Translations under genes and position numbers: made by a program
From: an uncultured Colwellia sp.
Lineage (GTDB): Bacteria > Pseudomonadota > Gammaproteobacteria > Enterobacterales > Alteromonadaceae
Length of the DNA: 50,523 nucleotides
Direction of reading: 5' to 3'
NCBI GenBank assembly: GCA_913058405.1
Contig: CAJXRC010000009.1
Location: 1 to 50,523, forward strand
Part shown: in pieces, positions 1-50,523 of the stretch
How positions within the stretch are numbered: position 1 is the stretch's first letter
Layout of the letters: the number at the start of each line of letters is the position of its first letter
The notes under the pieces: generated by a model
The model's input: the letters and a program-made list of their open reading frames with translations, nothing else
Database searches by the model: none
Told to the model about the DNA's origin: nothing

Positions 1-92
1 TTTTAAGGGAATAACCCTTAATAAAAAAATGCGTCTTGATTATGAATCGCTCAGACTTCCTGAAACGAGCATCTTCAAGTGGAATGGGTATA
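1..92 (-). repeat. dispersed repeat end (TATACCC family), runs off the left edge
   Basis: Read on the minus strand, this begins TATACCCATT near 92, continues through GAAGATGCTCG and TTTCAGGAAG, and ends in a hairpin (stem AAGGG/CCCTT) at the window edge. The same layout, with different bases, occurs at 50431-50523 on the plus strand, and shorter related ends occur at 13506, 24660, 40664 and 49829. It is non-coding. The rest of the stretch to the first gene (93-480) shows no open reading frame or RNA that I recognise; it should hold the promoter of the ABC exporter, but I cannot place one with confidence. Confidence 0.6.
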
Positions 93-480
93 AACATCCA
101 TTAACATCGTTGCTTCCAATCCCATTCCCCTGCTATTGCTTAATCAAGCTTTCGTTTTTGAAGATTTATCCTCACTGCTTATTATAAAGTGAAGGCTGTA
201 ACCTTATTTAGCACAAAGAGTATTTCTATAAAGTGCTCATTACTCAATACAGTATTACTGCTTCCTCTCATTTACGTGCTTATTAAACCTTATACGGTAC
301 AGTTAGAAATTAATTGCAGTCACCATTAATAAGGTAATCGATGTAAATCCATTTGAAGAAACTCAATTAGTAATGACTTGATAATTTAAGTTTACGGTAT
401 AAATATCACATCCTTGCTATTGAAAAAGGCTTGTTCGACACCATATTTATACTCCATCCTTATTTTGATTGGCAGCATAC

Positions 481-1461
481 ATGACATACGCACTAGAAAT
501 TAGCGCACTGGCAAAAACGTACAAAGGCGGTTTTCAAGCGTTAAAAGGCATTGATCTAACCGTAGAACAAGGTGATTTTTTTGCCTTGCTTGGCCCTAAT
601 GGTGCTGGTAAATCTACCTCTATTGGCGTAATAACCTCACTGGTTAATAAAACAGGGGGCCAAGTCAAAGTCTTTGGTTTTGACATTGATACAGATTTAG
701 AAAAAGCTAAAAGCTTTATTGGACTGGTGCCGCAAGAATTCAACTTTAGTCAGTTTGAGCCCTTGGTTAATATTTTAGTCAATCAAGCCGGCTATTATGG
801 TGTAAGTAAACCTATCGCTATACAGCGTGCAGAAAAATACTTAAAGCAACTAGAGTTATGGGACAAGCGTGATGAACCCGCTCGTGCACTCTCTGGTGGC
901 ATGAAACGTCGTTTAATGATTGCGCGCGCGTTAATGCATGAACCACAAATGTTGATTTTAGATGAACCTACTGCGGGTGTTGATATTGAAGTGCGCCGTT
1001 CAATGTGGGACTTTCTAAAAGAGTTAAACGAGCAAGGTATTACCATTATTCTTACAACTCACTATTTAGAAGAAGCTGAAATGCTTTGTCGAAATATAGC
1101 CATCATTGATGGTGGTGAGATTGTTGAAGATACCAGTATGAAAAAATTATTAGCACAATTGGATATTGAAACTTTTGTGTTTGACCTTCAAGCAAGTATA
1201 ACGTTAAGTAAATTAGAAGAATTTGCTGAGCAATCAAAATCTGTCGCTTATCGAATTATTGATGACCATACCTTGGAAGTTGATTTAAAGAAGTCGCAAA
1301 ACCTTAATCAAATTTTTGAACAATTAAATGCAGCCGATATTGAAGTGTTGAGTATGCGTAATAAAAGTAACCGCTTAGAAGCTTTGTTTGTCAATTTGAT
1401 AAATAAAAAACCGAGTACTACTCAAACTGACCAGCTGAGCGCTGTCGTTGGAGCAAACTAA
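481..1461 (+). CDS. yadG: ABC transporter ATP-binding protein, YadG type
   Basis: This 326-residue ATPase should power an export-type (ABC-2) transporter together with the next gene. Walker A GPNGAGKST is at residues 38-46; the signature LSGGMKRR, Walker B LILDEPTAG and switch TTHYLEEAE follow in order. The C-terminal part is the extra domain typical of this subfamily. Resemblance to E. coli YadG is high over the whole length as I recall that sequence. A TTG at 469 would add four residues, but the ATG at 481 gives the family N-terminus MTYALEI and is preferred. The stop codon abuts the permease start at 1462, so the two are co-transcribed. The substrate of YadGH is not established. Confidence 0.93.
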   Translation: MTYALEISALAKTYKGGFQALKGIDLTVEQGDFFALLGPNGAGKSTSIGVITSLVNKTGGQVKVFGFDIDTDLEKAKSFIGLVPQEFNFSQFEPLVNILVNQAGYYGVSKPIAIQRAEKYLKQLELWDKRDEPARALSGGMKRRLMIARALMHEPQMLILDEPTAGVDIEVRRSMWDFLKELNEQGITIILTTHYLEEAEMLCRNIAIIDGGEIVEDTSMKKLLAQLDIETFVFDLQASITLSKLEEFAEQSKSVAYRIIDDHTLEVDLKKSQNLNQIFEQLNAADIEVLSMRNKSNRLEALFVNLINKKPSTTQTDQLSAVVGAN

Positions 1462-2226
1462 ATGAATAACTCTATCGCGTTAAAAAGTATTTTAACGAAA
1501 GAAATCCAGCGTTTTACTCGTATTTGGGTGCAAACCTTGGTACCACCAGCCATTACTATTAGTTTGTATTTTGTTATTTTTGGTTCATTAATTGGCTCTC
1601 GCATTGGTGAGATGGGCGGCTTTGATTATATGTCGTTTATCGTGCCAGGCTTGATTATGATGAGTGTTATTACTAATTCATACTCTAACGTAGCCTCGTC
1701 ATTTTTTAGTGCTAAGTGGCAGCGTAATGTAGAAGAAATGTTAGTTGCGCCTGTGCCTAACTGGGTGATTGTGGCAGGTTATGTTGGCGGTGGCATGTGC
1801 CGTGGTATTTTAGTCGGCTTAATTGTTACTATAGTTTCATTACTTTTTGTCGACATTCAATTACATAATATCTGGGTAATTATTGCTACGGTTACGTTAA
1901 CCTCAGCAACCTTTGCATTAGGCGGTTTAATTAATGCTATTTTTGCGGGCAGTTTTGATGATATTTCGATTATCCCCACCTTTATCTTAACGCCCTTGAC
2001 CTATCTTGGTGGTGTGTTTTATTCGATCAGCTTATTACCTGAATTTTGGCAGGGTGTTTCTCAAATTAATCCTATTGTCTATATGGTTAATGCTTTTAGG
2101 TACGGTTTTTTGGGTATATCTGATGTAAGTTTAGTCACTGCTTTTGCAGTAATTGGTTTCTTTATTGTCACTTTATTTAGCATCGCAATGGTGCTTATTT
2201 CTAAGGGTATAGGATTAAGAAGTTAA
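1462..2226 (+). CDS. yadH: ABC-2 type transporter permease, YadH type
   Basis: An integral inner-membrane protein of 254 residues with about six hydrophobic segments, of the ABC-2 permease family, partner of the ATPase just upstream. The central FNSAKWQRNVEE-like region (here FFSAKWQRNVEE) and the later LTPLTYLGGVFYS segment are the conserved family blocks. Translation starts directly after the yadG stop codon, with GGAG within the yadG end as a ribosome binding site. Its stop codon lies one base before the next possible start, so the downstream methyltransferase may be in the same transcript. The transported compound is unknown. Confidence 0.92.
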   Translation: MNNSIALKSILTKEIQRFTRIWVQTLVPPAITISLYFVIFGSLIGSRIGEMGGFDYMSFIVPGLIMMSVITNSYSNVASSFFSAKWQRNVEEMLVAPVPNWVIVAGYVGGGMCRGILVGLIVTIVSLLFVDIQLHNIWVIIATVTLTSATFALGGLINAIFAGSFDDISIIPTFILTPLTYLGGVFYSISLLPEFWQGVSQINPIVYMVNAFRYGFLGISDVSLVTAFAVIGFFIVTLFSIAMVLISKGIGLRS

Positions 2227-2227
2227 T

Positions 2228-2971
2228 ATGACAGCTAATACAGAAGAGGGGATGAATATAATGAATACTCAAACATCGCTGGGTGATTCTAAGGCAATTA
2301 TTAGTAATCAAGAAGGTATACATGAAAAACTTGATGAAGTAGTGAAGAGGCATTTAACTCATGCTTCTAAAAAGCCCTACCAAGCGCATACCCAAGAAGC
2401 TTTTGCGAAAATGGATGCTTTGGTAAATACGTTTTTAGCCGCTAACCCTAACGGTGAAATCATCTTGGATGCTTGTTGTGGTGTTGGTCAAAGCACGCGT
2501 ATTTTAGCCAAGCAAAACCCACAAGCGCTCGTCATTGGCGTAGACAAGTCAGATCATAGAATTAATCGTAATGTGGAAGGTTTCGATATCGATGATGGTT
2601 TTAGTGCAGAAAATTATCATTTAGTTCGTGCAGATTTAAACGACTTTTATCGATTAGTAAAAACAGCTAATTGGCCGGTGTCAAAACATTACATTTTATA
2701 CCCAAACCCATGGCCGAAGTCTAAACATTTACAGCGACGTTGGCATGGTAGTGCTGTTTTCCCACAAATGACCAGTATTGGTCAGCAACTTATTTTGCGT
2801 AGTAATTGGCGTATTTATTTAGCTGAATTTCAACAAGCAGCTAAATTGGTTGATTTGCCAGGTAAAATTGACTCTTTGCCTACGGTTGATTCTTCGTTGG
2901 CATTAACGCCGTTCGAAGCCAAATATCAAGCCAGTGGCCAGATTTGTTGGCAATTAATATTGAACAGATAA
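2228..2971 (+). CDS. TrmB-like SAM-dependent methyltransferase
   Basis: A 247-residue class I methyltransferase. The SAM-binding motif is LDACCGVGQSTR (about residues 78-89) and a TrmB-type signature YPNPWPKSKHLQRR follows near residue 157; the C-terminal TPFEAKYQ...WQLIL block also matches the TrmB layout. TrmB makes 7-methylguanosine at position 46 of tRNA, but the usual FPDPW motif is altered to YPNPW and the first motif is cysteine-rich, so this looks like a divergent paralogue rather than the housekeeping enzyme. Start is uncertain: ATG 2228 nearly touches yadH, while ATG 2261 has a much better ribosome binding site (GAGGGG, nine bases upstream) and would give 236 residues. The substrate is not known. 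Confidence 0.75.
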   Translation: MTANTEEGMNIMNTQTSLGDSKAIISNQEGIHEKLDEVVKRHLTHASKKPYQAHTQEAFAKMDALVNTFLAANPNGEIILDACCGVGQSTRILAKQNPQALVIGVDKSDHRINRNVEGFDIDDGFSAENYHLVRADLNDFYRLVKTANWPVSKHYILYPNPWPKSKHLQRRWHGSAVFPQMTSIGQQLILRSNWRIYLAEFQQAAKLVDLPGKIDSLPTVDSSLALTPFEAKYQASGQICWQLILNR

Positions 2972-3125
2972 CAAAGATTGTGGTTTTGTCGACGAAATCA
3001 CAAGACTTTTGCGTTATTTTTTATTAAAGTTTGTTTTTCGTCTTGGTTACAAATAGACAATAATTATAAAACTTGCATGTATGTACAACACTCGTTGGCC
3101 AAGCAAGTAAGTAAAGTGAATAACT

Positions 3126-4757
3126 ATGAGAGCAAGTAAGCGCATTGCAGAAGCAACGCAAGAATCTTTACATCGAATTTTTACCATTGCTGAAGCCCCA
3201 GATTCTACCTTGGGACGTCTTGAGCAAGAGATGTCACAAAACTTGGTGGGTTTTTTAAACAATCATATTGTAGCGAGTAAAAATGCCTTAACGGATATTG
3301 AGCAAGACTTTATTAATGCACATATCCCTGAGGAGCCTGAATTTGTTTCAGATCACATGCACCATTTGCTTGATAAATTAGTCGCACAATCAGTACACAC
3401 TTCAAGTCCAAGCTTTATCGGTCATATGACCTCAGCGTTACCCTCTTTTATTTTGCCGCTGTCAAAGCTGATGGTCGGTTTAAATCAAAATTTAGTTAAA
3501 GTTGAAACTTCAAAAGCCTTTACACCCTTAGAACGTCAAGTTTTAGGCATGATGCATAATTTGGTGTATCAACAGGATGATGTGTTTTACCAAAACTGGA
3601 TGCATAGCGCTGAACATTCCCTTGGCGCCTTCTGCTCAGGTGGTACTGTCGCGAATATTACTGCCTTGTGGGTTGCACGAAATAAGCTATTAAAACCTGA
3701 AGGTAATTTTAAGGGCGTGGCGCGAGAGGGATTACATCGTGCTATGCGACATTATGGTTATCAGGATTTAGCTATTTTAGTGTCTGATCGTGGTCACTAC
3801 TCATTGAAAAAATCGGCGGATATTTTAGGTATTGGTCAAGAAAATGTTATTGCGATTCCTACCGATGAGAATAACAAAATAGATTGTCAAAAGCTGGCAG
3901 AAAAATGCCAGCAACTTGCTGAAGAAAATATTAAAGTACTTGCTATCGTTGGTGTGGCCGGAACCACTGAAACGGGAAATATTGACCCGCTTGATAAGAT
4001 AGCTGAGATTGCTCAGCAGAATCAGTGTCACTTTCATGTTGATGCCGCTTGGGGCGGAGCAACATTATTATCGAATAAATATAGACCTTTACTTAAAGGT
4101 ATAGAGCAAGCCGACTCTGTGACTATTGATGCTCATAAGCAGATGTATGTTCCTATGGGCGCAGGTTTAGTCATTTTTAAAGACCCTGCTTCAGTAAGTG
4201 CGATTGAGCATCATGCGGAATACATATTACGTAAAGGCTCGAAAGATTTAGGTAGCCATACTTTAGAGGGATCTCGTCCAGGGATGGCAATGCTAGTTTA
4301 TGCGAGCTTGCATATTATTAGCCGTCCAGGTTATGAAATGCTTATTAACCAGGCCATTGAAAAGGCGGAGCATTTTGCTGAGCTGATTAATAAACATGAT
4401 GACTTTGAATTAATTACTCGTCCGGAATTATGTCTTTTAACATATCGCTATGCGCCTAAGTCAGTGCAAGCACTTTTAGCTAGAAATGATAATGAAGCTA
4501 ATAAGTCGGTAAATGTATTACTTGGGAAATTGACTAAGTTTATTCAAAAACGTCAACGTGAAGATGGGCGATCTTTTGTCTCTCGAACTCGCATTGAAGT
4601 AAGCCGATATGGCGGCGAGAAAATCATCGTATTTAGAGTGGTATTAGCCAATCCACTAACGACTGAAGAAATTCTACAAGGTATTTTACAGCAGCAATGT
4701 CAATTAGCGCAGGAAAGTGAAAACTTTTTACCTGAGTTACTTCAAGCAGCGAAATAA
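3126..4757 (+). CDS. panP: PLP-dependent aspartate 1-decarboxylase PanP
   Basis: A 543-residue group II (glutamate/aromatic amino acid type) decarboxylase. The PLP Schiff-base lysine is K338 in DAHKQMYVPMG and the ring-pairing aspartate is D306 in HVDAAWGG; the substrate-loop start HTSSPSFIGHMTS is near residue 97. The N-terminus (MRASKRIAEATQESLHRIF) is typical of the Vibrio/Shewanella family annotated as pyridoxal-dependent aspartate decarboxylase, which supplies beta-alanine for pantothenate and coenzyme A in species lacking the pyruvoyl enzyme PanD. The gene stands alone, convergent with nagB. Two hairpins fill the space downstream. Family placement is secure; the exact substrate is inferred from relatives. 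Confidence 0.85.
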   Translation: MRASKRIAEATQESLHRIFTIAEAPDSTLGRLEQEMSQNLVGFLNNHIVASKNALTDIEQDFINAHIPEEPEFVSDHMHHLLDKLVAQSVHTSSPSFIGHMTSALPSFILPLSKLMVGLNQNLVKVETSKAFTPLERQVLGMMHNLVYQQDDVFYQNWMHSAEHSLGAFCSGGTVANITALWVARNKLLKPEGNFKGVAREGLHRAMRHYGYQDLAILVSDRGHYSLKKSADILGIGQENVIAIPTDENNKIDCQKLAEKCQQLAEENIKVLAIVGVAGTTETGNIDPLDKIAEIAQQNQCHFHVDAAWGGATLLSNKYRPLLKGIEQADSVTIDAHKQMYVPMGAGLVIFKDPASVSAIEHHAEYILRKGSKDLGSHTLEGSRPGMAMLVYASLHIISRPGYEMLINQAIEKAEHFAELINKHDDFELITRPELCLLTYRYAPKSVQALLARNDNEANKSVNVLLGKLTKFIQKRQREDGRSFVSRTRIEVSRYGGEKIIVFRVVLANPLTTEEILQGILQQQCQLAQESENFLPELLQAAK

Positions 4758-4798
4758 ACGGTAAACTTATTATATCTGGACTAATTAGTTCAAATAAA

Positions 4799-4873
4799 AA
4801 GCTCAACTGATCTTAATTATATAGATTAGTTTGAGCTTCTTACTTTTAATATTAACGTTATGATTAAAAGTAA
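4799..4873. terminator. two hairpins between convergent panP and nagB
   Basis: The first hairpin pairs AAGCTCAA (4799-4806) with TTGAGCTT (4831-4838), and the stem continues inward through CTGATCT/AGATTAG with one bulge. The second pairs TTACTTTTAAT (4840-4850) with ATTAAAAGTAA (4863-4873). No long T-run follows the first, so termination is inferred mostly from position between converging genes. Confidence 0.5.
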
Positions 4874-4932
4874 AAAGGCTCACTTTCTTATATTACGTAT
4901 TGCATTAGAGCTTGTTCACACCCTCTACTAAT

Positions 4933-5739
4933 TTAATAATTATGGTATAAGCCAAACTGTTTATTTATCGTAACATTTTGCTTATCGGCCCAAATGTAAT
5001 AGTCTTGATCTTCTAATTCGCTCGCTGCTTCTTTGTCGAGCAGTACAATGGCATTCTCATGTAGTTGCAAAGATGATGCGGGACAAACTGCAGATAATGG
5101 CCCTGTAACCATATCTTTTACAGCTTTTGCTTTGTTTTTTCCTGTTGCCATGAGTAGTACATATCTAGCATCTAAAATGGTAGCAATACCCATAGTCATA
5201 GCTAATGTTGGTTGGAATTCATCAGCAGCGAATAAACGACTATTATCATCGAGTGTTTGTTGCGTTAATGTCTTAATACGAGTGCGAGAAGCTAAGCTTG
5301 AGGTCGGTTCATTAAAGCCAATATGTCCGTTAGCACCAATGCCTAATATTTGTAGATCGACACCACCAGCTTGGTTAATTCTATCTTCGTAATCTAAGCC
5401 TTGTTCTCTAGGGTTCTCACCTTGATTACAGGTAGGTAAAAAAGTTTTAGATTGGTTGATATCAACATGATTGAACAGGTTTTCATTCATGAAGTGACGA
5501 TAACTTTGTACATTTTTTTCATCTATACCTAAATATTCGTCTAAATTAAAACTTGTGGTGTTACTAAAACTAAGTTCGCCAGCTTTATGTTTATTGACCA
5601 ATTCTTGATAAAGACTAATTGGCGTACTACCAGTCGCTAAACCTAAAACAGGGTTTGATTTTTTATTGATTAGCTCTGCAACCCATTCAGCTGCATTCTC
5701 TGCAACTTCTTGTGCGTTATCAAAAATAATAACTTGCAT
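4933..5739 (-). CDS. nagB: glucosamine-6-phosphate deaminase
   Basis: Converts glucosamine-6-phosphate to fructose-6-phosphate and ammonia, the step joining amino-sugar breakdown to glycolysis; cytoplasmic. At 268 residues it matches the E. coli-type enzyme (266). Visible motifs: phosphate loop GLATGSTP (33-40), NLDEYLG (65-71) with catalytic D67, and GIGANGHIGFNEP (133-145) with catalytic H139. The start has a clear ribosome binding site (AAGGAA). It stands apart from the main nag island, about 9 kb away, but a NagR-type palindrome 95 bases upstream of the start ties it to the same regulon. Confidence 0.97.
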   Translation of the reverse strand: MQVIIFDNAQEVAENAAEWVAELINKKSNPVLGLATGSTPISLYQELVNKHKAGELSFSNTTSFNLDEYLGIDEKNVQSYRHFMNENLFNHVDINQSKTFLPTCNQGENPREQGLDYEDRINQAGGVDLQILGIGANGHIGFNEPTSSLASRTRIKTLTQQTLDDNSRLFAADEFQPTLAMTMGIATILDARYVLLMATGKNKAKAVKDMVTGPLSAVCPASSLQLHENAIVLLDKEAASELEDQDYYIWADKQNVTINKQFGLYHNY

Positions 5740-5811
5740 GTTATTTCCTTAGGAAAATGAAAAGCACTATATGCTTATACAGAGAGTGATAAACTTTATA
5801 GTATGATGAAT

Positions 5812-5848
5812 ATACTATTACTTTAGTAATTAATGACAGCGCTGTCAA
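5812..5848 (-). promoter_or_regulatory. NagR operator and promoter of nagB
   Basis: The perfect palindrome TGACAGCGCTGTCA lies at 5834-5847. On the minus strand it supplies TTGACA as a -35 element, followed by 17 bases and TAAAGT as a -10. The LacI-family site would therefore sit on the -35 hexamer and spacer. The remaining bases between nagB and the next gene at 6200 hold no gene that I can support. Confidence 0.8.
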
Positions 5849-6199
5849 TTATTAATGATACTCATTGTTACATCTATTTTAGATTAAGGATTTTTACTAA
5901 AAAGGTGTAACTTGCCTATGAATAAAATTGGTGCTGACAGTAATACATATAATCTTGAAACGATTTTACGCATTAAATAATTGTTTTAGTGCGTTAAAAA
6001 TTACTTTTAACTCTCTATCGAGTGACACTGATGATTACAATAATATGCCCCTACTAGGATTGATTGTAGTTAAATTTTGTTCATCATGAGGCCACTAGGT
6101 ATTGTAAATGTAGATACAATTAGTTACTCGTTTTATCAAGTCTTCTGATAAACTAGCGATAATTTTATTTGTTAATGCACGTCTGTGCCGATACTCCCA

Positions 6200-6715
6200 A
6201 TGACCCAAATTAGTTCATATACAGCCAGCTTTACTTTAGATAAAGCCCACTATAGCGAGTGCTACACTCAATCTAGTACGTTATCCCATGATAAAAAAAC
6301 GTATTTTAAAGCAAATGTTCTTACTGTTTTTGGCTTGATCATTTTGTTAGCTACACCAGTAAATCCTTATGCTGCTTGGTTTGTCATTGCTCTAGGACTT
6401 ATTGAAACGATTAGCGTCTATTATCATAAACCTTGGTGGGTGATGAGACAGATGCTAAGTAAGGCGTCTAATAGTGAAGTAAAACTCACAATTGATGAGC
6501 AAGGTATTTTGACGGAATCTTTTCATATCAATAATCGAATTTTGTGGACTGATGTTACTCGCGTTACTGAAACGGAATTAGGTTTTCTGATTTATTTTAG
6601 TTTAGGTAAAACAGCGATGGGCAAAGATATTGCTAGTAAAAGTTATATCTCTAAAAGTTGTTTGTCAGATGATGCTAATACTTTTATTAATCAAAAAAAT
6701 CTAACTGCCGCATAG
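6200..6715 (+). CDS. YcxB-like membrane protein
   Basis: A 171-residue protein with an N-terminal cytosolic stretch, two adjacent transmembrane segments near residues 41-75 (ANVLTVFGLIILLA and AAWFVIALGLIETISVYY), and a C-terminal domain carrying the pattern VKLTIDEQGI...NNRILWTDVTRV...GFLIYF, which is characteristic of the YcxB-like C-terminal domain. Function is unknown for the family. A GTG at 6185 would extend it five codons, but ATG 6200 is the simpler start; neither has a good ribosome binding site. It lies 42 bases upstream of the TauE/SafE permease gene in the same direction. Confidence 0.7.
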   Translation: MTQISSYTASFTLDKAHYSECYTQSSTLSHDKKTYFKANVLTVFGLIILLATPVNPYAAWFVIALGLIETISVYYHKPWWVMRQMLSKASNSEVKLTIDEQGILTESFHINNRILWTDVTRVTETELGFLIYFSLGKTAMGKDIASKSYISKSCLSDDANTFINQKNLTAA

Positions 6716-6757
6716 ATCAAAGCGAGTCTAATAAAATATTTCGAAGTAAAAATACCT

Positions 6758-7636
6758 ATGGCTAATATTACCAAACAAGCATTTATGCGGTTATCGAACC
6801 CTAAGTTTATAATGCTTTTTTTAATGTTATGGGTAGGTTTACTCTTGAGCTCTAACTATACATTGAGCGAATTAACTAATTACATATTCTTTACCTTTTT
6901 AGGTACTTTAGGTGCCATTTTTGCCAACTCAACGGGAGCTGGTGGTGGTGTGGTATTTATACCCATGTTTACCCAACTTAACTTTACTGAGCAACAATCA
7001 ATTGCCACAAGTTTTGCTATCCAATGTTTTGGTATGACCGCAGGCGCTGTAACTTGGTGGCACCATTATAAAACTGAAAAAACTGAGCTACGTTTATGGC
7101 AAGGGTTTAAACGTATTATATGTGTGACGACTATCGCTTCGATAATCGGTCTCAATACTATCTTTTTTTATCAGGTAAATTCACCTGCTGCTTTGCATAT
7201 CAGTTTTAGCTGGTTTTCATTACTGTTAGGCTTTTTTATTATATTAACAGTTTATTTATTGCAACCGCATCGTGAACGAAGCCAATTATATTATCCCGAT
7301 TACGTTGCTCTGGTACTCATTGGTTTATTTGGGGGAGCCGTTACCGCTTGGTTGAGTGTAGGCGTAGGTGAGTTATTAGTTATCTACCTATTACTACGTC
7401 ATTTTGATATTAGTATGGCTGTAGCTGCTGCTGTAATCGTTTCTGCAATCAGTGTTTGGGCCGCAATTGCACAAGTTAACAGCGATGTTTATTGGCAGGT
7501 TGTATTATTTGCGGGACCTGGTGCTGTACTGGGAGGGATATTTGCTAAAACCTTAGTAACCCATTTATCAGCAACTAAGTTGAAATTGTTTTTTGCCTGC
7601 TGGTTATTGTTAAGTGGGGCAGTAGGATTAAGTTAA
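6758..7636 (+). CDS. TauE/SafE family permease
   Basis: A 292-residue inner-membrane protein with about eight hydrophobic segments. The N-terminal half has the family block GTLGAIFANSTGAGGGVVFIPM and the C-terminal half has the second glycine-rich repeat GLFGGAVTAWLSVGVGELL. Members export sulfite, sulfonates or related organic anions, but the substrate here cannot be read from sequence. The gene lies between the YcxB-like gene and the iron transporter; a promoter inside the following gap suggests it is not part of the fbp operon. Confidence 0.82.
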   Translation: MANITKQAFMRLSNPKFIMLFLMLWVGLLLSSNYTLSELTNYIFFTFLGTLGAIFANSTGAGGGVVFIPMFTQLNFTEQQSIATSFAIQCFGMTAGAVTWWHHYKTEKTELRLWQGFKRIICVTTIASIIGLNTIFFYQVNSPAALHISFSWFSLLLGFFIILTVYLLQPHRERSQLYYPDYVALVLIGLFGGAVTAWLSVGVGELLVIYLLLRHFDISMAVAAAVIVSAISVWAAIAQVNSDVYWQVVLFAGPGAVLGGIFAKTLVTHLSATKLKLFFACWLLLSGAVGLS

Positions 7637-7647
7637 TTCACCTTAAT

Positions 7648-7701
7648 CTTAATGGGAATGATTCGTAAAAACCTTGACAGTTATTGTTCTCCTTGTACAA
7701 T
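7648..7701 (+). promoter_or_regulatory. promoter of fbpA with a weak Fur-box-like site
   Basis: TTGACA (7674-7679), a 16-base spacer and TACAAT (7696-7701) form a strong sigma-70 promoter whose start point would fall about 25 bases before the fbpA ATG at 7733. A 19-base stretch at 7648-7666 shows roughly 11 of 19 matches to the Fur consensus by eye, which is suggestive only. Confidence 0.6.
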
Positions 7702-7732
7702 TCGCTCATCATATTTCATTGAGATAAATCTT

Positions 7733-8743
7733 ATGTTGAGAAAATCGTTTATTAGCTTGTTTATAGCACTGTTTTTTATAGCCGCTTTTAGTGCCAAAGC
7801 TAATGACATAGTTAATGTTTACTCTTACCGACAACCATTTCTTGTTGAACCCTTGTTTGATAAATTTACTAAACAATCAGGCATCAAAGTGAATGTGGTC
7901 TTTGCTAAGAAGGGCATGGCAGAACGTTTAGCGCGAGAAGGCAAGTATAGTCCCGCAGATATTTTACTGACTACAGATATTAGTCGTTTGATTGAGTTAC
8001 GTGATAAAAATTTAATACAACCAGTTAATTCGGCAGTATTAAGTAGCGCAATCCCAAAACAATACCAAGCACAAGACAATACGTGGTTTGCTTTAACTAC
8101 TCGCGTGCGTAATATCTATTCGGCAAAACGTTTAGGTAAAATCGATCTAAATTATGAAGATTTAGCCGATGAAAAATATAAGGGACGTGTTTGTACTCGC
8201 AGTGGTAAACATCCTTATAACGTCGCCTTAGTTGCCTCTATGATCAGTGAGCATGGTGAAGCTTACACCTTAGACTGGTTGAAAAAAGTTAAGAGTAATT
8301 TAGCGCGTAAACCACAGGGCAGTGATCGCGGACAAGTACAAGCTATCCATCAAAAACTGTGTGATATTTCATTAGGTAATAGTTACTATTTTGGCAAAAT
8401 GCTAAAAGATGAAAAGCAAAAAGTTTGGGCTGATGAGGTGTATATTAATTTTCCTAACCAAAAAAATCGCGGTGCCCATATCAATATTTCAGGTGTTGCT
8501 ATGGCTAAATATGCTCCAAACGCAAAGAATGCCCAAGCGTTAATGGAATTTTTAGTTTCTAAACCTGCGCAAGCGTTATACGCGAAAACAAATATGGAAT
8601 ATCCTGTTCGAGAAGATGTTGCTGTATCTGAACTAGTTGCTTCTTGGGGAAGTTATAATGCAGATGCTTTAGCACTAGAAGAAATAGCCAAGAACCGAAC
8701 CACAGCATTAAAGTTATTAGATCAAGCACAGTTTGATTTGTGA
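7733..8743 (+). CDS. fbpA: ferric iron ABC transporter, periplasmic binding protein
   Basis: A 336-residue extracytoplasmic solute-binding protein of the FbpA/FutA type. A signal peptide (MLRKSFISLFIALFFIAAF, cut near AKA-ND) is followed by the mature start IVNVYSYRQPFL. The paired tyrosines in ISLGNSYYFGKM are the usual ferric-iron ligands. An upstream in-frame ATG at 7652 is rejected as start, because a good promoter lies between it and 7733 and the signal peptide begins at 7733. The stop overlaps the permease start by four bases (GTGA). It would deliver ferric iron to FbpBC. Confidence 0.9.
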   Translation: MLRKSFISLFIALFFIAAFSAKANDIVNVYSYRQPFLVEPLFDKFTKQSGIKVNVVFAKKGMAERLAREGKYSPADILLTTDISRLIELRDKNLIQPVNSAVLSSAIPKQYQAQDNTWFALTTRVRNIYSAKRLGKIDLNYEDLADEKYKGRVCTRSGKHPYNVALVASMISEHGEAYTLDWLKKVKSNLARKPQGSDRGQVQAIHQKLCDISLGNSYYFGKMLKDEKQKVWADEVYINFPNQKNRGAHINISGVAMAKYAPNAKNAQALMEFLVSKPAQALYAKTNMEYPVREDVAVSELVASWGSYNADALALEEIAKNRTTALKLLDQAQFDL

Positions 8744-10368
8744 TAGCGCTGTATAACAACAAAATATGGAAATTAGTTAGCTACGTAACAGCATTGGTAT
8801 TGATAGTACCAATGCTGGTCATGTTACTCGGTGGTGTAAGTGCTTCAACGCAGCTTTTTTTACACTTATGGCAAACAGTACTACCAACTTATCTTGAGAA
8901 CACCTTATTACTTGCCTTTTGGGTGGTGCTATTAGCATTACTTTTTGGCGTGTTAAGTGCATCCATCATTACGCAAACTAACATTGTCTGTAAACATCAA
9001 CTACGCTGGTTGTTATTGTTACCTCTTGCGATGCCTGCGTATTTAGTTGCTTACCTTTATACCGACTTATTTGATTATGCAGGCCCTGTACAACGCAACC
9101 TAAGAACATGGTTTGATTGGCAATCAGCCAATGAGTATTGGTTTTTTGATATTCGTACCTTACCGGGTGCTGCTTTAATGCTGGCATTGGTGTTATTTCC
9201 CTATATTTATATGTTAACGCGGGGCACTTTTGAGCAACAAGATCAGAACTTAATTCGAGCAAGTCGATTACTTGGTTTAACCGCAAAGCAAAGTTTTTTC
9301 AAGGTTGCGCTACCTTTGGCAAGACCTGCTATTGCCGTTTCGGCGAGTCTTGTTTTGATGGAAACCTTAGCTGATTTTGCTACCGTGCAATATTTTGCAG
9401 TTAATACTTTAACAACTGCAATTTATGATACTTGGCTTGGTTATGGCGATCTTGGTGCGGCGAATGCGTTAGCTAGTATTTTGATGCTACTGATACTATT
9501 TGTCGTGTTAGCAGAACAACGCAGTAGGACAGGGCTGAGACATCAAAGCGCTAGACCTAATTTAAAACGGGAGTTGATACAACTATCTTTCGGACAGCAA
9601 ATATTAGCGAGTCTATTTTGCTGGTCATTAGTCGTTTTTGGTTTTTTATTACCAATAATTTTGTTAATCATCATGGCGGTACAATACAGTGATATTACTC
9701 AATTATCAGCTCTTGTATCGACGGGGATTAATTCACTAAAAGTGTCGGTCTTTGCGGCGACTATCGCTGTTTTTATTGCTTTATTATTAGGTTTATATCA
9801 ACGTTTACATGCCGACAAATATCGTCATCTTCCTCTACAGATTTCAGGCTTTGGCTATGCAGTTCCAGGAACTGTACTTGCTATGGCGATGTTATCAACC
9901 TTAGGGCCAGTTGATCATTGGTTGAATGAAGCGGTCGAGTTTTTAGGCTTTGCTGCACCAGGATTAATGTTATCGGGCTCATTGTTTGCAGTTGTCTTTG
10001 CGCTGGTGGTTCGTTTTTCAGCGATAGCTAATGGCACTATTATCAGTGGTATAAAACAAATCCCACAGTCACTAGATTATGCACCTGCATCTTTAGGGGT
10101 GAATTTATTGGGAAGTTTAACTAAAGTGCATTTACCTATTTTAAAACCGACCATAATGATGGCGTGGTTATTGGTTTTTGTCGAAGCAATGAAAGAGTTA
10201 CCAGCAGTATTATTACTGAGGCCTTTTAATTTTGAAACCTTAAGCAGTCAAGTCTATCAACTTATTTCTGATGAAATGCTCGAGCAGGGTGCTTTAGGCG
10301 CAATTCTTATTGTTTTGTTTGGTTTATTGCCTATAGTGCTGCTAAATAAGCATAAGGAAAAAGTATGA
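8740..10368 (+). CDS. fbpB: ferric iron ABC transporter, two-domain permease
   Basis: A 542-residue inner-membrane permease made of two fused permease domains with about twelve membrane segments, as in FbpB/ThiP. Each half carries an EAA-type loop: near residue 165 (DQNLIRASRLLGLTAKQ) and near residue 450 (QIPQSLDYAPASLGV). GTG is used as start, overlapping the fbpA stop, and the gene ends in an ATGA overlap with fbpC, so the three are translationally coupled. Iron specificity rests on the binding protein and overall family resemblance. Confidence 0.9.
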   Translation: MIALYNNKIWKLVSYVTALVLIVPMLVMLLGGVSASTQLFLHLWQTVLPTYLENTLLLAFWVVLLALLFGVLSASIITQTNIVCKHQLRWLLLLPLAMPAYLVAYLYTDLFDYAGPVQRNLRTWFDWQSANEYWFFDIRTLPGAALMLALVLFPYIYMLTRGTFEQQDQNLIRASRLLGLTAKQSFFKVALPLARPAIAVSASLVLMETLADFATVQYFAVNTLTTAIYDTWLGYGDLGAANALASILMLLILFVVLAEQRSRTGLRHQSARPNLKRELIQLSFGQQILASLFCWSLVVFGFLLPIILLIIMAVQYSDITQLSALVSTGINSLKVSVFAATIAVFIALLLGLYQRLHADKYRHLPLQISGFGYAVPGTVLAMAMLSTLGPVDHWLNEAVEFLGFAAPGLMLSGSLFAVVFALVVRFSAIANGTIISGIKQIPQSLDYAPASLGVNLLGSLTKVHLPILKPTIMMAWLLVFVEAMKELPAVLLLRPFNFETLSSQVYQLISDEMLEQGALGAILIVLFGLLPIVLLNKHKEKV

Positions 10369-11441
10369 GTACATTGTTAACTATTGAGCAATTATCTATA
10401 ACCCTTCAAGATAAAAGTATTTTATCAACCTTAGATTTGAGTCTTAATGAAGGGGATATATTAGGGCTGGTAGGTGCAAGTGGCTGTGGGAAAACAACCT
10501 TACTTAACGCCATCGCTGGTTTTATCAAGCCAAGTACAGGACGAATTGTCATTGATGATAATTTACTTAATGATGGTGAACATTGTCTACCAGCGGAACA
10601 ACGTCAAGTAGGTATGATCTTCCAAGACTATGCACTCTTTCCTCATTTAACGGTAAAAGAAAATATCGCCTTTGGACTAAGCAAGTTAAGTAAAGCTGAT
10701 CAACTAGAACAAATTGATCACTTACTTACCTTATTAAAATTAAGCGATTATCGTGATAGTCATATTCATCAGCTTTCCGGTGGTCAGCAGCAGCGTGTCG
10801 CCATTGCAAGAGCGTTAGCGCCTAAGCCGAAGTTACTCCTACTCGATGAACCTTTTTCAAATATTGATGCGCGTCTCAGAAATGAATTGATGGTAGAAAT
10901 AAGGCTGTTGCTAAAGCAGTTTAAGACAACGGCTATTTTTGTAACCCATAACAAAGATGAAGTATTCACCTTTGCGGACAAAATGGCCGTAATGGCGCAA
11001 GGAAGATTATTACAGCTTGATGCACCAAGTATTATTTGTCAGCAACCAAATAGTTATCAAGTTGCTGATTTTTTACAGCTTGGCAGCTGGCTTCCTTGCC
11101 AAATCAATGCAACAAGTGCACAGAGTTTGTTAGGTAAGGTTAATTTAGAAACTAGCGACTCTAAACGAGAGAGTTTGCTGTATTTATTAGTAAAACCCTC
11201 GAATTTATTACTTAAGGTTTCCACTGATGCTAATAATCATATGAATGCACAAGTCGAATATATTAGTGTTACCGAACAAGGAAATCACTATTATTTAAGC
11301 AGCTTAGATGACTCAACTGATGATGAGTCTTTGGCATTTTCTAAGCTCAGTGTATATAGTGATATTGTGCTTTCTCTAAAGCAAAAAGTGGCGTTAACTA
11401 TTAGGCCGCATCATTATTTATTTTTTGATAAACCTACCTAA
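10365..11441 (+). CDS. fbpC: ferric iron ABC transporter, ATP-binding protein
   Basis: A 358-residue ATPase of the ferric/spermidine/sulfate (CysA/PotA-like) class. Walker A GASGCGKTT is at 37-45, then the Q-loop MIFQDYALFPHLTV, signature LSGGQQQR, Walker B LLLLDEPFSNID and switch VTHNKDE. About 120 C-terminal residues form the regulatory region found in FbpC proteins. It is the last gene of fbpABC. No clear terminator follows; the 120 bases to the response regulator are AT-rich. Confidence 0.92.
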   Translation: MSTLLTIEQLSITLQDKSILSTLDLSLNEGDILGLVGASGCGKTTLLNAIAGFIKPSTGRIVIDDNLLNDGEHCLPAEQRQVGMIFQDYALFPHLTVKENIAFGLSKLSKADQLEQIDHLLTLLKLSDYRDSHIHQLSGGQQQRVAIARALAPKPKLLLLDEPFSNIDARLRNELMVEIRLLLKQFKTTAIFVTHNKDEVFTFADKMAVMAQGRLLQLDAPSIICQQPNSYQVADFLQLGSWLPCQINATSAQSLLGKVNLETSDSKRESLLYLLVKPSNLLLKVSTDANNHMNAQVEYISVTEQGNHYYLSSLDDSTDDESLAFSKLSVYSDIVLSLKQKVALTIRPHHYLFFDKPT

Positions 11442-11561
11442 TATCATAGTAATTTTGCTTATTGCAAGGTGTTACAGTTTCATTACAAGCTATTACAGTC
11501 TCTTTGTTATTTTATTTTATAATTCGATTATCAAAAATTATTTAATTTTAAGGAGTCTGTC

Positions 11562-12332
11562 ATGGCATCAAGTATTGAGCTTGTTGAAAATATACAACCA
11601 CTTGAAACTAAAAATGATAATCAATTACAACGAAAGTTACTGTTGATTGAGAATGATCATTACCTCAGTAAAGCATTTTTAGATAACGGTAATCAATCCA
11701 TTTACCAAACTACAGAAATACGAACAGGTGAAGTTCTCAGTCAAGAACTTGAAAACTACTTAGTAGACCATAGGCCAAGCATGATAGTGCTAGATGTTGG
11801 TTTTTCTGACAGTGCACAGTTATTAATAATACGAGATCTTCGTGCTTTATTTGATGGTTTACTTGTTATTGTATCGAGCAAGAATAGTGAACAAGAGCAA
11901 GTTGATGCTTTTAAACTCGGTGTGGATGACTATTTGCTAAAACCGATTGATAGTCGAATATTGATGATGCGAATTGAGGCTTTATTTCGTCGGCAGAGTA
12001 ACAAGACAAACCAAGTTGAGTTAGCAAGCTTAACGTTGGGGGATGTGTGTTTACAGCCTAAGTCACAAAAGTGCTTTATTAATGGTGAGGTGGTGAAGTT
12101 AACCACTTTTGAGTTTAACTTGTTAAAATCTCTGGTTGAGCATCAAGGGAAGATCTTATCTCGAGATCAACTCTATAGCACTTTACTTAGACGCGTATAC
12201 AATGGCGTAGAACGTACTCTAGATGTGAGAATGTCACAATTACGTGAGAAATTGACTCATGCAGGTATGAAGAATAATCAGATAGAAACCGTTTGGGGCC
12301 AAGGCTACATGTTTAACAATATCGCGTCTTAG
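11562..12332 (+). CDS. orphan OmpR-family response regulator
   Basis: A 256-residue two-domain regulator. The receiver domain spans about 25-145: phospho-acceptor D78 (MIVLDVGF), conserved lysine K127 (YLLKPID). The usual acidic pair is E30-N31 in LLLIENDH, so the second carboxylate that helps bind magnesium appears to be asparagine. A winged-helix DNA-binding domain follows (KLTTFEFNLLKSL, RTLDVRMSQLREKL, ETVWGQGYMF). About 24 extra residues precede the receiver domain. The ribosome binding site AAGGAG is well placed. No sensor kinase gene is adjacent, so its signal and targets are unknown. Confidence 0.85.
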   Translation: MASSIELVENIQPLETKNDNQLQRKLLLIENDHYLSKAFLDNGNQSIYQTTEIRTGEVLSQELENYLVDHRPSMIVLDVGFSDSAQLLIIRDLRALFDGLLVIVSSKNSEQEQVDAFKLGVDDYLLKPIDSRILMMRIEALFRRQSNKTNQVELASLTLGDVCLQPKSQKCFINGEVVKLTTFEFNLLKSLVEHQGKILSRDQLYSTLLRRVYNGVERTLDVRMSQLREKLTHAGMKNNQIETVWGQGYMFNNIAS

Positions 12333-12350
12333 TCCAACCTACAATATAGT

Positions 12351-12570
12351 GTCCAATATTGCGCTGTAATCAACAGTAAACTGTGCATTATTGGACTATT
12401 ATGACCCCCATAGTCAATTCCTAGCATAAATAATAGCTCTACCTTAGGGTCTGCTGAGTTTTCAGTTTGTAACTCTGTTGCTCTTGAAAAAGGTGGCAAT
12501 CGAGGCGCTTCATTCAATATTTGGTTGTTCCAAATGCGAATGAAGCAACAAAGAGTGACGCTTTTTCAAG
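12351..12570. repeat. structured non-coding repeat with nested inverted repeats
   Basis: Three stems are visible. GTCCAATATTGCGC (12351-12364) pairs with GTGCATTATTGGAC (12383-12396). CTTGAAAAAG (12483-12492) pairs with CTTTTTCAAG (12561-12570), and inside that, GCTTCATTC (12507-12515) pairs with GAATGAAGC (12538-12546). This looks like one of the mobile non-coding repeats of Colwellia genomes. It takes up most of the 427 bases between the response regulator and the acyltransferase; no gene is supported there. Confidence 0.65.
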
Positions 12571-12759
12571 GCAACCCGAAGGGCTATAGCTCATTTTCAA
12601 CCTAACATCGTTGGAAATCATTAAAGTAGAGTGACTACATTGCACTCTTTTAGCCTTGTTAACTTAAAAATTAGTCTATAGCAGAGACTAAAATTAAAGA
12701 TAAACAGACCCTATTATTTTTTTTCTGTATACTCGCCCATAATCTTTTTTTAGCTATCA

Positions 12760-13503
12760 ATGCTGGAGCTTTTTTTGCTAGCTGTAATACGTGTTATTTT
12801 AATGACCTTGGCGTTGTTTTTCATCTGCATTGTCTCTATTTTCTATTGTTTATTACGTCCTTTTCATCGTAATAATGTTTATCATACGGCAAGGTTTCTT
12901 GGGAAAATCACAAAAATTCTAGGGGTTGAGGTCGAGCTCAGAATTCCTGAATCTGTCAAGGGCATTGGTCCAGTTGTTTGGATGGCAAATCATCAAAACA
13001 GCTATGATCTTATTACTCATGCGAATGCAGTATTGCCTGGCACCGTCAGTGTAGGCAAAAAAAGTTTGAAGTGGATCCCTATTTTTGGACAAATGTATTG
13101 GTTAACAGGCAATATTTTGATTGACCGAAAAAACACCAATAAAGCAATGAATACTATTGAGCTAACTGCCGATAAGATAAAAAAAGATAAACTTTCTGTG
13201 TGGATGTTTCCTGAAGGTACCCGCAGTCGAGGAAGAGGTTTATTGCCGCTTAAAACCGGTGCTTTTCGTACCGCGATTCAAGCAAATGTGCCGATTGTGC
13301 CAATTTGTGCCAGCAATCAAGTAGGTACTATTAACTTAAATCGATGGGATAATGGTAAAATTATCATTGAATTTTTAGATCCCATTAGCCTTGATGATAC
13401 AGGTCGTGAGAACTTACGCTCAATAGTCAATGAAGTCCATGAGTTAATGTCTACTAAAATTGAGCAGCTGTCAGTTGAAGCTGCGGCTTATCATAATAAA
13501 TAA
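12760..13503 (+). CDS. plsC: 1-acyl-sn-glycerol-3-phosphate acyltransferase
   Basis: A 247-residue membrane-associated acyltransferase that would move a fatty acyl group to lysophosphatidic acid to give phosphatidic acid in phospholipid synthesis. It begins with a hydrophobic segment (residues 1-33), followed by the catalytic motif NHQNSYD (NHxxxxD, about 77-83), the block FGQMYWLTGNILIDR and the substrate-binding motif FPEGTRSRGRG (about 150-160), then VPIVPIC. Length fits PlsC (about 245). The gene is monocistronic here, followed by a repeat element. Confidence 0.9.
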   Translation: MLELFLLAVIRVILMTLALFFICIVSIFYCLLRPFHRNNVYHTARFLGKITKILGVEVELRIPESVKGIGPVVWMANHQNSYDLITHANAVLPGTVSVGKKSLKWIPIFGQMYWLTGNILIDRKNTNKAMNTIELTADKIKKDKLSVWMFPEGTRSRGRGLLPLKTGAFRTAIQANVPIVPICASNQVGTINLNRWDNGKIIIEFLDPISLDDTGRENLRSIVNEVHELMSTKIEQLSVEAAAYHNK

Positions 13504-13505
13504 TA

Positions 13506-13771
13506 TATACCCAAACTCATTGAAAATGCATGATTTCAGCGGGAGTTTACAGGGTCAAATGCAAGGCATTTATCTTAAGCATTGTCATTCTATGGTTATT
13601 ATAAATAACGCGGTAGTTGGCCATTTAAAACCCGCCCGTAGGGAGTTTCTCAGGTAAGTAATCACTGCGTAACATCAATTTGAAAGGCAATAAGCGTTCC
13701 TTCATTGATGTACCTTGTGCTAACTCACCTGAGTAACTCTGAAACACGCATTATCAAGGAGCTTGGGTATA
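13506..13771. repeat. MITE-like element with TATACCC terminal inverted repeats
   Basis: A 266-base non-coding element. The left end TATACCCAAACTC (13506-13518) and right end GAGCTTGGGTATA (13759-13771) are inverted repeats with one mismatch, and similarity continues inward through an ATGC and a TTTCAG block for about 33 bases. The right end, read on the minus strand, matches the single TATACCC-family copies elsewhere in the window. It has no transposase and no credible reading frame. It fills the gap between plsC and rraB. Confidence 0.75.
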
Positions 13772-13797
13772 GGCTTTTTATAAAACATAAATAGGTA

Positions 13798-14154
13798 ATG
13801 AAAATGATTGATGAAGAATTACAACAATGGTTTAGCCATACTGAAATGCTAATTTCTGAGCTTCTTGAAGATGGCACAAACGACGAAGTTTATCATACGA
13901 TTGAACATCACTTTGCTAGTAGTGATTTTGATTTATTAGAGAAGGCAGCCATCGCCGCATTTAAATTAGGGCATGAAATTGAAGAGCCTGAAGAAGCTGA
14001 ATTAGAAAATGGTGATAAAGTGTTTGCCTTTGATATTGCTACAGAGCAAATGCTGGATGTAGACTTAATCAAAAAAGAAACGCAAACTATGTTTGAGTTG
14101 GCAAAAAAATGTGGTGTTGACTATGATGGCTGGGGCACATACTTTGAGGAATAA
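13798..14154 (+). CDS. rraB: ribonuclease E inhibitor RraB
   Basis: A 118-residue acidic cytoplasmic protein that in E. coli binds RNase E and alters its mRNA turnover. The shared blocks are ISELLEDGTN, TIEHHFASSDFDLLEKAAIAAFKLG (here spanning about residues 35-60) and the end CGVDYDGWGTYFE. It stops soon after that block and so lacks the acidic tail of about 20 residues present in the E. coli protein. The second codon pair gives an alternative ATG at 13804. Confidence 0.92.
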   Translation: MKMIDEELQQWFSHTEMLISELLEDGTNDEVYHTIEHHFASSDFDLLEKAAIAAFKLGHEIEEPEEAELENGDKVFAFDIATEQMLDVDLIKKETQTMFELAKKCGVDYDGWGTYFEE

Positions 14155-14320
14155 CCTTAAGGTATAGTAAAATACTCTAAGGCTTGAACACCTGTACTAA
14201 ATATCTTAATATGTGCGGCATAACTAGTCAGTTTTTCTAAACTGGCTAGCTGGTACTAACTCATTTGGGCCAGCTAAAAGTTGAATTAACAGGATTTTAA
14301 TACACTAAGGAAAGTAAACC

Positions 14321-14476
14321 ATGGAATGGCTTAGTCGTGCACTATCACAAGAACTTACCGTACTCGCTCTCTCAATTACAGTCGTAATTGCTATTTTTAT
14401 TTTTGCAGCGAGGAAAGCACACTTAAATCACTTAGCAAAAATGAAAAAAATAGACGATACCTTTAACATTAAATAG
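14321..14476 (+). CDS. 51-residue single-pass membrane protein
   Basis: A short reading frame starting ATGGAATGGC, preceded by a good ribosome binding site (AAGGAAAG, eight bases upstream). The product has a membrane segment LTVLALSITVVIAIFIFAA at about 12-30, followed by a basic stretch (ARKAHLNHLAKMKK), which suggests the C-terminus is cytoplasmic. It is not a family I recognise. The upstream gap to rraB (166 bases) has a hairpin CTAGTCAGTTT/AAACTGGCTAG near 14226-14252. It ends 68 bases from the convergent nagR stop. Coding status rests on the ribosome binding site and composition only. Confidence 0.55.
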   Translation: MEWLSRALSQELTVLALSITVVIAIFIFAARKAHLNHLAKMKKIDDTFNIK

Positions 14477-14544
14477 CTTAATGAATGACTTATTAGGTTG
14501 TCGAAATTAGAAGTTCTTGACACTTCCACTGAAAAACCTATCCC

Positions 14545-15576
14545 TTAGCGATTGCTAACAATAGCCGTTGAGTCTCTGATAATCAGTTTGGGAACATACT
14601 GGCTAATCGTTGTTTGATTCTTTTGTTTACGAACCTGGCTGATAAGTAAATTTGCAGCATCTTCCGCTATTTGGTTATTCGGCTGATCAGCAGTAGTCAG
14701 TTTTGGCCACGTTTGACGAGAGAATGGACTGTTCTCAAATCCTACTATTGATAGTTGTTCTGGAATAGATATATTCATTAGTCTTGCTGCAAATAATGCA
14801 CCAGCAGCAATTTCATCGTTACACGAAAAAATAGCCGTTGGACGGTGCTTATTATTTTCTGCAGACATCAGCTGCTTTGCACCACTTACACCTGAATCAA
14901 AAGAGTATTCCCCTTCGATAACGAGTTCTTTATTAAAATCGATGTTACTTTCTTTTAATGCTCTTCTGTAACCTTTATAACGCTCAACAGTCGACATATG
15001 TTTTGCGTCTCCTGCAATAAAACCAATATCCTTATGGCCTAAATCGATGAGATGTTGAGTAATAGTTTGTGCAGCATCTCTATCATTTACCATAACGCAA
15101 GGACTAAGATCATCTGGAGCTACGTCACCAGACATGATACGTACAACTTTCACATCAAGGGCTACTAATGACTTAACAAACTCTGGCATTTCGGATAAAG
15201 GAGGTGTCAATATTAGGCCTGCAATACGTGCATGCTTAACCATGTTAACAACCTCTTCGGTAATGTTTTTATTTTTAGCATCACAGGGGTGAATTAATAA
15301 CTCAAAACCTTGCTGTTTGCAGGCAGACAAAATGCCTTCTTGCATATCAATGATATAATAAGCGTTAGGGTTATCGTATATGTAAGCAACAGAAAATGAT
15401 TTTGCACCGGCCAAATTACGTGCGGCTAAATTAGGCTGATAATTTAACTCTTCTACAGCCTTCTGTACTTTTTCACGTGTTAATTGTCTCACTGAAACTT
15501 CATTGTTAATAACACGAGAAACAGTTTTAATTGATACGCCCGCTTGTTTTGCTACGTCGTTTATTGTCGCTTTCAT
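14545..15576 (-). CDS. nagR: LacI-family repressor of GlcNAc utilisation
   Basis: A 343-residue regulator. The N-terminal helix-turn-helix and hinge (INDVAKQAGVSIKTVSRVINN, then NYQPNLAARNLAG at about 46-58) are of standard LacI form; the rest is a periplasmic-binding-protein-like effector domain (SVAYIYDNPN, HKDIGFIAGD, AIFSCNDEIAAGA, LSIVGFENSPFS). Position inside the nag island and the repeated LacI-type palindrome upstream of nag genes and of nagR itself make it the likely regulator of all of them. The inducer in relatives is GlcNAc-6-phosphate or a related amino-sugar phosphate, which is not readable here. Confidence 0.88.
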   Translation of the reverse strand: MKATINDVAKQAGVSIKTVSRVINNEVSVRQLTREKVQKAVEELNYQPNLAARNLAGAKSFSVAYIYDNPNAYYIIDMQEGILSACKQQGFELLIHPCDAKNKNITEEVVNMVKHARIAGLILTPPLSEMPEFVKSLVALDVKVVRIMSGDVAPDDLSPCVMVNDRDAAQTITQHLIDLGHKDIGFIAGDAKHMSTVERYKGYRRALKESNIDFNKELVIEGEYSFDSGVSGAKQLMSAENNKHRPTAIFSCNDEIAAGALFAARLMNISIPEQLSIVGFENSPFSRQTWPKLTTADQPNNQIAEDAANLLISQVRKQKNQTTISQYVPKLIIRDSTAIVSNR

Positions 15577-15684
15577 CTGCAGATAACCTTGTTCTTATTT
15601 TTATAAACAGACTGGCTTTGCCAGAGTGTTGCAATTATTGCATAGCCGGTCCGTAGTAATCTATAGGACTTTACAGTATTATTT

Positions 15685-15726
15685 AGAGTAATAACAATTG
15701 ACAGCGCTGTCATTTTTTTATAGGGT
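15685..15726. promoter_or_regulatory. NagR operator between nagR and pgi
   Basis: The palindrome TGACAGCGCTGTCA is at 15699-15712, 123 bases before the nagR start and 119 before the pgi ATG. Towards pgi it offers TTGACA, 17 bases and TAGGGT; towards nagR, ATGACA, 17 bases and TACTCT. Both -10 elements are weak. It could control pgi, nagR itself, or both. Confidence 0.75.
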
Positions 15727-15831
15727 AACATGAAAATATTACAAGTCATAATGGTTAAACAGAGCAAATACTCAAGTTAACTGCAATGATAAAGTCGATA
15801 ATTGTCTCTAAACCATCTTATAGGAATTAGT

Positions 15832-17472
15832 ATGTCGTCTCGTCAAACACTCGCTAGCTGGAAAAAGCTTCAGCTTCTTGCGCAAGACAAAAAATCTCAG
15901 CACATGAATACTTTATTTGCACAAGACAGCGAACGTTTTAATAAGTTCTCTATCGAATTGCCTAACATGCTACTCGATTATTCAAAAAACCTAATTGACA
16001 CAGAAACACTCGATGCATTATTAGCACTAGCAGAAGAGACACAAGTATGTGATTGGCGAGCTAAGATGTTTGCCGGTGAAAAAATCAATAAAACTGAGGA
16101 CCGTGCGGTATTGCACACGGCTTTGCGTCGTCAAAGTGATGAAGCATTCATGATTGAAGGTGAAAACGTCACTGAGCATGTAAAAAACCAATTAGCTGAG
16201 ATGGAAGTCTTTGTAAACAAAGTCCGTCAGGGGCATTGGTTAGGCTACTCAGGTAAACGTATTACCGATATTGTTAATATTGGTGTTGGCGGCTCAAATC
16301 TTGGCCCACAAATGGTAACCGAAGCTTTAAAACATTACAGCGACGGTAGTGTAAATGTTCATTACGTCTCTAATGTTGATGGTGCGCAAATTGCTGAAGT
16401 ATTACGTCCCTTAGAGCCTGAAAAAGTTCTCTTTATTGTTTCAAGTAAAACTTTCACTACCACTGAAACCATGACCAATGCTCGCACAGCAATTAATTGG
16501 TTAACAAGCGCCTCTTTTGATGAAAACTCTGTTGCCAAACATTTTGTTGCGGTAACTGCGAATAAAGAAAATGCCATGAGTTTTGGTATTGAAGAACAAA
16601 ATATCTTTGATATGTGGGACTGGGTCGGCGGTCGATTTTCGTTGTGGTCAGCTATTGGTCTTGCGATTGCCTTGGATCTTGGATTTGATAAATTTGAAGA
16701 GTTACTTGCCGGTGCTCATGATATGGACCAGCACTTTATCAATGCGCCATTAAAAGATAATTTTCCGGCAATCCTAGCATTGATTAGTGTTTGGAATACT
16801 ACTTTTCTAGGTTCTCAGTCTCAAGCTATTCTGCCTTACGATCAAACGCTGCATATGTTAACAGCATATTTGCAACAAGCGGAAATGGAAAGTAATGGTA
16901 AATCAGTCAGCTGGGATGGTGATGAAATTAATTATGCTACTGTGCCCTCTATTTGGGGTGAGTTAGGCATTAATGGTCAGCATGCTTTCTATCAATATTT
17001 ACATCAAAGTAATAATGTTGTGCCTGCTGACTTTATTGGCTCGGTTAAAAGTGTCACTCCGGTAAAAGGGCATCATGAAACGTTAATGGCCAACTTTTTT
17101 GCCCAAACACAAGCATTGATGGCCGGTGTTAATGAAGAGCAAGTTCGTGCTGATCTTAAAGCCAAAGGTCGTGATGCAAATTACATCGATAAAGTCGCTC
17201 CACATAAAGTACATAAAGGTAATAGACCGACAAATACCATTTTATTAAAGTGTATTAACCCGAGAAACTTAGGTAGCTTAATCGCAGCCTATGAGCACAA
17301 GATCTTTGTTCAAGGTATTATTTTACAGATATGCTCTTTCGATCAATGGGGTGTTGAACTGGGTAAAGGCCTTGCTGCAGAGATACAAAGCGAATTACAA
17401 ACAGATAATATTTCCCCTCAGCATGACTGTTCAACATCAAGCTTATTGAAGTTTTATCAGTCAGCAAAGTAG
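15832..17472 (+). CDS. pgi: glucose-6-phosphate isomerase
   Basis: Interconverts glucose-6-phosphate and fructose-6-phosphate in the cytoplasm. At 546 residues it is close to the E. coli enzyme (549) and matches it throughout: GEKINKTEDRAVLH, VNIGVGGSNLGPQM, SKTFTTTETMTN, WDWVGGRFSLWSAIG, GINGQHAFYQ, and YEHKIFVQGIILQI. A TTG at 15802 would add ten residues, but ATG 15832 follows a ribosome binding site (AGGAA) and fits the family N-terminus. Divergent from nagR, with the NagR palindrome upstream, it may be induced with the GlcNAc genes so that fructose-6-phosphate from NagB can be converted to glucose-6-phosphate. Confidence 0.97.
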   Translation: MSSRQTLASWKKLQLLAQDKKSQHMNTLFAQDSERFNKFSIELPNMLLDYSKNLIDTETLDALLALAEETQVCDWRAKMFAGEKINKTEDRAVLHTALRRQSDEAFMIEGENVTEHVKNQLAEMEVFVNKVRQGHWLGYSGKRITDIVNIGVGGSNLGPQMVTEALKHYSDGSVNVHYVSNVDGAQIAEVLRPLEPEKVLFIVSSKTFTTTETMTNARTAINWLTSASFDENSVAKHFVAVTANKENAMSFGIEEQNIFDMWDWVGGRFSLWSAIGLAIALDLGFDKFEELLAGAHDMDQHFINAPLKDNFPAILALISVWNTTFLGSQSQAILPYDQTLHMLTAYLQQAEMESNGKSVSWDGDEINYATVPSIWGELGINGQHAFYQYLHQSNNVVPADFIGSVKSVTPVKGHHETLMANFFAQTQALMAGVNEEQVRADLKAKGRDANYIDKVAPHKVHKGNRPTNTILLKCINPRNLGSLIAAYEHKIFVQGIILQICSFDQWGVELGKGLAAEIQSELQTDNISPQHDCSTSSLLKFYQSAK

Positions 17473-17514
17473 TTTATTGTTAACTAAAAGTTAGCGAAAA
17501 TTAATGTAGCGATT

Positions 17515-17553
17515 AAAGCTAATATCTTAGTAATAGGGTATTAGCTTTTTTTT
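17515..17553 (+). terminator. terminator of pgi
   Basis: AAAGCTAATA pairs with TATTAGCTTT across a 14-base loop, followed by a T-run. Confidence 0.75.
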
Positions 17554-17841
17554 ATCCGCAATTCAAATTACCCCATCAAATAATTACCTCATTCACTTAT
17601 ATCATTTTAGTGATTTTTTATTCCTTAAAAAAGAATATAAATTCACATGGTTATATTTTACGTGTTTTTATTATACAAAAATTGATAATTATTTCGATAG
17701 TTACGATTTAATGACAAAAATAATAAATAAAAAAAACCTTTATATTCAGTCGTTTCGTAATTATCTGTAACCATTATGCAGTTTTAAGTTAATTTATTCT
17801 GGTCAAACGTAAAAATAAACGGTATGGTTTATTACGTCTTA

Positions 17842-17877
17842 TGACAGCGTTGTCATTAAATATTGACAGCGCTGTCG
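17842..17877 (+). promoter_or_regulatory. tandem NagR operators upstream of the TonB receptor
   Basis: Two palindromes, TGACAGCGTTGTCA (17842-17855) and TGACAGCGCTGTCG (17864-17877), start 22 bases apart, about two helical turns, so two repressor dimers would bind the same DNA face. The second one contains TTGACA at 17863-17868, a likely -35. The rest of the 17554-17949 gap is very AT-rich and shows nothing else. Confidence 0.8.
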
Positions 17878-17949
17878 TAAAACCGAATTAATTATTATAA
17901 GTAAATATAAAAACATTCTAAAAAACAAAACGTGTGTAAGGGAAAGTCG

Positions 17950-20577
17950 ATGTCAACTAAAACATTTAAAAAAGGCGTGTTAGCGAGCTCAATAGCAATG
18001 ATCCTAGCTGGTGTAACATCACAAGCTATGGCAGCCGAAGAAGCCGCTTCTGAAATAAACAAAGACGAAGTTGAAGTAATTCAAGTAACCGGTATTCGTG
18101 GCTCATTAAAAGCATCTTTAAATGCTAAGCGGTTTTCAAACGCAGTAATGGATGCGGTATCTTCAGAAGATATTGGTAAGTTCCCTGACGGCGATGTTGG
18201 TGAATCATTAGCACGTATCCCCGGTGTTGCAGTTAACCGTCAATTTGGACAAGGTTCTCAAGTATCAATCCGTGGTGCGTCTGCACAATTAACACGTACT
18301 TTATTAAATGGCCACTCAGTTGCTTCAACTGGTTGGTATGATCAACAAGATATTGACCGAAGCTTTAACTACTCAATGTTACCTTCAGAATTAGTTGGCG
18401 GTATTGAAGTTTACAAATCTTCACAAGCAGATATCGTAGAGGGTGGTGTGGGTGGTACAGTCATTGTAAAAACTCGTAAGCCATTCGATCTTGATGCAAA
18501 TACATTATTCGCAAGTGTAAAAGGCGATTACGGTACAGTTTCAGAAGAAGTTGACCCAGAAGTTTCTGCTTTATATAGCTGGAAAAATGAAAATGAAAGC
18601 TTTGGTGTTCTAGTTGCTGCCTCTGTGTCAGAAAAAGAATATCAACGAAACGGTATCGAGTCCTTAGTTGGTTGGGGTGATATTGTTCCTTCAACTTTCC
18701 AACAAGAGCGTAACCGTACTTCACTTAACCTTGCAGTACAATATGCACCTACTGACGAATTAGAATTCGGTTTAACAGTAACGAGCTTAGAAGTTGAAGC
18801 TAACAATGCAAACACTTCTTTATTTACTATGTTCCCAGATGACAAAGATGCTGCTTGTGAGCAACAGAATGCTAGCGGTACTTGTACATTCTATCGTCGA
18901 ACAGGAACTGGCGCTAACCCAGGTTGGGCGCAGACTTGGGCTCGTGAAACAGGTATGAAGTCAGACACCGTTGATTTCGATTGGCAATATGAAGCTGATA
19001 ACTTTACTGTTTCAGGCCGTGTAGGTAATACTAAATCTGAAGGTGGTACAGACCTTACATCTAACTATGGTTTCTTTATTGGTACTCCAGCTGATTTTGC
19101 CGGTACGTATGATGCAACTGGTGATGTTATTGCTATAGATATTGCAAACAAATCATTTGCTGCTGAAGACTTTAATGCCGATTTATCTTCAGCTGGTTGG
19201 GCGCTTAAAAAGCAACCTAACTCAGATGAAGAAACCTATGTAAACATTGATGTCGAAGTACCTGTAGAACTTGGCGCAATTAGCTCAATTAAAACTGGTT
19301 TCCGTTACGCAGATCATTCTGTTAAACAGCAAACATTTGCTTTAGCTACTGCAAACGGTATAGCACAAAATGCTTCGGCATTTTACTCTGGTACTATGTC
19401 TTCAGGTGCTGGGTTTACCTTACCAAATCCTAACTTAGACGCCATGCTCGCTGATGCTCACGCAACGGTTGAAGCAAATAACGTATCTAATGAAGACTTA
19501 TCTGGCTATGGTACTGTTGATGAAGAAAACTTAGCTATTTATGCAATGGCTGATTTTGATGGTGACGGTTTCCGTGGTAATTTTGGCTTCCGTTACGTAA
19601 CTACTGATGCATCTTCTGATTACTATGCATTAGATGTAACTGGCACATATGCAGATACGCTATCAACTGATGAATTTGATTATAGTGAAGTATTACCTAG
19701 TATTAACGTTGCATTCGACTTAGCTGAAGATGTTATTTTACGTATGTCAGCAGCACAAGTTATGTCTCGTCCTAACTATACAGATATGTTCGCTAGCTCT
19801 GGTACTCCGGGTTTAAATGATGGTACTGCCGGTAACGAACGCATTCAACGTGGTAACGTATCATTAAAAGCATTTAAAGCTTTTCAGTCTGACTTAGGTG
19901 CAGAATGGTACTTCAGCGACGATGGTATGTTCAGTGCTACTTACTTCTTAAAAGAAGTAAACACTTTCGTAACAACTACCCAAAAGCTTAACCAACAAGT
20001 AGGTATCGAAGATAACGACTTAATTGCTGCTGGTGGAAGTGCTTGTGGTGTAGGTGTATACGATTGTTGGACTGTTATTGACAAAGAAAATGCAACTGGC
20101 GGAATCATAAAAGGTGTTGAACTACAGCTTCAAGACGCATTTGATAATGGTTTAGGCTACTCAGTAAACTACACTTACGCTGACGCTAGTGCGCCAGGAA
20201 GTAACTATCCAGATGGAAAAGGTGTATTCTCTGATTCATCTAAGCATACTGTTAACACAGTAGGTTACTACGAGAATGACAATTTCTCAGCACGTTTAGC
20301 TTATAACTGGCGTTCAGAGTATATGATTCGTGAGTCTGGTTTTTATGGTCAACGCGAACATCAATCATACGGCACATTAGATTTTAGCTCTACTTGGTCT
20401 GCGACAGACTACTTAGATGTTACCTTTGAAGCTGCAAACATTCTTGAAGAAGATAGTGTGCAAATTGGTGTTGCAGGGGCTAGTGCAGAAGTTAAGCCTG
20501 AACTTAAACATGGCTATCCAGCATGGAGCTTCGAAGGCGAAGCTCGTTACAAAGTGGGTGTAGCTGTTCGTTTCTAA
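17950..20577 (+). CDS. TonB-dependent outer-membrane receptor for GlcNAc/chitin oligosaccharides
   Basis: An 875-residue receptor. Signal peptide of about 28 residues (cut after AMA), a TonB-box-like stretch (VEVIQVTG), a plug domain (SEDIGKFPDGDVGESLARIPGV, then GASAQLTRTLLNG and IEVYKSSQADIVEGGVGG) and a long beta-barrel ending in an aromatic residue (VGVAVRF). The plug signature is that of the TonB receptors of Xanthomonas, Caulobacter and Alteromonadales tied to carbohydrate uptake. A GTG at 17932 would add six residues; ATG 17950 has the ribosome binding site AAGGGA. Tandem NagR boxes lie upstream and a terminator downstream. The ligand is inferred from the regulon. Confidence 0.9.
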   Translation: MSTKTFKKGVLASSIAMILAGVTSQAMAAEEAASEINKDEVEVIQVTGIRGSLKASLNAKRFSNAVMDAVSSEDIGKFPDGDVGESLARIPGVAVNRQFGQGSQVSIRGASAQLTRTLLNGHSVASTGWYDQQDIDRSFNYSMLPSELVGGIEVYKSSQADIVEGGVGGTVIVKTRKPFDLDANTLFASVKGDYGTVSEEVDPEVSALYSWKNENESFGVLVAASVSEKEYQRNGIESLVGWGDIVPSTFQQERNRTSLNLAVQYAPTDELEFGLTVTSLEVEANNANTSLFTMFPDDKDAACEQQNASGTCTFYRRTGTGANPGWAQTWARETGMKSDTVDFDWQYEADNFTVSGRVGNTKSEGGTDLTSNYGFFIGTPADFAGTYDATGDVIAIDIANKSFAAEDFNADLSSAGWALKKQPNSDEETYVNIDVEVPVELGAISSIKTGFRYADHSVKQQTFALATANGIAQNASAFYSGTMSSGAGFTLPNPNLDAMLADAHATVEANNVSNEDLSGYGTVDEENLAIYAMADFDGDGFRGNFGFRYVTTDASSDYYALDVTGTYADTLSTDEFDYSEVLPSINVAFDLAEDVILRMSAAQVMSRPNYTDMFASSGTPGLNDGTAGNERIQRGNVSLKAFKAFQSDLGAEWYFSDDGMFSATYFLKEVNTFVTTTQKLNQQVGIEDNDLIAAGGSACGVGVYDCWTVIDKENATGGIIKGVELQLQDAFDNGLGYSVNYTYADASAPGSNYPDGKGVFSDSSKHTVNTVGYYENDNFSARLAYNWRSEYMIRESGFYGQREHQSYGTLDFSSTWSATDYLDVTFEAANILEEDSVQIGVAGASAEVKPELKHGYPAWSFEGEARYKVGVAVRF

Positions 20578-20604
20578 GCGATAGTTAACCAAAGGTATCA
20601 TTAT

Positions 20605-20632
20605 AAAAACCCAGCTCATGCTGGGTTTTTTT
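20605..20632 (+). terminator. terminator after the TonB receptor gene
   Basis: AAAACCCAGC pairs with GCTGGGTTTT around a TCAT loop, with a T-run. The halogenase-like gene that follows may be reached by readthrough or by its own promoter. Confidence 0.85.
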
Positions 20633-20697
20633 ATAAGTCACTTGCTGTATTGTTAGTAGAATGAAAATTAGCTAAAAGTATTTAATTATTAGGAATT

Positions 20698-22227
20698 ATG
20701 TCTATGAAAAAAATTGTTGTTGTTGGTGGAGGCACGGCTGGTTGGTTAGCTGCTAACCACTTAGGCAAAAAATTTAAAGACAATGCTGAGATAACGGTGA
20801 CTTTAATTGAATCTCCAGATATTGCACCCATTGGTGTTGGCGAAGGCACAGTACCCAAAATCAGACAAACCTTATCAAGTTTTGGAATTTCTGAAACGCA
20901 GTTTATTAGGGAGTGCGATGTAACCTTCAAACAATCGATAAAGTTTGTTAATTGGATGGATAAGCAAAAGCATGGAAGCGATAACTTTTTTCATCACCTA
21001 TTTGATGCACCTGATAAATTTGCTGAAGATTTAACCCCTTATTGGCTCAAGCATGGACAAGGTAATAGGTATGCCGATATGCTTTCACCTCAGCATAGTG
21101 CGTGTGAACTTAATAAAGCGCCAAAATCGATCACGACACCAGAGTATGAAGGTACGCTTGGCTATGCTTATCATTTGAATGCCGCGAAGTTTGCTAATTT
21201 ATTGTGTAACAATGCGGTAGATAAGTTTGCGGTTGAACACTTAAAAGCGCATATCGTTGATGTTGAACTAAACAATGATGGCGCAATAGCTGCTTTGGTA
21301 ACTAAAGAAATTGGTAAGCTTGAGTACGACTTTTACCTTGATTGTACTGGCTTTGAATCATTACTTTTAGGCAAAGCACTTAATGTCCCCTTTATCGAAA
21401 AGTCTAAAGAGCTACTGGTCAATTCTGCGTTAGTGGTACAAGTACCAACGCAAGAAGAAGATGAAATACCGCCTTATACAGTTGCCACAGCACACCAAGC
21501 TGGCTGGATTTGGGATATAGCGTTGACTAATCGTCGAGGTGTCGGTTTTGTCTATTCTAATAATCACATGTCTGATGATGAAGCTAAGACTAAGTTAGAT
21601 CACTATTTAAAAGGCAACCCATCAGAGCTTACCTATCGCAAGCTACCAATGAAAGTTGGGCACAGAGAAAAGTTCTGGCATAAAAACTGTGTGTCTTTAG
21701 GCCTAGCTCAAGGGTTCTTAGAGCCGCTAGAAGCAACCTCAATTTTGTTGACTGATTTTGCCGCAGGCTTTTTAGCCGATCGCTTCCCTGAATCAGAGGA
21801 ACAAATGCTTATGTTAGAGCAGCGTTTTAACCATGTGATGGGTTATGCGTGGGACAGAGTGGTTGATTTCATAAAATTACATTACTGCATTTCAGATCGT
21901 ACCGACTCGACATTTTGGCTAGATAATAAGAAAGAAGAAACGATTCCAGTTATGCTCAGAAAGCGTTTAAAGTTATGGGAGCAGTTCAATCCACAAAAAG
22001 AAGACTTTTTTAGTAAGTTTGAAATATTTGATTATGATAATTACTTATACCTACTTTACGGAATGTGCTATCAAACTAAGTTGGCACCTTTATCAAGTCG
22101 TTATCATGAGAAGGCAAAAGCGAAGGCTGATAGTATACAAGCCATAGCTGCTCAACTTAGCCTTCGACTACCTAATCATAGAGAGTTAATTAACAAAATT
22201 AAGCTGTATGGCCTACAGAACATTTAA
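20698..22227 (+). CDS. tryptophan-halogenase-like flavoprotein (copy A)
   Basis: A 509-residue FAD-dependent protein of the tryptophan 7-halogenase (PrnA) family. The dinucleotide-binding GGGTAGW is at 10-16, GVGEGTVPKI at 46-55, and the lysine equivalent to PrnA K79 is kept (K78 in TFKQSIKFVNW). The diagnostic WxWxIP motif is changed: WIWDIA, with alanine for proline, near residue 265. A later block GLAQGFLEPLEATS is conserved. In many proteobacteria such genes sit beside carbohydrate TonB receptors, as here, and no halogenated product is known for them. ATG 20704 is an alternative start. It is convergent with copy B. Substrate unknown. Confidence 0.88.
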   Translation: MSMKKIVVVGGGTAGWLAANHLGKKFKDNAEITVTLIESPDIAPIGVGEGTVPKIRQTLSSFGISETQFIRECDVTFKQSIKFVNWMDKQKHGSDNFFHHLFDAPDKFAEDLTPYWLKHGQGNRYADMLSPQHSACELNKAPKSITTPEYEGTLGYAYHLNAAKFANLLCNNAVDKFAVEHLKAHIVDVELNNDGAIAALVTKEIGKLEYDFYLDCTGFESLLLGKALNVPFIEKSKELLVNSALVVQVPTQEEDEIPPYTVATAHQAGWIWDIALTNRRGVGFVYSNNHMSDDEAKTKLDHYLKGNPSELTYRKLPMKVGHREKFWHKNCVSLGLAQGFLEPLEATSILLTDFAAGFLADRFPESEEQMLMLEQRFNHVMGYAWDRVVDFIKLHYCISDRTDSTFWLDNKKEETIPVMLRKRLKLWEQFNPQKEDFFSKFEIFDYDNYLYLLYGMCYQTKLAPLSSRYHEKAKAKADSIQAIAAQLSLRLPNHRELINKIKLYGLQNI

Positions 22228-22323
22228 TCTTTGGTCGTAGGGAAGTGGATGCTAATAAAGTAAAATTATATAGCTAAATAATGGGGGTGTTGCCACGATG
22301 TGACATTTAAAAATGTGGCAGTA

Positions 22324-23901
22324 TTAGCGGTGTGCTTCTAATTTATGCCACCGTTCATTGTACACTTTTGCAAGTTGCTCATTATGGTTATAAAACTGCT
22401 GACTTACCTGCTGACAATATTTGATGATTTCAGCTACAGGGGCTACTTTTGTATTGGGACTGGGTTTATTTAATGAGGTTGGAAAGTGGCCCTTACCAGA
22501 AAACAAACAGTACCAACTAGGTGCGAAGTAAGTTAACTCTGCATTATGTCGATGTAATTCTGCTTCGAAATCTCCCCCCGGTGTATGCCAAGCAGAAAGT
22601 AATGCCGTTAAGCGTGTCGAGTTGTTCTTACTCTCTCTATTGTCACACCAGTATTGACTATCAGTGCGTGAGTTTAGGCGATAGTGAGCGACAATATAGT
22701 CTTTTATACTTTCAAACACTTCATTTAACTGATTATTATAAGTGTCTTGTTGCGCTATAACTTCTCTTTTAGCTGCCTGCATATCTTCGTAGCTATTAAT
22801 GAAAGACTCAACAGTGTGCTGGATTAACATTAATGCGGTTGCTTCTAATGGCTCTATAAAGCCTTGTGATAACCCAACAGCAAGTACATTTTTATGCCAA
22901 TGTTGGCTTACGCGACCTAAACGCATTTTAATGACTTTAGCCTTTTGATCTTTACAGCTTGGACCAATATGCTCCCTAAGCTCTTGTTCTGCCGCATCAT
23001 CACTAATGTATTTAGAGGAGTAAACATAACCATTACCATAGCGGTTTCGAAGGGGGATCTGCCAAGCCCAACCAGAGGAGAGCGCGGTTGAGGTTGTATT
23101 CGATGGTATGTCTTTTGAACAATCTATCGGAGACTGAATGGCAACGGCTCGATCATTAAATAAACAGTCACTGTAGTCGATAAAGTCAACGTTAAGCGCT
23201 TGCCTGATAAGTCGTGCCGCAAAACCAGTGCAGTCAATAAACAAGTCAGCGCTGTGTGCACCATTATCCTTAGTTACGATACTAGATATTTGACCGCTGT
23301 CACTTAAGTTAACATCATCAACAGTATCAATTAAGTGACTTAAGCCCATATTTAACAAGCGCTTTTTTAAAAAACTGCCAACCAAAGCAGAGTCAAAATG
23401 GTAACCATAATCCATTTCATTTCTTAATTGCTGGAAAGCTATTGGCGCTTTGAAATCTTTTGCTAAATAAGATTGCAGCCAGTAATCATCAGGATGAGCA
23501 GGCACATCTATTCCCTCGCGCCTTAAACGAGCGTTATGCATAAATGCATTGCCGGTTTTCCAATCTGCTTGGGAATAAAATGGGTGTATATAAGCTGGGT
23601 AGTCGGCATAAGCAGGATCATCAATATTAGTCCAGCCAGGAAAACTAATGCCGCATTTATAAGTAGCATTGCATTCAGGCATCCACTCTTGCTCACTTAT
23701 CCCTAAATGTTTGAAAAATAGACGTAACGAAGGTGTTGAACCTTCTCCTACGCCTATTTTATTTATAACATCTGACTCTATCAGTAATATCTCAGTCCCT
23801 TTTTTAGCCCAAGCTTTATGAATAAGGCTCGCAGCCATCCACCCAGCGCTACCGCCACCAAGTATTATTATTTTTTTAGGTTGTGAGCCAATTACTGACA
23901 T
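22324..23901 (-). CDS. tryptophan-halogenase-like flavoprotein (copy B)
   Basis: A 525-residue member of the same family as copy A, but clearly divergent from it. FAD motif GGGSAGWMA at 15-23, GVGEGSTPSLR at 50-60, conserved lysine K82 in NATYKCGISF, and an intact WxWxIP motif (WAWQIPLRNRYG). The block LAVGLSQGFIEPLEATAL follows. It is the last gene of a minus-strand operon, 12 bases after the SapC gene, headed by the DUF6445 gene and the shared NagR operator. A weak hairpin (TGCCAC/GTGGCA, 22290-22320) lies in the 96 bases between the two copies. Reaction and substrate are not known. Confidence 0.88.
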   Translation of the reverse strand: MSVIGSQPKKIIILGGGSAGWMAASLIHKAWAKKGTEILLIESDVINKIGVGEGSTPSLRLFFKHLGISEQEWMPECNATYKCGISFPGWTNIDDPAYADYPAYIHPFYSQADWKTGNAFMHNARLRREGIDVPAHPDDYWLQSYLAKDFKAPIAFQQLRNEMDYGYHFDSALVGSFLKKRLLNMGLSHLIDTVDDVNLSDSGQISSIVTKDNGAHSADLFIDCTGFAARLIRQALNVDFIDYSDCLFNDRAVAIQSPIDCSKDIPSNTTSTALSSGWAWQIPLRNRYGNGYVYSSKYISDDAAEQELREHIGPSCKDQKAKVIKMRLGRVSQHWHKNVLAVGLSQGFIEPLEATALMLIQHTVESFINSYEDMQAAKREVIAQQDTYNNQLNEVFESIKDYIVAHYRLNSRTDSQYWCDNRESKNNSTRLTALLSAWHTPGGDFEAELHRHNAELTYFAPSWYCLFSGKGHFPTSLNKPSPNTKVAPVAEIIKYCQQVSQQFYNHNEQLAKVYNERWHKLEAHR

Positions 23902-23913
23902 ATTAGATTCTCT

Positions 23914-24621
23914 CTATTTTGCTTCGAATTCGTTCTGTTTGATCGTCAAGCGAGTAATTTGGTGTAATGAGGCTAAGTGTGCGTAAATTAACGGTAATAA
24001 ACCTTGTGATCTGAGTTCTTCAAACTCTTGAATCGGTAGAGCGTTTAATACCTTTTCATCAATAAGATAGATACCGCTAAGTAGCATAGGCTCTGATTCA
24101 TGGGCTAACTTTACGTTTAATTGTTTAGAAGTGAGGAGCTTCTTCTGGGCAAGAATATGGATGATCGCTTGCGTTTGTTCTGTAAATTCAGCAACACTTA
24201 ACAATGCTTGTATTTTTTTGTTTAAAAATTCAGTTTGTAGACCTTGCTCATCAAATAATGCTTCACCGCTATCGGTACTTATAAATGAACTTTTTTCATC
24301 AAAACAAACGGTGACTTCATCACTATTATCACTCGTTTTCACCAAACTAAGTGGTGCGTTATGAAAGCCCACAGGTGCAACTGCGCAATTCCACTCAACA
24401 TCTTGGCAATAAAGGTTAATACCTGATCTAATCCCCATTACGGCGACACTGGTAAATTGCCCTGTTTCTTCATTTTTTACGAAAACAATAGGGAATTCAG
24501 TAGACAGTGGAATGAAGTCTTGTACCGTTATCGGTATCAAATGCTGGTTCTTAAAGCGAGAAACATCATTAGTGTGTTGTATTTTTAGGTTTGCGTGTTG
24601 CTTGTTATTTAAAGGGGTCAT
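23914..24621 (-). CDS. SapC family protein
   Basis: A 235-residue protein matching the SapC family by its layout: an N-terminal LIPITVQDFIPLSTEFPIVFVKNEETGQF block, a central GFHNAPLSLV block, FDEQGLQTEFL, and the C-terminal FEELRSQGLLPLIYAHLASL. The family takes its name from a Campylobacter S-layer-associated gene, but in Alteromonadales, Xanthomonas and Caulobacter it usually lies next to TonB receptors and tryptophan-halogenase-like genes. No signal peptide is visible, so it appears cytoplasmic. It is in the middle of the three-gene minus-strand operon. Function unknown. Confidence 0.8.
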   Translation of the reverse strand: MTPLNNKQHANLKIQHTNDVSRFKNQHLIPITVQDFIPLSTEFPIVFVKNEETGQFTSVAVMGIRSGINLYCQDVEWNCAVAPVGFHNAPLSLVKTSDNSDEVTVCFDEKSSFISTDSGEALFDEQGLQTEFLNKKIQALLSVAEFTEQTQAIIHILAQKKLLTSKQLNVKLAHESEPMLLSGIYLIDEKVLNALPIQEFEELRSQGLLPLIYAHLASLHQITRLTIKQNEFEAK

Positions 24622-24659
24622 GTAAAGTTATACTCCAGAGTTGTCTTTTTCAAATTGTT

Positions 24660-24700
24660 TATACCCGTTACCTTTCAAAATGCTCGATTCACAGCTGAAT
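24660..24700 (+). repeat. solo TATACCC-family repeat end
   Basis: TATACCCGTTACC followed by TCAAAATGCTCG and a degenerate TTTCAG block. It occupies the gap between the DUF6445 and SapC genes inside the minus-strand operon. Confidence 0.6.
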
Positions 24701-24706
24701 AAACCG

Positions 24707-25432
24707 TTATATCGTCGTGATACTAGCAAATGAAGAAATAGATAATCTACCTTGATTAATGTCGCCGCAGTAGCTATTTGGTGAAGCTAAATTTGCGCTA
24801 TGTAAAATATTTGCGGGGTAAATTACTAAGCGGTTAAACTTTGCCTCAATAGTGAGTATTTGTTCAAAAATACTTGTGCTACCAGTAATATAGCTACAAT
24901 GATCTTTTGGATTTTTTGTAACATTAGTAATCATTTCAGGTAATACCTGTTTGTGCTCATTATTGAACTCAATTAAATTCCTCGGTTTGTAACGATAAAA
25001 GCTAGTCCCACCAAGCTCTTGTGAAGATAAGTAATGAACAAAAGCATAATCTCCATTATTGCAAGAGTCGACGTGTGGCATTTTTTGACTCACGGTAAGT
25101 AGTGATGGTTCACAAGTCACTAACGATAATAAACTACTATGAAAACTTGATTGATAGCGTGACTCTGGCCTAATATTTGGCAAAATTAACACTTCAAAAA
25201 AGCGTTTTAATAAATGGGTATAAGGCATTGGCATTTTATCCCGCATGCCTGGAAATAGCGTGTTATCGGCAAACATTGGGTTAAAGTAAGCAATGTTATG
25301 AGCAAAATGAGTAATAGCGTCTGTATTAAATAGAAACTCATCTATGACCAACATATGTAAAGAAGTCCCCGGAATTAAAACTTTTTGCAGGGTATAGTCA
25401 GGATTTACTTTTATGTTTCTCATGTTACACAT
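24707..25432 (-). CDS. DUF6445-type protein, possible 2-oxoglutarate/Fe(II) oxygenase fold
   Basis: A 241-residue protein (from ATG 25432; ATG 25423 or TTG 25447 are alternatives, none with a clear ribosome binding site). It resembles the DUF6445 family, recalled rather than searched. The sequence has the order of ligands expected of a 2-oxoglutarate oxygenase: MPHVDSCNN (HxD), then HYLSSQELGGTSFYRY, then YPANILHSANL (distal His), then NQGRLSISSF (Arg). It has no signal peptide. First gene of the operon DUF6445-SapC-halogenase B, with a NagR palindrome and good promoter just upstream. The activity is inferred. Confidence 0.65.
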   Translation of the reverse strand: MCNMRNIKVNPDYTLQKVLIPGTSLHMLVIDEFLFNTDAITHFAHNIAYFNPMFADNTLFPGMRDKMPMPYTHLLKRFFEVLILPNIRPESRYQSSFHSSLLSLVTCEPSLLTVSQKMPHVDSCNNGDYAFVHYLSSQELGGTSFYRYKPRNLIEFNNEHKQVLPEMITNVTKNPKDHCSYITGSTSIFEQILTIEAKFNRLVIYPANILHSANLASPNSYCGDINQGRLSISSFASITTI

Positions 25433-25495
25433 CGTTGATGAAATCAATACTAGTCATATCAATTTATGTTGAATAAATCGACAGTTCAAAAAATC

Positions 25496-25537
25496 AATAT
25501 ACTTAGATTTGACAGCGCTGTCAAAATTATGGATAGT
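25496..25537. promoter_or_regulatory. shared NagR operator with divergent promoters
   Basis: The palindrome TGACAGCGCTGTCA is at 25510-25523. On the plus strand TTGACA (25509-25514), 17 bases and GATAGT (25532-25537) serve the hexosaminidase. On the minus strand TTGACA (25519-25524), 17 bases and TATATT (25496-25501) serve the DUF6445 operon. One bound repressor would block both. Confidence 0.85.
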
Positions 25538-25602
25538 TATGCCATCAATAATAACTAAAGCAACACAGTTTTATCATTTGAAACTGTAAAAGGTCCTTTA
25601 CT

Positions 25603-28257
25603 ATGCACATTAGCAAGATGAAGAAAATAAAGTGGGCGTTTACCATTGCCGCTAGTTTATCTTTACTCGGTTGTGAAAAATATCCTGAGCCAGCAGTTGA
25701 TACGGGGGAGAAAATTAACTTACAGGCAATTTATTCTGTTACCCAAAATGATATAGACAAAATAGCCCAGAATTTAGAAGTTAATTATCGTGTAGTTACC
25801 AATATTCCTACGGATAAATGTGACAGTAAAATTGCTGATGGTGCTTGCTTTGAGGTGGAGTTAAGTTTTACGGCGAAACAAGCGATTGCAGCTAAAGATT
25901 GGACTATACATTTCAGCCAAATTTCGCCTATTCAGTCTTTTGAAAGTGAAGATTTTACCGTAAAACATTTAAACGGTGATTTGCATGTTATTAGTTTAAA
26001 GGACAACTATTCTGGTTTTTCTGCAGCAGAAACCAAAAAGATAATGTTCCGTGCTATGTTTTGGTCACTAAGTGAGACAGATGCTTTACCTAACTATATT
26101 GTTAGTGCTCCGGGCTTAGATGCTCGTGTGATTGAAAGTACAGTACCCTATATTGATAAAGACACAGGGCTGGAAATACTACCCTATGTTGAACCTTTTA
26201 CCGATGAAAAAACGCAATTTAAGCGCACAGCCACAGACAAGACCCAATGGTTAACCAGTGAAAAACTCTATCAACGTAATTCTGCACTGGTAGAAGATAA
26301 GTTAGCCGTTATTCAAGCAATTATTCCAACACCTAAGTCGGTTACTCTTGATATCAATGATGGCTTTGCCGATATAAGTAAAGGCATTGCAATCTCTTTA
26401 GGTAATGTGAAACACCATGATGTGGATGCCGCTATCGCACGTTTAGGCACTTTAGGAGTTAACCAGAACTCTGAAGGTTTACCGCTTCATTTAAGTATTG
26501 TAAGTGATAAAGATAAGGTTATCGGCAGTTATAGCTTAACGGTAACCGAAACAAAAATTGCCATTGTGGGTGTTGATGGCAATGGTGTCTTCAATGGCTT
26601 GCAATCATTAGCAAGCTTGGTAATGGTTGGTGAATCACGTATCCCTATGATTGTGGTTGCTGATGAACCGCACTTTGCCTTTCGTGGCATGTTAGTGGAT
26701 GTTGCTCGAAACTTTCATTCGAAAGAATTTATCCTAAAACTGCTTGATCAAATGGCAGCATATAAGTTGAATAAATTGCACTTACATCTTGGTGATGACG
26801 AAGGATGGCGTTTAGAGATCCCGAGTTTGCCCGAATTAACTGATATTGGTGCAAAGCGCTGTTTTGATGTGACAGAAGAAAACTGTTTAATCTCTCAGTT
26901 AGGCGCAGGTGTTGATGAAAATTCATCGGTTAGCGGTTATTACAGTGTTAGCGATTATCATGAAATTTTACAAGCGGCCACTGCTCGCCATATTCAAGTG
27001 ATCCCATCACTTGATATGCCAGGTCACTCTCGTGCATCAATTAAAGCGATGACGGCCCGTTACAAAAAATTCATGGCCTTAGAAGATGAAGCAAAAGCTA
27101 AACAGTTCTTACTCGAAGATTTTGAAGATAAAACGCAGTATTCCTCGGTGCAGTTTTATAGTGATAACACCATTAATGCCTGCTTAGAGTCTTCTTATGA
27201 CTTTGTTATTGAAGTCATGACTCAAGTGAAGAAAATTCATGCTGATGCCGGCCAACCGCTGACTCGCTATCATATAGGCGCAGACGAAACCGCGGGTGCT
27301 TGGCTAGAATCTCCAGCATGTAAAACGTTTGTCGCGAATAATGACCAAGGCGTGACAAAAATGAGTGAGCTTGGCGCTTATTTCATTGAACGTGTGGCCG
27401 GCATTTTATCTGATCTTGATATTGAAACAGCGGGTTGGAGCGATGGCATGGAGCATACTCGTGTTGACAATATGCCAGCTATTGTTCAAGCCAATGCTTG
27501 GGATACACTAGCGTGGGCAGGACACGAAAAGGTTCATCGATTAGCAAACAGAGATTGGCAAGTTGTAATTTCTAGCCCTGATGTTTTATATTTTGATTTC
27601 CCACATGAAGCTGACCCAAAAGAGCATGGCTATTACTGGGCATCGCGTCATACCAATACTGAAAAAGTATTCCAATTTATGCCTGATAACTTACCTGTTC
27701 ATGCTGAATTTTGGTTAGATAGAGAAGACAACGCCTATGTTGCCGATGATACAAAATCAGCCCTAGCACAGGGGAATAAATTCCTAGGTATTCAGGGGCA
27801 ATTATGGAGTGAAAATGTCCGCACGGATGATATGGTTGAGCATAAGATCTTTCCACGTTTATTAGCCCTTGCGGAGCGTGCGTGGCACCTTGCTGATTGG
27901 GCAGTGCCTTATAATTATCAGGGGGCAAAATATTCACAACAAAGTAATACCTTTACTCCGAAGTCAAAGGTTATGCGTGATAACCAATGGGCATTATTTG
28001 CCAATACTTTAGGGCAAAAAGAGTTTACTAAACTTGAGCTTGCACAAATAGATTATCGTTTACCTACGGTAGGTGCCGTTATTCAAGCGGGTAAGTTGCA
28101 CGCCAACATTGCTTTCCCAGGTCTTACTATAGAATATCAAGTGAATGGTGGAAACTGGCTTACTTATCAAGCTCCTGTTGCTGTTTCAGGTGAAGTAAGC
28201 CTGAGAAGTAGAAGCACTAACGGTTTAAGAGCGAGCCGTATTACGAAAATAAAGTAA
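25603..28257 (+). CDS. beta-N-acetylhexosaminidase, GH20 lipoprotein
   Basis: An 884-residue glycoside hydrolase that should release GlcNAc from chitobiose and longer chitin oligosaccharides. An N-terminal lipobox (SLLGC, cysteine near residue 24) marks it as a lipoprotein, so it is membrane-anchored in the envelope. Domains in order: CHB_HEX-like carbohydrate-binding domain (about 35-195), GH20 domain 2 (about 235-360), catalytic barrel (from HFAFRGMLVDVARNFHSK near 360) with the catalytic pair D561-E562 in IGADETAGAW, and a C-terminal beta domain. The start has AAAGG ten bases upstream. Expression is probably NagR-controlled through the box at 25510. Confidence 0.94.
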   Translation: MHISKMKKIKWAFTIAASLSLLGCEKYPEPAVDTGEKINLQAIYSVTQNDIDKIAQNLEVNYRVVTNIPTDKCDSKIADGACFEVELSFTAKQAIAAKDWTIHFSQISPIQSFESEDFTVKHLNGDLHVISLKDNYSGFSAAETKKIMFRAMFWSLSETDALPNYIVSAPGLDARVIESTVPYIDKDTGLEILPYVEPFTDEKTQFKRTATDKTQWLTSEKLYQRNSALVEDKLAVIQAIIPTPKSVTLDINDGFADISKGIAISLGNVKHHDVDAAIARLGTLGVNQNSEGLPLHLSIVSDKDKVIGSYSLTVTETKIAIVGVDGNGVFNGLQSLASLVMVGESRIPMIVVADEPHFAFRGMLVDVARNFHSKEFILKLLDQMAAYKLNKLHLHLGDDEGWRLEIPSLPELTDIGAKRCFDVTEENCLISQLGAGVDENSSVSGYYSVSDYHEILQAATARHIQVIPSLDMPGHSRASIKAMTARYKKFMALEDEAKAKQFLLEDFEDKTQYSSVQFYSDNTINACLESSYDFVIEVMTQVKKIHADAGQPLTRYHIGADETAGAWLESPACKTFVANNDQGVTKMSELGAYFIERVAGILSDLDIETAGWSDGMEHTRVDNMPAIVQANAWDTLAWAGHEKVHRLANRDWQVVISSPDVLYFDFPHEADPKEHGYYWASRHTNTEKVFQFMPDNLPVHAEFWLDREDNAYVADDTKSALAQGNKFLGIQGQLWSENVRTDDMVEHKIFPRLLALAERAWHLADWAVPYNYQGAKYSQQSNTFTPKSKVMRDNQWALFANTLGQKEFTKLELAQIDYRLPTVGAVIQAGKLHANIAFPGLTIEYQVNGGNWLTYQAPVAVSGEVSLRSRSTNGLRASRITKIK

Positions 28258-28360
28258 AAGGATAAAAATTAACTAACAGATATATCGATTTTTATCAGTT
28301 AGTTAATTTACATTAGGTAACATTTTTTAAAAAAGTTGTAACTTTATTTAAAAAAACAAA

Positions 28361-28397
28361 TGACAACGCTGTCATTTCTAGCTAAGATGAAAAAAAC
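28361..28397 (+). promoter_or_regulatory. NagR operator and promoter of nagK
   Basis: TGACAACGCTGTCA (28361-28374), one base off the perfect palindrome. ATGACA, a 17-base spacer and TAAGAT give a promoter of the same layout as at the other NagR sites, 55 bases from the nagK start. Confidence 0.78.
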
Positions 28398-28428
28398 GAA
28401 AAGTTAGAGCAGTTAACACGGGGCCAGT

Positions 28429-29325
28429 ATGCTGACAAGTAGTAACAAAGACAATAAATTATTTTTAGGTATTGATGGTGGTGGTAGTAAGTGTAAAGCC
28501 ATTATTATGAATAAAGATAATGAAATACTTGGCACAGGCATTTCAGGTCCAGGCAATCCGTTACATGGTTTTGAACAAGCAACCAATTCAATTACAGAAT
28601 CGGCAAAGTTAGCGCTTGAAGATGCGGGTCTTGCAAATATTGAATTAAATGAATTAGTAGCTGGTGTAGGATTAGCGGGCGTTAATATTCCTGTGTTGTT
28701 CGATAAGATGGCTTCGTGGCAGCATCCTTTTAAACAGATGCATTTGGCGACTGATTTATTAATTGCTTGTTTAGGTGCTCATGATGGCAAAGATGGTGCT
28801 GTTATTATCAGTGGGACGGGGTCATGTGGCTTTACCTGCGTTGATGAACAACACACTATTGTTGGCGCTCATGGTTTCCCTCACGGTGATAAAGGCAGTG
28901 GTGCTTGGTTTGGCCTACAAGGGGTTAAACAGGTTTTATTATCACTTGATGGCTTAGTACAGCCTACGTCGATGTCAGCAGTACTTTTGAATAAACTTAA
29001 TTGTAAAGATGATACCGATCTGGTTGAAGCGGTTGCTAGCCAAAAAGCAACTTTCTATGCACAGCAAGCAAACCTAGTATTTGATGCGGCAGAGGCTGGC
29101 GATATAGTTGCTTTAGCCATTGTTACTGAAGGGGCAGAGTATATTAATAACATTGCCCGAACGTTGACAGTACAAAATCCACCGCGTATGTCTATGCTTG
29201 GTGGTCTAACACCAAGACTCAAATGTTGGCTGGCAGATGAAATAAAAGATATGTTAGCAACGCCAATAAATGCGCCTGAAGTGGGCTCGGTAATTTTCGC
29301 AAGGCAGCAACAGGCTAAGCAGTAA
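28429..29325 (+). CDS. nagK: N-acetylglucosamine kinase, BadF/BadG ATPase family
   Basis: A 298-residue ASKHA-fold kinase that would phosphorylate incoming GlcNAc to GlcNAc-6-phosphate. The phosphate-1 motif LGIDGGGSKCKAI is at about 13-25; later ATDLLIACLGAH, the phosphate-2 region IISGTGSCGF and the sugar-site GDKGSGAWFGLQG. This BcrAD/BadFG type is the kinase found in the Shewanella GlcNAc pathway, which uses permease plus kinase instead of a phosphotransferase system. It is followed by nagA (108 bases) and nagP in the same direction. The stop codon lies in a 12-base tandem repeat, AGTAAGCTTAGT twice (29321-29344). Confidence 0.88.
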   Translation: MLTSSNKDNKLFLGIDGGGSKCKAIIMNKDNEILGTGISGPGNPLHGFEQATNSITESAKLALEDAGLANIELNELVAGVGLAGVNIPVLFDKMASWQHPFKQMHLATDLLIACLGAHDGKDGAVIISGTGSCGFTCVDEQHTIVGAHGFPHGDKGSGAWFGLQGVKQVLLSLDGLVQPTSMSAVLLNKLNCKDDTDLVEAVASQKATFYAQQANLVFDAAEAGDIVALAIVTEGAEYINNIARTLTVQNPPRMSMLGGLTPRLKCWLADEIKDMLATPINAPEVGSVIFARQQQAKQ

Positions 29326-29433
29326 GCTTAGTAGTAAGCTTAGTAGTGACTTTACAATATCAAATGAATTAATAAATGACTTCACTTGGTATAATATCGC
29401 GCACTCAATGAACTTGATAACCTAGGACAACTC

Positions 29434-30564
29434 ATGACACAAAAACGCTTTCATGCTAAACAACTTTTTGATGGGCAAGCTTTTCTTGATGATCAAGTGT
29501 TGACTATAGTTGACGGTCAAATTATGGCTATTGATCAAGATATTAGTAATAGTGATATTACTGTTAATGGTTTAGTGGCTCCTGGTTTTATTGATTTGCA
29601 AGTTAACGGTGGTGGTGGTGCATTATTCAATGATTCGCCGTCGGTTGATAACTTAAAAACTATCATGTCGGCTCATGCTAAATTTGGCACCACAGCGATG
29701 ATGCCAACCTTAATTACCGATAAAATTGAAATAATGCAGCAAGCTGCAGAGGCTATTTCTCAAGCAATATCAGAAGGTGTCCCTGGTATCGTTGGTATTC
29801 ATTTTGAAGGTCCGCACTTATCTATTGATAAAAAAGGCACCCATTGTGCCGACTATATTCGACCTATTTCTGATGCTGAATGGCAGGTGCTATCCCGCCA
29901 AGACCTTGGCCAAATCATAGTAACGCTTGCACCGGAAACCGTTAGTTCTGAAGATGTTAGCCGTATGGTTAAGTTAGGCATCAACGTTTGCCTGGGTCAT
30001 ACGAATGCAGATTATAAAACGACTCAACAGGCTATTGATGCAGGCGCGAGTGGTTTTACCCATTTATTTAATGCTATGTCACCATTACAAGGTCGTGAGC
30101 CAGGTGTCGTTGGCGCGGCGCTGTTAAATAACCATACTAGTTGCGGTTTAATTGTTGATGGTTTTCATGTGGATTACGCCAGTTGTAAATTAGCAATTCA
30201 AGCTAAACCTCAAGGCAAAGTATTTTTAGTCACAGATGCAATGCCACCTGTTGGCACCGATCAAACTCAATTCGCTTTATACGACCGTACTGTCTATGTC
30301 GATAACGGTAAGCTTACTTCAACGACGGGAGAACTAGCTGGTTCTTCTTTAGATATGGCAAGTGCAGTGAAAAATACGCACCAAAAATTAGGCATTGAGT
30401 TAGGTGAAGCAATTCGTATGGCTAGTGTATATCCAGCACAATACTTATATCAAAATAAAACCGTTATACGTGGTGAACTCATACCGGGTAAACAAGCAGA
30501 TATGGTGGTATTGAATGATGATTTATCAGTTCAAGAAACCTGGGTTGCAGGTGAAAAAATTTAG
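29434..30564 (+). CDS. nagA: N-acetylglucosamine-6-phosphate deacetylase
   Basis: A 376-residue amidohydrolase that removes acetate from GlcNAc-6-phosphate to give glucosamine-6-phosphate for NagB. The metal and active-site positions are present: glutamate in HFEGPHL (about 129), histidine in CLGHTNADY, histidine in FTHLFNAMSPLQGR, and aspartate in LVTDAMPPVG. Length matches E. coli NagA (382). The upstream gap has a TATAAT at 29390-29395 but no NagR palindrome, so it is probably transcribed mostly from the nagK promoter. Ribosome binding site AGGACA. Confidence 0.96.
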   Translation: MTQKRFHAKQLFDGQAFLDDQVLTIVDGQIMAIDQDISNSDITVNGLVAPGFIDLQVNGGGGALFNDSPSVDNLKTIMSAHAKFGTTAMMPTLITDKIEIMQQAAEAISQAISEGVPGIVGIHFEGPHLSIDKKGTHCADYIRPISDAEWQVLSRQDLGQIIVTLAPETVSSEDVSRMVKLGINVCLGHTNADYKTTQQAIDAGASGFTHLFNAMSPLQGREPGVVGAALLNNHTSCGLIVDGFHVDYASCKLAIQAKPQGKVFLVTDAMPPVGTDQTQFALYDRTVYVDNGKLTSTTGELAGSSLDMASAVKNTHQKLGIELGEAIRMASVYPAQYLYQNKTVIRGELIPGKQADMVVLNDDLSVQETWVAGEKI

Positions 30565-30664
30565 TTTATTAGCGGTTGTTCTTTCTATTAAAACTAGACC
30601 GTGAAAACCAGCAGTTACTAATTCAATTCAAATAATAATTATAATGCAAGTTAACGAGGAAGTT

Positions 30665-31969
30665 ATGGAAATGTCTTTAACACAAGAGAAAAAGCAGAGT
30701 AATGCTGTGCCTATGGTGATTGTTGCCGGGCTATTTTTTATCCTAGGTTTTGCTACCTGGTTAAACGGTTCCTTAATGCCTTACTTGCAACAAATTTTAC
30801 AATTAACACCATTTCAGGCATCGCTAATATTATTTTCTTTTTATATTGCCGTCACTTTCACTGCGTTACCTTCTGCGGCTATTATTCGTAAAGTAGGTTA
30901 TAAGAATGGTATGGCATTAGGTATGGGGACCATGATGCTTGCTGGGTTACTTTTTATTCCGGCAGCTAAAACTCAAATATTTCCCTTATTTTTATTAGCT
31001 CAGTTAGTTATGGGTACAGGACAAACCTTGCTACAAACAGCTGTTAACCCGTATGTAGTACGTATCGGCCCTGAAGAATCAGCAGCAGCACGTATCTCTA
31101 TTATGGGTATTTTGAATAAAGGCGCGGGTGTTGTCGCTCCTATCGTTTTTACGGCATTAATCTTAAGTGGCTTTAGCGATACTGTCGGTACTGAATTAAG
31201 CCAAGTTCAAATTGACGCAATGGCTGATAAATTAATTTTACCTTATTTAGGTATGGCTTTGTTTATTGGTATTTTAGGTTTTGCAGTGAAAAAGTCTCCT
31301 TTACCCGAGCTAGCAAGTGAAGAAGAAGAGGGCGAAAATAAAGGTCATTTGAAAGAAGCCCTTGCTCACCCTAATTTAGCGTTAGGTGTTGTAGCATTGT
31401 TTTTATATGTTGCGGTAGAAGTTATTGCAGGAGATACCATTGGCGCTTTCGCTCTTGCGCTAGGCGTTGAAAATTATAGCGTCATGACCTCATATACTAT
31501 GGGCTGTATGGTACTAGGGTATATTCTAGGAATATTACTTATCCCGCGTTTTATCTCACAACAGAAAGCTTTGATGGTTTCAGCTGTTTTAGGTTTGGCA
31601 CTTACCCTAGGTGTCGTCCTTGGGGATAACAACTCTTTTGTGATTGCTAACTCGTTATCCTTTATTCTTGGAGATGCGCAATTGCCTGATACGTTAATAT
31701 TGATAGCTTTCCTAGGTCTTGCTAACGCAATTGTCTGGCCAGCTGTTTTCCCATTAGCGCTTTCAGGCATGGGTAAATTAACGAGTGTCGGCTCTGCTTT
31801 GTTAGTTATGGGGATTTCAGGTGGTGCTTTTGGTCCATTATTTTGGAGTATCGCTAGTGGTACTAGCGGGCAGGCAATAGATCTTCAAAGTGGATATATT
31901 GTCATGTTGCCATGTTATTTATTTATTTTATTCTACGCAGTAAAAGGCTGTAAAATGAAGTCGTGGTAG
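30665..31969 (+). CDS. nagP: GlcNAc permease, major facilitator family
   Basis: A 434-residue inner-membrane transporter with about twelve membrane segments, of the FucP/GluP sugar-proton symporter group. Recognisable blocks: ILGFATWLNGSLMPYLQ near the start, the conserved VMGTGQTLLQTAVNPYV, and the C-terminal SVGSALLVMGISGGAFGP. Position after nagK and nagA identifies it as the NagP type described in Shewanella. ATG 30665 is chosen over ATG 30644 because it has the ribosome binding site GAGGAAG. It completes a non-PTS route: NagP uptake, NagK phosphorylation, NagA deacetylation. Confidence 0.9.
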   Translation: MEMSLTQEKKQSNAVPMVIVAGLFFILGFATWLNGSLMPYLQQILQLTPFQASLILFSFYIAVTFTALPSAAIIRKVGYKNGMALGMGTMMLAGLLFIPAAKTQIFPLFLLAQLVMGTGQTLLQTAVNPYVVRIGPEESAAARISIMGILNKGAGVVAPIVFTALILSGFSDTVGTELSQVQIDAMADKLILPYLGMALFIGILGFAVKKSPLPELASEEEEGENKGHLKEALAHPNLALGVVALFLYVAVEVIAGDTIGAFALALGVENYSVMTSYTMGCMVLGYILGILLIPRFISQQKALMVSAVLGLALTLGVVLGDNNSFVIANSLSFILGDAQLPDTLILIAFLGLANAIVWPAVFPLALSGMGKLTSVGSALLVMGISGGAFGPLFWSIASGTSGQAIDLQSGYIVMLPCYLFILFYAVKGCKMKSW

Positions 31970-32004
31970 TAAATTAAACAAACAGCTATTTAAACACTGT
32001 AAAG

Positions 32005-32053
32005 AAAACCTTAAGACGGATTTATTTTATATATTTCGGATTAAGGTTTTTTT
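32005..32053 (+). terminator. terminator of the nagK-nagA-nagP unit
   Basis: AAAACCTTAA (32005-32014) pairs with TTAAGGTTTT (32041-32050), followed by more T residues. The loop is long (26 bases). Confidence 0.65.
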
Positions 32054-32155
32054 ATAGTCTAAATTCAATGCTTTAAAGTTTATTAAAGCGTGTGGAAACC
32101 TCTGAGAAATCGACGTTTAAAACGCATTTTCTGATTTTTGTTAGTATTGACCTAC

Positions 32156-32199
32156 TGGTTTAACCATATTAGTATGATCTTACTGGTTAAGGTCTGACC
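32156..32199 (+). promoter_or_regulatory. two GntR/FadR-like palindromes upstream of the 71-residue gene
   Basis: TGGTTTAACCA (32156-32166) and GGTCTGACC (32191-32199) are short palindromes that resemble operator cores of FadR-type GntR regulators. Spacing is about 35 bases. This is a visual match only; the rest of 32054-32276 shows nothing else. Confidence 0.3.
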
Positions 32200-32276
32200 T
32201 CTTTTATCTAAATGGAATTGAAGGTAGTTATCAACTTAAGCAGAGTGATAAATAATACATTAAAAAGGATTTAATT

Positions 32277-32492
32277 ATGTGTGAAGCCAAAAGGAAAGTA
32301 ACGGTCATCTATTGTTGTGACAAAGATTTAAGCATGTACCGTAAAACGCAAAGTTTTAAGTTAAATGCCTATGGAGATATGATCATTCCACAGGATTTCA
32401 AACGTGGTAAAACCATAGTGGCAGTTTGTGAAGGCGAAATAGATGTCATCAATAGCGTTGGTGATAAGCTTGTGAAAGAGTACTGGCATTAA
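32277..32492 (+). CDS. small conserved-looking protein of 71 residues
   Basis: A small soluble protein (MCEAKRKVTVIYCCDKDL at the start) with no signal peptide or membrane segment; paired cysteines at 13-14. The ribosome binding site AAGGA is well spaced, and a strong terminator follows, so it is a real transcription unit. It resembles a short family known from Colwellia and Shewanella (I believe TIGR02922), whose function is not known. It is convergent with the ccmABCDE operon and separated from it by a large palindromic repeat. Confidence 0.7.
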   Translation: MCEAKRKVTVIYCCDKDLSMYRKTQSFKLNAYGDMIIPQDFKRGKTIVAVCEGEIDVINSVGDKLVKEYWH

Positions 32493-32544
32493 TCGTACAT
32501 ATCAGAACCAATAATACAGAGCTTAAAAACGTTTTCAGCGTAAA

Positions 32545-32575
32545 TAAAAAAAGGTGACATAATGTCACCTTTTTT
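32545..32575. terminator. bidirectional-type terminator
   Basis: AAAAGGTGACAT pairs with the following ATGTCACCTTTT almost without loop, with A-run before and T-run after, so it could act on both strands. It follows the 71-residue gene. Confidence 0.85.
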
Positions 32576-32606
32576 GTGTCTAAATATAAAGAGCTTAGGG
32601 TTAATC

Positions 32607-32801
32607 AACCTGAGCTCGGCTTAACAAATGTTTCTCTAGCAGTTACTTTTCCTTACTTCTGCGTTAAATTTACTTGCAATAGGCTAGCTATTGACGCGAA
32701 ATTTGCCTTGAATTAAGAAAAACTATCAAGCTAGAGGTTAAATAAAATAATTTATATCGATATTTCAAACTGTTAAATATCTCTTAAACCGAGTTCAGGT
32801 T
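32607..32801. repeat. large imperfect palindromic repeat
   Basis: The core palindrome runs from CTCTAGC (32634) to GCTAGAG (32736), centred on CAATAGGCTAGCTATTG, with arms of about 48 bases that match with scattered mismatches. An outer inverted pair, ACCTGAGCTCGG (32608-32619) and CCGAGTTCAGGT (32789-32800), touches the ccmE stop codon. It is non-coding and of the type dispersed in Alteromonadales genomes. It fills the gap between the terminator at 32575 and ccmE. Confidence 0.75.
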
Positions 32802-33327
32802 AATTATCTTTGCTATTTAGCTGCTTATCACTGTAAGTTGCTTTGTCGTGTTTTTGACCTGCAGCTTCCGCTAATTCTGCCGGCATATAGTTTTCATCAT
32901 GCTTAGCAAGTACTTCACTGGCTTCAATACTTAAGCCCGTTGGTGGGTGTTCTGTCAACGTGCCATTAGCAACAATACCTTGTCCTTCACGAAATAGATC
33001 AGGCAAAATTCCTTCGTAATAAACTGTAATCATAGGGTCGTCATCATTAAAAACGATAGGCATGGCCATATCACTTAGTTTAAATGAGACCTTAAGGTTT
33101 TCCGGATCACGCTTTACTGAGCCGGGCACTACTAGGCCACCGATACGAATACGTTGACCAATACTTGGTTTTAAGCCCGTGTCTTTTTTACCTTGTGTGA
33201 TTTCAGAAGGCGTAAAAAATAAATCAATATTTTGACTTAAGGCATATAAAACAAGCCCTGAAACGACACCTATACCAATAAGGATAGAGCCTACAATAGC
33301 AAGACGTTTTTTACGGCGTGGATTCAT
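32800..33327 (-). CDS. ccmE: cytochrome c maturation haem chaperone CcmE
   Basis: A 175-residue periplasmic haem chaperone anchored by one N-terminal segment (about 9-30). Conserved block [12 protein letters not shown] (62-73), [14 protein letters not shown] (104-117), and the haem-binding histidine H143 in [10 protein letters not shown]. It takes haem from CcmABC and passes it to CcmF. The start codon overlaps the ccmD stop by one base. Last gene of the minus-strand ccmABCDE operon. Confidence 0.96.
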
Positions 33328-33560
33328 TATTCAGTTACCTCGTTTAATGCTTTATTCTGTTGCTTACGTAGCGCTTTGGCTTGGCGAAGTTTATCTTCAC
33401 GTTGCTTGCGCTTTGCTATTTGTGTGATGATTTTCTGATGACCAGCTTTAGAGCTGATCAAGAGAAATGCAAGTATCAAAGCGGCAGTTCCAAAAGAAAG
33501 CCAGACATAAAAGCCATAACCGCCCATATTGATGAAATCGCTAAAACTATTAAATTGCAT
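33327..33560 (-). CDS. ccmD: cytochrome c maturation protein CcmD
   Basis: A 77-residue small membrane protein. The family pattern is clear: [23 protein letters not shown] at the start (one membrane segment about 13-36), then a basic cytoplasmic tail ([18 protein letters not shown]). It stabilises the CcmABC-CcmE complex during release of haem-loaded CcmE. It lies between ccmC (59 bases) and ccmE (one-base overlap). Confidence 0.92.
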
Positions 33561-33619
33561 TGAGTGCTCTCCAACTACTGTGCTAATTTTATGTATTATT
33601 TACTGTCATTTACTGTCAT

Positions 33620-34366
33620 TTACTGACTTGTGTTGTTTTTAACTAGTTCTCGTACCCAGGGACGAATGCTATTGCGTGCTAGAATTTCATTACGAAAACG
33701 TAGACAAATAATCACGCCAACTAATAAAGAAAAACCGATAAAGCAAAAAATGAATGGCCATAACATATCAAGTGACATAGACGGCTTACCTAATTTACTG
33801 ACTGTTGAGCCTTGATGAAGGGTATTCCACCAATCAACAGAGTACTTAATAATCGGGATATTGATCACGCCGACAAGCGTTAAAATTCCGGCAGCTTTAC
33901 CCGCTAAGTTTTTATCTTCAAAAGCGTTATGTAAGGCAATGACGCCTAAGTATAAAAACAACAAAATAAGTTCAGATGTCAAACGGGCATCCCATATCCA
34001 CCACGTTCCCCACATTGGTTTACCCCAAGCAGCGCCAGTAATGAGTGCTATTGCAGTAAAACTTGCGCCAACAGGAGCCATAGCTGCCGCAGAGGCGTCA
34101 GCAAGTTTCAATTGCCATACTAAGCTGCTAAATGCAGCCACTGCCATGGCAAAATAAATTCCCATAGATAAAGACGCTGCTGGCACATGAATGTAGAAAA
34201 TACGAAAGCTGTGACCTTGTTGGTAATCGGCTGGGGCAAACAATAATGCCCATACCAAACCAATACTAAGAAAGATCGCTGCTAGGGCACTTAACCAAGG
34301 TAATAACTTATTAGTAAAGTGATAAGACACTTCTGGGTTTGCATAAGGGTGTAACCATTTCCACAT
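33620..34366 (-). CDS. ccmC: haem handling protein CcmC
   Basis: A 248-residue inner-membrane protein with six membrane segments that attaches haem to CcmE. The tryptophan-rich haem motif is present as WGTWWIWDARLTSE near residue 120, with histidines in the flanking loops (FYIHVPAASLSMG and WWNTLHQGSTVSK). Start and the ccmB stop share one base. Length is standard. Confidence 0.96.
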   Translation of the reverse strand: MWKWLHPYANPEVSYHFTNKLLPWLSALAAIFLSIGLVWALLFAPADYQQGHSFRIFYIHVPAASLSMGIYFAMAVAAFSSLVWQLKLADASAAAMAPVGASFTAIALITGAAWGKPMWGTWWIWDARLTSELILLFLYLGVIALHNAFEDKNLAGKAAGILTLVGVINIPIIKYSVDWWNTLHQGSTVSKLGKPSMSLDMLWPFIFCFIGFSLLVGVIICLRFRNEILARNSIRPWVRELVKNNTSQ

Positions 34367-35181
34367 CAGTTGGTACTCACTTTTAGGGCGGCCCCAACAG
34401 CAAAGGGGGCGAGCGTTAAAGATCCAAAAAATAATGCGGCGATTATAGCAAGTTGACCGCTGTAAGGTAAACCAAGCGCAGCAGTATCTATCGCGCTGGT
34501 GGCAAAAATTAGGACCGGAATATAAAGAGGCAAAACAAGTAAGCTCAGTAATACACCACCTTTTTTAATACCTACGGTCAGTGCAACGCCAACCGCGCCA
34601 AGTAGGCTAAGTACTGGTGTGCCTAATAATAACGTAAGTAATAATGCAGTGTAACTGTGTTCGTCTAAATGCAATAGCACGGCTAACAGCGGTGCAATTA
34701 AAATCAGGGGTAAACCGGTAATTAACCAATGAGCAAATATTTTAGCGAGCACTAATATAAAAATAGGATGTGGGCTAAGCAACATTTGCTCAAGTGAACC
34801 ATCAAGGTGATCGGATTTAAATAAGCGGTCTAGTGATAAAAGGGTCGCTAATAATGCTGCTACCCAAATAATGCCTGGGGCAATACGGCTTAATGTTTGT
34901 GCTTCAGGACCAATGCCTAAAGGAAAAAGTGTCACCACAATAACAAAAAACAATAATGGGTTAATGATGTCATCTTTATGGCGCATTGCAATGGTGAGAT
35001 CACGTTTTAATACCAACATAAAGGCATTGCGATAAGAAAGCGGCTGTAAGGACTGCTCGCTGCTTGTTAAAGCGCTGCTATCACTCACAGTATTCTCTGT
35101 TAAGGTATCATCGATAAAGGTCTCATCGATGATAACTGTTAAATTTTCAGTCTCTTGAGTCGACTGGGTTTTTAAGGTCAT
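34366..35181 (-). CDS. ccmB: haem exporter permease subunit CcmB with N-terminal extension
   Basis: The membrane partner of CcmA; from about residue 55 on it matches CcmB (MLVLKRDLTIAMRHKDD, then FPLGIGPEAQTLSRIAPGIIW, DGSLEQMLLSPHP, LLLGTPVLSLLGAVG, LPLYIPVLIFA), about six membrane segments. The first 50 or so residues are extra compared with the usual length of about 220: hydrophilic, rich in Thr, Ser and acidic residues. An internal ATG at 35019 would remove them, but it has no evident ribosome binding site either. The gap to ccmA is 38 bases from the longer start. Confidence 0.9.
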   Translation of the reverse strand: MTLKTQSTQETENLTVIIDETFIDDTLTENTVSDSSALTSSEQSLQPLSYRNAFMLVLKRDLTIAMRHKDDIINPLLFFVIVVTLFPLGIGPEAQTLSRIAPGIIWVAALLATLLSLDRLFKSDHLDGSLEQMLLSPHPIFILVLAKIFAHWLITGLPLILIAPLLAVLLHLDEHSYTALLLTLLLGTPVLSLLGAVGVALTVGIKKGGVLLSLLVLPLYIPVLIFATSAIDTAALGLPYSGQLAIIAALFFGSLTLAPFAVGAALKVSTN

Positions 35182-35219
35182 TGGGTTATTGTCTCTAAAC
35201 GCTCTAAAATGAATGCATA

Positions 35220-35888
35220 CTAATCAACTGCACTATCATAGCTGTAATCTAAAGTGATTTTTTTGATTTGTTCAGGCTTAATGCTAATTAAATCTTGATG
35301 AGTCGTTAAAATAACGCAACCACCACGCTCAGCATGCAGTGTAAATAGTCGCTCTAAGCTAGCAACGCCTTGTTTATCAATAGCGGTGAAGGGCTCATCT
35401 AATATCCAAATCGGCACATTACTTTGATATAAACGTGCTAAGGCAATTCGTCTATGCTGGCCAGCACTTAAGTGTGATGCCAAACACTCTTCAAAACCTG
35501 AAAGGTTTACTTTAGCCAAATAGGCTAAAGAATCTTTGGTTTTGTTACCATGGAGTGCCAAATTAAAATCAAGATTCTCTTCAGCGGTCATTTCACCTTT
35601 AACACCAGATAAATGGCCAAAATAAAGTAAGTTGTGATGAAACTCTTCTCGACAGCGACTAATTAGCTGCTCTTTATAGAAAATTTTGCCATCGTAGGGT
35701 TGTGAAAGGCCGGATAAAATACGTAATAAACTGGTTTTCCCCGAGCCATTAGGGCCTTCAACTTGCACAATATCACCAGGATTAATTTGCAGTGATAATT
35801 CATCAAATAATAAGCGTTCTTCTCGGATGCATGTGAGGTTTTCCGCACTGATCAAGGGAGTTGAGTTTTTTTTGGACAATGTATTCAC
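35220..35888 (-). CDS. ccmA: haem exporter ATP-binding protein CcmA
   Basis: A 222-residue ATPase that with CcmB drives release of haem-loaded CcmE. Walker A is GPNGSGKTS (about 40-48), the signature is [14 protein letters not shown], Walker B IWILDEPF, and the switch histidine is in LTTHQD. First gene of the minus-strand ccmABCDE operon. The 299 bases to the divergent ccmF contain a TATAAT at 36000-36005 and an ATCAC/GTGAT palindrome at 35986-36000, but no full promoter I can assign. Confidence 0.95.
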
Positions 35889-36187
35889 TATTCTTTATCA
35901 ACGTTTTGTTAAAGTCTATAACATCAAGCTAGGAGGCTGAATTCTAGCGTATGTTTGTCGAGTTATTCTTGATATGGATCGTATAATCACTTTGGGTGAT
36001 ATAATACCATAGCCAACATTAACATAGCCCAAGAAACTTGTAACATTATGAAACAACTTGAGTCGTTAATTTACATTAATATTTGAACCTATAAAATGTT
36101 AGTATGACGCGATAATTTTTAACCTAATTAGTATTGTTTACTAATTACTCATGGTTAATTGTTTTTTGAAGTAGAGCGGAGAACCCA

Positions 36188-38254
36188 ATGATACCCGATA
36201 TGGTAGCAACAAAAATGCCTGAGCTTATACCTGAACTCGGTCACTTAGCCCTTATAATTGCTTTAGCATTTGCTATTTGCTTAACGATAATTCCATTAAT
36301 AGGTGTTCATAGCCCAGCACAGAGTTCTTTAAAGAAACTCATGAGCTATGCTAGACCACTAACTTACGGTATGTTTTTTTTCACCGGTATCAGCATTGTT
36401 ATTCTTGCTTACAGTTTTGTCGTTGATGATTTCTCCATTAAGTACATCGCTAGTCACTCCAATACTCATTTACCCTATTATTTTAAAATCAGCGCCGTTT
36501 GGGGTGGTCATGAAGGCTCATTGTTGCTGTGGGTATTCTCATTAACAGCGTGGACTGCTGCTGTTGCCCGTTTTTCTGACGGCATTGAAGAAGAATTTAT
36601 TTCTCGTGTTTTAGCTGTCATGGGTATGATTGCTATCGGGTTTATCGCTTTTACTCTATTAACCTCCAATCCGTTTGACCGTTTATGGCCGAATGTGCCA
36701 ATGGAAGGTCGTGATTTAAACCCATTATTACAAGATGTCGGTTTGATAATTCATCCACCATTGTTGTATCTTGGTTATGTTGGTTTTGCTGTTGCTTTTG
36801 CCTTTGCTGTTGCCGCTTTAATGGCGGGTAAAATGGATGCAGCATGGGCTCGTTGGTCTCGTCCTTGGACTGTCGGCGCATGGGTGTGTTTAACATTAGG
36901 TATCGCGCTAGGTAGCTGGTGGGCATATTATGAACTTGGCTGGGGCGGCTGGTGGTTCTGGGATCCTGTTGAAAATGCTTCTTTTATGCCTTGGCTGGTC
37001 GGTACTGCTCTGATCCATTCTTTAGCGGTTACAGAAAAACGAGGCACCTTTAGAAACTGGACTATTTTACTGGCAATATTTGCTTTTGGTTTAAGTTTAT
37101 TAGGCACATTCCTAGTGCGTTCTGGAGTGATTACTTCGGTACATTCTTTCGCTGCCGATCCTTCGCGCGGAATCTTTATACTGGTGATTCTTGCTATTGC
37201 TATAGGCGGCTCTTTAACGTTATACGCCTTTAGAGCTAGTACTGTGGCGAGCTTTTCTCGCTTCGCATTTTACTCTCGCGAAACGGCGCTCTTATTATGT
37301 AATGTTATTTTGGTGGTTGCAGCGGTAACCGTTCTTTTAGGTACTCTATATCCATTATTAGTTGATGCGTTAGGTTACGGGAAAATATCAGTGGGCCCTC
37401 CGTATTTTAATGCCGTTTTTGTTCCTATCATGAGTATTCTATTTATCATTATGGGAATAGGACCTTTGATTCGTTGGAAAAAAGCGAAACAAGGTGAATT
37501 ACGTAAGCGACTATTAAGTCCTTCGGTATTTAGTATTGCCTTTGGTTTATTATTCCCAGTGATTTATGCTGGTGAATTTAATGCTTTAGTGGCTATGGGG
37601 ATTACATTAGCAACTTGGGTATTCTTAGTTGTTGTTAAAGAAGTTATAAATCAATACAAATTAGCCGGTAAGCTAACGACAAGTCATCTAGGTATGGCAA
37701 CAGCTCATGCTGGTATTGCTATTACTATTGTTGGCGTTACTATCGTTTCAATGTATGAAAGCGAAACTAATGTCAAAATGGCATTAAACGAAAGAGTAAC
37801 TATTTCAGGTTACCAAATTGAGTTTAAAGGCATTAAGCATGTTGAAGGTCCTAATTATAGTGCTGAGCAAGGGCAAATAAATATTTATAAAGTTACCGGC
37901 CCTAACGAAAGTGAATTTGTTAGTTTACTCAAACCGGAACGTCGTACTTATCGTGTACAAACGATGGGAATGACTGAAGCCGGCATTGATCCAGGTTTGT
38001 TCCGTGACGTATATGTCGCTTTAGGTGACCCATTACCAGGTGATGCGTGGGCAATTCGAGTACATTATAAGCCATTTGTTCGTTGGATTTGGTTAGGTGC
38101 AATTTTCATGGGCGCAGGTGGCATTTTATCAATGCTTGATAAGCGCTATCGCCGTAAAAAAACTGTAGTTGTTAATTCGCCGGTTGTTGCTGATTCGTTG
38201 ACAAACGCCATCGCTGCAGCGCCAACAAATACAGCAAAAGTGTCGGAGATATAA
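36188..38254 (+). CDS. ccmF: haem lyase subunit CcmF
   Basis: A 688-residue inner-membrane protein of about 13-15 segments that joins haem from CcmE to apocytochrome c. Motifs: SAVWGGHEGSLLLWV near residue 100, and the WWD motif GWGGWWFWDPVENASFMPWL near 255-275, with DVGLIIHPPLLYLGYVG between. A ribosome binding site (GCGGAG) precedes the start. First of ccmFGHI on the plus strand, divergent from ccmABCDE as in Shewanella. Confidence 0.97.
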   Translation: MIPDMVATKMPELIPELGHLALIIALAFAICLTIIPLIGVHSPAQSSLKKLMSYARPLTYGMFFFTGISIVILAYSFVVDDFSIKYIASHSNTHLPYYFKISAVWGGHEGSLLLWVFSLTAWTAAVARFSDGIEEEFISRVLAVMGMIAIGFIAFTLLTSNPFDRLWPNVPMEGRDLNPLLQDVGLIIHPPLLYLGYVGFAVAFAFAVAALMAGKMDAAWARWSRPWTVGAWVCLTLGIALGSWWAYYELGWGGWWFWDPVENASFMPWLVGTALIHSLAVTEKRGTFRNWTILLAIFAFGLSLLGTFLVRSGVITSVHSFAADPSRGIFILVILAIAIGGSLTLYAFRASTVASFSRFAFYSRETALLLCNVILVVAAVTVLLGTLYPLLVDALGYGKISVGPPYFNAVFVPIMSILFIIMGIGPLIRWKKAKQGELRKRLLSPSVFSIAFGLLFPVIYAGEFNALVAMGITLATWVFLVVVKEVINQYKLAGKLTTSHLGMATAHAGIAITIVGVTIVSMYESETNVKMALNERVTISGYQIEFKGIKHVEGPNYSAEQGQINIYKVTGPNESEFVSLLKPERRTYRVQTMGMTEAGIDPGLFRDVYVALGDPLPGDAWAIRVHYKPFVRWIWLGAIFMGAGGILSMLDKRYRRKKTVVVNSPVVADSLTNAIAAAPTNTAKVSEI

Positions 38255-38256
38255 CT

Positions 38257-38805
38257 ATGGGTAAATTAATTCGTTTTTTACCTTTGATATTAGTTATTGC
38301 ATTAGGTGTTGTATTATATCGTGGTTTATCACTTAACCCACAAGATATGCCGTCGGCACTTGTTGGCAAGACTATGCCTGCCTTTACACTGAAAACACTT
38401 AATAATAGTGAAAAAGTGGTTACTCAGGCAGATCTTCTTGGTGATATTGTTCTCATTAATGTATGGGCTACTTGGTGTCCAACCTGTAAGTATGAACACC
38501 CGTATTTAGTGGATATCGCTAAAGACCCGAAAGTTAAACTGTATGGTTTGAACTATAAGGATGAACGGGCTGGTGCGCAACAATGGTTAAAAAATTATGA
38601 AGATCCCTATGTGTTTTCTATTTTTGATGAAGAAGGGACTTTAGGGTTAGACCTTGGGGTTTATGGAGCGCCAGAAACGTTCGTTATTGATCATCACGGT
38701 ATTATCCGTAAACGCTTTGCTGGCGCGATAGATACGCGAGTTTGGCGACGTGAATTTGAGCCGTTAATAGCTCAGTTAATTGAAGAAAAAAAACAGGGGA
38801 ATTAA
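38257..38805 (+). CDS. ccmG: thiol:disulfide oxidoreductase CcmG (DsbE)
   Basis: A 182-residue thioredoxin-like protein held in the inner membrane by an N-terminal anchor (about 7-22). The active site is WATWCPTCK with C74 and C77, and the downstream cis-proline block is GVYGAPETFVID. It keeps apocytochrome cysteines reduced for haem attachment. It starts two bases after ccmF and abuts ccmH. Confidence 0.96.
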   Translation: MGKLIRFLPLILVIALGVVLYRGLSLNPQDMPSALVGKTMPAFTLKTLNNSEKVVTQADLLGDIVLINVWATWCPTCKYEHPYLVDIAKDPKVKLYGLNYKDERAGAQQWLKNYEDPYVFSIFDEEGTLGLDLGVYGAPETFVIDHHGIIRKRFAGAIDTRVWRREFEPLIAQLIEEKKQGN

Positions 38806-38806
38806 C

Positions 38807-39274
38807 ATGCGCCTACTCAGTATATTTATAGTTACCTTGATATTTTCCTTGAGTGCTAATACCGCTTTAGCAAGCCCTGTTGATACTTATGAATTTAATG
38901 ACGAAGTGACTAAAATTCGTTTTCAGGCTTTAAGTAAAGAACTGAGATGTCCTAAATGTCAGAACCAAAACTTAGCGGATTCAAATTCACCTATAGCTGC
39001 TGACTTACGTAGAGAGCTTTATGAGTTATTGCAACAAGGTAAAGCTGATAGTGAAATTGTCGATTTCATGGTGGATCGCTATGGCGAATTTGTTTTATAT
39101 CGCCCAAGAGTATCTGAGTTGACTTACGTTTTATGGTTTGGTCCTGCAGTATTAATCTTATTAGGAGTTTTTGTGGTCATTGTAGTTGTTCGCAGGAAAC
39201 CCGTAGATAAAAAAACCTTGGCGCTATCTGCAGAGCAACAAGAAAAGCTTAAAAACTTAACAAACGATAAATAG
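38807..39274 (+). CDS. ccmH: cytochrome c maturation protein CcmH
   Basis: A 155-residue protein with signal peptide (cut near ALA-SP, residue 22), the redox motif LRCPKCQNQNLADSNS with C48 and C51, and a C-terminal membrane segment (about 105-127). It reduces apocytochrome c in the haem lyase complex. The start is the ATG one base after the ccmG stop codon, with CAGGGG as ribosome binding site; an overlapping upstream TTG in the same frame is rejected. This is the short form, with the CcmI part encoded separately. Confidence 0.95.
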   Translation: MRLLSIFIVTLIFSLSANTALASPVDTYEFNDEVTKIRFQALSKELRCPKCQNQNLADSNSPIAADLRRELYELLQQGKADSEIVDFMVDRYGEFVLYRPRVSELTYVLWFGPAVLILLGVFVVIVVVRRKPVDKKTLALSAEQQEKLKNLTNDK

Positions 39275-39372
39275 GTATAGCAAACGGGCTCATTAATTAT
39301 TGCTCAGTGAATAATAATTAAGTTCGATTGATATTAGCACGCGATAAATTAAAAGAAGTAGTAGATAGCATT

Positions 39373-40653
39373 ATGGAATTTTTAGTAATAGGCCTTATAT
39401 TTTTAATTTTATTATTATTGATTGTATGGCGACCTTTCTTTAAACAGAAAACACAAGATGTTTGTGTAGATAGTAGTTTGCGTGATGAAACCAATATCCG
39501 CTTATATCACGAGCACAAAAAAGAAATCGAAAAAGATTACGGCGAAGGAGGGATTGATGAAGAGAATTATCAATATCTGTTAGCTGAACTTGATAATACG
39601 TTATTGCAAGATATAGAAAGCATGTCAACTGAAGAAAAAGTTAGCACTAAGGTAAGTAAAACTTATTCTCCTTTTTGGCCACTAGGCTTGAGCGTATTTA
39701 TTATCATTTTCTCTGTTGCGCTTTATAACAAGCAAGGTAATTACAAAGTTCTTACCGAGTTACCTGCAGGGCATGGACAGCAAGAAGCTAAATCTCAAGA
39801 AGACATGTTAAAACAGCGTGAAATTGAGGCGATGGCGCATATTGAAAAGTTGCAACAACATATAGAATCTAACCCTGAAGATAGTGAAGCTTGGTATAAT
39901 TTAGGACAAACTTATGTTGCCGTTGGTGGATTCGATGAAGCGGTTATTGCCTTTAAACGAGTGATAAAGATTGAAGGTGAGCACGCTGATATTTTAGGTG
40001 CAATTGCACAAGCGCTTTATTACAAAAATGATCAACAAATTAGTGCTCAAGTACAAGCGTATATTGATAAAGCATTAGCTTTAGATATCAATGACCCATC
40101 AACCAATATTTTGTTAGGTATGCATAGCTTTATTGGTGAAGAATATCAAAAGGCAATTATTCACTGGCAGCGTGTTATTGATGCAAATAATCAAGGCGTA
40201 AATATTACCGCGCTAAAAGAAGCAGTAGCCGAAGCTAAAAATAGACTGGGTATTGCAACGGATAAGCCAACACCGAAGCCACAAGTAGAGCCTGGTTCGG
40301 GACCACAATTAAAAGTGAACGTGAGACTCTCTGATGATATTGCGAAGCAATTGGCTCAGGGTGAAGATCGCGTCGTATTTATTTATGCAGTGCCTACTAA
40401 TGGCCAGCGTATGCCACTGGCAGCAGTTAAAATGAAAGCGAGCGATTTACCTACTGTGGTTGTACTGAATAATAGCCAAGCGATGACCAGTGAGAATAAC
40501 TTAAGCAGTGTAGAGAAAGTGCATATATATGCCATTGTTTCAATGCAAGGTGGCGTCGGTATTAAATCTGGTGACTATAAAGCTGAAGCGCTTGGTATTG
40601 ATGTTAATCGCAGTGAAGCACTTGAATTAGTAGTGAACAAACTGGTTGAGTAA
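39373..40653 (+). CDS. ccmI: apocytochrome chaperone CcmI with TPR domain
   Basis: A 426-residue bipartite protein. Two N-terminal membrane segments (residues 2-18 and about 97-116) flank a cytoplasmic loop with ETNIRLYHEHKKEIEKDYGEGGIDEENY, typical of CcmI. A periplasmic tetratricopeptide part follows (NPEDSEAWYNLGQTYVAVGGFDEAV), then a C-terminal domain of about 115 residues (LKVNVRLSDDIAKQL, VFIYAVPTNGQRMPLAAVK) as in long CcmI/NrfG-like proteins. A TTG at 39328 would add 15 residues; ATG 39373 gives a normal membrane N-terminus. It delivers apocytochrome c to CcmFH. Confidence 0.9.
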   Translation: MEFLVIGLIFLILLLLIVWRPFFKQKTQDVCVDSSLRDETNIRLYHEHKKEIEKDYGEGGIDEENYQYLLAELDNTLLQDIESMSTEEKVSTKVSKTYSPFWPLGLSVFIIIFSVALYNKQGNYKVLTELPAGHGQQEAKSQEDMLKQREIEAMAHIEKLQQHIESNPEDSEAWYNLGQTYVAVGGFDEAVIAFKRVIKIEGEHADILGAIAQALYYKNDQQISAQVQAYIDKALALDINDPSTNILLGMHSFIGEEYQKAIIHWQRVIDANNQGVNITALKEAVAEAKNRLGIATDKPTPKPQVEPGSGPQLKVNVRLSDDIAKQLAQGEDRVVFIYAVPTNGQRMPLAAVKMKASDLPTVVVLNNSQAMTSENNLSSVEKVHIYAIVSMQGGVGIKSGDYKAEALGIDVNRSEALELVVNKLVE

Positions 40654-40663
40654 ATAGTACTAA

Positions 40664-40700
40664 TAATACCCGTTACCATTAAAAATGCTCGAAATTAGCC
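40664..40700 (+). repeat. solo TATACCC-family repeat end (diverged)
   Basis: Reads TAATACCCGTTACC, then AAAAATGCTCG; the TTTCAG part is lost. It lies eleven bases after the ccmI stop. Confidence 0.5.
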
Positions 40701-40780
40701 TATTGATTGGTAATGGGGTTTATCAAACGAATTCATCTATTGACCAATTGAAAGCTCTAGTAACGAGTTTTAAACAAAAA

Positions 40781-40814
40781 TAAAATTAAATATAGCTTTT
40801 TATATTTAATTTTA
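40781..40814 (+). terminator. AT-only perfect hairpin after ccmI
   Basis: TAAAATTAAATATA (40781-40794) and TATATTTAATTTTA (40801-40814) are exact inverted repeats of 14 bases with a six-base loop. It contains no GC pairs, so its strength as a terminator is doubtful. Confidence 0.45.
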
Positions 40815-40849
40815 TTTGTAATATCCTTAGTTTGTTAATGATATTGAAA

Positions 40850-41035
40850 AGTCGAGTATAAACAGCTTATATCGGCGTTACCTATTTTGATCAAGGTGCT
40901 GAATGGATTCAGCTTATGAGATAATACAGGAGCATACTTTTCCTGAATAACCACTCTATTTGATTAATACCTTACCACTAAGACTTTAAATTCTCGTTAA
41001 GTGATCGATAAATGAGTCCGATGAGTATTATATAA
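40850..41035 (+). repeat. dispersed repeat family B, copy 1 (diverged)
   Basis: Shares with 43578-43805 and 48280-48618 the sequence TGAATGGATTCAGCTTAT, ACAGGAG, CCTGAATAACC, CCTTACCACTAAG and ATTCTCGTTAAG in the same order. It is non-coding. Together with the hairpin and the solo repeat it fills the gap between ccmI and hemH. Confidence 0.6.
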
Positions 41036-41068
41036 ACTCAATAACTTAAAATAAGAAGAAAAAGCCAA

Positions 41069-42133
41069 ATGAAATCTCGCTTTAGTGCACGTCAACAAAA
41101 TAGTGATAATACCGCTGATGAAAATAAATGCCCAACAACAGCAGTATTGTTAACTAATTTGGGATCACCCGATGAGCCGACAACAAGTGCAGTACGTCGT
41201 TATTTACGAGAGTTTTTATCAGATACACGTGTGGTCGAAATACCGCGCTTAATTTGGCTATTAATTTTACACGGTATTATTTTACGCATTAGACCAGCAA
41301 AATCTGCCAAGTTGTACCAAACGGTTTGGCAAGATGATGGCGCGCCTTTAATATCAATTACGGCGGCACAGAAAGAAAAAATGGCAACGAAAATAAAATC
41401 GCAATACGGTGACAATGTTATTGTTGATTTTGCCATGCGTTATGGAAATCCATCAATTGCGAGTGTATTACAAAAATTTCAGCAACAAGGTGTTGATAAA
41501 CTTGTTGTGTTACCTCTATATCCCCAATACGCAGGTCCAACGACAGCCTCTACTTTTGATGCTGTTAGTAAAGAATTACAAAAATGGCGTTATATACCAT
41601 CTATCCACTTTTTAAACACCTATCATAATAATTCACTCTATATTCAAGCGTTAGCTGAAACAGTTAAAGAACATGTGTCTAGTCATGGCAAGCCAGAGCG
41701 CTTAGTGCTGTCGTACCACGGCATGCCAGAGCAATTTCGTAAATGGGGTGATCCGTATTATGATTTCTGTCAGGAAACAACGTCATTGCTCAAAGGGTTA
41801 TTACTTGAAAGTAATTTAGGTTTTACTGATGATGACATTATCATGACCTTTCAATCACGTTTTGGTAAAGCTGAATGGCTTAAACCTTACACGGATGAAA
41901 CTCTTGAAAACCTGCCTAAGCAAGGTATAAAACATGTTGCAATCATGAGTCCTGCATTTAGTGCTGACTGTCTAGAAACCCTTGAAGAGTTAATTCACGA
42001 AAATAGCGAAGTTTTTTTAGAGGCAGGCGGTGAAAGCTATCATTATATTGCAGCGTTGAATGACCGCGATGATCATATTGATGCCTTGTTTGATGTATTA
42101 GCTCCAACTTTAGGCTCACCAAACCCTCATTAG
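41069..42133 (+). CDS. hemH: ferrochelatase
   Basis: A 354-residue enzyme inserting ferrous iron into protoporphyrin IX, the last step of haem synthesis. Family blocks: AVLLTNLGSPDEPTT, VDFAMRYGNPSI, VLPLYPQYAGPTT, catalytic H217 in LVLSYHGMPEQF, TFQSRFGKAEWLKPYT, and E303 in SADCLETLEE. The first 20 residues are a hydrophilic lead. It is monocistronic between ccmI and dinB; the proximity to the ccm genes is functionally apt because both handle haem. Bases 42134-42264 downstream show nothing clear. Confidence 0.97.
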   Translation: MKSRFSARQQNSDNTADENKCPTTAVLLTNLGSPDEPTTSAVRRYLREFLSDTRVVEIPRLIWLLILHGIILRIRPAKSAKLYQTVWQDDGAPLISITAAQKEKMATKIKSQYGDNVIVDFAMRYGNPSIASVLQKFQQQGVDKLVVLPLYPQYAGPTTASTFDAVSKELQKWRYIPSIHFLNTYHNNSLYIQALAETVKEHVSSHGKPERLVLSYHGMPEQFRKWGDPYYDFCQETTSLLKGLLLESNLGFTDDDIIMTFQSRFGKAEWLKPYTDETLENLPKQGIKHVAIMSPAFSADCLETLEELIHENSEVFLEAGGESYHYIAALNDRDDHIDALFDVLAPTLGSPNPH

Positions 42134-42264
42134 TTATACATTTATTATCATTTGAAGTGAACGCTAAAACACCTTCATTCATTGATAATATCTATAGAGT
42201 GAGGAACAAAAATAGACACCAGCTAAATAGATAAACTTACTTGCTAAGCTACATAAAAACAGTA

Positions 42265-42284
42265 TACTGTTTTTATGTACAGTA
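42265..42284 (+). promoter_or_regulatory. LexA (SOS) box of dinB
   Basis: CTGTTTTTATGTACAG within TA...TA flanks matches the CTGT-N8-ACAG LexA consensus exactly and ends 17 bases before the dinB start codon. The perfect palindrome AAAACAGTATACTGTTTT (42256-42273) overlaps its left half. Confidence 0.88.
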
Positions 42285-42301
42285 TTGGTGGCTGGTGAAA
42301 A

Positions 42302-43360
42302 ATGGGTAATCAGAAAAAAATAATTCATATTGATATGGACTGCTTTTATGCAGCTATTGAGATGCGAGATTTTCCTGAATATCAAAATATTCCTTTGGCC
42401 GTTGGTGGTGATGGCCCACGTAGTGTTTTGTGTACTAGTAATTATCAAGCACGTCAGTTTGGTGTCCGTTCCGCTATGCCTGCAATTAAGGCAAAACAAC
42501 TTTGCCCACACCTTAAGATTGTTCATGGCCGCATGGACGTATATAAAGAAACCTCTATACAAATCAGAGAAATATTTTCTCGTTACACCGATCTTATTGA
42601 ACCGTTATCTTTAGATGAAGCTTATCTTGATGTGACCGATGCAACTATGTGTCAGGGTAGTGCAACTCTTATCGCTCAGAAGATTCGGGCTGATATTTAC
42701 AATGAATTAAACTTAACGGCATCTGCTGGTATAGCCCCGAATAAATTTTTGGCAAAAATTGCCAGTGACGAAAATAAACCTAACGGGCAATGCGTTATTA
42801 CCCCGGATAAAGTCGCTAACTTTGTTGAACAGCTTTCATTAAAGAAAATACCAGGCATTGGTCCGAAAACATTTGAGAAACTAAATCGGCATGGTTATGC
42901 CACGTGTGCAGATGTTCGTGAAAGTAATATTAGAGCACTACAAAATATAGTTGGAAAGTTTGCTAACAGTTTGTATTTGAAATCGCACGGCGTCGATAAT
43001 CGAGATTTAGAAGTCAGTCGACAACGAAAATCTCTCGCTATTGAAACCACACTTGCTCGTGATATATCTAGCCAAGATGAATGTAAACTTGTGATAGATT
43101 CTTTATATAAAAAACTACTCACTCGACTTGCGCCTCACAGTAATAGAGAAATCATAAGACAAGGTGTAAAGCTTAAGTTTACTGACTTTAATCAGACCAC
43201 GGTAGAAACACAGAGTAATGAATGTCAGCAAGCTCTTTTTGTCAGTTTATTATCAAAGGCATACAGTCGAGCAAATAAACGTAATATACGCCTTGTTGGT
43301 TTAACGCTTGGTTTTGCTGATAGCCCAGATGAAAGCCAACAGTTATTACTTTCGCTTTAG
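42302..43360 (+). CDS. dinB: DNA polymerase IV
   Basis: A 352-residue Y-family translesion polymerase. Catalytic carboxylates are D11 (IIHIDMDCFYAAIE) and D105-E106 (SLDEAYLDV); the block SAGIAPNKFLAKIASDENKP and the helix-hairpin-helix KKIPGIGPKTFEKL follow, then the little finger domain. Length matches E. coli DinB (351). A LexA box just upstream shows SOS control. It stands where recA would stand in the common recA-recX-alaS-csrA order. Confidence 0.96.
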   Translation: MGNQKKIIHIDMDCFYAAIEMRDFPEYQNIPLAVGGDGPRSVLCTSNYQARQFGVRSAMPAIKAKQLCPHLKIVHGRMDVYKETSIQIREIFSRYTDLIEPLSLDEAYLDVTDATMCQGSATLIAQKIRADIYNELNLTASAGIAPNKFLAKIASDENKPNGQCVITPDKVANFVEQLSLKKIPGIGPKTFEKLNRHGYATCADVRESNIRALQNIVGKFANSLYLKSHGVDNRDLEVSRQRKSLAIETTLARDISSQDECKLVIDSLYKKLLTRLAPHSNREIIRQGVKLKFTDFNQTTVETQSNECQQALFVSLLSKAYSRANKRNIRLVGLTLGFADSPDESQQLLLSL

Positions 43361-43371
43361 TATTACACTGT

Positions 43372-44034
43372 GCTGTTGCTTTATTGAAATGAAGAGAGCA
43401 TTCGATACAGAGTTACAGCAGAAGCCTATCGTGTGTGATTTTTCAGCTACAGATATTGATGCACTAATTGAAACCTGAACCGAAAATGGTTACTTAACTG
43501 ATGAACACTATGCTGTAAGTTGCTGCCAATTTCAGTTGAATCGAGGTTGTGGTTGGCTTCATATAACTAATAGCCAATAGATTCATTTATTGAACCCCCT
43601 AAGGGCGAGTAATTAATAAAAAGTAACGGCTTGTATGTCCCGTTATTAATTTCGACAAGACCGTTGCATGGATGCAGTTTATCAGAGAATGCTGGAGCTA
43701 TTTCCCTGAATAACCTTTCTTATCAATCAATGGCTTGCCTCTAAGCCTTTTAACACTCACTAAATGATCAATAAGTCAGTCCTATTGCATAATTAACTAG
43801 AATAAAAAGGCGTCTGCACAACAATTATCCAAGAATTGCGTGAAAGTTGTGAAATTGATTGGTATCTTCAAGCTCAGCTTGCGTATAATAAGCTTTTTGG
43901 TAACAAGCACTCTGTTGAGAAAAAGTCAGAATGCACGCTTAATAAAAAAGTAGCACAATAAAAATAAGCCAAGAAGATTCATTTTACTATACCGCGGTTA
44001 TTCCATTGATGAAATTTCTGCAATATTAGAATAA
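43372..44034 (+). pseudogene. recX: recX, broken by stop, frameshifts and a repeat insertion
   Basis: RecX inhibits RecA filaments. Four fragments can be followed. From 43372 a frame reads AVALLK-stop-REHSIQSYS, like the RecX start. In another frame ATDIDALIET, then TGA at 43476, then TENGYLTDEHYAVS and LNRGCGWLHIT (to about 43575) match the core. About 228 bases of family B repeat follow. From 43806 the text resumes: KGVCTTIIQELRESCEIDW, QLAYNKLFGN. After another frame change RFILLYRGYSIDEISAILE-stop (43975-44034) matches the RecX C-terminus. Position before alaS is the normal one for recX. The order of fragments leaves little doubt about identity. Confidence 0.85.
43578..43805 (+). repeat. 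dispersed repeat family B, copy 2, inserted in recX
   Basis: Contains AAGGGCGAGTAATTAATAAA, then GCATGGATGCAGTTTATCAG, TGCTGGAG, CCCTGAATAACC and TTGCCTCTAAGCCTTTTAA in the same order as copy 3. Limits are set by where RecX similarity stops (about 43577) and resumes (43806). Confidence 0.7.
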
Positions 44035-44093
44035 AATAAAAATTAAAATAGACCCGAATTAACATAGACCTAAATTGATTTGTTGAGTATCTC

Positions 44094-46700
44094 ATGATTA
44101 AAAGCACCGCCGAAGTCCGTCAGGCATTTTTAGATTTCTTTGCCACCAAACAACACCAAATAGTTAAAAGCAGCTCACTCGTTCCTGGAAATGATGCAAC
44201 ATTATTGTTTACCAATGCGGGCATGGTTCCTTTTAAAGATGTTTTTTTAGGTGCTGAGACACGTAGTTATACCCGAGCAACCTCCGCACAACGTTGTGTA
44301 CGAGCAGGTGGCAAGCATAACGATTTAGAGAATGTCGGCTACACAGCCCGTCACCATACTTTTTTCGAAATGATGGGTAACTTTAGCTTTGGTGATTACT
44401 TCAAAGAAGAAGCCATTTTCTTTGCTTGGGATTTCTTGACGCAAATACTACAAATACCAAAAGAAAAACTTACCATCACCGTTTTTGACGAAGATGACGA
44501 AGCAGAAAAAATTTGGATTGAAAAAGTTGGCGTACCCGCTGAACGTGTTATTCGCATAGGCGCTAAAGATAACTTCTGGTCAATGGGTGATACAGGTCCA
44601 TGTGGGCCCTGTTCTGAAATATTTTATGATCACGGAGCAGATGTTTTTGGTGGACCTCCAGGATCACCAGATGAAGACGGTGACCGTTTTATTGAAATCT
44701 GGAACATAGTATTCATGCAGTTTAATCGTCAAAATGACGGTACTATGGAGCCGTTACCTAACCCGTCTATCGATACAGGTATGGGGTTAGAGCGAATTTC
44801 TGCCATTATGCAAAATGTGCATAGCAACTATGAAATAGATATTTTTCAAGCACTAATTAAAGACACTGCTACGTTACTTAGTTGTAATGACCTTGAACAT
44901 AAATCACTACGTGTTATTAGTGATCATATTCGTTCATGTAGTTTTTTAATCGTTGATGGTGTTGTGCCGTCAAATGAAGGTCGTGGGTATGTGCTTCGTC
45001 GTATCATTCGTCGTGCTATCCGTCATGGTCATAAATTAGAAGCTAAAGGGCACTTTTTCCACAAACTCGTTGCTTCATTAATCGAGCAAATGGGTGAAGC
45101 TTATCCTGAGTTATTGCAACAGCAAGCTATTATTGAAAAGCTGTTACGCATCGAAGAAGAGCAATTTGGTCGCACACTAGATCGCGGTATGATTTTACTT
45201 GAAGATATCTTAAGCAACTTAGCTGGCGATACCATCAAGGGCGATGATGTATTTAAGCTCTATGATACTTATGGTTTCCCTGCTGATTTAACGGCAGATA
45301 TTGCTCGTGAACGTCAATTGAAGATTGATCATAATGGCTTTGATGTCGCTATGGGTCAACAGCGTGAACGCGCACAACAGGCTAGTCAATTTGGTACTGA
45401 TTATAACCAGCAGCTTAAATCTGATCATAAAACAGCATTTAAAGGCTACGACAATGATTCATATTCAGCGACAGTTGTTGAATTATTCAACAACCAAGAT
45501 CAACATGCGGTTAATCAATTAAGCTCAGGTGAACAAGGTATTGTGATCTTAGATCACACACCATTTTACGCTGAGTCAGGTGGTCAAGTGGGTGATAGTG
45601 GCCTGCTACATCTTGATGGCGGAGTATTTGAAGTATCAGATACCGTTAAGTTAGGTAATGCCTTTGCTCATAGAGGTACTGCACTTACTGATGTTGGCTT
45701 AAACCGTCGAGTGAAAGCTGAAATTAATGTTGAGCGCAGAGCGGCTATTGTTAAAAACCATACCGCAACGCATTTATTGCATGAAGCATTACGCAAAGTA
45801 CTAGGTGAGCATGTTACGCAGAAAGGTTCATTATGTGATAGTGATAAACTGCGTTTTGATTTCTCTCATTTTGAAGGTGTTACCGCTCAAGAATTACATG
45901 ATGTTGAGCAAATGGTTAACAATGAAATTCGACGCAACCACGCCAAAAAAACCGAATCAATGTATATCGAAGAAGCTAAAGCAAAAGGTGCTATGGCACT
46001 CTTTGGTGAAAAGTATGATGATGAAGTTCGTGTTGTCACACTAGGTGATTTTTCAATAGAGCTTTGTGGTGGTGTGCATGTTAATAGAACCGGAGATATC
46101 GGTTTCTTAAAAATCGTATCTGAGTCTGGTATTGCAGCAGGTGTTCGTCGTATTGAAGCAGTTACTGGTACAGGGGCTCTTGATTTTATTAATCAACAGG
46201 CTGCCTCATTAACTGATATTGCAGCGCTAGTTAAAAGTGATGTAGCTAATGCAAGCAGCAAAGTAGAGTTACTTATTAGTCGTTCTAAGCAACTTGAAAA
46301 AGAGATTGGACAACTCAAACAAGAGCTTGCTGCACAAGCTGGTTCTGACTTAGTTAACAACACCATTGAAATTAATGGCGTTAAGGTTCTCATTGCTGAT
46401 TTAGGTGGTGTAGAAAGCAAAGCATTACGCGGTATGGTTGATGAACTTAAAAATAAAATGCAATCAGGCGTAATAATGTTAGCAACCGCCAATGGTCCTA
46501 AAGTCGGCTTAATTGCAGGCGTTACCAAAGATTTAGTTGGTCGAGTTAAAGCCGGTGAACTAGTTAATATGGTTGCACAACAAGTTGGTGGTAAAGGTGG
46601 CGGTCGCCCTGATATGGCGCAAGCAGGCGGTAGTCAACCTGAAAATATAACATCGGCCCTTGAAAGTGTTTCAGCATGGTTAACAGAAAAACTGAGCTAA
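44094..46700 (+). CDS. alaS: alanyl-tRNA synthetase
   Basis: An 868-residue class II synthetase charging tRNA-Ala. Aminoacylation core with [37 protein letters not shown] and the [12 protein letters not shown] motif; editing domain with the zinc-binding [16 protein letters not shown] and later [16 protein letters not shown]-terminal C-Ala domain with [15 protein letters not shown]. Length is normal (about 875 in E. coli). It is followed by a strong terminator and then csrA, the common gammaproteobacterial order. Confidence 0.98.
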
Positions 46701-46749
46701 CATACACTTTGAAAAATTAAGTATTAATGAATACTTATGGTTAGAGACT

Positions 46750-46776
46750 AAAAAGGAAGCATTATGCTTCCTTTTT
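46750..46776 (+). terminator. terminator of alaS
   Basis: AAAAAGGAAGCAT pairs with ATGCTTCCTTTTT around a single T. The 377 bases from here to csrA are AT-rich and presumably carry the csrA promoters; I can place none securely. Confidence 0.85.
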
Positions 46777-47153
46777 GCATTTATGGTGCAGTGAAATATC
46801 TCTTGAGTTCTGCCGATAATTGTTATCATTTCGTGATTTTCTAAATAAAACACAGAAAACGTTACAAATGATCACAGCTTTGGCTGCAAAATTAAGCTAT
46901 AAAGCTATTCAATGATATGGAAATGTTGCTAAAATATGATCGTTTAATAGAGTAATAATATCTTTTGTTACTCATAATCGACGTTTCATTGAAAACTATC
47001 ATCGGATATGGTGTTTTTAGTGAATAATGACTTTTTATAAAAAATTGACTATTAGTTATAGTGAATGGATTAAAAAAAGTAACTAATTCTAATATATTAC
47101 TAGCTTATATATATTTATTTAGTGATCTCACTTTAAAGGATAAGGAAGAAAAT

Positions 47154-47351
47154 ATGCTTATATTAACAAGGCGCGTAGGTGAAACATTAATGATTGGTGA
47201 CGAAGTCACCGTGACTGTTTTAGGCGTTAAGGGAAATCAGGTAAGAATAGGTGTTAATGCACCAAAAGAAATCTCGGTACATCGTGAAGAAATCTACATG
47301 CGTATCCAAGCCGAAAAGGGCGATAATGAAACTTCAGGTAATAAAGTCTAA
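47154..47351 (+). CDS. csrA: carbon storage regulator CsrA
   Basis: A 65-residue RNA-binding protein that controls translation and stability of mRNAs carrying GGA motifs. The sequence [41 protein letters not shown] is the standard CsrA, with a slightly altered C-terminal tail. The correct start is ATG 47154, after the ribosome binding site AAGGATAAGGAAG; an upstream in-frame start at 47061 would add 31 residues unlike any CsrA. The leader has GGA at 47004, 47067, 47138 and 47144, the last two in the ribosome binding region, which fits autorepression. A terminator follows. Confidence 0.97.
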
Positions 47352-47414
47352 TTATTTAGGCTAATTTTGAAATATCTGAGAGCTGCTGTTGTATATATAG
47401 CTTTATATGACTTT

Positions 47415-47444
47415 GAAAAAACACCGCTAATACGGTGTTTTTTT
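47415..47444 (+). terminator. terminator of csrA
   Basis: AAAACACCG pairs with CGGTGTTTT around CTAATA, with an extended T-run. Confidence 0.85.
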
Positions 47445-47574
47445 ATGCCTTGTACTTTGTTAATGATTAAAAAATGGCATAATTGTCTGAATTGTCAGCA
47501 AATAGAAATTTATACTAAATAAATACTAAAAATTGTTTGACTTATTTTTAGAATCCCTTATTATTCGCACCCAT

Positions 47575-47661
47575 TGAAGAGGAGGCCAATTGGTCTAAGA
47601 CGCTCACCTGTTAAGGGAGTATCTGGTTTGCAACCAGGTAGAGGGTTCTTGTCTAAAGTGT
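47575..47661 (+). pseudogene. decayed class II tRNA (serine-like)
   Basis: GGCC (47584) and CGCTCACCTGTTAAGGGAG (47601-47619) align with the D-arm and anticodon arm of the intact tRNA-Ser downstream; the variable-arm hairpin ATCTGGTT/AACCAGGT is well formed. The anticodon position reads GTT rather than GCT. The acceptor stem and T-arm do not pair and there is no CCA end, so it is probably not functional. Confidence 0.6.
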
Positions 47662-47708
47662 GTTTTAATACGCGTTAGTACTTAACAATAATGAAGTAAA
47701 AGAAAAAT

Positions 47709-47800
47709 GGAGAGCTGGCCGAGTGGCCGAAGGCGCTCCCCTGCTAAGGGAGTAACGGCTTTAAATCCGTTCGAGAGTTCGAATCTCTCGCTCTCCGCCA
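47709..47800 (+). tRNA. serV: tRNA-Ser (GCT)
   Basis: 92 bases including encoded CCA. The acceptor stem GGAGAGC pairs with GCTCTCC, the anticodon stem CTCCC/GGGAG encloses CTGCTAA (anticodon GCT), a long variable arm pairs ACGG/CCGT, and the T-arm is GAGAGTTCGAATCTCTC. It reads AGC/AGU codons. The csrA-serV-argV order is the same as in E. coli. Confidence 0.97.
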
Positions 47801-47880
47801 TTTTCTTCTTATGAAGAATAATGGTTGTGTAGAACGTAAGTTCGCTATCTTTAGACTAAGATATAAAAAATAGTTCATGA

Positions 47881-47957
47881 GGGCGCGTAGCTCAGCTGGA
47901 TAGAGTACCTGGCTACGAACCAGGCGGTCGCAGGTTCGACTCCTGCCGCGCCCACCA
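47881..47957 (+). tRNA. argV: tRNA-Arg (ACG)
   Basis: 77 bases including CCA. Acceptor GGGCGCG pairs with CGCGCCC; D-arm TAGCTCAGCTGGATAGAG; anticodon arm CCTGG-CTACGAA-CCAGG (anticodon ACG, edited to ICG in bacteria); T-arm GCAGGTTCGACTCCTGC. It reads CGU/CGC/CGA codons. Confidence 0.97.
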
Positions 47958-47982
47958 CTTTTCTACTTAAGTAGATATAAAA

Positions 47983-48007
47983 AACCTAGCTTTTGCTAGG
48001 TTTTTTT
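47983..48007 (+). terminator. terminator after tRNA-Arg
   Basis: AACCTAGC pairs with GCTAGGTT around TTTT, with a following T-run. It probably ends the tRNA-Ser/tRNA-Arg transcript. Confidence 0.88.
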
Positions 48008-48120
48008 ATGCCTGAAATATACTGTTTCGTTCATATTCGAGAATTAACCAATCAGAAATAAAGAACAGCTCATATTGGGCTTGAAAATATATTCCTCATA
48101 ATGCATTACACAATGCCGTT

Positions 48121-48200
48121 GGACGGCTTTTTATTAAATAGAGATTAGCTCCGACCTTATACCTTTGCGATCGAAGTTTCGACTCTTGTCGTGCTCACCA
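48121..48200 (+). pseudogene. decayed copy of tRNA-Arg
   Basis: The 3' part CGATCGAAGTTTCGACTC (48168-48185) and the following TTGTCGTGCTCACCA align with the T-arm, acceptor strand and CCA of the intact tRNA-Arg; ATAGAG upstream matches the D-arm. The anticodon arm is unrecognisable and the stems do not pair. The bases after it repeat the 70 bases after the real tRNA-Arg almost exactly. Confidence 0.7.
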
Positions 48201-48226
48201 CTTTCCTACTTAGGTAGATATAAATA

Positions 48227-48250
48227 AGCCTAGCTTTTGCTGGGTTTTTT
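48227..48250 (+). terminator. duplicated terminator after the decayed tRNA-Arg
   Basis: Near-copy of the terminator at 47983: GCCTAGC pairs with GCTGGGT around TTTT, then a T-run. The flanks CTACTTAGGTAGATATAAAT and ATGCCTGAAATATACTGTTT are duplicated as well. Confidence 0.75.
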
Positions 48251-48279
48251 TATGCCTGAAATATACTGTTTTGTTTCGA

Positions 48280-48618
48280 GGTGTAATACCAATTTGATTA
48301 AATTTCTTCCCAACTCAGAGCTGTGTTACATGTTCAATAACAAGGAAAATTTGTTTAGATCTAGTCATTCTAAATCAAATAAATTTAACGATGTTAATGG
48401 GCATAGAACAAGCTCCCAAAGGGCGAGTATCTAATAAAAGGTAAAGGCTTACAAGCTGCGTTATTGATTTTGATAAGGACGCTGCATGGATGCAGTTTAT
48501 TAGAGAGTGCAGGAGAATATTCTCCCGAGTATCCATTATCTTCAATCAATGCCTTGCCTCTAAGCCTTTTAATTCTCGTTGGGTGGGAAAGAACTTAATC
48601 AACTTGGTATTATGTACC
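48280..48618. repeat. MITE-like element containing repeat family B, copy 3
   Basis: Terminal inverted repeats of about 33 bases: left GTAATACCAATTTGATTAA with TTCTTCCCA (48280-48312), right TGGGAAAG with TTAATCAACTTGGTATTA (48584-48618), with scattered mismatches. The interior holds the family B core GCATGGATGCAGTTTATTAG and TTGCCTCTAAGCCTTTTAA. It has no transposase. The bases from here to 48686 show nothing else. Confidence 0.7.
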
Positions 48619-48686
48619 CAACCGTATGATGGGCACATAAAATTACTGATATTACTACTGGTTTTATTACTAAGTTATTACGTAAA

Positions 48687-49802
48687 TTACTTTAAATAAA
48701 AACCAACATGCTGATGTAGCCTAACCATCATTTCTTCTTGCTCTCCAACGATAGCTAACTTTTGAGCAAAAGTGTGTAACGCTTGCTCTATTTCATTGAC
48801 GAATTTACCGTATCCATGACTGGTTTTGTCTTGTTCACTGGCCACAAAAATTAGTTGTACACTGTCTACCAACTTAGCTGAATTCCACTTACAGGTATAG
48901 CCACAGCTGGTATGTAGAGGGTTGTAGCTAAGCATTAATAATTCGCCTGACGTTACAACATTTTCATCTTCACCAGAACGAACAATAGGCACTAACCCGT
49001 TCGCAACAACCGCGCCATTATGTAAGTTTTGCTTTTTAGCTGCACCGATAAACGCATCAGCGATGAGGTTATAAAGTGGGTTGTAACGTTCTTGCGGGTT
49101 TTCATCAAGCTCTGCTAGTGCACGTACGCGACGATTAATGGGAAAATCAACGACAGCATAAGTCAAGGCTCTAGCCTGTTCAGATAAGGTCTGTTGGTCT
49201 GCCATGTATCTGTCTGCAATAGGTCTAAACTTATGCGCTTGACTCCCTTCAACACCTTTACTTTTTGCAAATAAATCGTAAGTTAAATGTTGATGATCAC
49301 TGACACGAATTTGTTCTGCTGGAATAGCTGTCTCATGGGCAAAGGCTTCTAACGCTTTAGTAACCAACTGATGAAATTTAGCAGACTGGCCACGAATATC
49401 CTCTCCGTTAGCTAAGAATATTAAGGTTATTTTTTTTGCTTTATTTGCTCCATTAAAAAAAGTATTTCGACTGGTATGATACTTAGGGTTATATAAAAAT
49501 AGCACCTGTTGTTTCGTCTGCGCAGTAAATTTTTCTGGACTAAAGCGTACGCGAGCAAATTTATCATTAGCGATGAACTGTGCACTTTCAAGGGCAAACT
49601 TATCATTAACAGCAAAAAACGTATTAGCAAGGTGCTGATATAGCTTCTCAAAAGGTGTTGCACTCGTGTTGTCAATTAGTGGTTGATATTGTGCTATTAA
49701 TTCATCAGTTAATGGGATTTTAGCCATTAAATATTGATTTTCTCTAGCAGATGAAGGGATATAAGCTTTGTGTTGTAAGTTTTTTGTACGTGAAATAGGC
49801 AT
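48687..49802 (-). CDS. DUF3083 family protein
   Basis: A 371-residue soluble protein that I place in DUF3083, a family of Alteromonadales proteins of unknown function; this is by recollection, not by search. No signal peptide or membrane segment. Notable stretches: FLYNPKYHTSRNTFFNG in the first half, DHQHLTYDLFAK near the middle, YAVVDFPINRRVRALAELDENP, and LSYNPLHTSCGYTCKWNS with two cysteines near the end. The start is ATG 49802, which has AAGGGTG as ribosome binding site; a TTG at 49847 lies in a repeat and is rejected. It is transcribed alone. Confidence 0.72.
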   Translation of the reverse strand: MPISRTKNLQHKAYIPSSARENQYLMAKIPLTDELIAQYQPLIDNTSATPFEKLYQHLANTFFAVNDKFALESAQFIANDKFARVRFSPEKFTAQTKQQVLFLYNPKYHTSRNTFFNGANKAKKITLIFLANGEDIRGQSAKFHQLVTKALEAFAHETAIPAEQIRVSDHQHLTYDLFAKSKGVEGSQAHKFRPIADRYMADQQTLSEQARALTYAVVDFPINRRVRALAELDENPQERYNPLYNLIADAFIGAAKKQNLHNGAVVANGLVPIVRSGEDENVVTSGELLMLSYNPLHTSCGYTCKWNSAKLVDSVQLIFVASEQDKTSHGYGKFVNEIEQALHTFAQKLAIVGEQEEMMVRLHQHVGFYLK

Positions 49803-49828
49803 AGTCACACCCTTAAAGTTGAATGAAT

Positions 49829-49886
49829 TGTACCCGTTGCCAATCAATATGCTTATTTCAGAGTGCTTGAGTTATATCAATTTCCA
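49829..49886 (+). repeat. solo TATACCC-family repeat end
   Basis: TGTACCCGTTGCCAATCAA, then ATGCTTATTTCAGAGTGCTT, close to the copy at 50431. It lies in the gap before the DUF3083 gene. The rest of the gap to 50119 has a short G-run at 49930-49935 and nothing else recognised. Confidence 0.65.
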
Positions 49887-50119
49887 CTGAAACCTCACAC
49901 ATTGAATGGAGACGTGTATATAAGTTTATGGGGGGATTATACGAGCCTAATCGTACTTCTATATGATGTAAATCAATAGAATAGTTAGCAAAGTGTTAAA
50001 AGTTGTAATTGGTTGTTTATTGGTCATATTTAAAGGAGTCTGTCTGCTTTTAAGCTTGTGTTTATACGTATTTTAAAGCATGGTTATAACAATCAATATT
50101 GCGATAAGGTCGATATCCT

Positions 50120-50380
50120 ATGAAAAAATTAAAAAATGAAGCTGAATTACTCAAAAAAGCATTAACTATTGGTGAAAAGTATGCAGTTAACCGAGGTTAT
50201 AATAGTTTTGCAGCAACTAACTCAGCCAAAGATAAAATAGAAAGTCTTTATCGCTTATTAGTCAATGACAAGCTTATTCAACCGTTAGCAGTTGATAATG
50301 AAGATCAGCCAAATATGAAGCATAAACTCGCACTTTGGATAGCTAAACAGCTTCCAGAAGGGCATGAATTACTGAAGTAA
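50120..50380 (+). CDS. DUF5062 family protein
   Basis: An 86-residue soluble, charged protein. The N-terminal KNEAELLKKALTIGEKYA and the end KHKLALWIAKQLPEGHELL match the short DUF5062 family known from Vibrio and Shewanella, as I recall it. Function is unknown. The ribosome binding site is weak (AAGGT, eleven bases upstream). It stands alone, divergent from the DUF3083 gene and followed by a repeat end. Confidence 0.75.
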   Translation: MKKLKNEAELLKKALTIGEKYAVNRGYNSFAATNSAKDKIESLYRLLVNDKLIQPLAVDNEDQPNMKHKLALWIAKQLPEGHELLK

Positions 50381-50430
50381 GGCTATTTTTTCTGCAATTG
50401 TAGAAGCAAAATGCCATGAGAATTTGCTTC

Positions 50431-50523
50431 TATACCCGTTATCAATCAAGATGCAGGTTTCAGAGTGCTTGAGCAATTTCAATTCAAGGCGCTGTGATGA
50501 AATAATGGTTGTTCCATTATAAG
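50431..50523 (+). repeat. dispersed repeat end (TATACCC family), runs off the right edge
   Basis: TATACCCGTTATCAATCAAG, then ATGCAGGTTTCAGAGTGCTT and CAATTCAAGGCG, then a hairpin ATAATGG/CCATTAT. It has the same layout as the minus-strand element at 1-92, so the two window ends are inverted relative to each other. Confidence 0.65.

Follow-up and report, generated by a model that had tools for sequence, protein, structure and literature searches.

A set of genes for flavin-dependent halogenase (FDH) relatives, SapC and 2-oxoglutarate (2OG) oxygenases accompanies carbohydrate TonB receptors across much of Pseudomonadota, well above a simple chance estimate. The set recurs as an operon in the order receptor-FDHa-SapC-JMJ-FDHb, at times with DUF6445, in alpha-, beta- and gamma-proteobacteria. 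The genes found in the window (the whole 50,523-nucleotide stretch of uncultured Colwellia sp. DNA that we analyzed) are an atypical form of this receptor-led operon. We favor, tentatively and at less than even confidence, a system encoded in cis and working in the cytoplasm, in which the enzymes make an oxidative modification on the receptor expressed with them, or on a partner protein, ahead of export.

Gene content and predicted regulation of the window

Pfam and NCBIfam profiles identified two FDH relatives, SapC and DUF6445 at positions 20698-25447, bounded by a TIGR01782 receptor and a GH20 enzyme. The scores confirmed the gene content given in the first-pass annotation, namely two halogenase-like proteins, SapC and DUF6445 between a TonB receptor and GH20. 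The features are:

4933-5739, minus strand: nagB-like gene (Glucosamine_iso), adjoining the palindrome at 5834
14545-15576, minus strand: LacI-family regulator, probable NagR (family-level match; no equivalog model at its cut-off)
17842-17877: paired NagR-like palindromes 5' of the receptor (17842 exact; 17864 with one mismatch)
17932-20577, plus strand: TonB-dependent receptor of the TIGR01782 class, first gene of the set (625 bits, cut-off 310)
20608-20632, plus strand: terminator-like hairpin and T run in the receptor/FDH1 gap, candidate attenuator (window gap -14.5 kcal/mol)
20698-22227, plus strand: FDH1, FDH relative (Pfam Trp_halogenase, 441 bits, cut-off 21)
22324-23901, minus strand: FDH2, FDH relative (Pfam Trp_halogenase, 393 bits, cut-off 21)
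23914-24621, minus strand: SapC (PF07277; 209 bits, cut-off 28.9)
24707-25447, minus strand: DUF6445 (PF20043; 190 bits, cut-off 24)
25510-25523: exact NagR-like palindrome in the divergent gap between DUF6445 (minus) and GH20 (plus)
25603-28257, plus strand: GH20 beta-hexosaminidase (Pfam)
5834, 15699, 17842, 25510 and 28361: exact palindromes from the motif scan

The start codon of DUF6445 is ambiguous (25423, 25432 or 25447). FDH1 lies on the plus strand, 3' of the receptor and past the terminator-like hairpin, and is convergent with FDH2. DUF6445, SapC and FDH2 form a minus-strand operon that leaves FDH1 outside, and GH20 is divergent from DUF6445. The intergenic gaps at the set are 120, 96, 12 and 85 bases, which leaves little space for the precursor peptide gene of a RiPP cluster, with ORFs of at least 60 codons considered. 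The window departs from the full receptor-FDHa-SapC-JMJ-FDHb-DUF6445 order in holding FDHa, SapC, DUF6445 and FDHc on two strands, without JMJ or FDHb.

We searched the whole window for TGACA-N-CG-N-TGTCA, which we take to be the NagR-type palindrome, allowing up to two mismatches. The scan returned six sites against 1.27 expected, a number reached in 0 of 100 shuffles. Core nag genes also lie within the window, with the receptor and the palindromes, and the combination of a LacI regulator with palindromes at nag promoters (five exact predicted sites and one with a single mismatch) is that of a NagR regulon. NagR (LacI) GlcNAc regulons of gammaproteobacteria have been described (PMC5343134), and the window shares with them the core nag genes, receptor and palindromes; the main text of that paper names neither halogenase nor SapC in the NagR regulons. 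The three-gene operon had been annotated as headed by a NagR palindrome. The box is indeed present, but it sits at 25510 in the divergent gap and may act on the DUF6445-SapC-FDH2 operon, GH20 or both. Joint control with GlcNAc catabolism is predicted from the palindromes only, and one of them is common to GH20.

Terminator-like hairpins were found in 62 out of 85 receptor-downstream gaps across the loci, against 3.6 expected (gaps of 40-400 bases, with mononucleotide shuffles as background). The other two receptor-FDHa gaps of the source genome, at loci L007 and L009, gave values of 0 and -6.2, below the hairpin threshold.

Linkage of the set to TonB receptors

We surveyed 15 genomes with 104 FDHs and 63 FDH-linked receptors; these had been picked for SapC, DUF6445 or FDH content, receptor adjacency being no criterion. 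A TIGR01782 receptor lay within 8 kb of 96 out of 104 FDHs, against 5.7 expected by a length estimate, with two DUF6445 matches under 50 bits (in genomes G288 and G354) excluded from the linkage count. Among 80 named loci, the best 80 of at least 587 found by FDHb, 67 had a receptor within 6 kb. The distance counted as linked was thus 6 kb for the 80 loci and 8 kb for the 15 genomes, and it was 7-7.5 kb for the receptor set described below. DUF6445 (over 100 bits) was present in 18 out of 197 genomes of the order, all 18 of them among the 46 SapC genomes (Fisher p 2e-13, with kinship ignored and six further genomes with weaker DUF6445 matches omitted). The view that these families recur beside carbohydrate TonB receptors was therefore upheld, tabulated co-occurrence being well above the simple estimate. 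Median gaps were 3-18 bases between the enzyme genes, and the gap that follows the receptor had a median of 124. The FDH, SapC and TIGR01782 families are all present as well in the laboratory species Caulobacter vibrioides, included as a control.

Exceptions were also seen. For eight of the 104 FDHs, no TIGR01782 receptor was found up to 8 kb away, including several in the middle of a contig (contig 23 of G355 and contig 5 of G235), and FDH stood alone at loci L140 and L141. In a class survey, SapC was missing from three of the eight genomes having a strong FDH, and DUF6445 (over 100 bits) occurred without FDH in 7 out of 29 loci. We rejected SapC alone as a marker of the set, as 27 loci carried it without FDH or receptor (over 100 bits); the largest neighbor cluster covered four of these, and SapC thus occurs in other contexts too.

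The receptor tree had 14 linkage changes, against a shuffled mean of 50.5. Linkage is thus inherited in clades, and physical co-inheritance accounts for part of the co-occurrence. The window receptor itself falls in an eight-row clade whose other seven members have neither FDH nor SapC nearby.

We then compared receptor residues in 98 linked and 64 unlinked receptors (60 out of 79 unlinked ones were fetched); 69 of the 98 were linked by construction, because the 80 loci had been collected with FDHb. Strong raw enrichments were clade-driven, so we discarded a receptor residue tracking the enzymes: in phylogenetic pairs, run over 1351 column-residue tests per label (FDHa linkage or any linkage), none did so beyond phylogeny. 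The best ranks for FDHa and any linkage, respectively, were 184 and 147 for Trp, 258 and 706 for His, and 90 and 126 for Pro. For FDHa linkage, the highest-placed Trp column was window W793 (in 'AYNWR'), at rank 184; out of 17 independent pairs, 2.1 agreed with the expected direction and none went the opposite way. This column held W in 52 out of 53 FDHa-linked receptors, 24 out of 43 with FDHb but without FDHa, and 19 out of 61 unlinked ones; in the seven clade mates of the window receptor, it held Y or F in four, W in one (L226) and R or K in two. As a modification-linked residue, W793 is a lead only.

The clade-wise inheritance and the null residue test would both suit genes that accompany receptor loci because they are co-transferred or co-regulated with them, while their oxidative work is unrelated. 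We consider this quite improbable, because order and spacing are conserved over three classes and supported branches of the tree force at least 11 linkage changes.

Halogenase, oxygenase and SapC families

FDH1 and FDH2 belong to the FDH superfamily by Pfam and by motifs of established roles, both having GxGxxG, the catalytic Lys, WxWxI (followed by A in FDH1 and P in FDH2) and the catalytic Glu. The lysine was present in 177 out of 177 FDHs and the glutamate in 176 out of 177; the chemistry may be halogenation or monooxygenase action. Clade labels for the receptor-linkage and residue comparisons were assigned against references that included FDH1 and FDH2. In the FDH tree, FDH2 fell inside clade c (support 100/100). 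FDH1 joined clade a at 95/78, slightly below the tree's threshold, and shares that clade's three best solved relatives. These are 2PYX, 9LU2 and 9LTB, at 410, 457 and 394 bits for FDH1 and 578, 435 and 486 bits for the clade a enzyme of L007, respectively; we compared them by entry name only, and we know of no native function for them.

The closest solved relatives of FDH2 are tryptophan halogenases with the same motifs (Th-Hal 5LV9 and 5- and 6-halogenases). Tryptophan halogenases use free tryptophan in antibiotic pathways, whereas FDH2 is set in a sugar-uptake locus. This kinship, together with the FecI/FecR-type genes found in a signaling layout at some related loci (L009, L106, L115 and L127), would fit enzymes that yield a small diffusible compound, such as an indole bearing a halogen or hydroxyl group, which would signal via the receptor or be handled by it. 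We regard that as rather unlikely. Many parallel sets per genome, mostly with their own receptor, would be wasteful for one product; their multiplication with receptors is instead what dedicated rather than shared enzymes would give. Moreover, sugar genes were frequent in the flanks and no biosynthetic family recurred there, among the 25 of 84 families listed (from 92 proteins hand-chosen out of 206 flanking ORFs, with short and overlapping ORFs dropped). Finally, according to PMC7336383, neither of the orphan brominases, Xcc4156 or BrvH, halogenates tryptophan in its free form.

Xcc4156 (6Y1W) and BrvH (6FRL), with 9LUQ, are the best solved matches of FDHb in the recurrent array; FDHb of L007 scored 659 bits against Xcc4156 and 492 against BrvH. 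They share a superfamily with the window FDHs, but the window has no FDHb, and neither of its FDHs groups with clade b (the FDHb, Xcc4156/BrvH type). A Xanthomonas locus (L203) reads receptor-SapC-JMJ-FDHb. The word 'TonB' is absent from the main text of the Xcc4156 and BrvH papers. In PMC7336383, the Xcc4156 active site is described as open, the authors suggest that peptides might fit, and both BrvH and the Xanthomonas halogenases are listed as enzymes whose native substrate is unknown.

First-loop length did not serve as a sign of more 'open' FDH sites: by a residue count between fixed landmarks, which reflects length alone, medians were 67 for clade b, 71 for clade a and 73 for clade c, with 73 for FDH1 and 78 for FDH2. 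The flavin enzymes QhpG, LodB and GoxB modify Trp within a protein and so offer a mechanistic precedent, but the window FDHs are not members. Their NCBIfam matches were weak (both FDHs to QhpG and LodB, FDH1 also to GoxB) and fell far under the equivalog cut-offs, at 30.3 versus 240 bits for QhpG and 24 versus 400 bits for LodB, and we rejected the FDHs as QhpG/LodB protein-Trp maturases.

DUF6445 is of the Fe(II)/2OG oxygenase fold class, a double-stranded beta-helix, as judged from its AF2 model (pLDDT 90.5). Foldseek gave 44 matches at E<=0.001, of which 43 were 2OG oxygenases or relatives, classed by entry title or known enzyme identity, and one was a virus capsid protein; TM values of 0.30-0.50 indicate fold class only. 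The sequence had no match at E<=1 among solved chains. H125, D127, H216 and R234 (HxD...H...R) were invariant in 27 out of 27 sequences (matches over 120 bits, 180-330 aa). Many related loci add JMJ, an FIH-like Cupin_8/JmjC oxygenase, as a second oxygenase, with HxD-H kept in 21 out of 21; its best solved relatives were FIH, then TYW5 and JMJD5. Such enzymes are mostly protein hydroxylases, the TYW5 substrate being tRNA. FIH is thus nearest to JMJ by match, and 2OG oxygenases as a group to DUF6445 by model. JMJ is missing from the window set.

The SapC AF2 model (pLDDT 94) matched no solved structure by Foldseek at E<=0.001, and a profile search gave a single chance-level match (E 0.063). SapC was present at 49 out of 53 FDHa-linked receptors. 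That frequency and the lack of a solved-fold match are compatible with a different protein or a peptide as substrate, be it SapC, a component of TonB/ExbB or a small protein missed by annotation. Such a substrate is unlikely, in our estimate, as the enzyme genes are too tightly packed to accommodate an ordinary-sized precursor gene (ORFs of at least 60 codons) and, at 13 receptors, FDHb is the only partner and SapC is absent.

A tentative model of receptor modification

The gene families, TIGR01782 linkage, spacing, catalytic residues and DUF6445 fold class are directly supported; the substrate and reaction we infer. If the receptor or a partner is modified, the four window genes would be a local adaptation of an operon that a receptor heads and that serves oxidative maturation. 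Sugar would lift NagR-like repression, and the receptor would be produced in quantity, with less enzyme made through terminator read-through. Before export, while still in the cytoplasm, the newly made receptor (or a partner protein) would be presented to the FDHs by SapC. With FADH2 and O2, the FDHs would halogenate or, acting as monooxygenases, oxygenate an aromatic side chain, probably that of tryptophan. DUF6445, using Fe(II) and 2OG, would hydroxylate another residue, JMJ doing so too or instead in many relatives. The modification might tune the receptor's ligand binding, folding or plug signaling; if it tunes that receptor, each receptor would have its own enzyme set.

We counted for this model the receptor linkage, fixed order and spacing, parallel sets, kept residues, FIH-like JMJ and open Xcc4156 site, and against it the null residue test, the window receptor's clade mates, the L007 and L009 gaps, unlinked FDHs, SapC and DUF6445 exceptions and the FDH2 relatives. 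The earlier proposal of an FAD-plus-2OG modification system gained on the side of chemistry, from residues and fold class; the receptor, a surface protein and an aromatic compound stay candidate substrates. It is possible, though doubtful, that many carbohydrate TonB receptors have their own halogenase/2OG-oxygenase set that brominates or hydroxylates the receptor post-translationally, ahead of export, in a system widespread among bacteria, and that orphan brominases, Xcc4156 and BrvH among them, have this as their native role.

In the operon, halogenases of the Xcc4156/BrvH type, along with their two sister clades, are linked to a single receptor class, to SapC and to two 2OG oxygenases, which narrows the open native-substrate question to a few mass-spectrometry tests. 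Should the receptor prove to be the target, many Pseudomonadota would halogenate or hydroxylate it as a step in assembling their sugar-uptake machinery, and SapC, without a match among solved folds, would gain a new role.

To our knowledge, an oxidative maturation dedicated to outer-membrane transporters would have no precedent. Annotators have noticed 'tryptophan halogenase' near TonB receptors. In the openly readable literature (subscription journals lie outside it), we found no paper joining halogenase, SapC and TonB, or flavin-dependent halogenase, TonB and bromination; more broadly, no title among the matches listed pointed to a receptor-FDH-SapC array. The part of PMC11337851 on Colwellia halogenase transcripts, which does not mention SapC, reports such transcripts together with a guess on virus-receptor redox.

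Gene order in the window and across Pseudomonadota

We determined the gene content of the window from ORF lists and Pfam/NCBIfam scans.

14545-15576, minus strand: LacI-family regulator
15802-17472, plus strand: glucose-6-phosphate isomerase
17932-20577, plus strand: TonB receptor (TIGR01782)
20698-22227, plus strand: FDH1, a flavin-dependent halogenase relative (FDH)
22324-23901, minus strand: FDH2, the window's other FDH
23914-24621, minus strand: SapC
24707-25447, minus strand: DUF6445
25603-28257, plus strand: GH20
right of GH20: NagK (NCBIfam NF046058)
29434-30564, right of NagK: candidate NagA by resemblance, a 376-aa ORF
right of the 29434-30564 ORF: NagP (NCBIfam NF046060)
4933-5739, minus strand: NagB-like gene (Glucosamine_iso match)
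5834, 15699, 17842, 17864, 25510 and 28361: NagR-like palindromes, candidate sites

The halogenase-like/SapC/DUF6445 set that the first-pass annotation placed between receptor and GH20 is real, and the window is an atypical form of a wider conserved operon. The window holds six NagR-like palindromes, against 1.27 expected; that at 25510 sits inside the divergent DUF6445/GH20 gap, and an inverted repeat with a T run separates the receptor from downstream FDH1. Fourteen exact palindromes of NagR form occurred outside the window (2.86 Mb scanned, window included). Such exact palindromes lie within 500 bases upstream of the receptor in loci L075, L125, L148, L161, L197 and L200, and near the receptor's called start in L196. 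Within the window, the nagB-like gene lies some 9 kb away from the regulator and carries an exact palindrome of its own (5834). A DUF3083 protein is encoded at 48687-49847.

Local profiles were run on the window plus 72 loci, and on 80 named alpha-, beta- and gammaproteobacterial loci, some of them short contigs. The common order was receptor, FDHa, SapC, JMJ (an FIH-like Cupin_8/JmjC oxygenase), FDHb and sometimes DUF6445, with FDHa and FDHb denoting FDH clades. Among the 80 named loci, which were found by FDHb and are the best 80 of at least 587, 67 had a receptor no more than 6 kb from an FDH, 54 had JMJ, 51 SapC and 9 DUF6445, and 45 had two or more FDHs; in some (for example, L189, L195 and L199) the FDH stood alone. 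The earlier suggestion that these genes recur beside TonB receptors was borne out in 15 genomes: 96 of 104 FDHs had a TIGR01782 receptor at most 8 kb away, against 5.7 expected by a length estimate, as did 34 of 48 SapC and 16 of 21 DUF6445 genes. An FDH was near 17 of the 21 DUF6445 genes and 63 of 142 receptors.

Median gaps, computed with longest-ORF starts, were 124 bases for receptor-FDH, 18 for FDH-SapC, 3 for SapC-JMJ, 11.5 for JMJ-FDH and 7 for FDH-DUF6445. A hairpin with a T run occupied 62 of 85 post-receptor gaps, against 3.6 expected; the window gap has one, and none was found in the post-receptor gaps of L007 and L009, two other loci of the same genome. Flanking proteins (n=92) were often sugar genes (LacI 10, MFS_1 8, GH16 8, GH3 7, GH1 4, SSF 4). 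The array is a conserved receptor-led oxidative operon, and the window is its atypical form, with FDHa and FDHc (a third FDH clade), without JMJ and on two strands.

DUF6445 relatives without a receptor or FDH nearby occur at L128 9620-10321 and L129 9643-10071, the L129 copy (genome G329) being interrupted by stops. SapC without an FDH or receptor above 100 bits occurs in L045-L049, L051, L052, L054-L069, L071, L074, L076 and L077; these loci share no widespread neighbours, and such genes are a second, unexplained SapC population.

Enzyme clades, residues and folds

A tree of 61 FDH sequences gave three groups, a, b and c. FDH2 fell in group c with five others (support 100/100), and FDH1 joined group a at 95/78, on a branch that was not starred; FDH1 and an undoubted clade a enzyme have the same three best solved relatives. 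Those of clade b were the orphan brominase Xcc4156 (659 bits), 9LUQ (573 bits) and the orphan brominase BrvH (492 bits). The best solved match was Th-Hal (314 bits) for FDH2 and FIH for JMJ. Of 177 FDHs that scored above 400 bits and were 430-640 aa long, every one kept the catalytic Lys and all except one the Glu; the residue after this Glu was Ala in clades a and c (69/69) and Ser in clade b (106/108), and G followed WxWxI in 54 of 60 clade a enzymes.

HxD...H...R was kept in 27/27 DUF6445 proteins and HxD...H in 21/21 JMJ proteins. An AF2 model of DUF6445 (10 sequences, pLDDT 90.5) had 2-oxoglutarate oxygenases as structural matches; that of SapC (40 sequences, pLDDT 94.1) had no structural match at E<=0.001. 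By eye, we recognised no signal peptide at the N-termini of FDH1, FDH2, SapC and DUF6445, which were taken as cytoplasmic on that basis.

Receptors and copies in the same genome

The receptor tree had 162 rows, 98 linked (FDH within 7-7.5 kb) and 64 unlinked. Linkage changed 14 times, against a mean of 50.5 with shuffled labels. One 70-row clade was entirely linked; 69 of the 98 linked rows had been found by FDHb and are thus linked by construction, but 0 of the 64 unlinked rows fell inside this clade. The window receptor fell in an 8-row clade in which the other 7 rows lacked a nearby FDH or SapC. Closest to it was the L126 receptor (47% identity), in a locus (7014-14443) that retains GH20, DUF6445 and LacI, with FDH and SapC absent; DUF6445 may therefore act alone there with a chitin-type receptor.

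Our search for a single conserved modified receptor residue was negative or underpowered. W793 of the window receptor was among the raw enrichments (52/53 FDHa-linked, 24/43 FDHb-without-FDHa and 19/61 unlinked receptors); by phylogenetic pairs, its association with FDHa was not significant (2.1 with and 0 against, of 17), and it ranked 184 of 1351 in an unbiased screen. When the phylogenetic screen was run for linkage to any enzyme, the three adjoining positions F667-A669 (F, S, A) all ranked in the top eight, which could be chance.

The window's own genome has six FDHs, two DUF6445 genes and five SapC matches, two of them partial at contig ends. L007 (contig 27), a beta-glucan type locus, has receptor, FDHa, SapC, Cupin_8/JMJ and FDHb, adjoined by GH16, GH94 and GH3. 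L009 (contig 2, 1553-12773) encodes a 1079-aa receptor, FDHa, SapC, DUF6445, an ECF sigma factor, FecR, a sugar transporter and a glucokinase, and L008 (contig 165) has an FDH after a receptor tail. Judging by these neighbours, the enzyme set goes with receptors whose loci serve different sugars. Sigma and FecR genes also adjoin SapC and DUF6445 in L106, L115 and L127; with L009, this suggests that receptor signalling is tied to the enzyme set.

Proposed working of the operon

Among the matches listed, the array was not described in the literature. Two papers treat the native substrates of BrvH and Xcc4156 as unknown (PMC5945002, PMC7336383), and one raises peptides as candidate substrates of Xcc4156 (PMC7336383). 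The main texts of both, of an FDH genomics paper (PMC8269204) and of a peptide halogenase review (PMC12615548) do not contain 'TonB'; those of two TonB-carbohydrate papers (PMC1790865, PMC3400609) and a regulon paper (PMC5343134) contain neither 'halogenase' nor 'SapC'. Colwellia halogenase transcripts are reported in PMC11337851, in passages that do not mention this receptor-operon setting.

We regard the biochemical role of the operon as a testable hypothesis. The enzymes, in small amounts, would act on the product of the gene preceding theirs, a reading that fits the cis linkage and receptor-enzyme hairpin, the multiplication of the sets with receptors, and the presence of two oxygenase types next to halogenase relatives. 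A less likely alternative is that they make a small diffusible compound. Relatives also occur in bacteria with names that point to soil or plant habitats (Massilia, Sphingomonas, Xanthomonas); bromide being scarce there, the reaction could as well be a hydroxylation or chlorination as a bromination.
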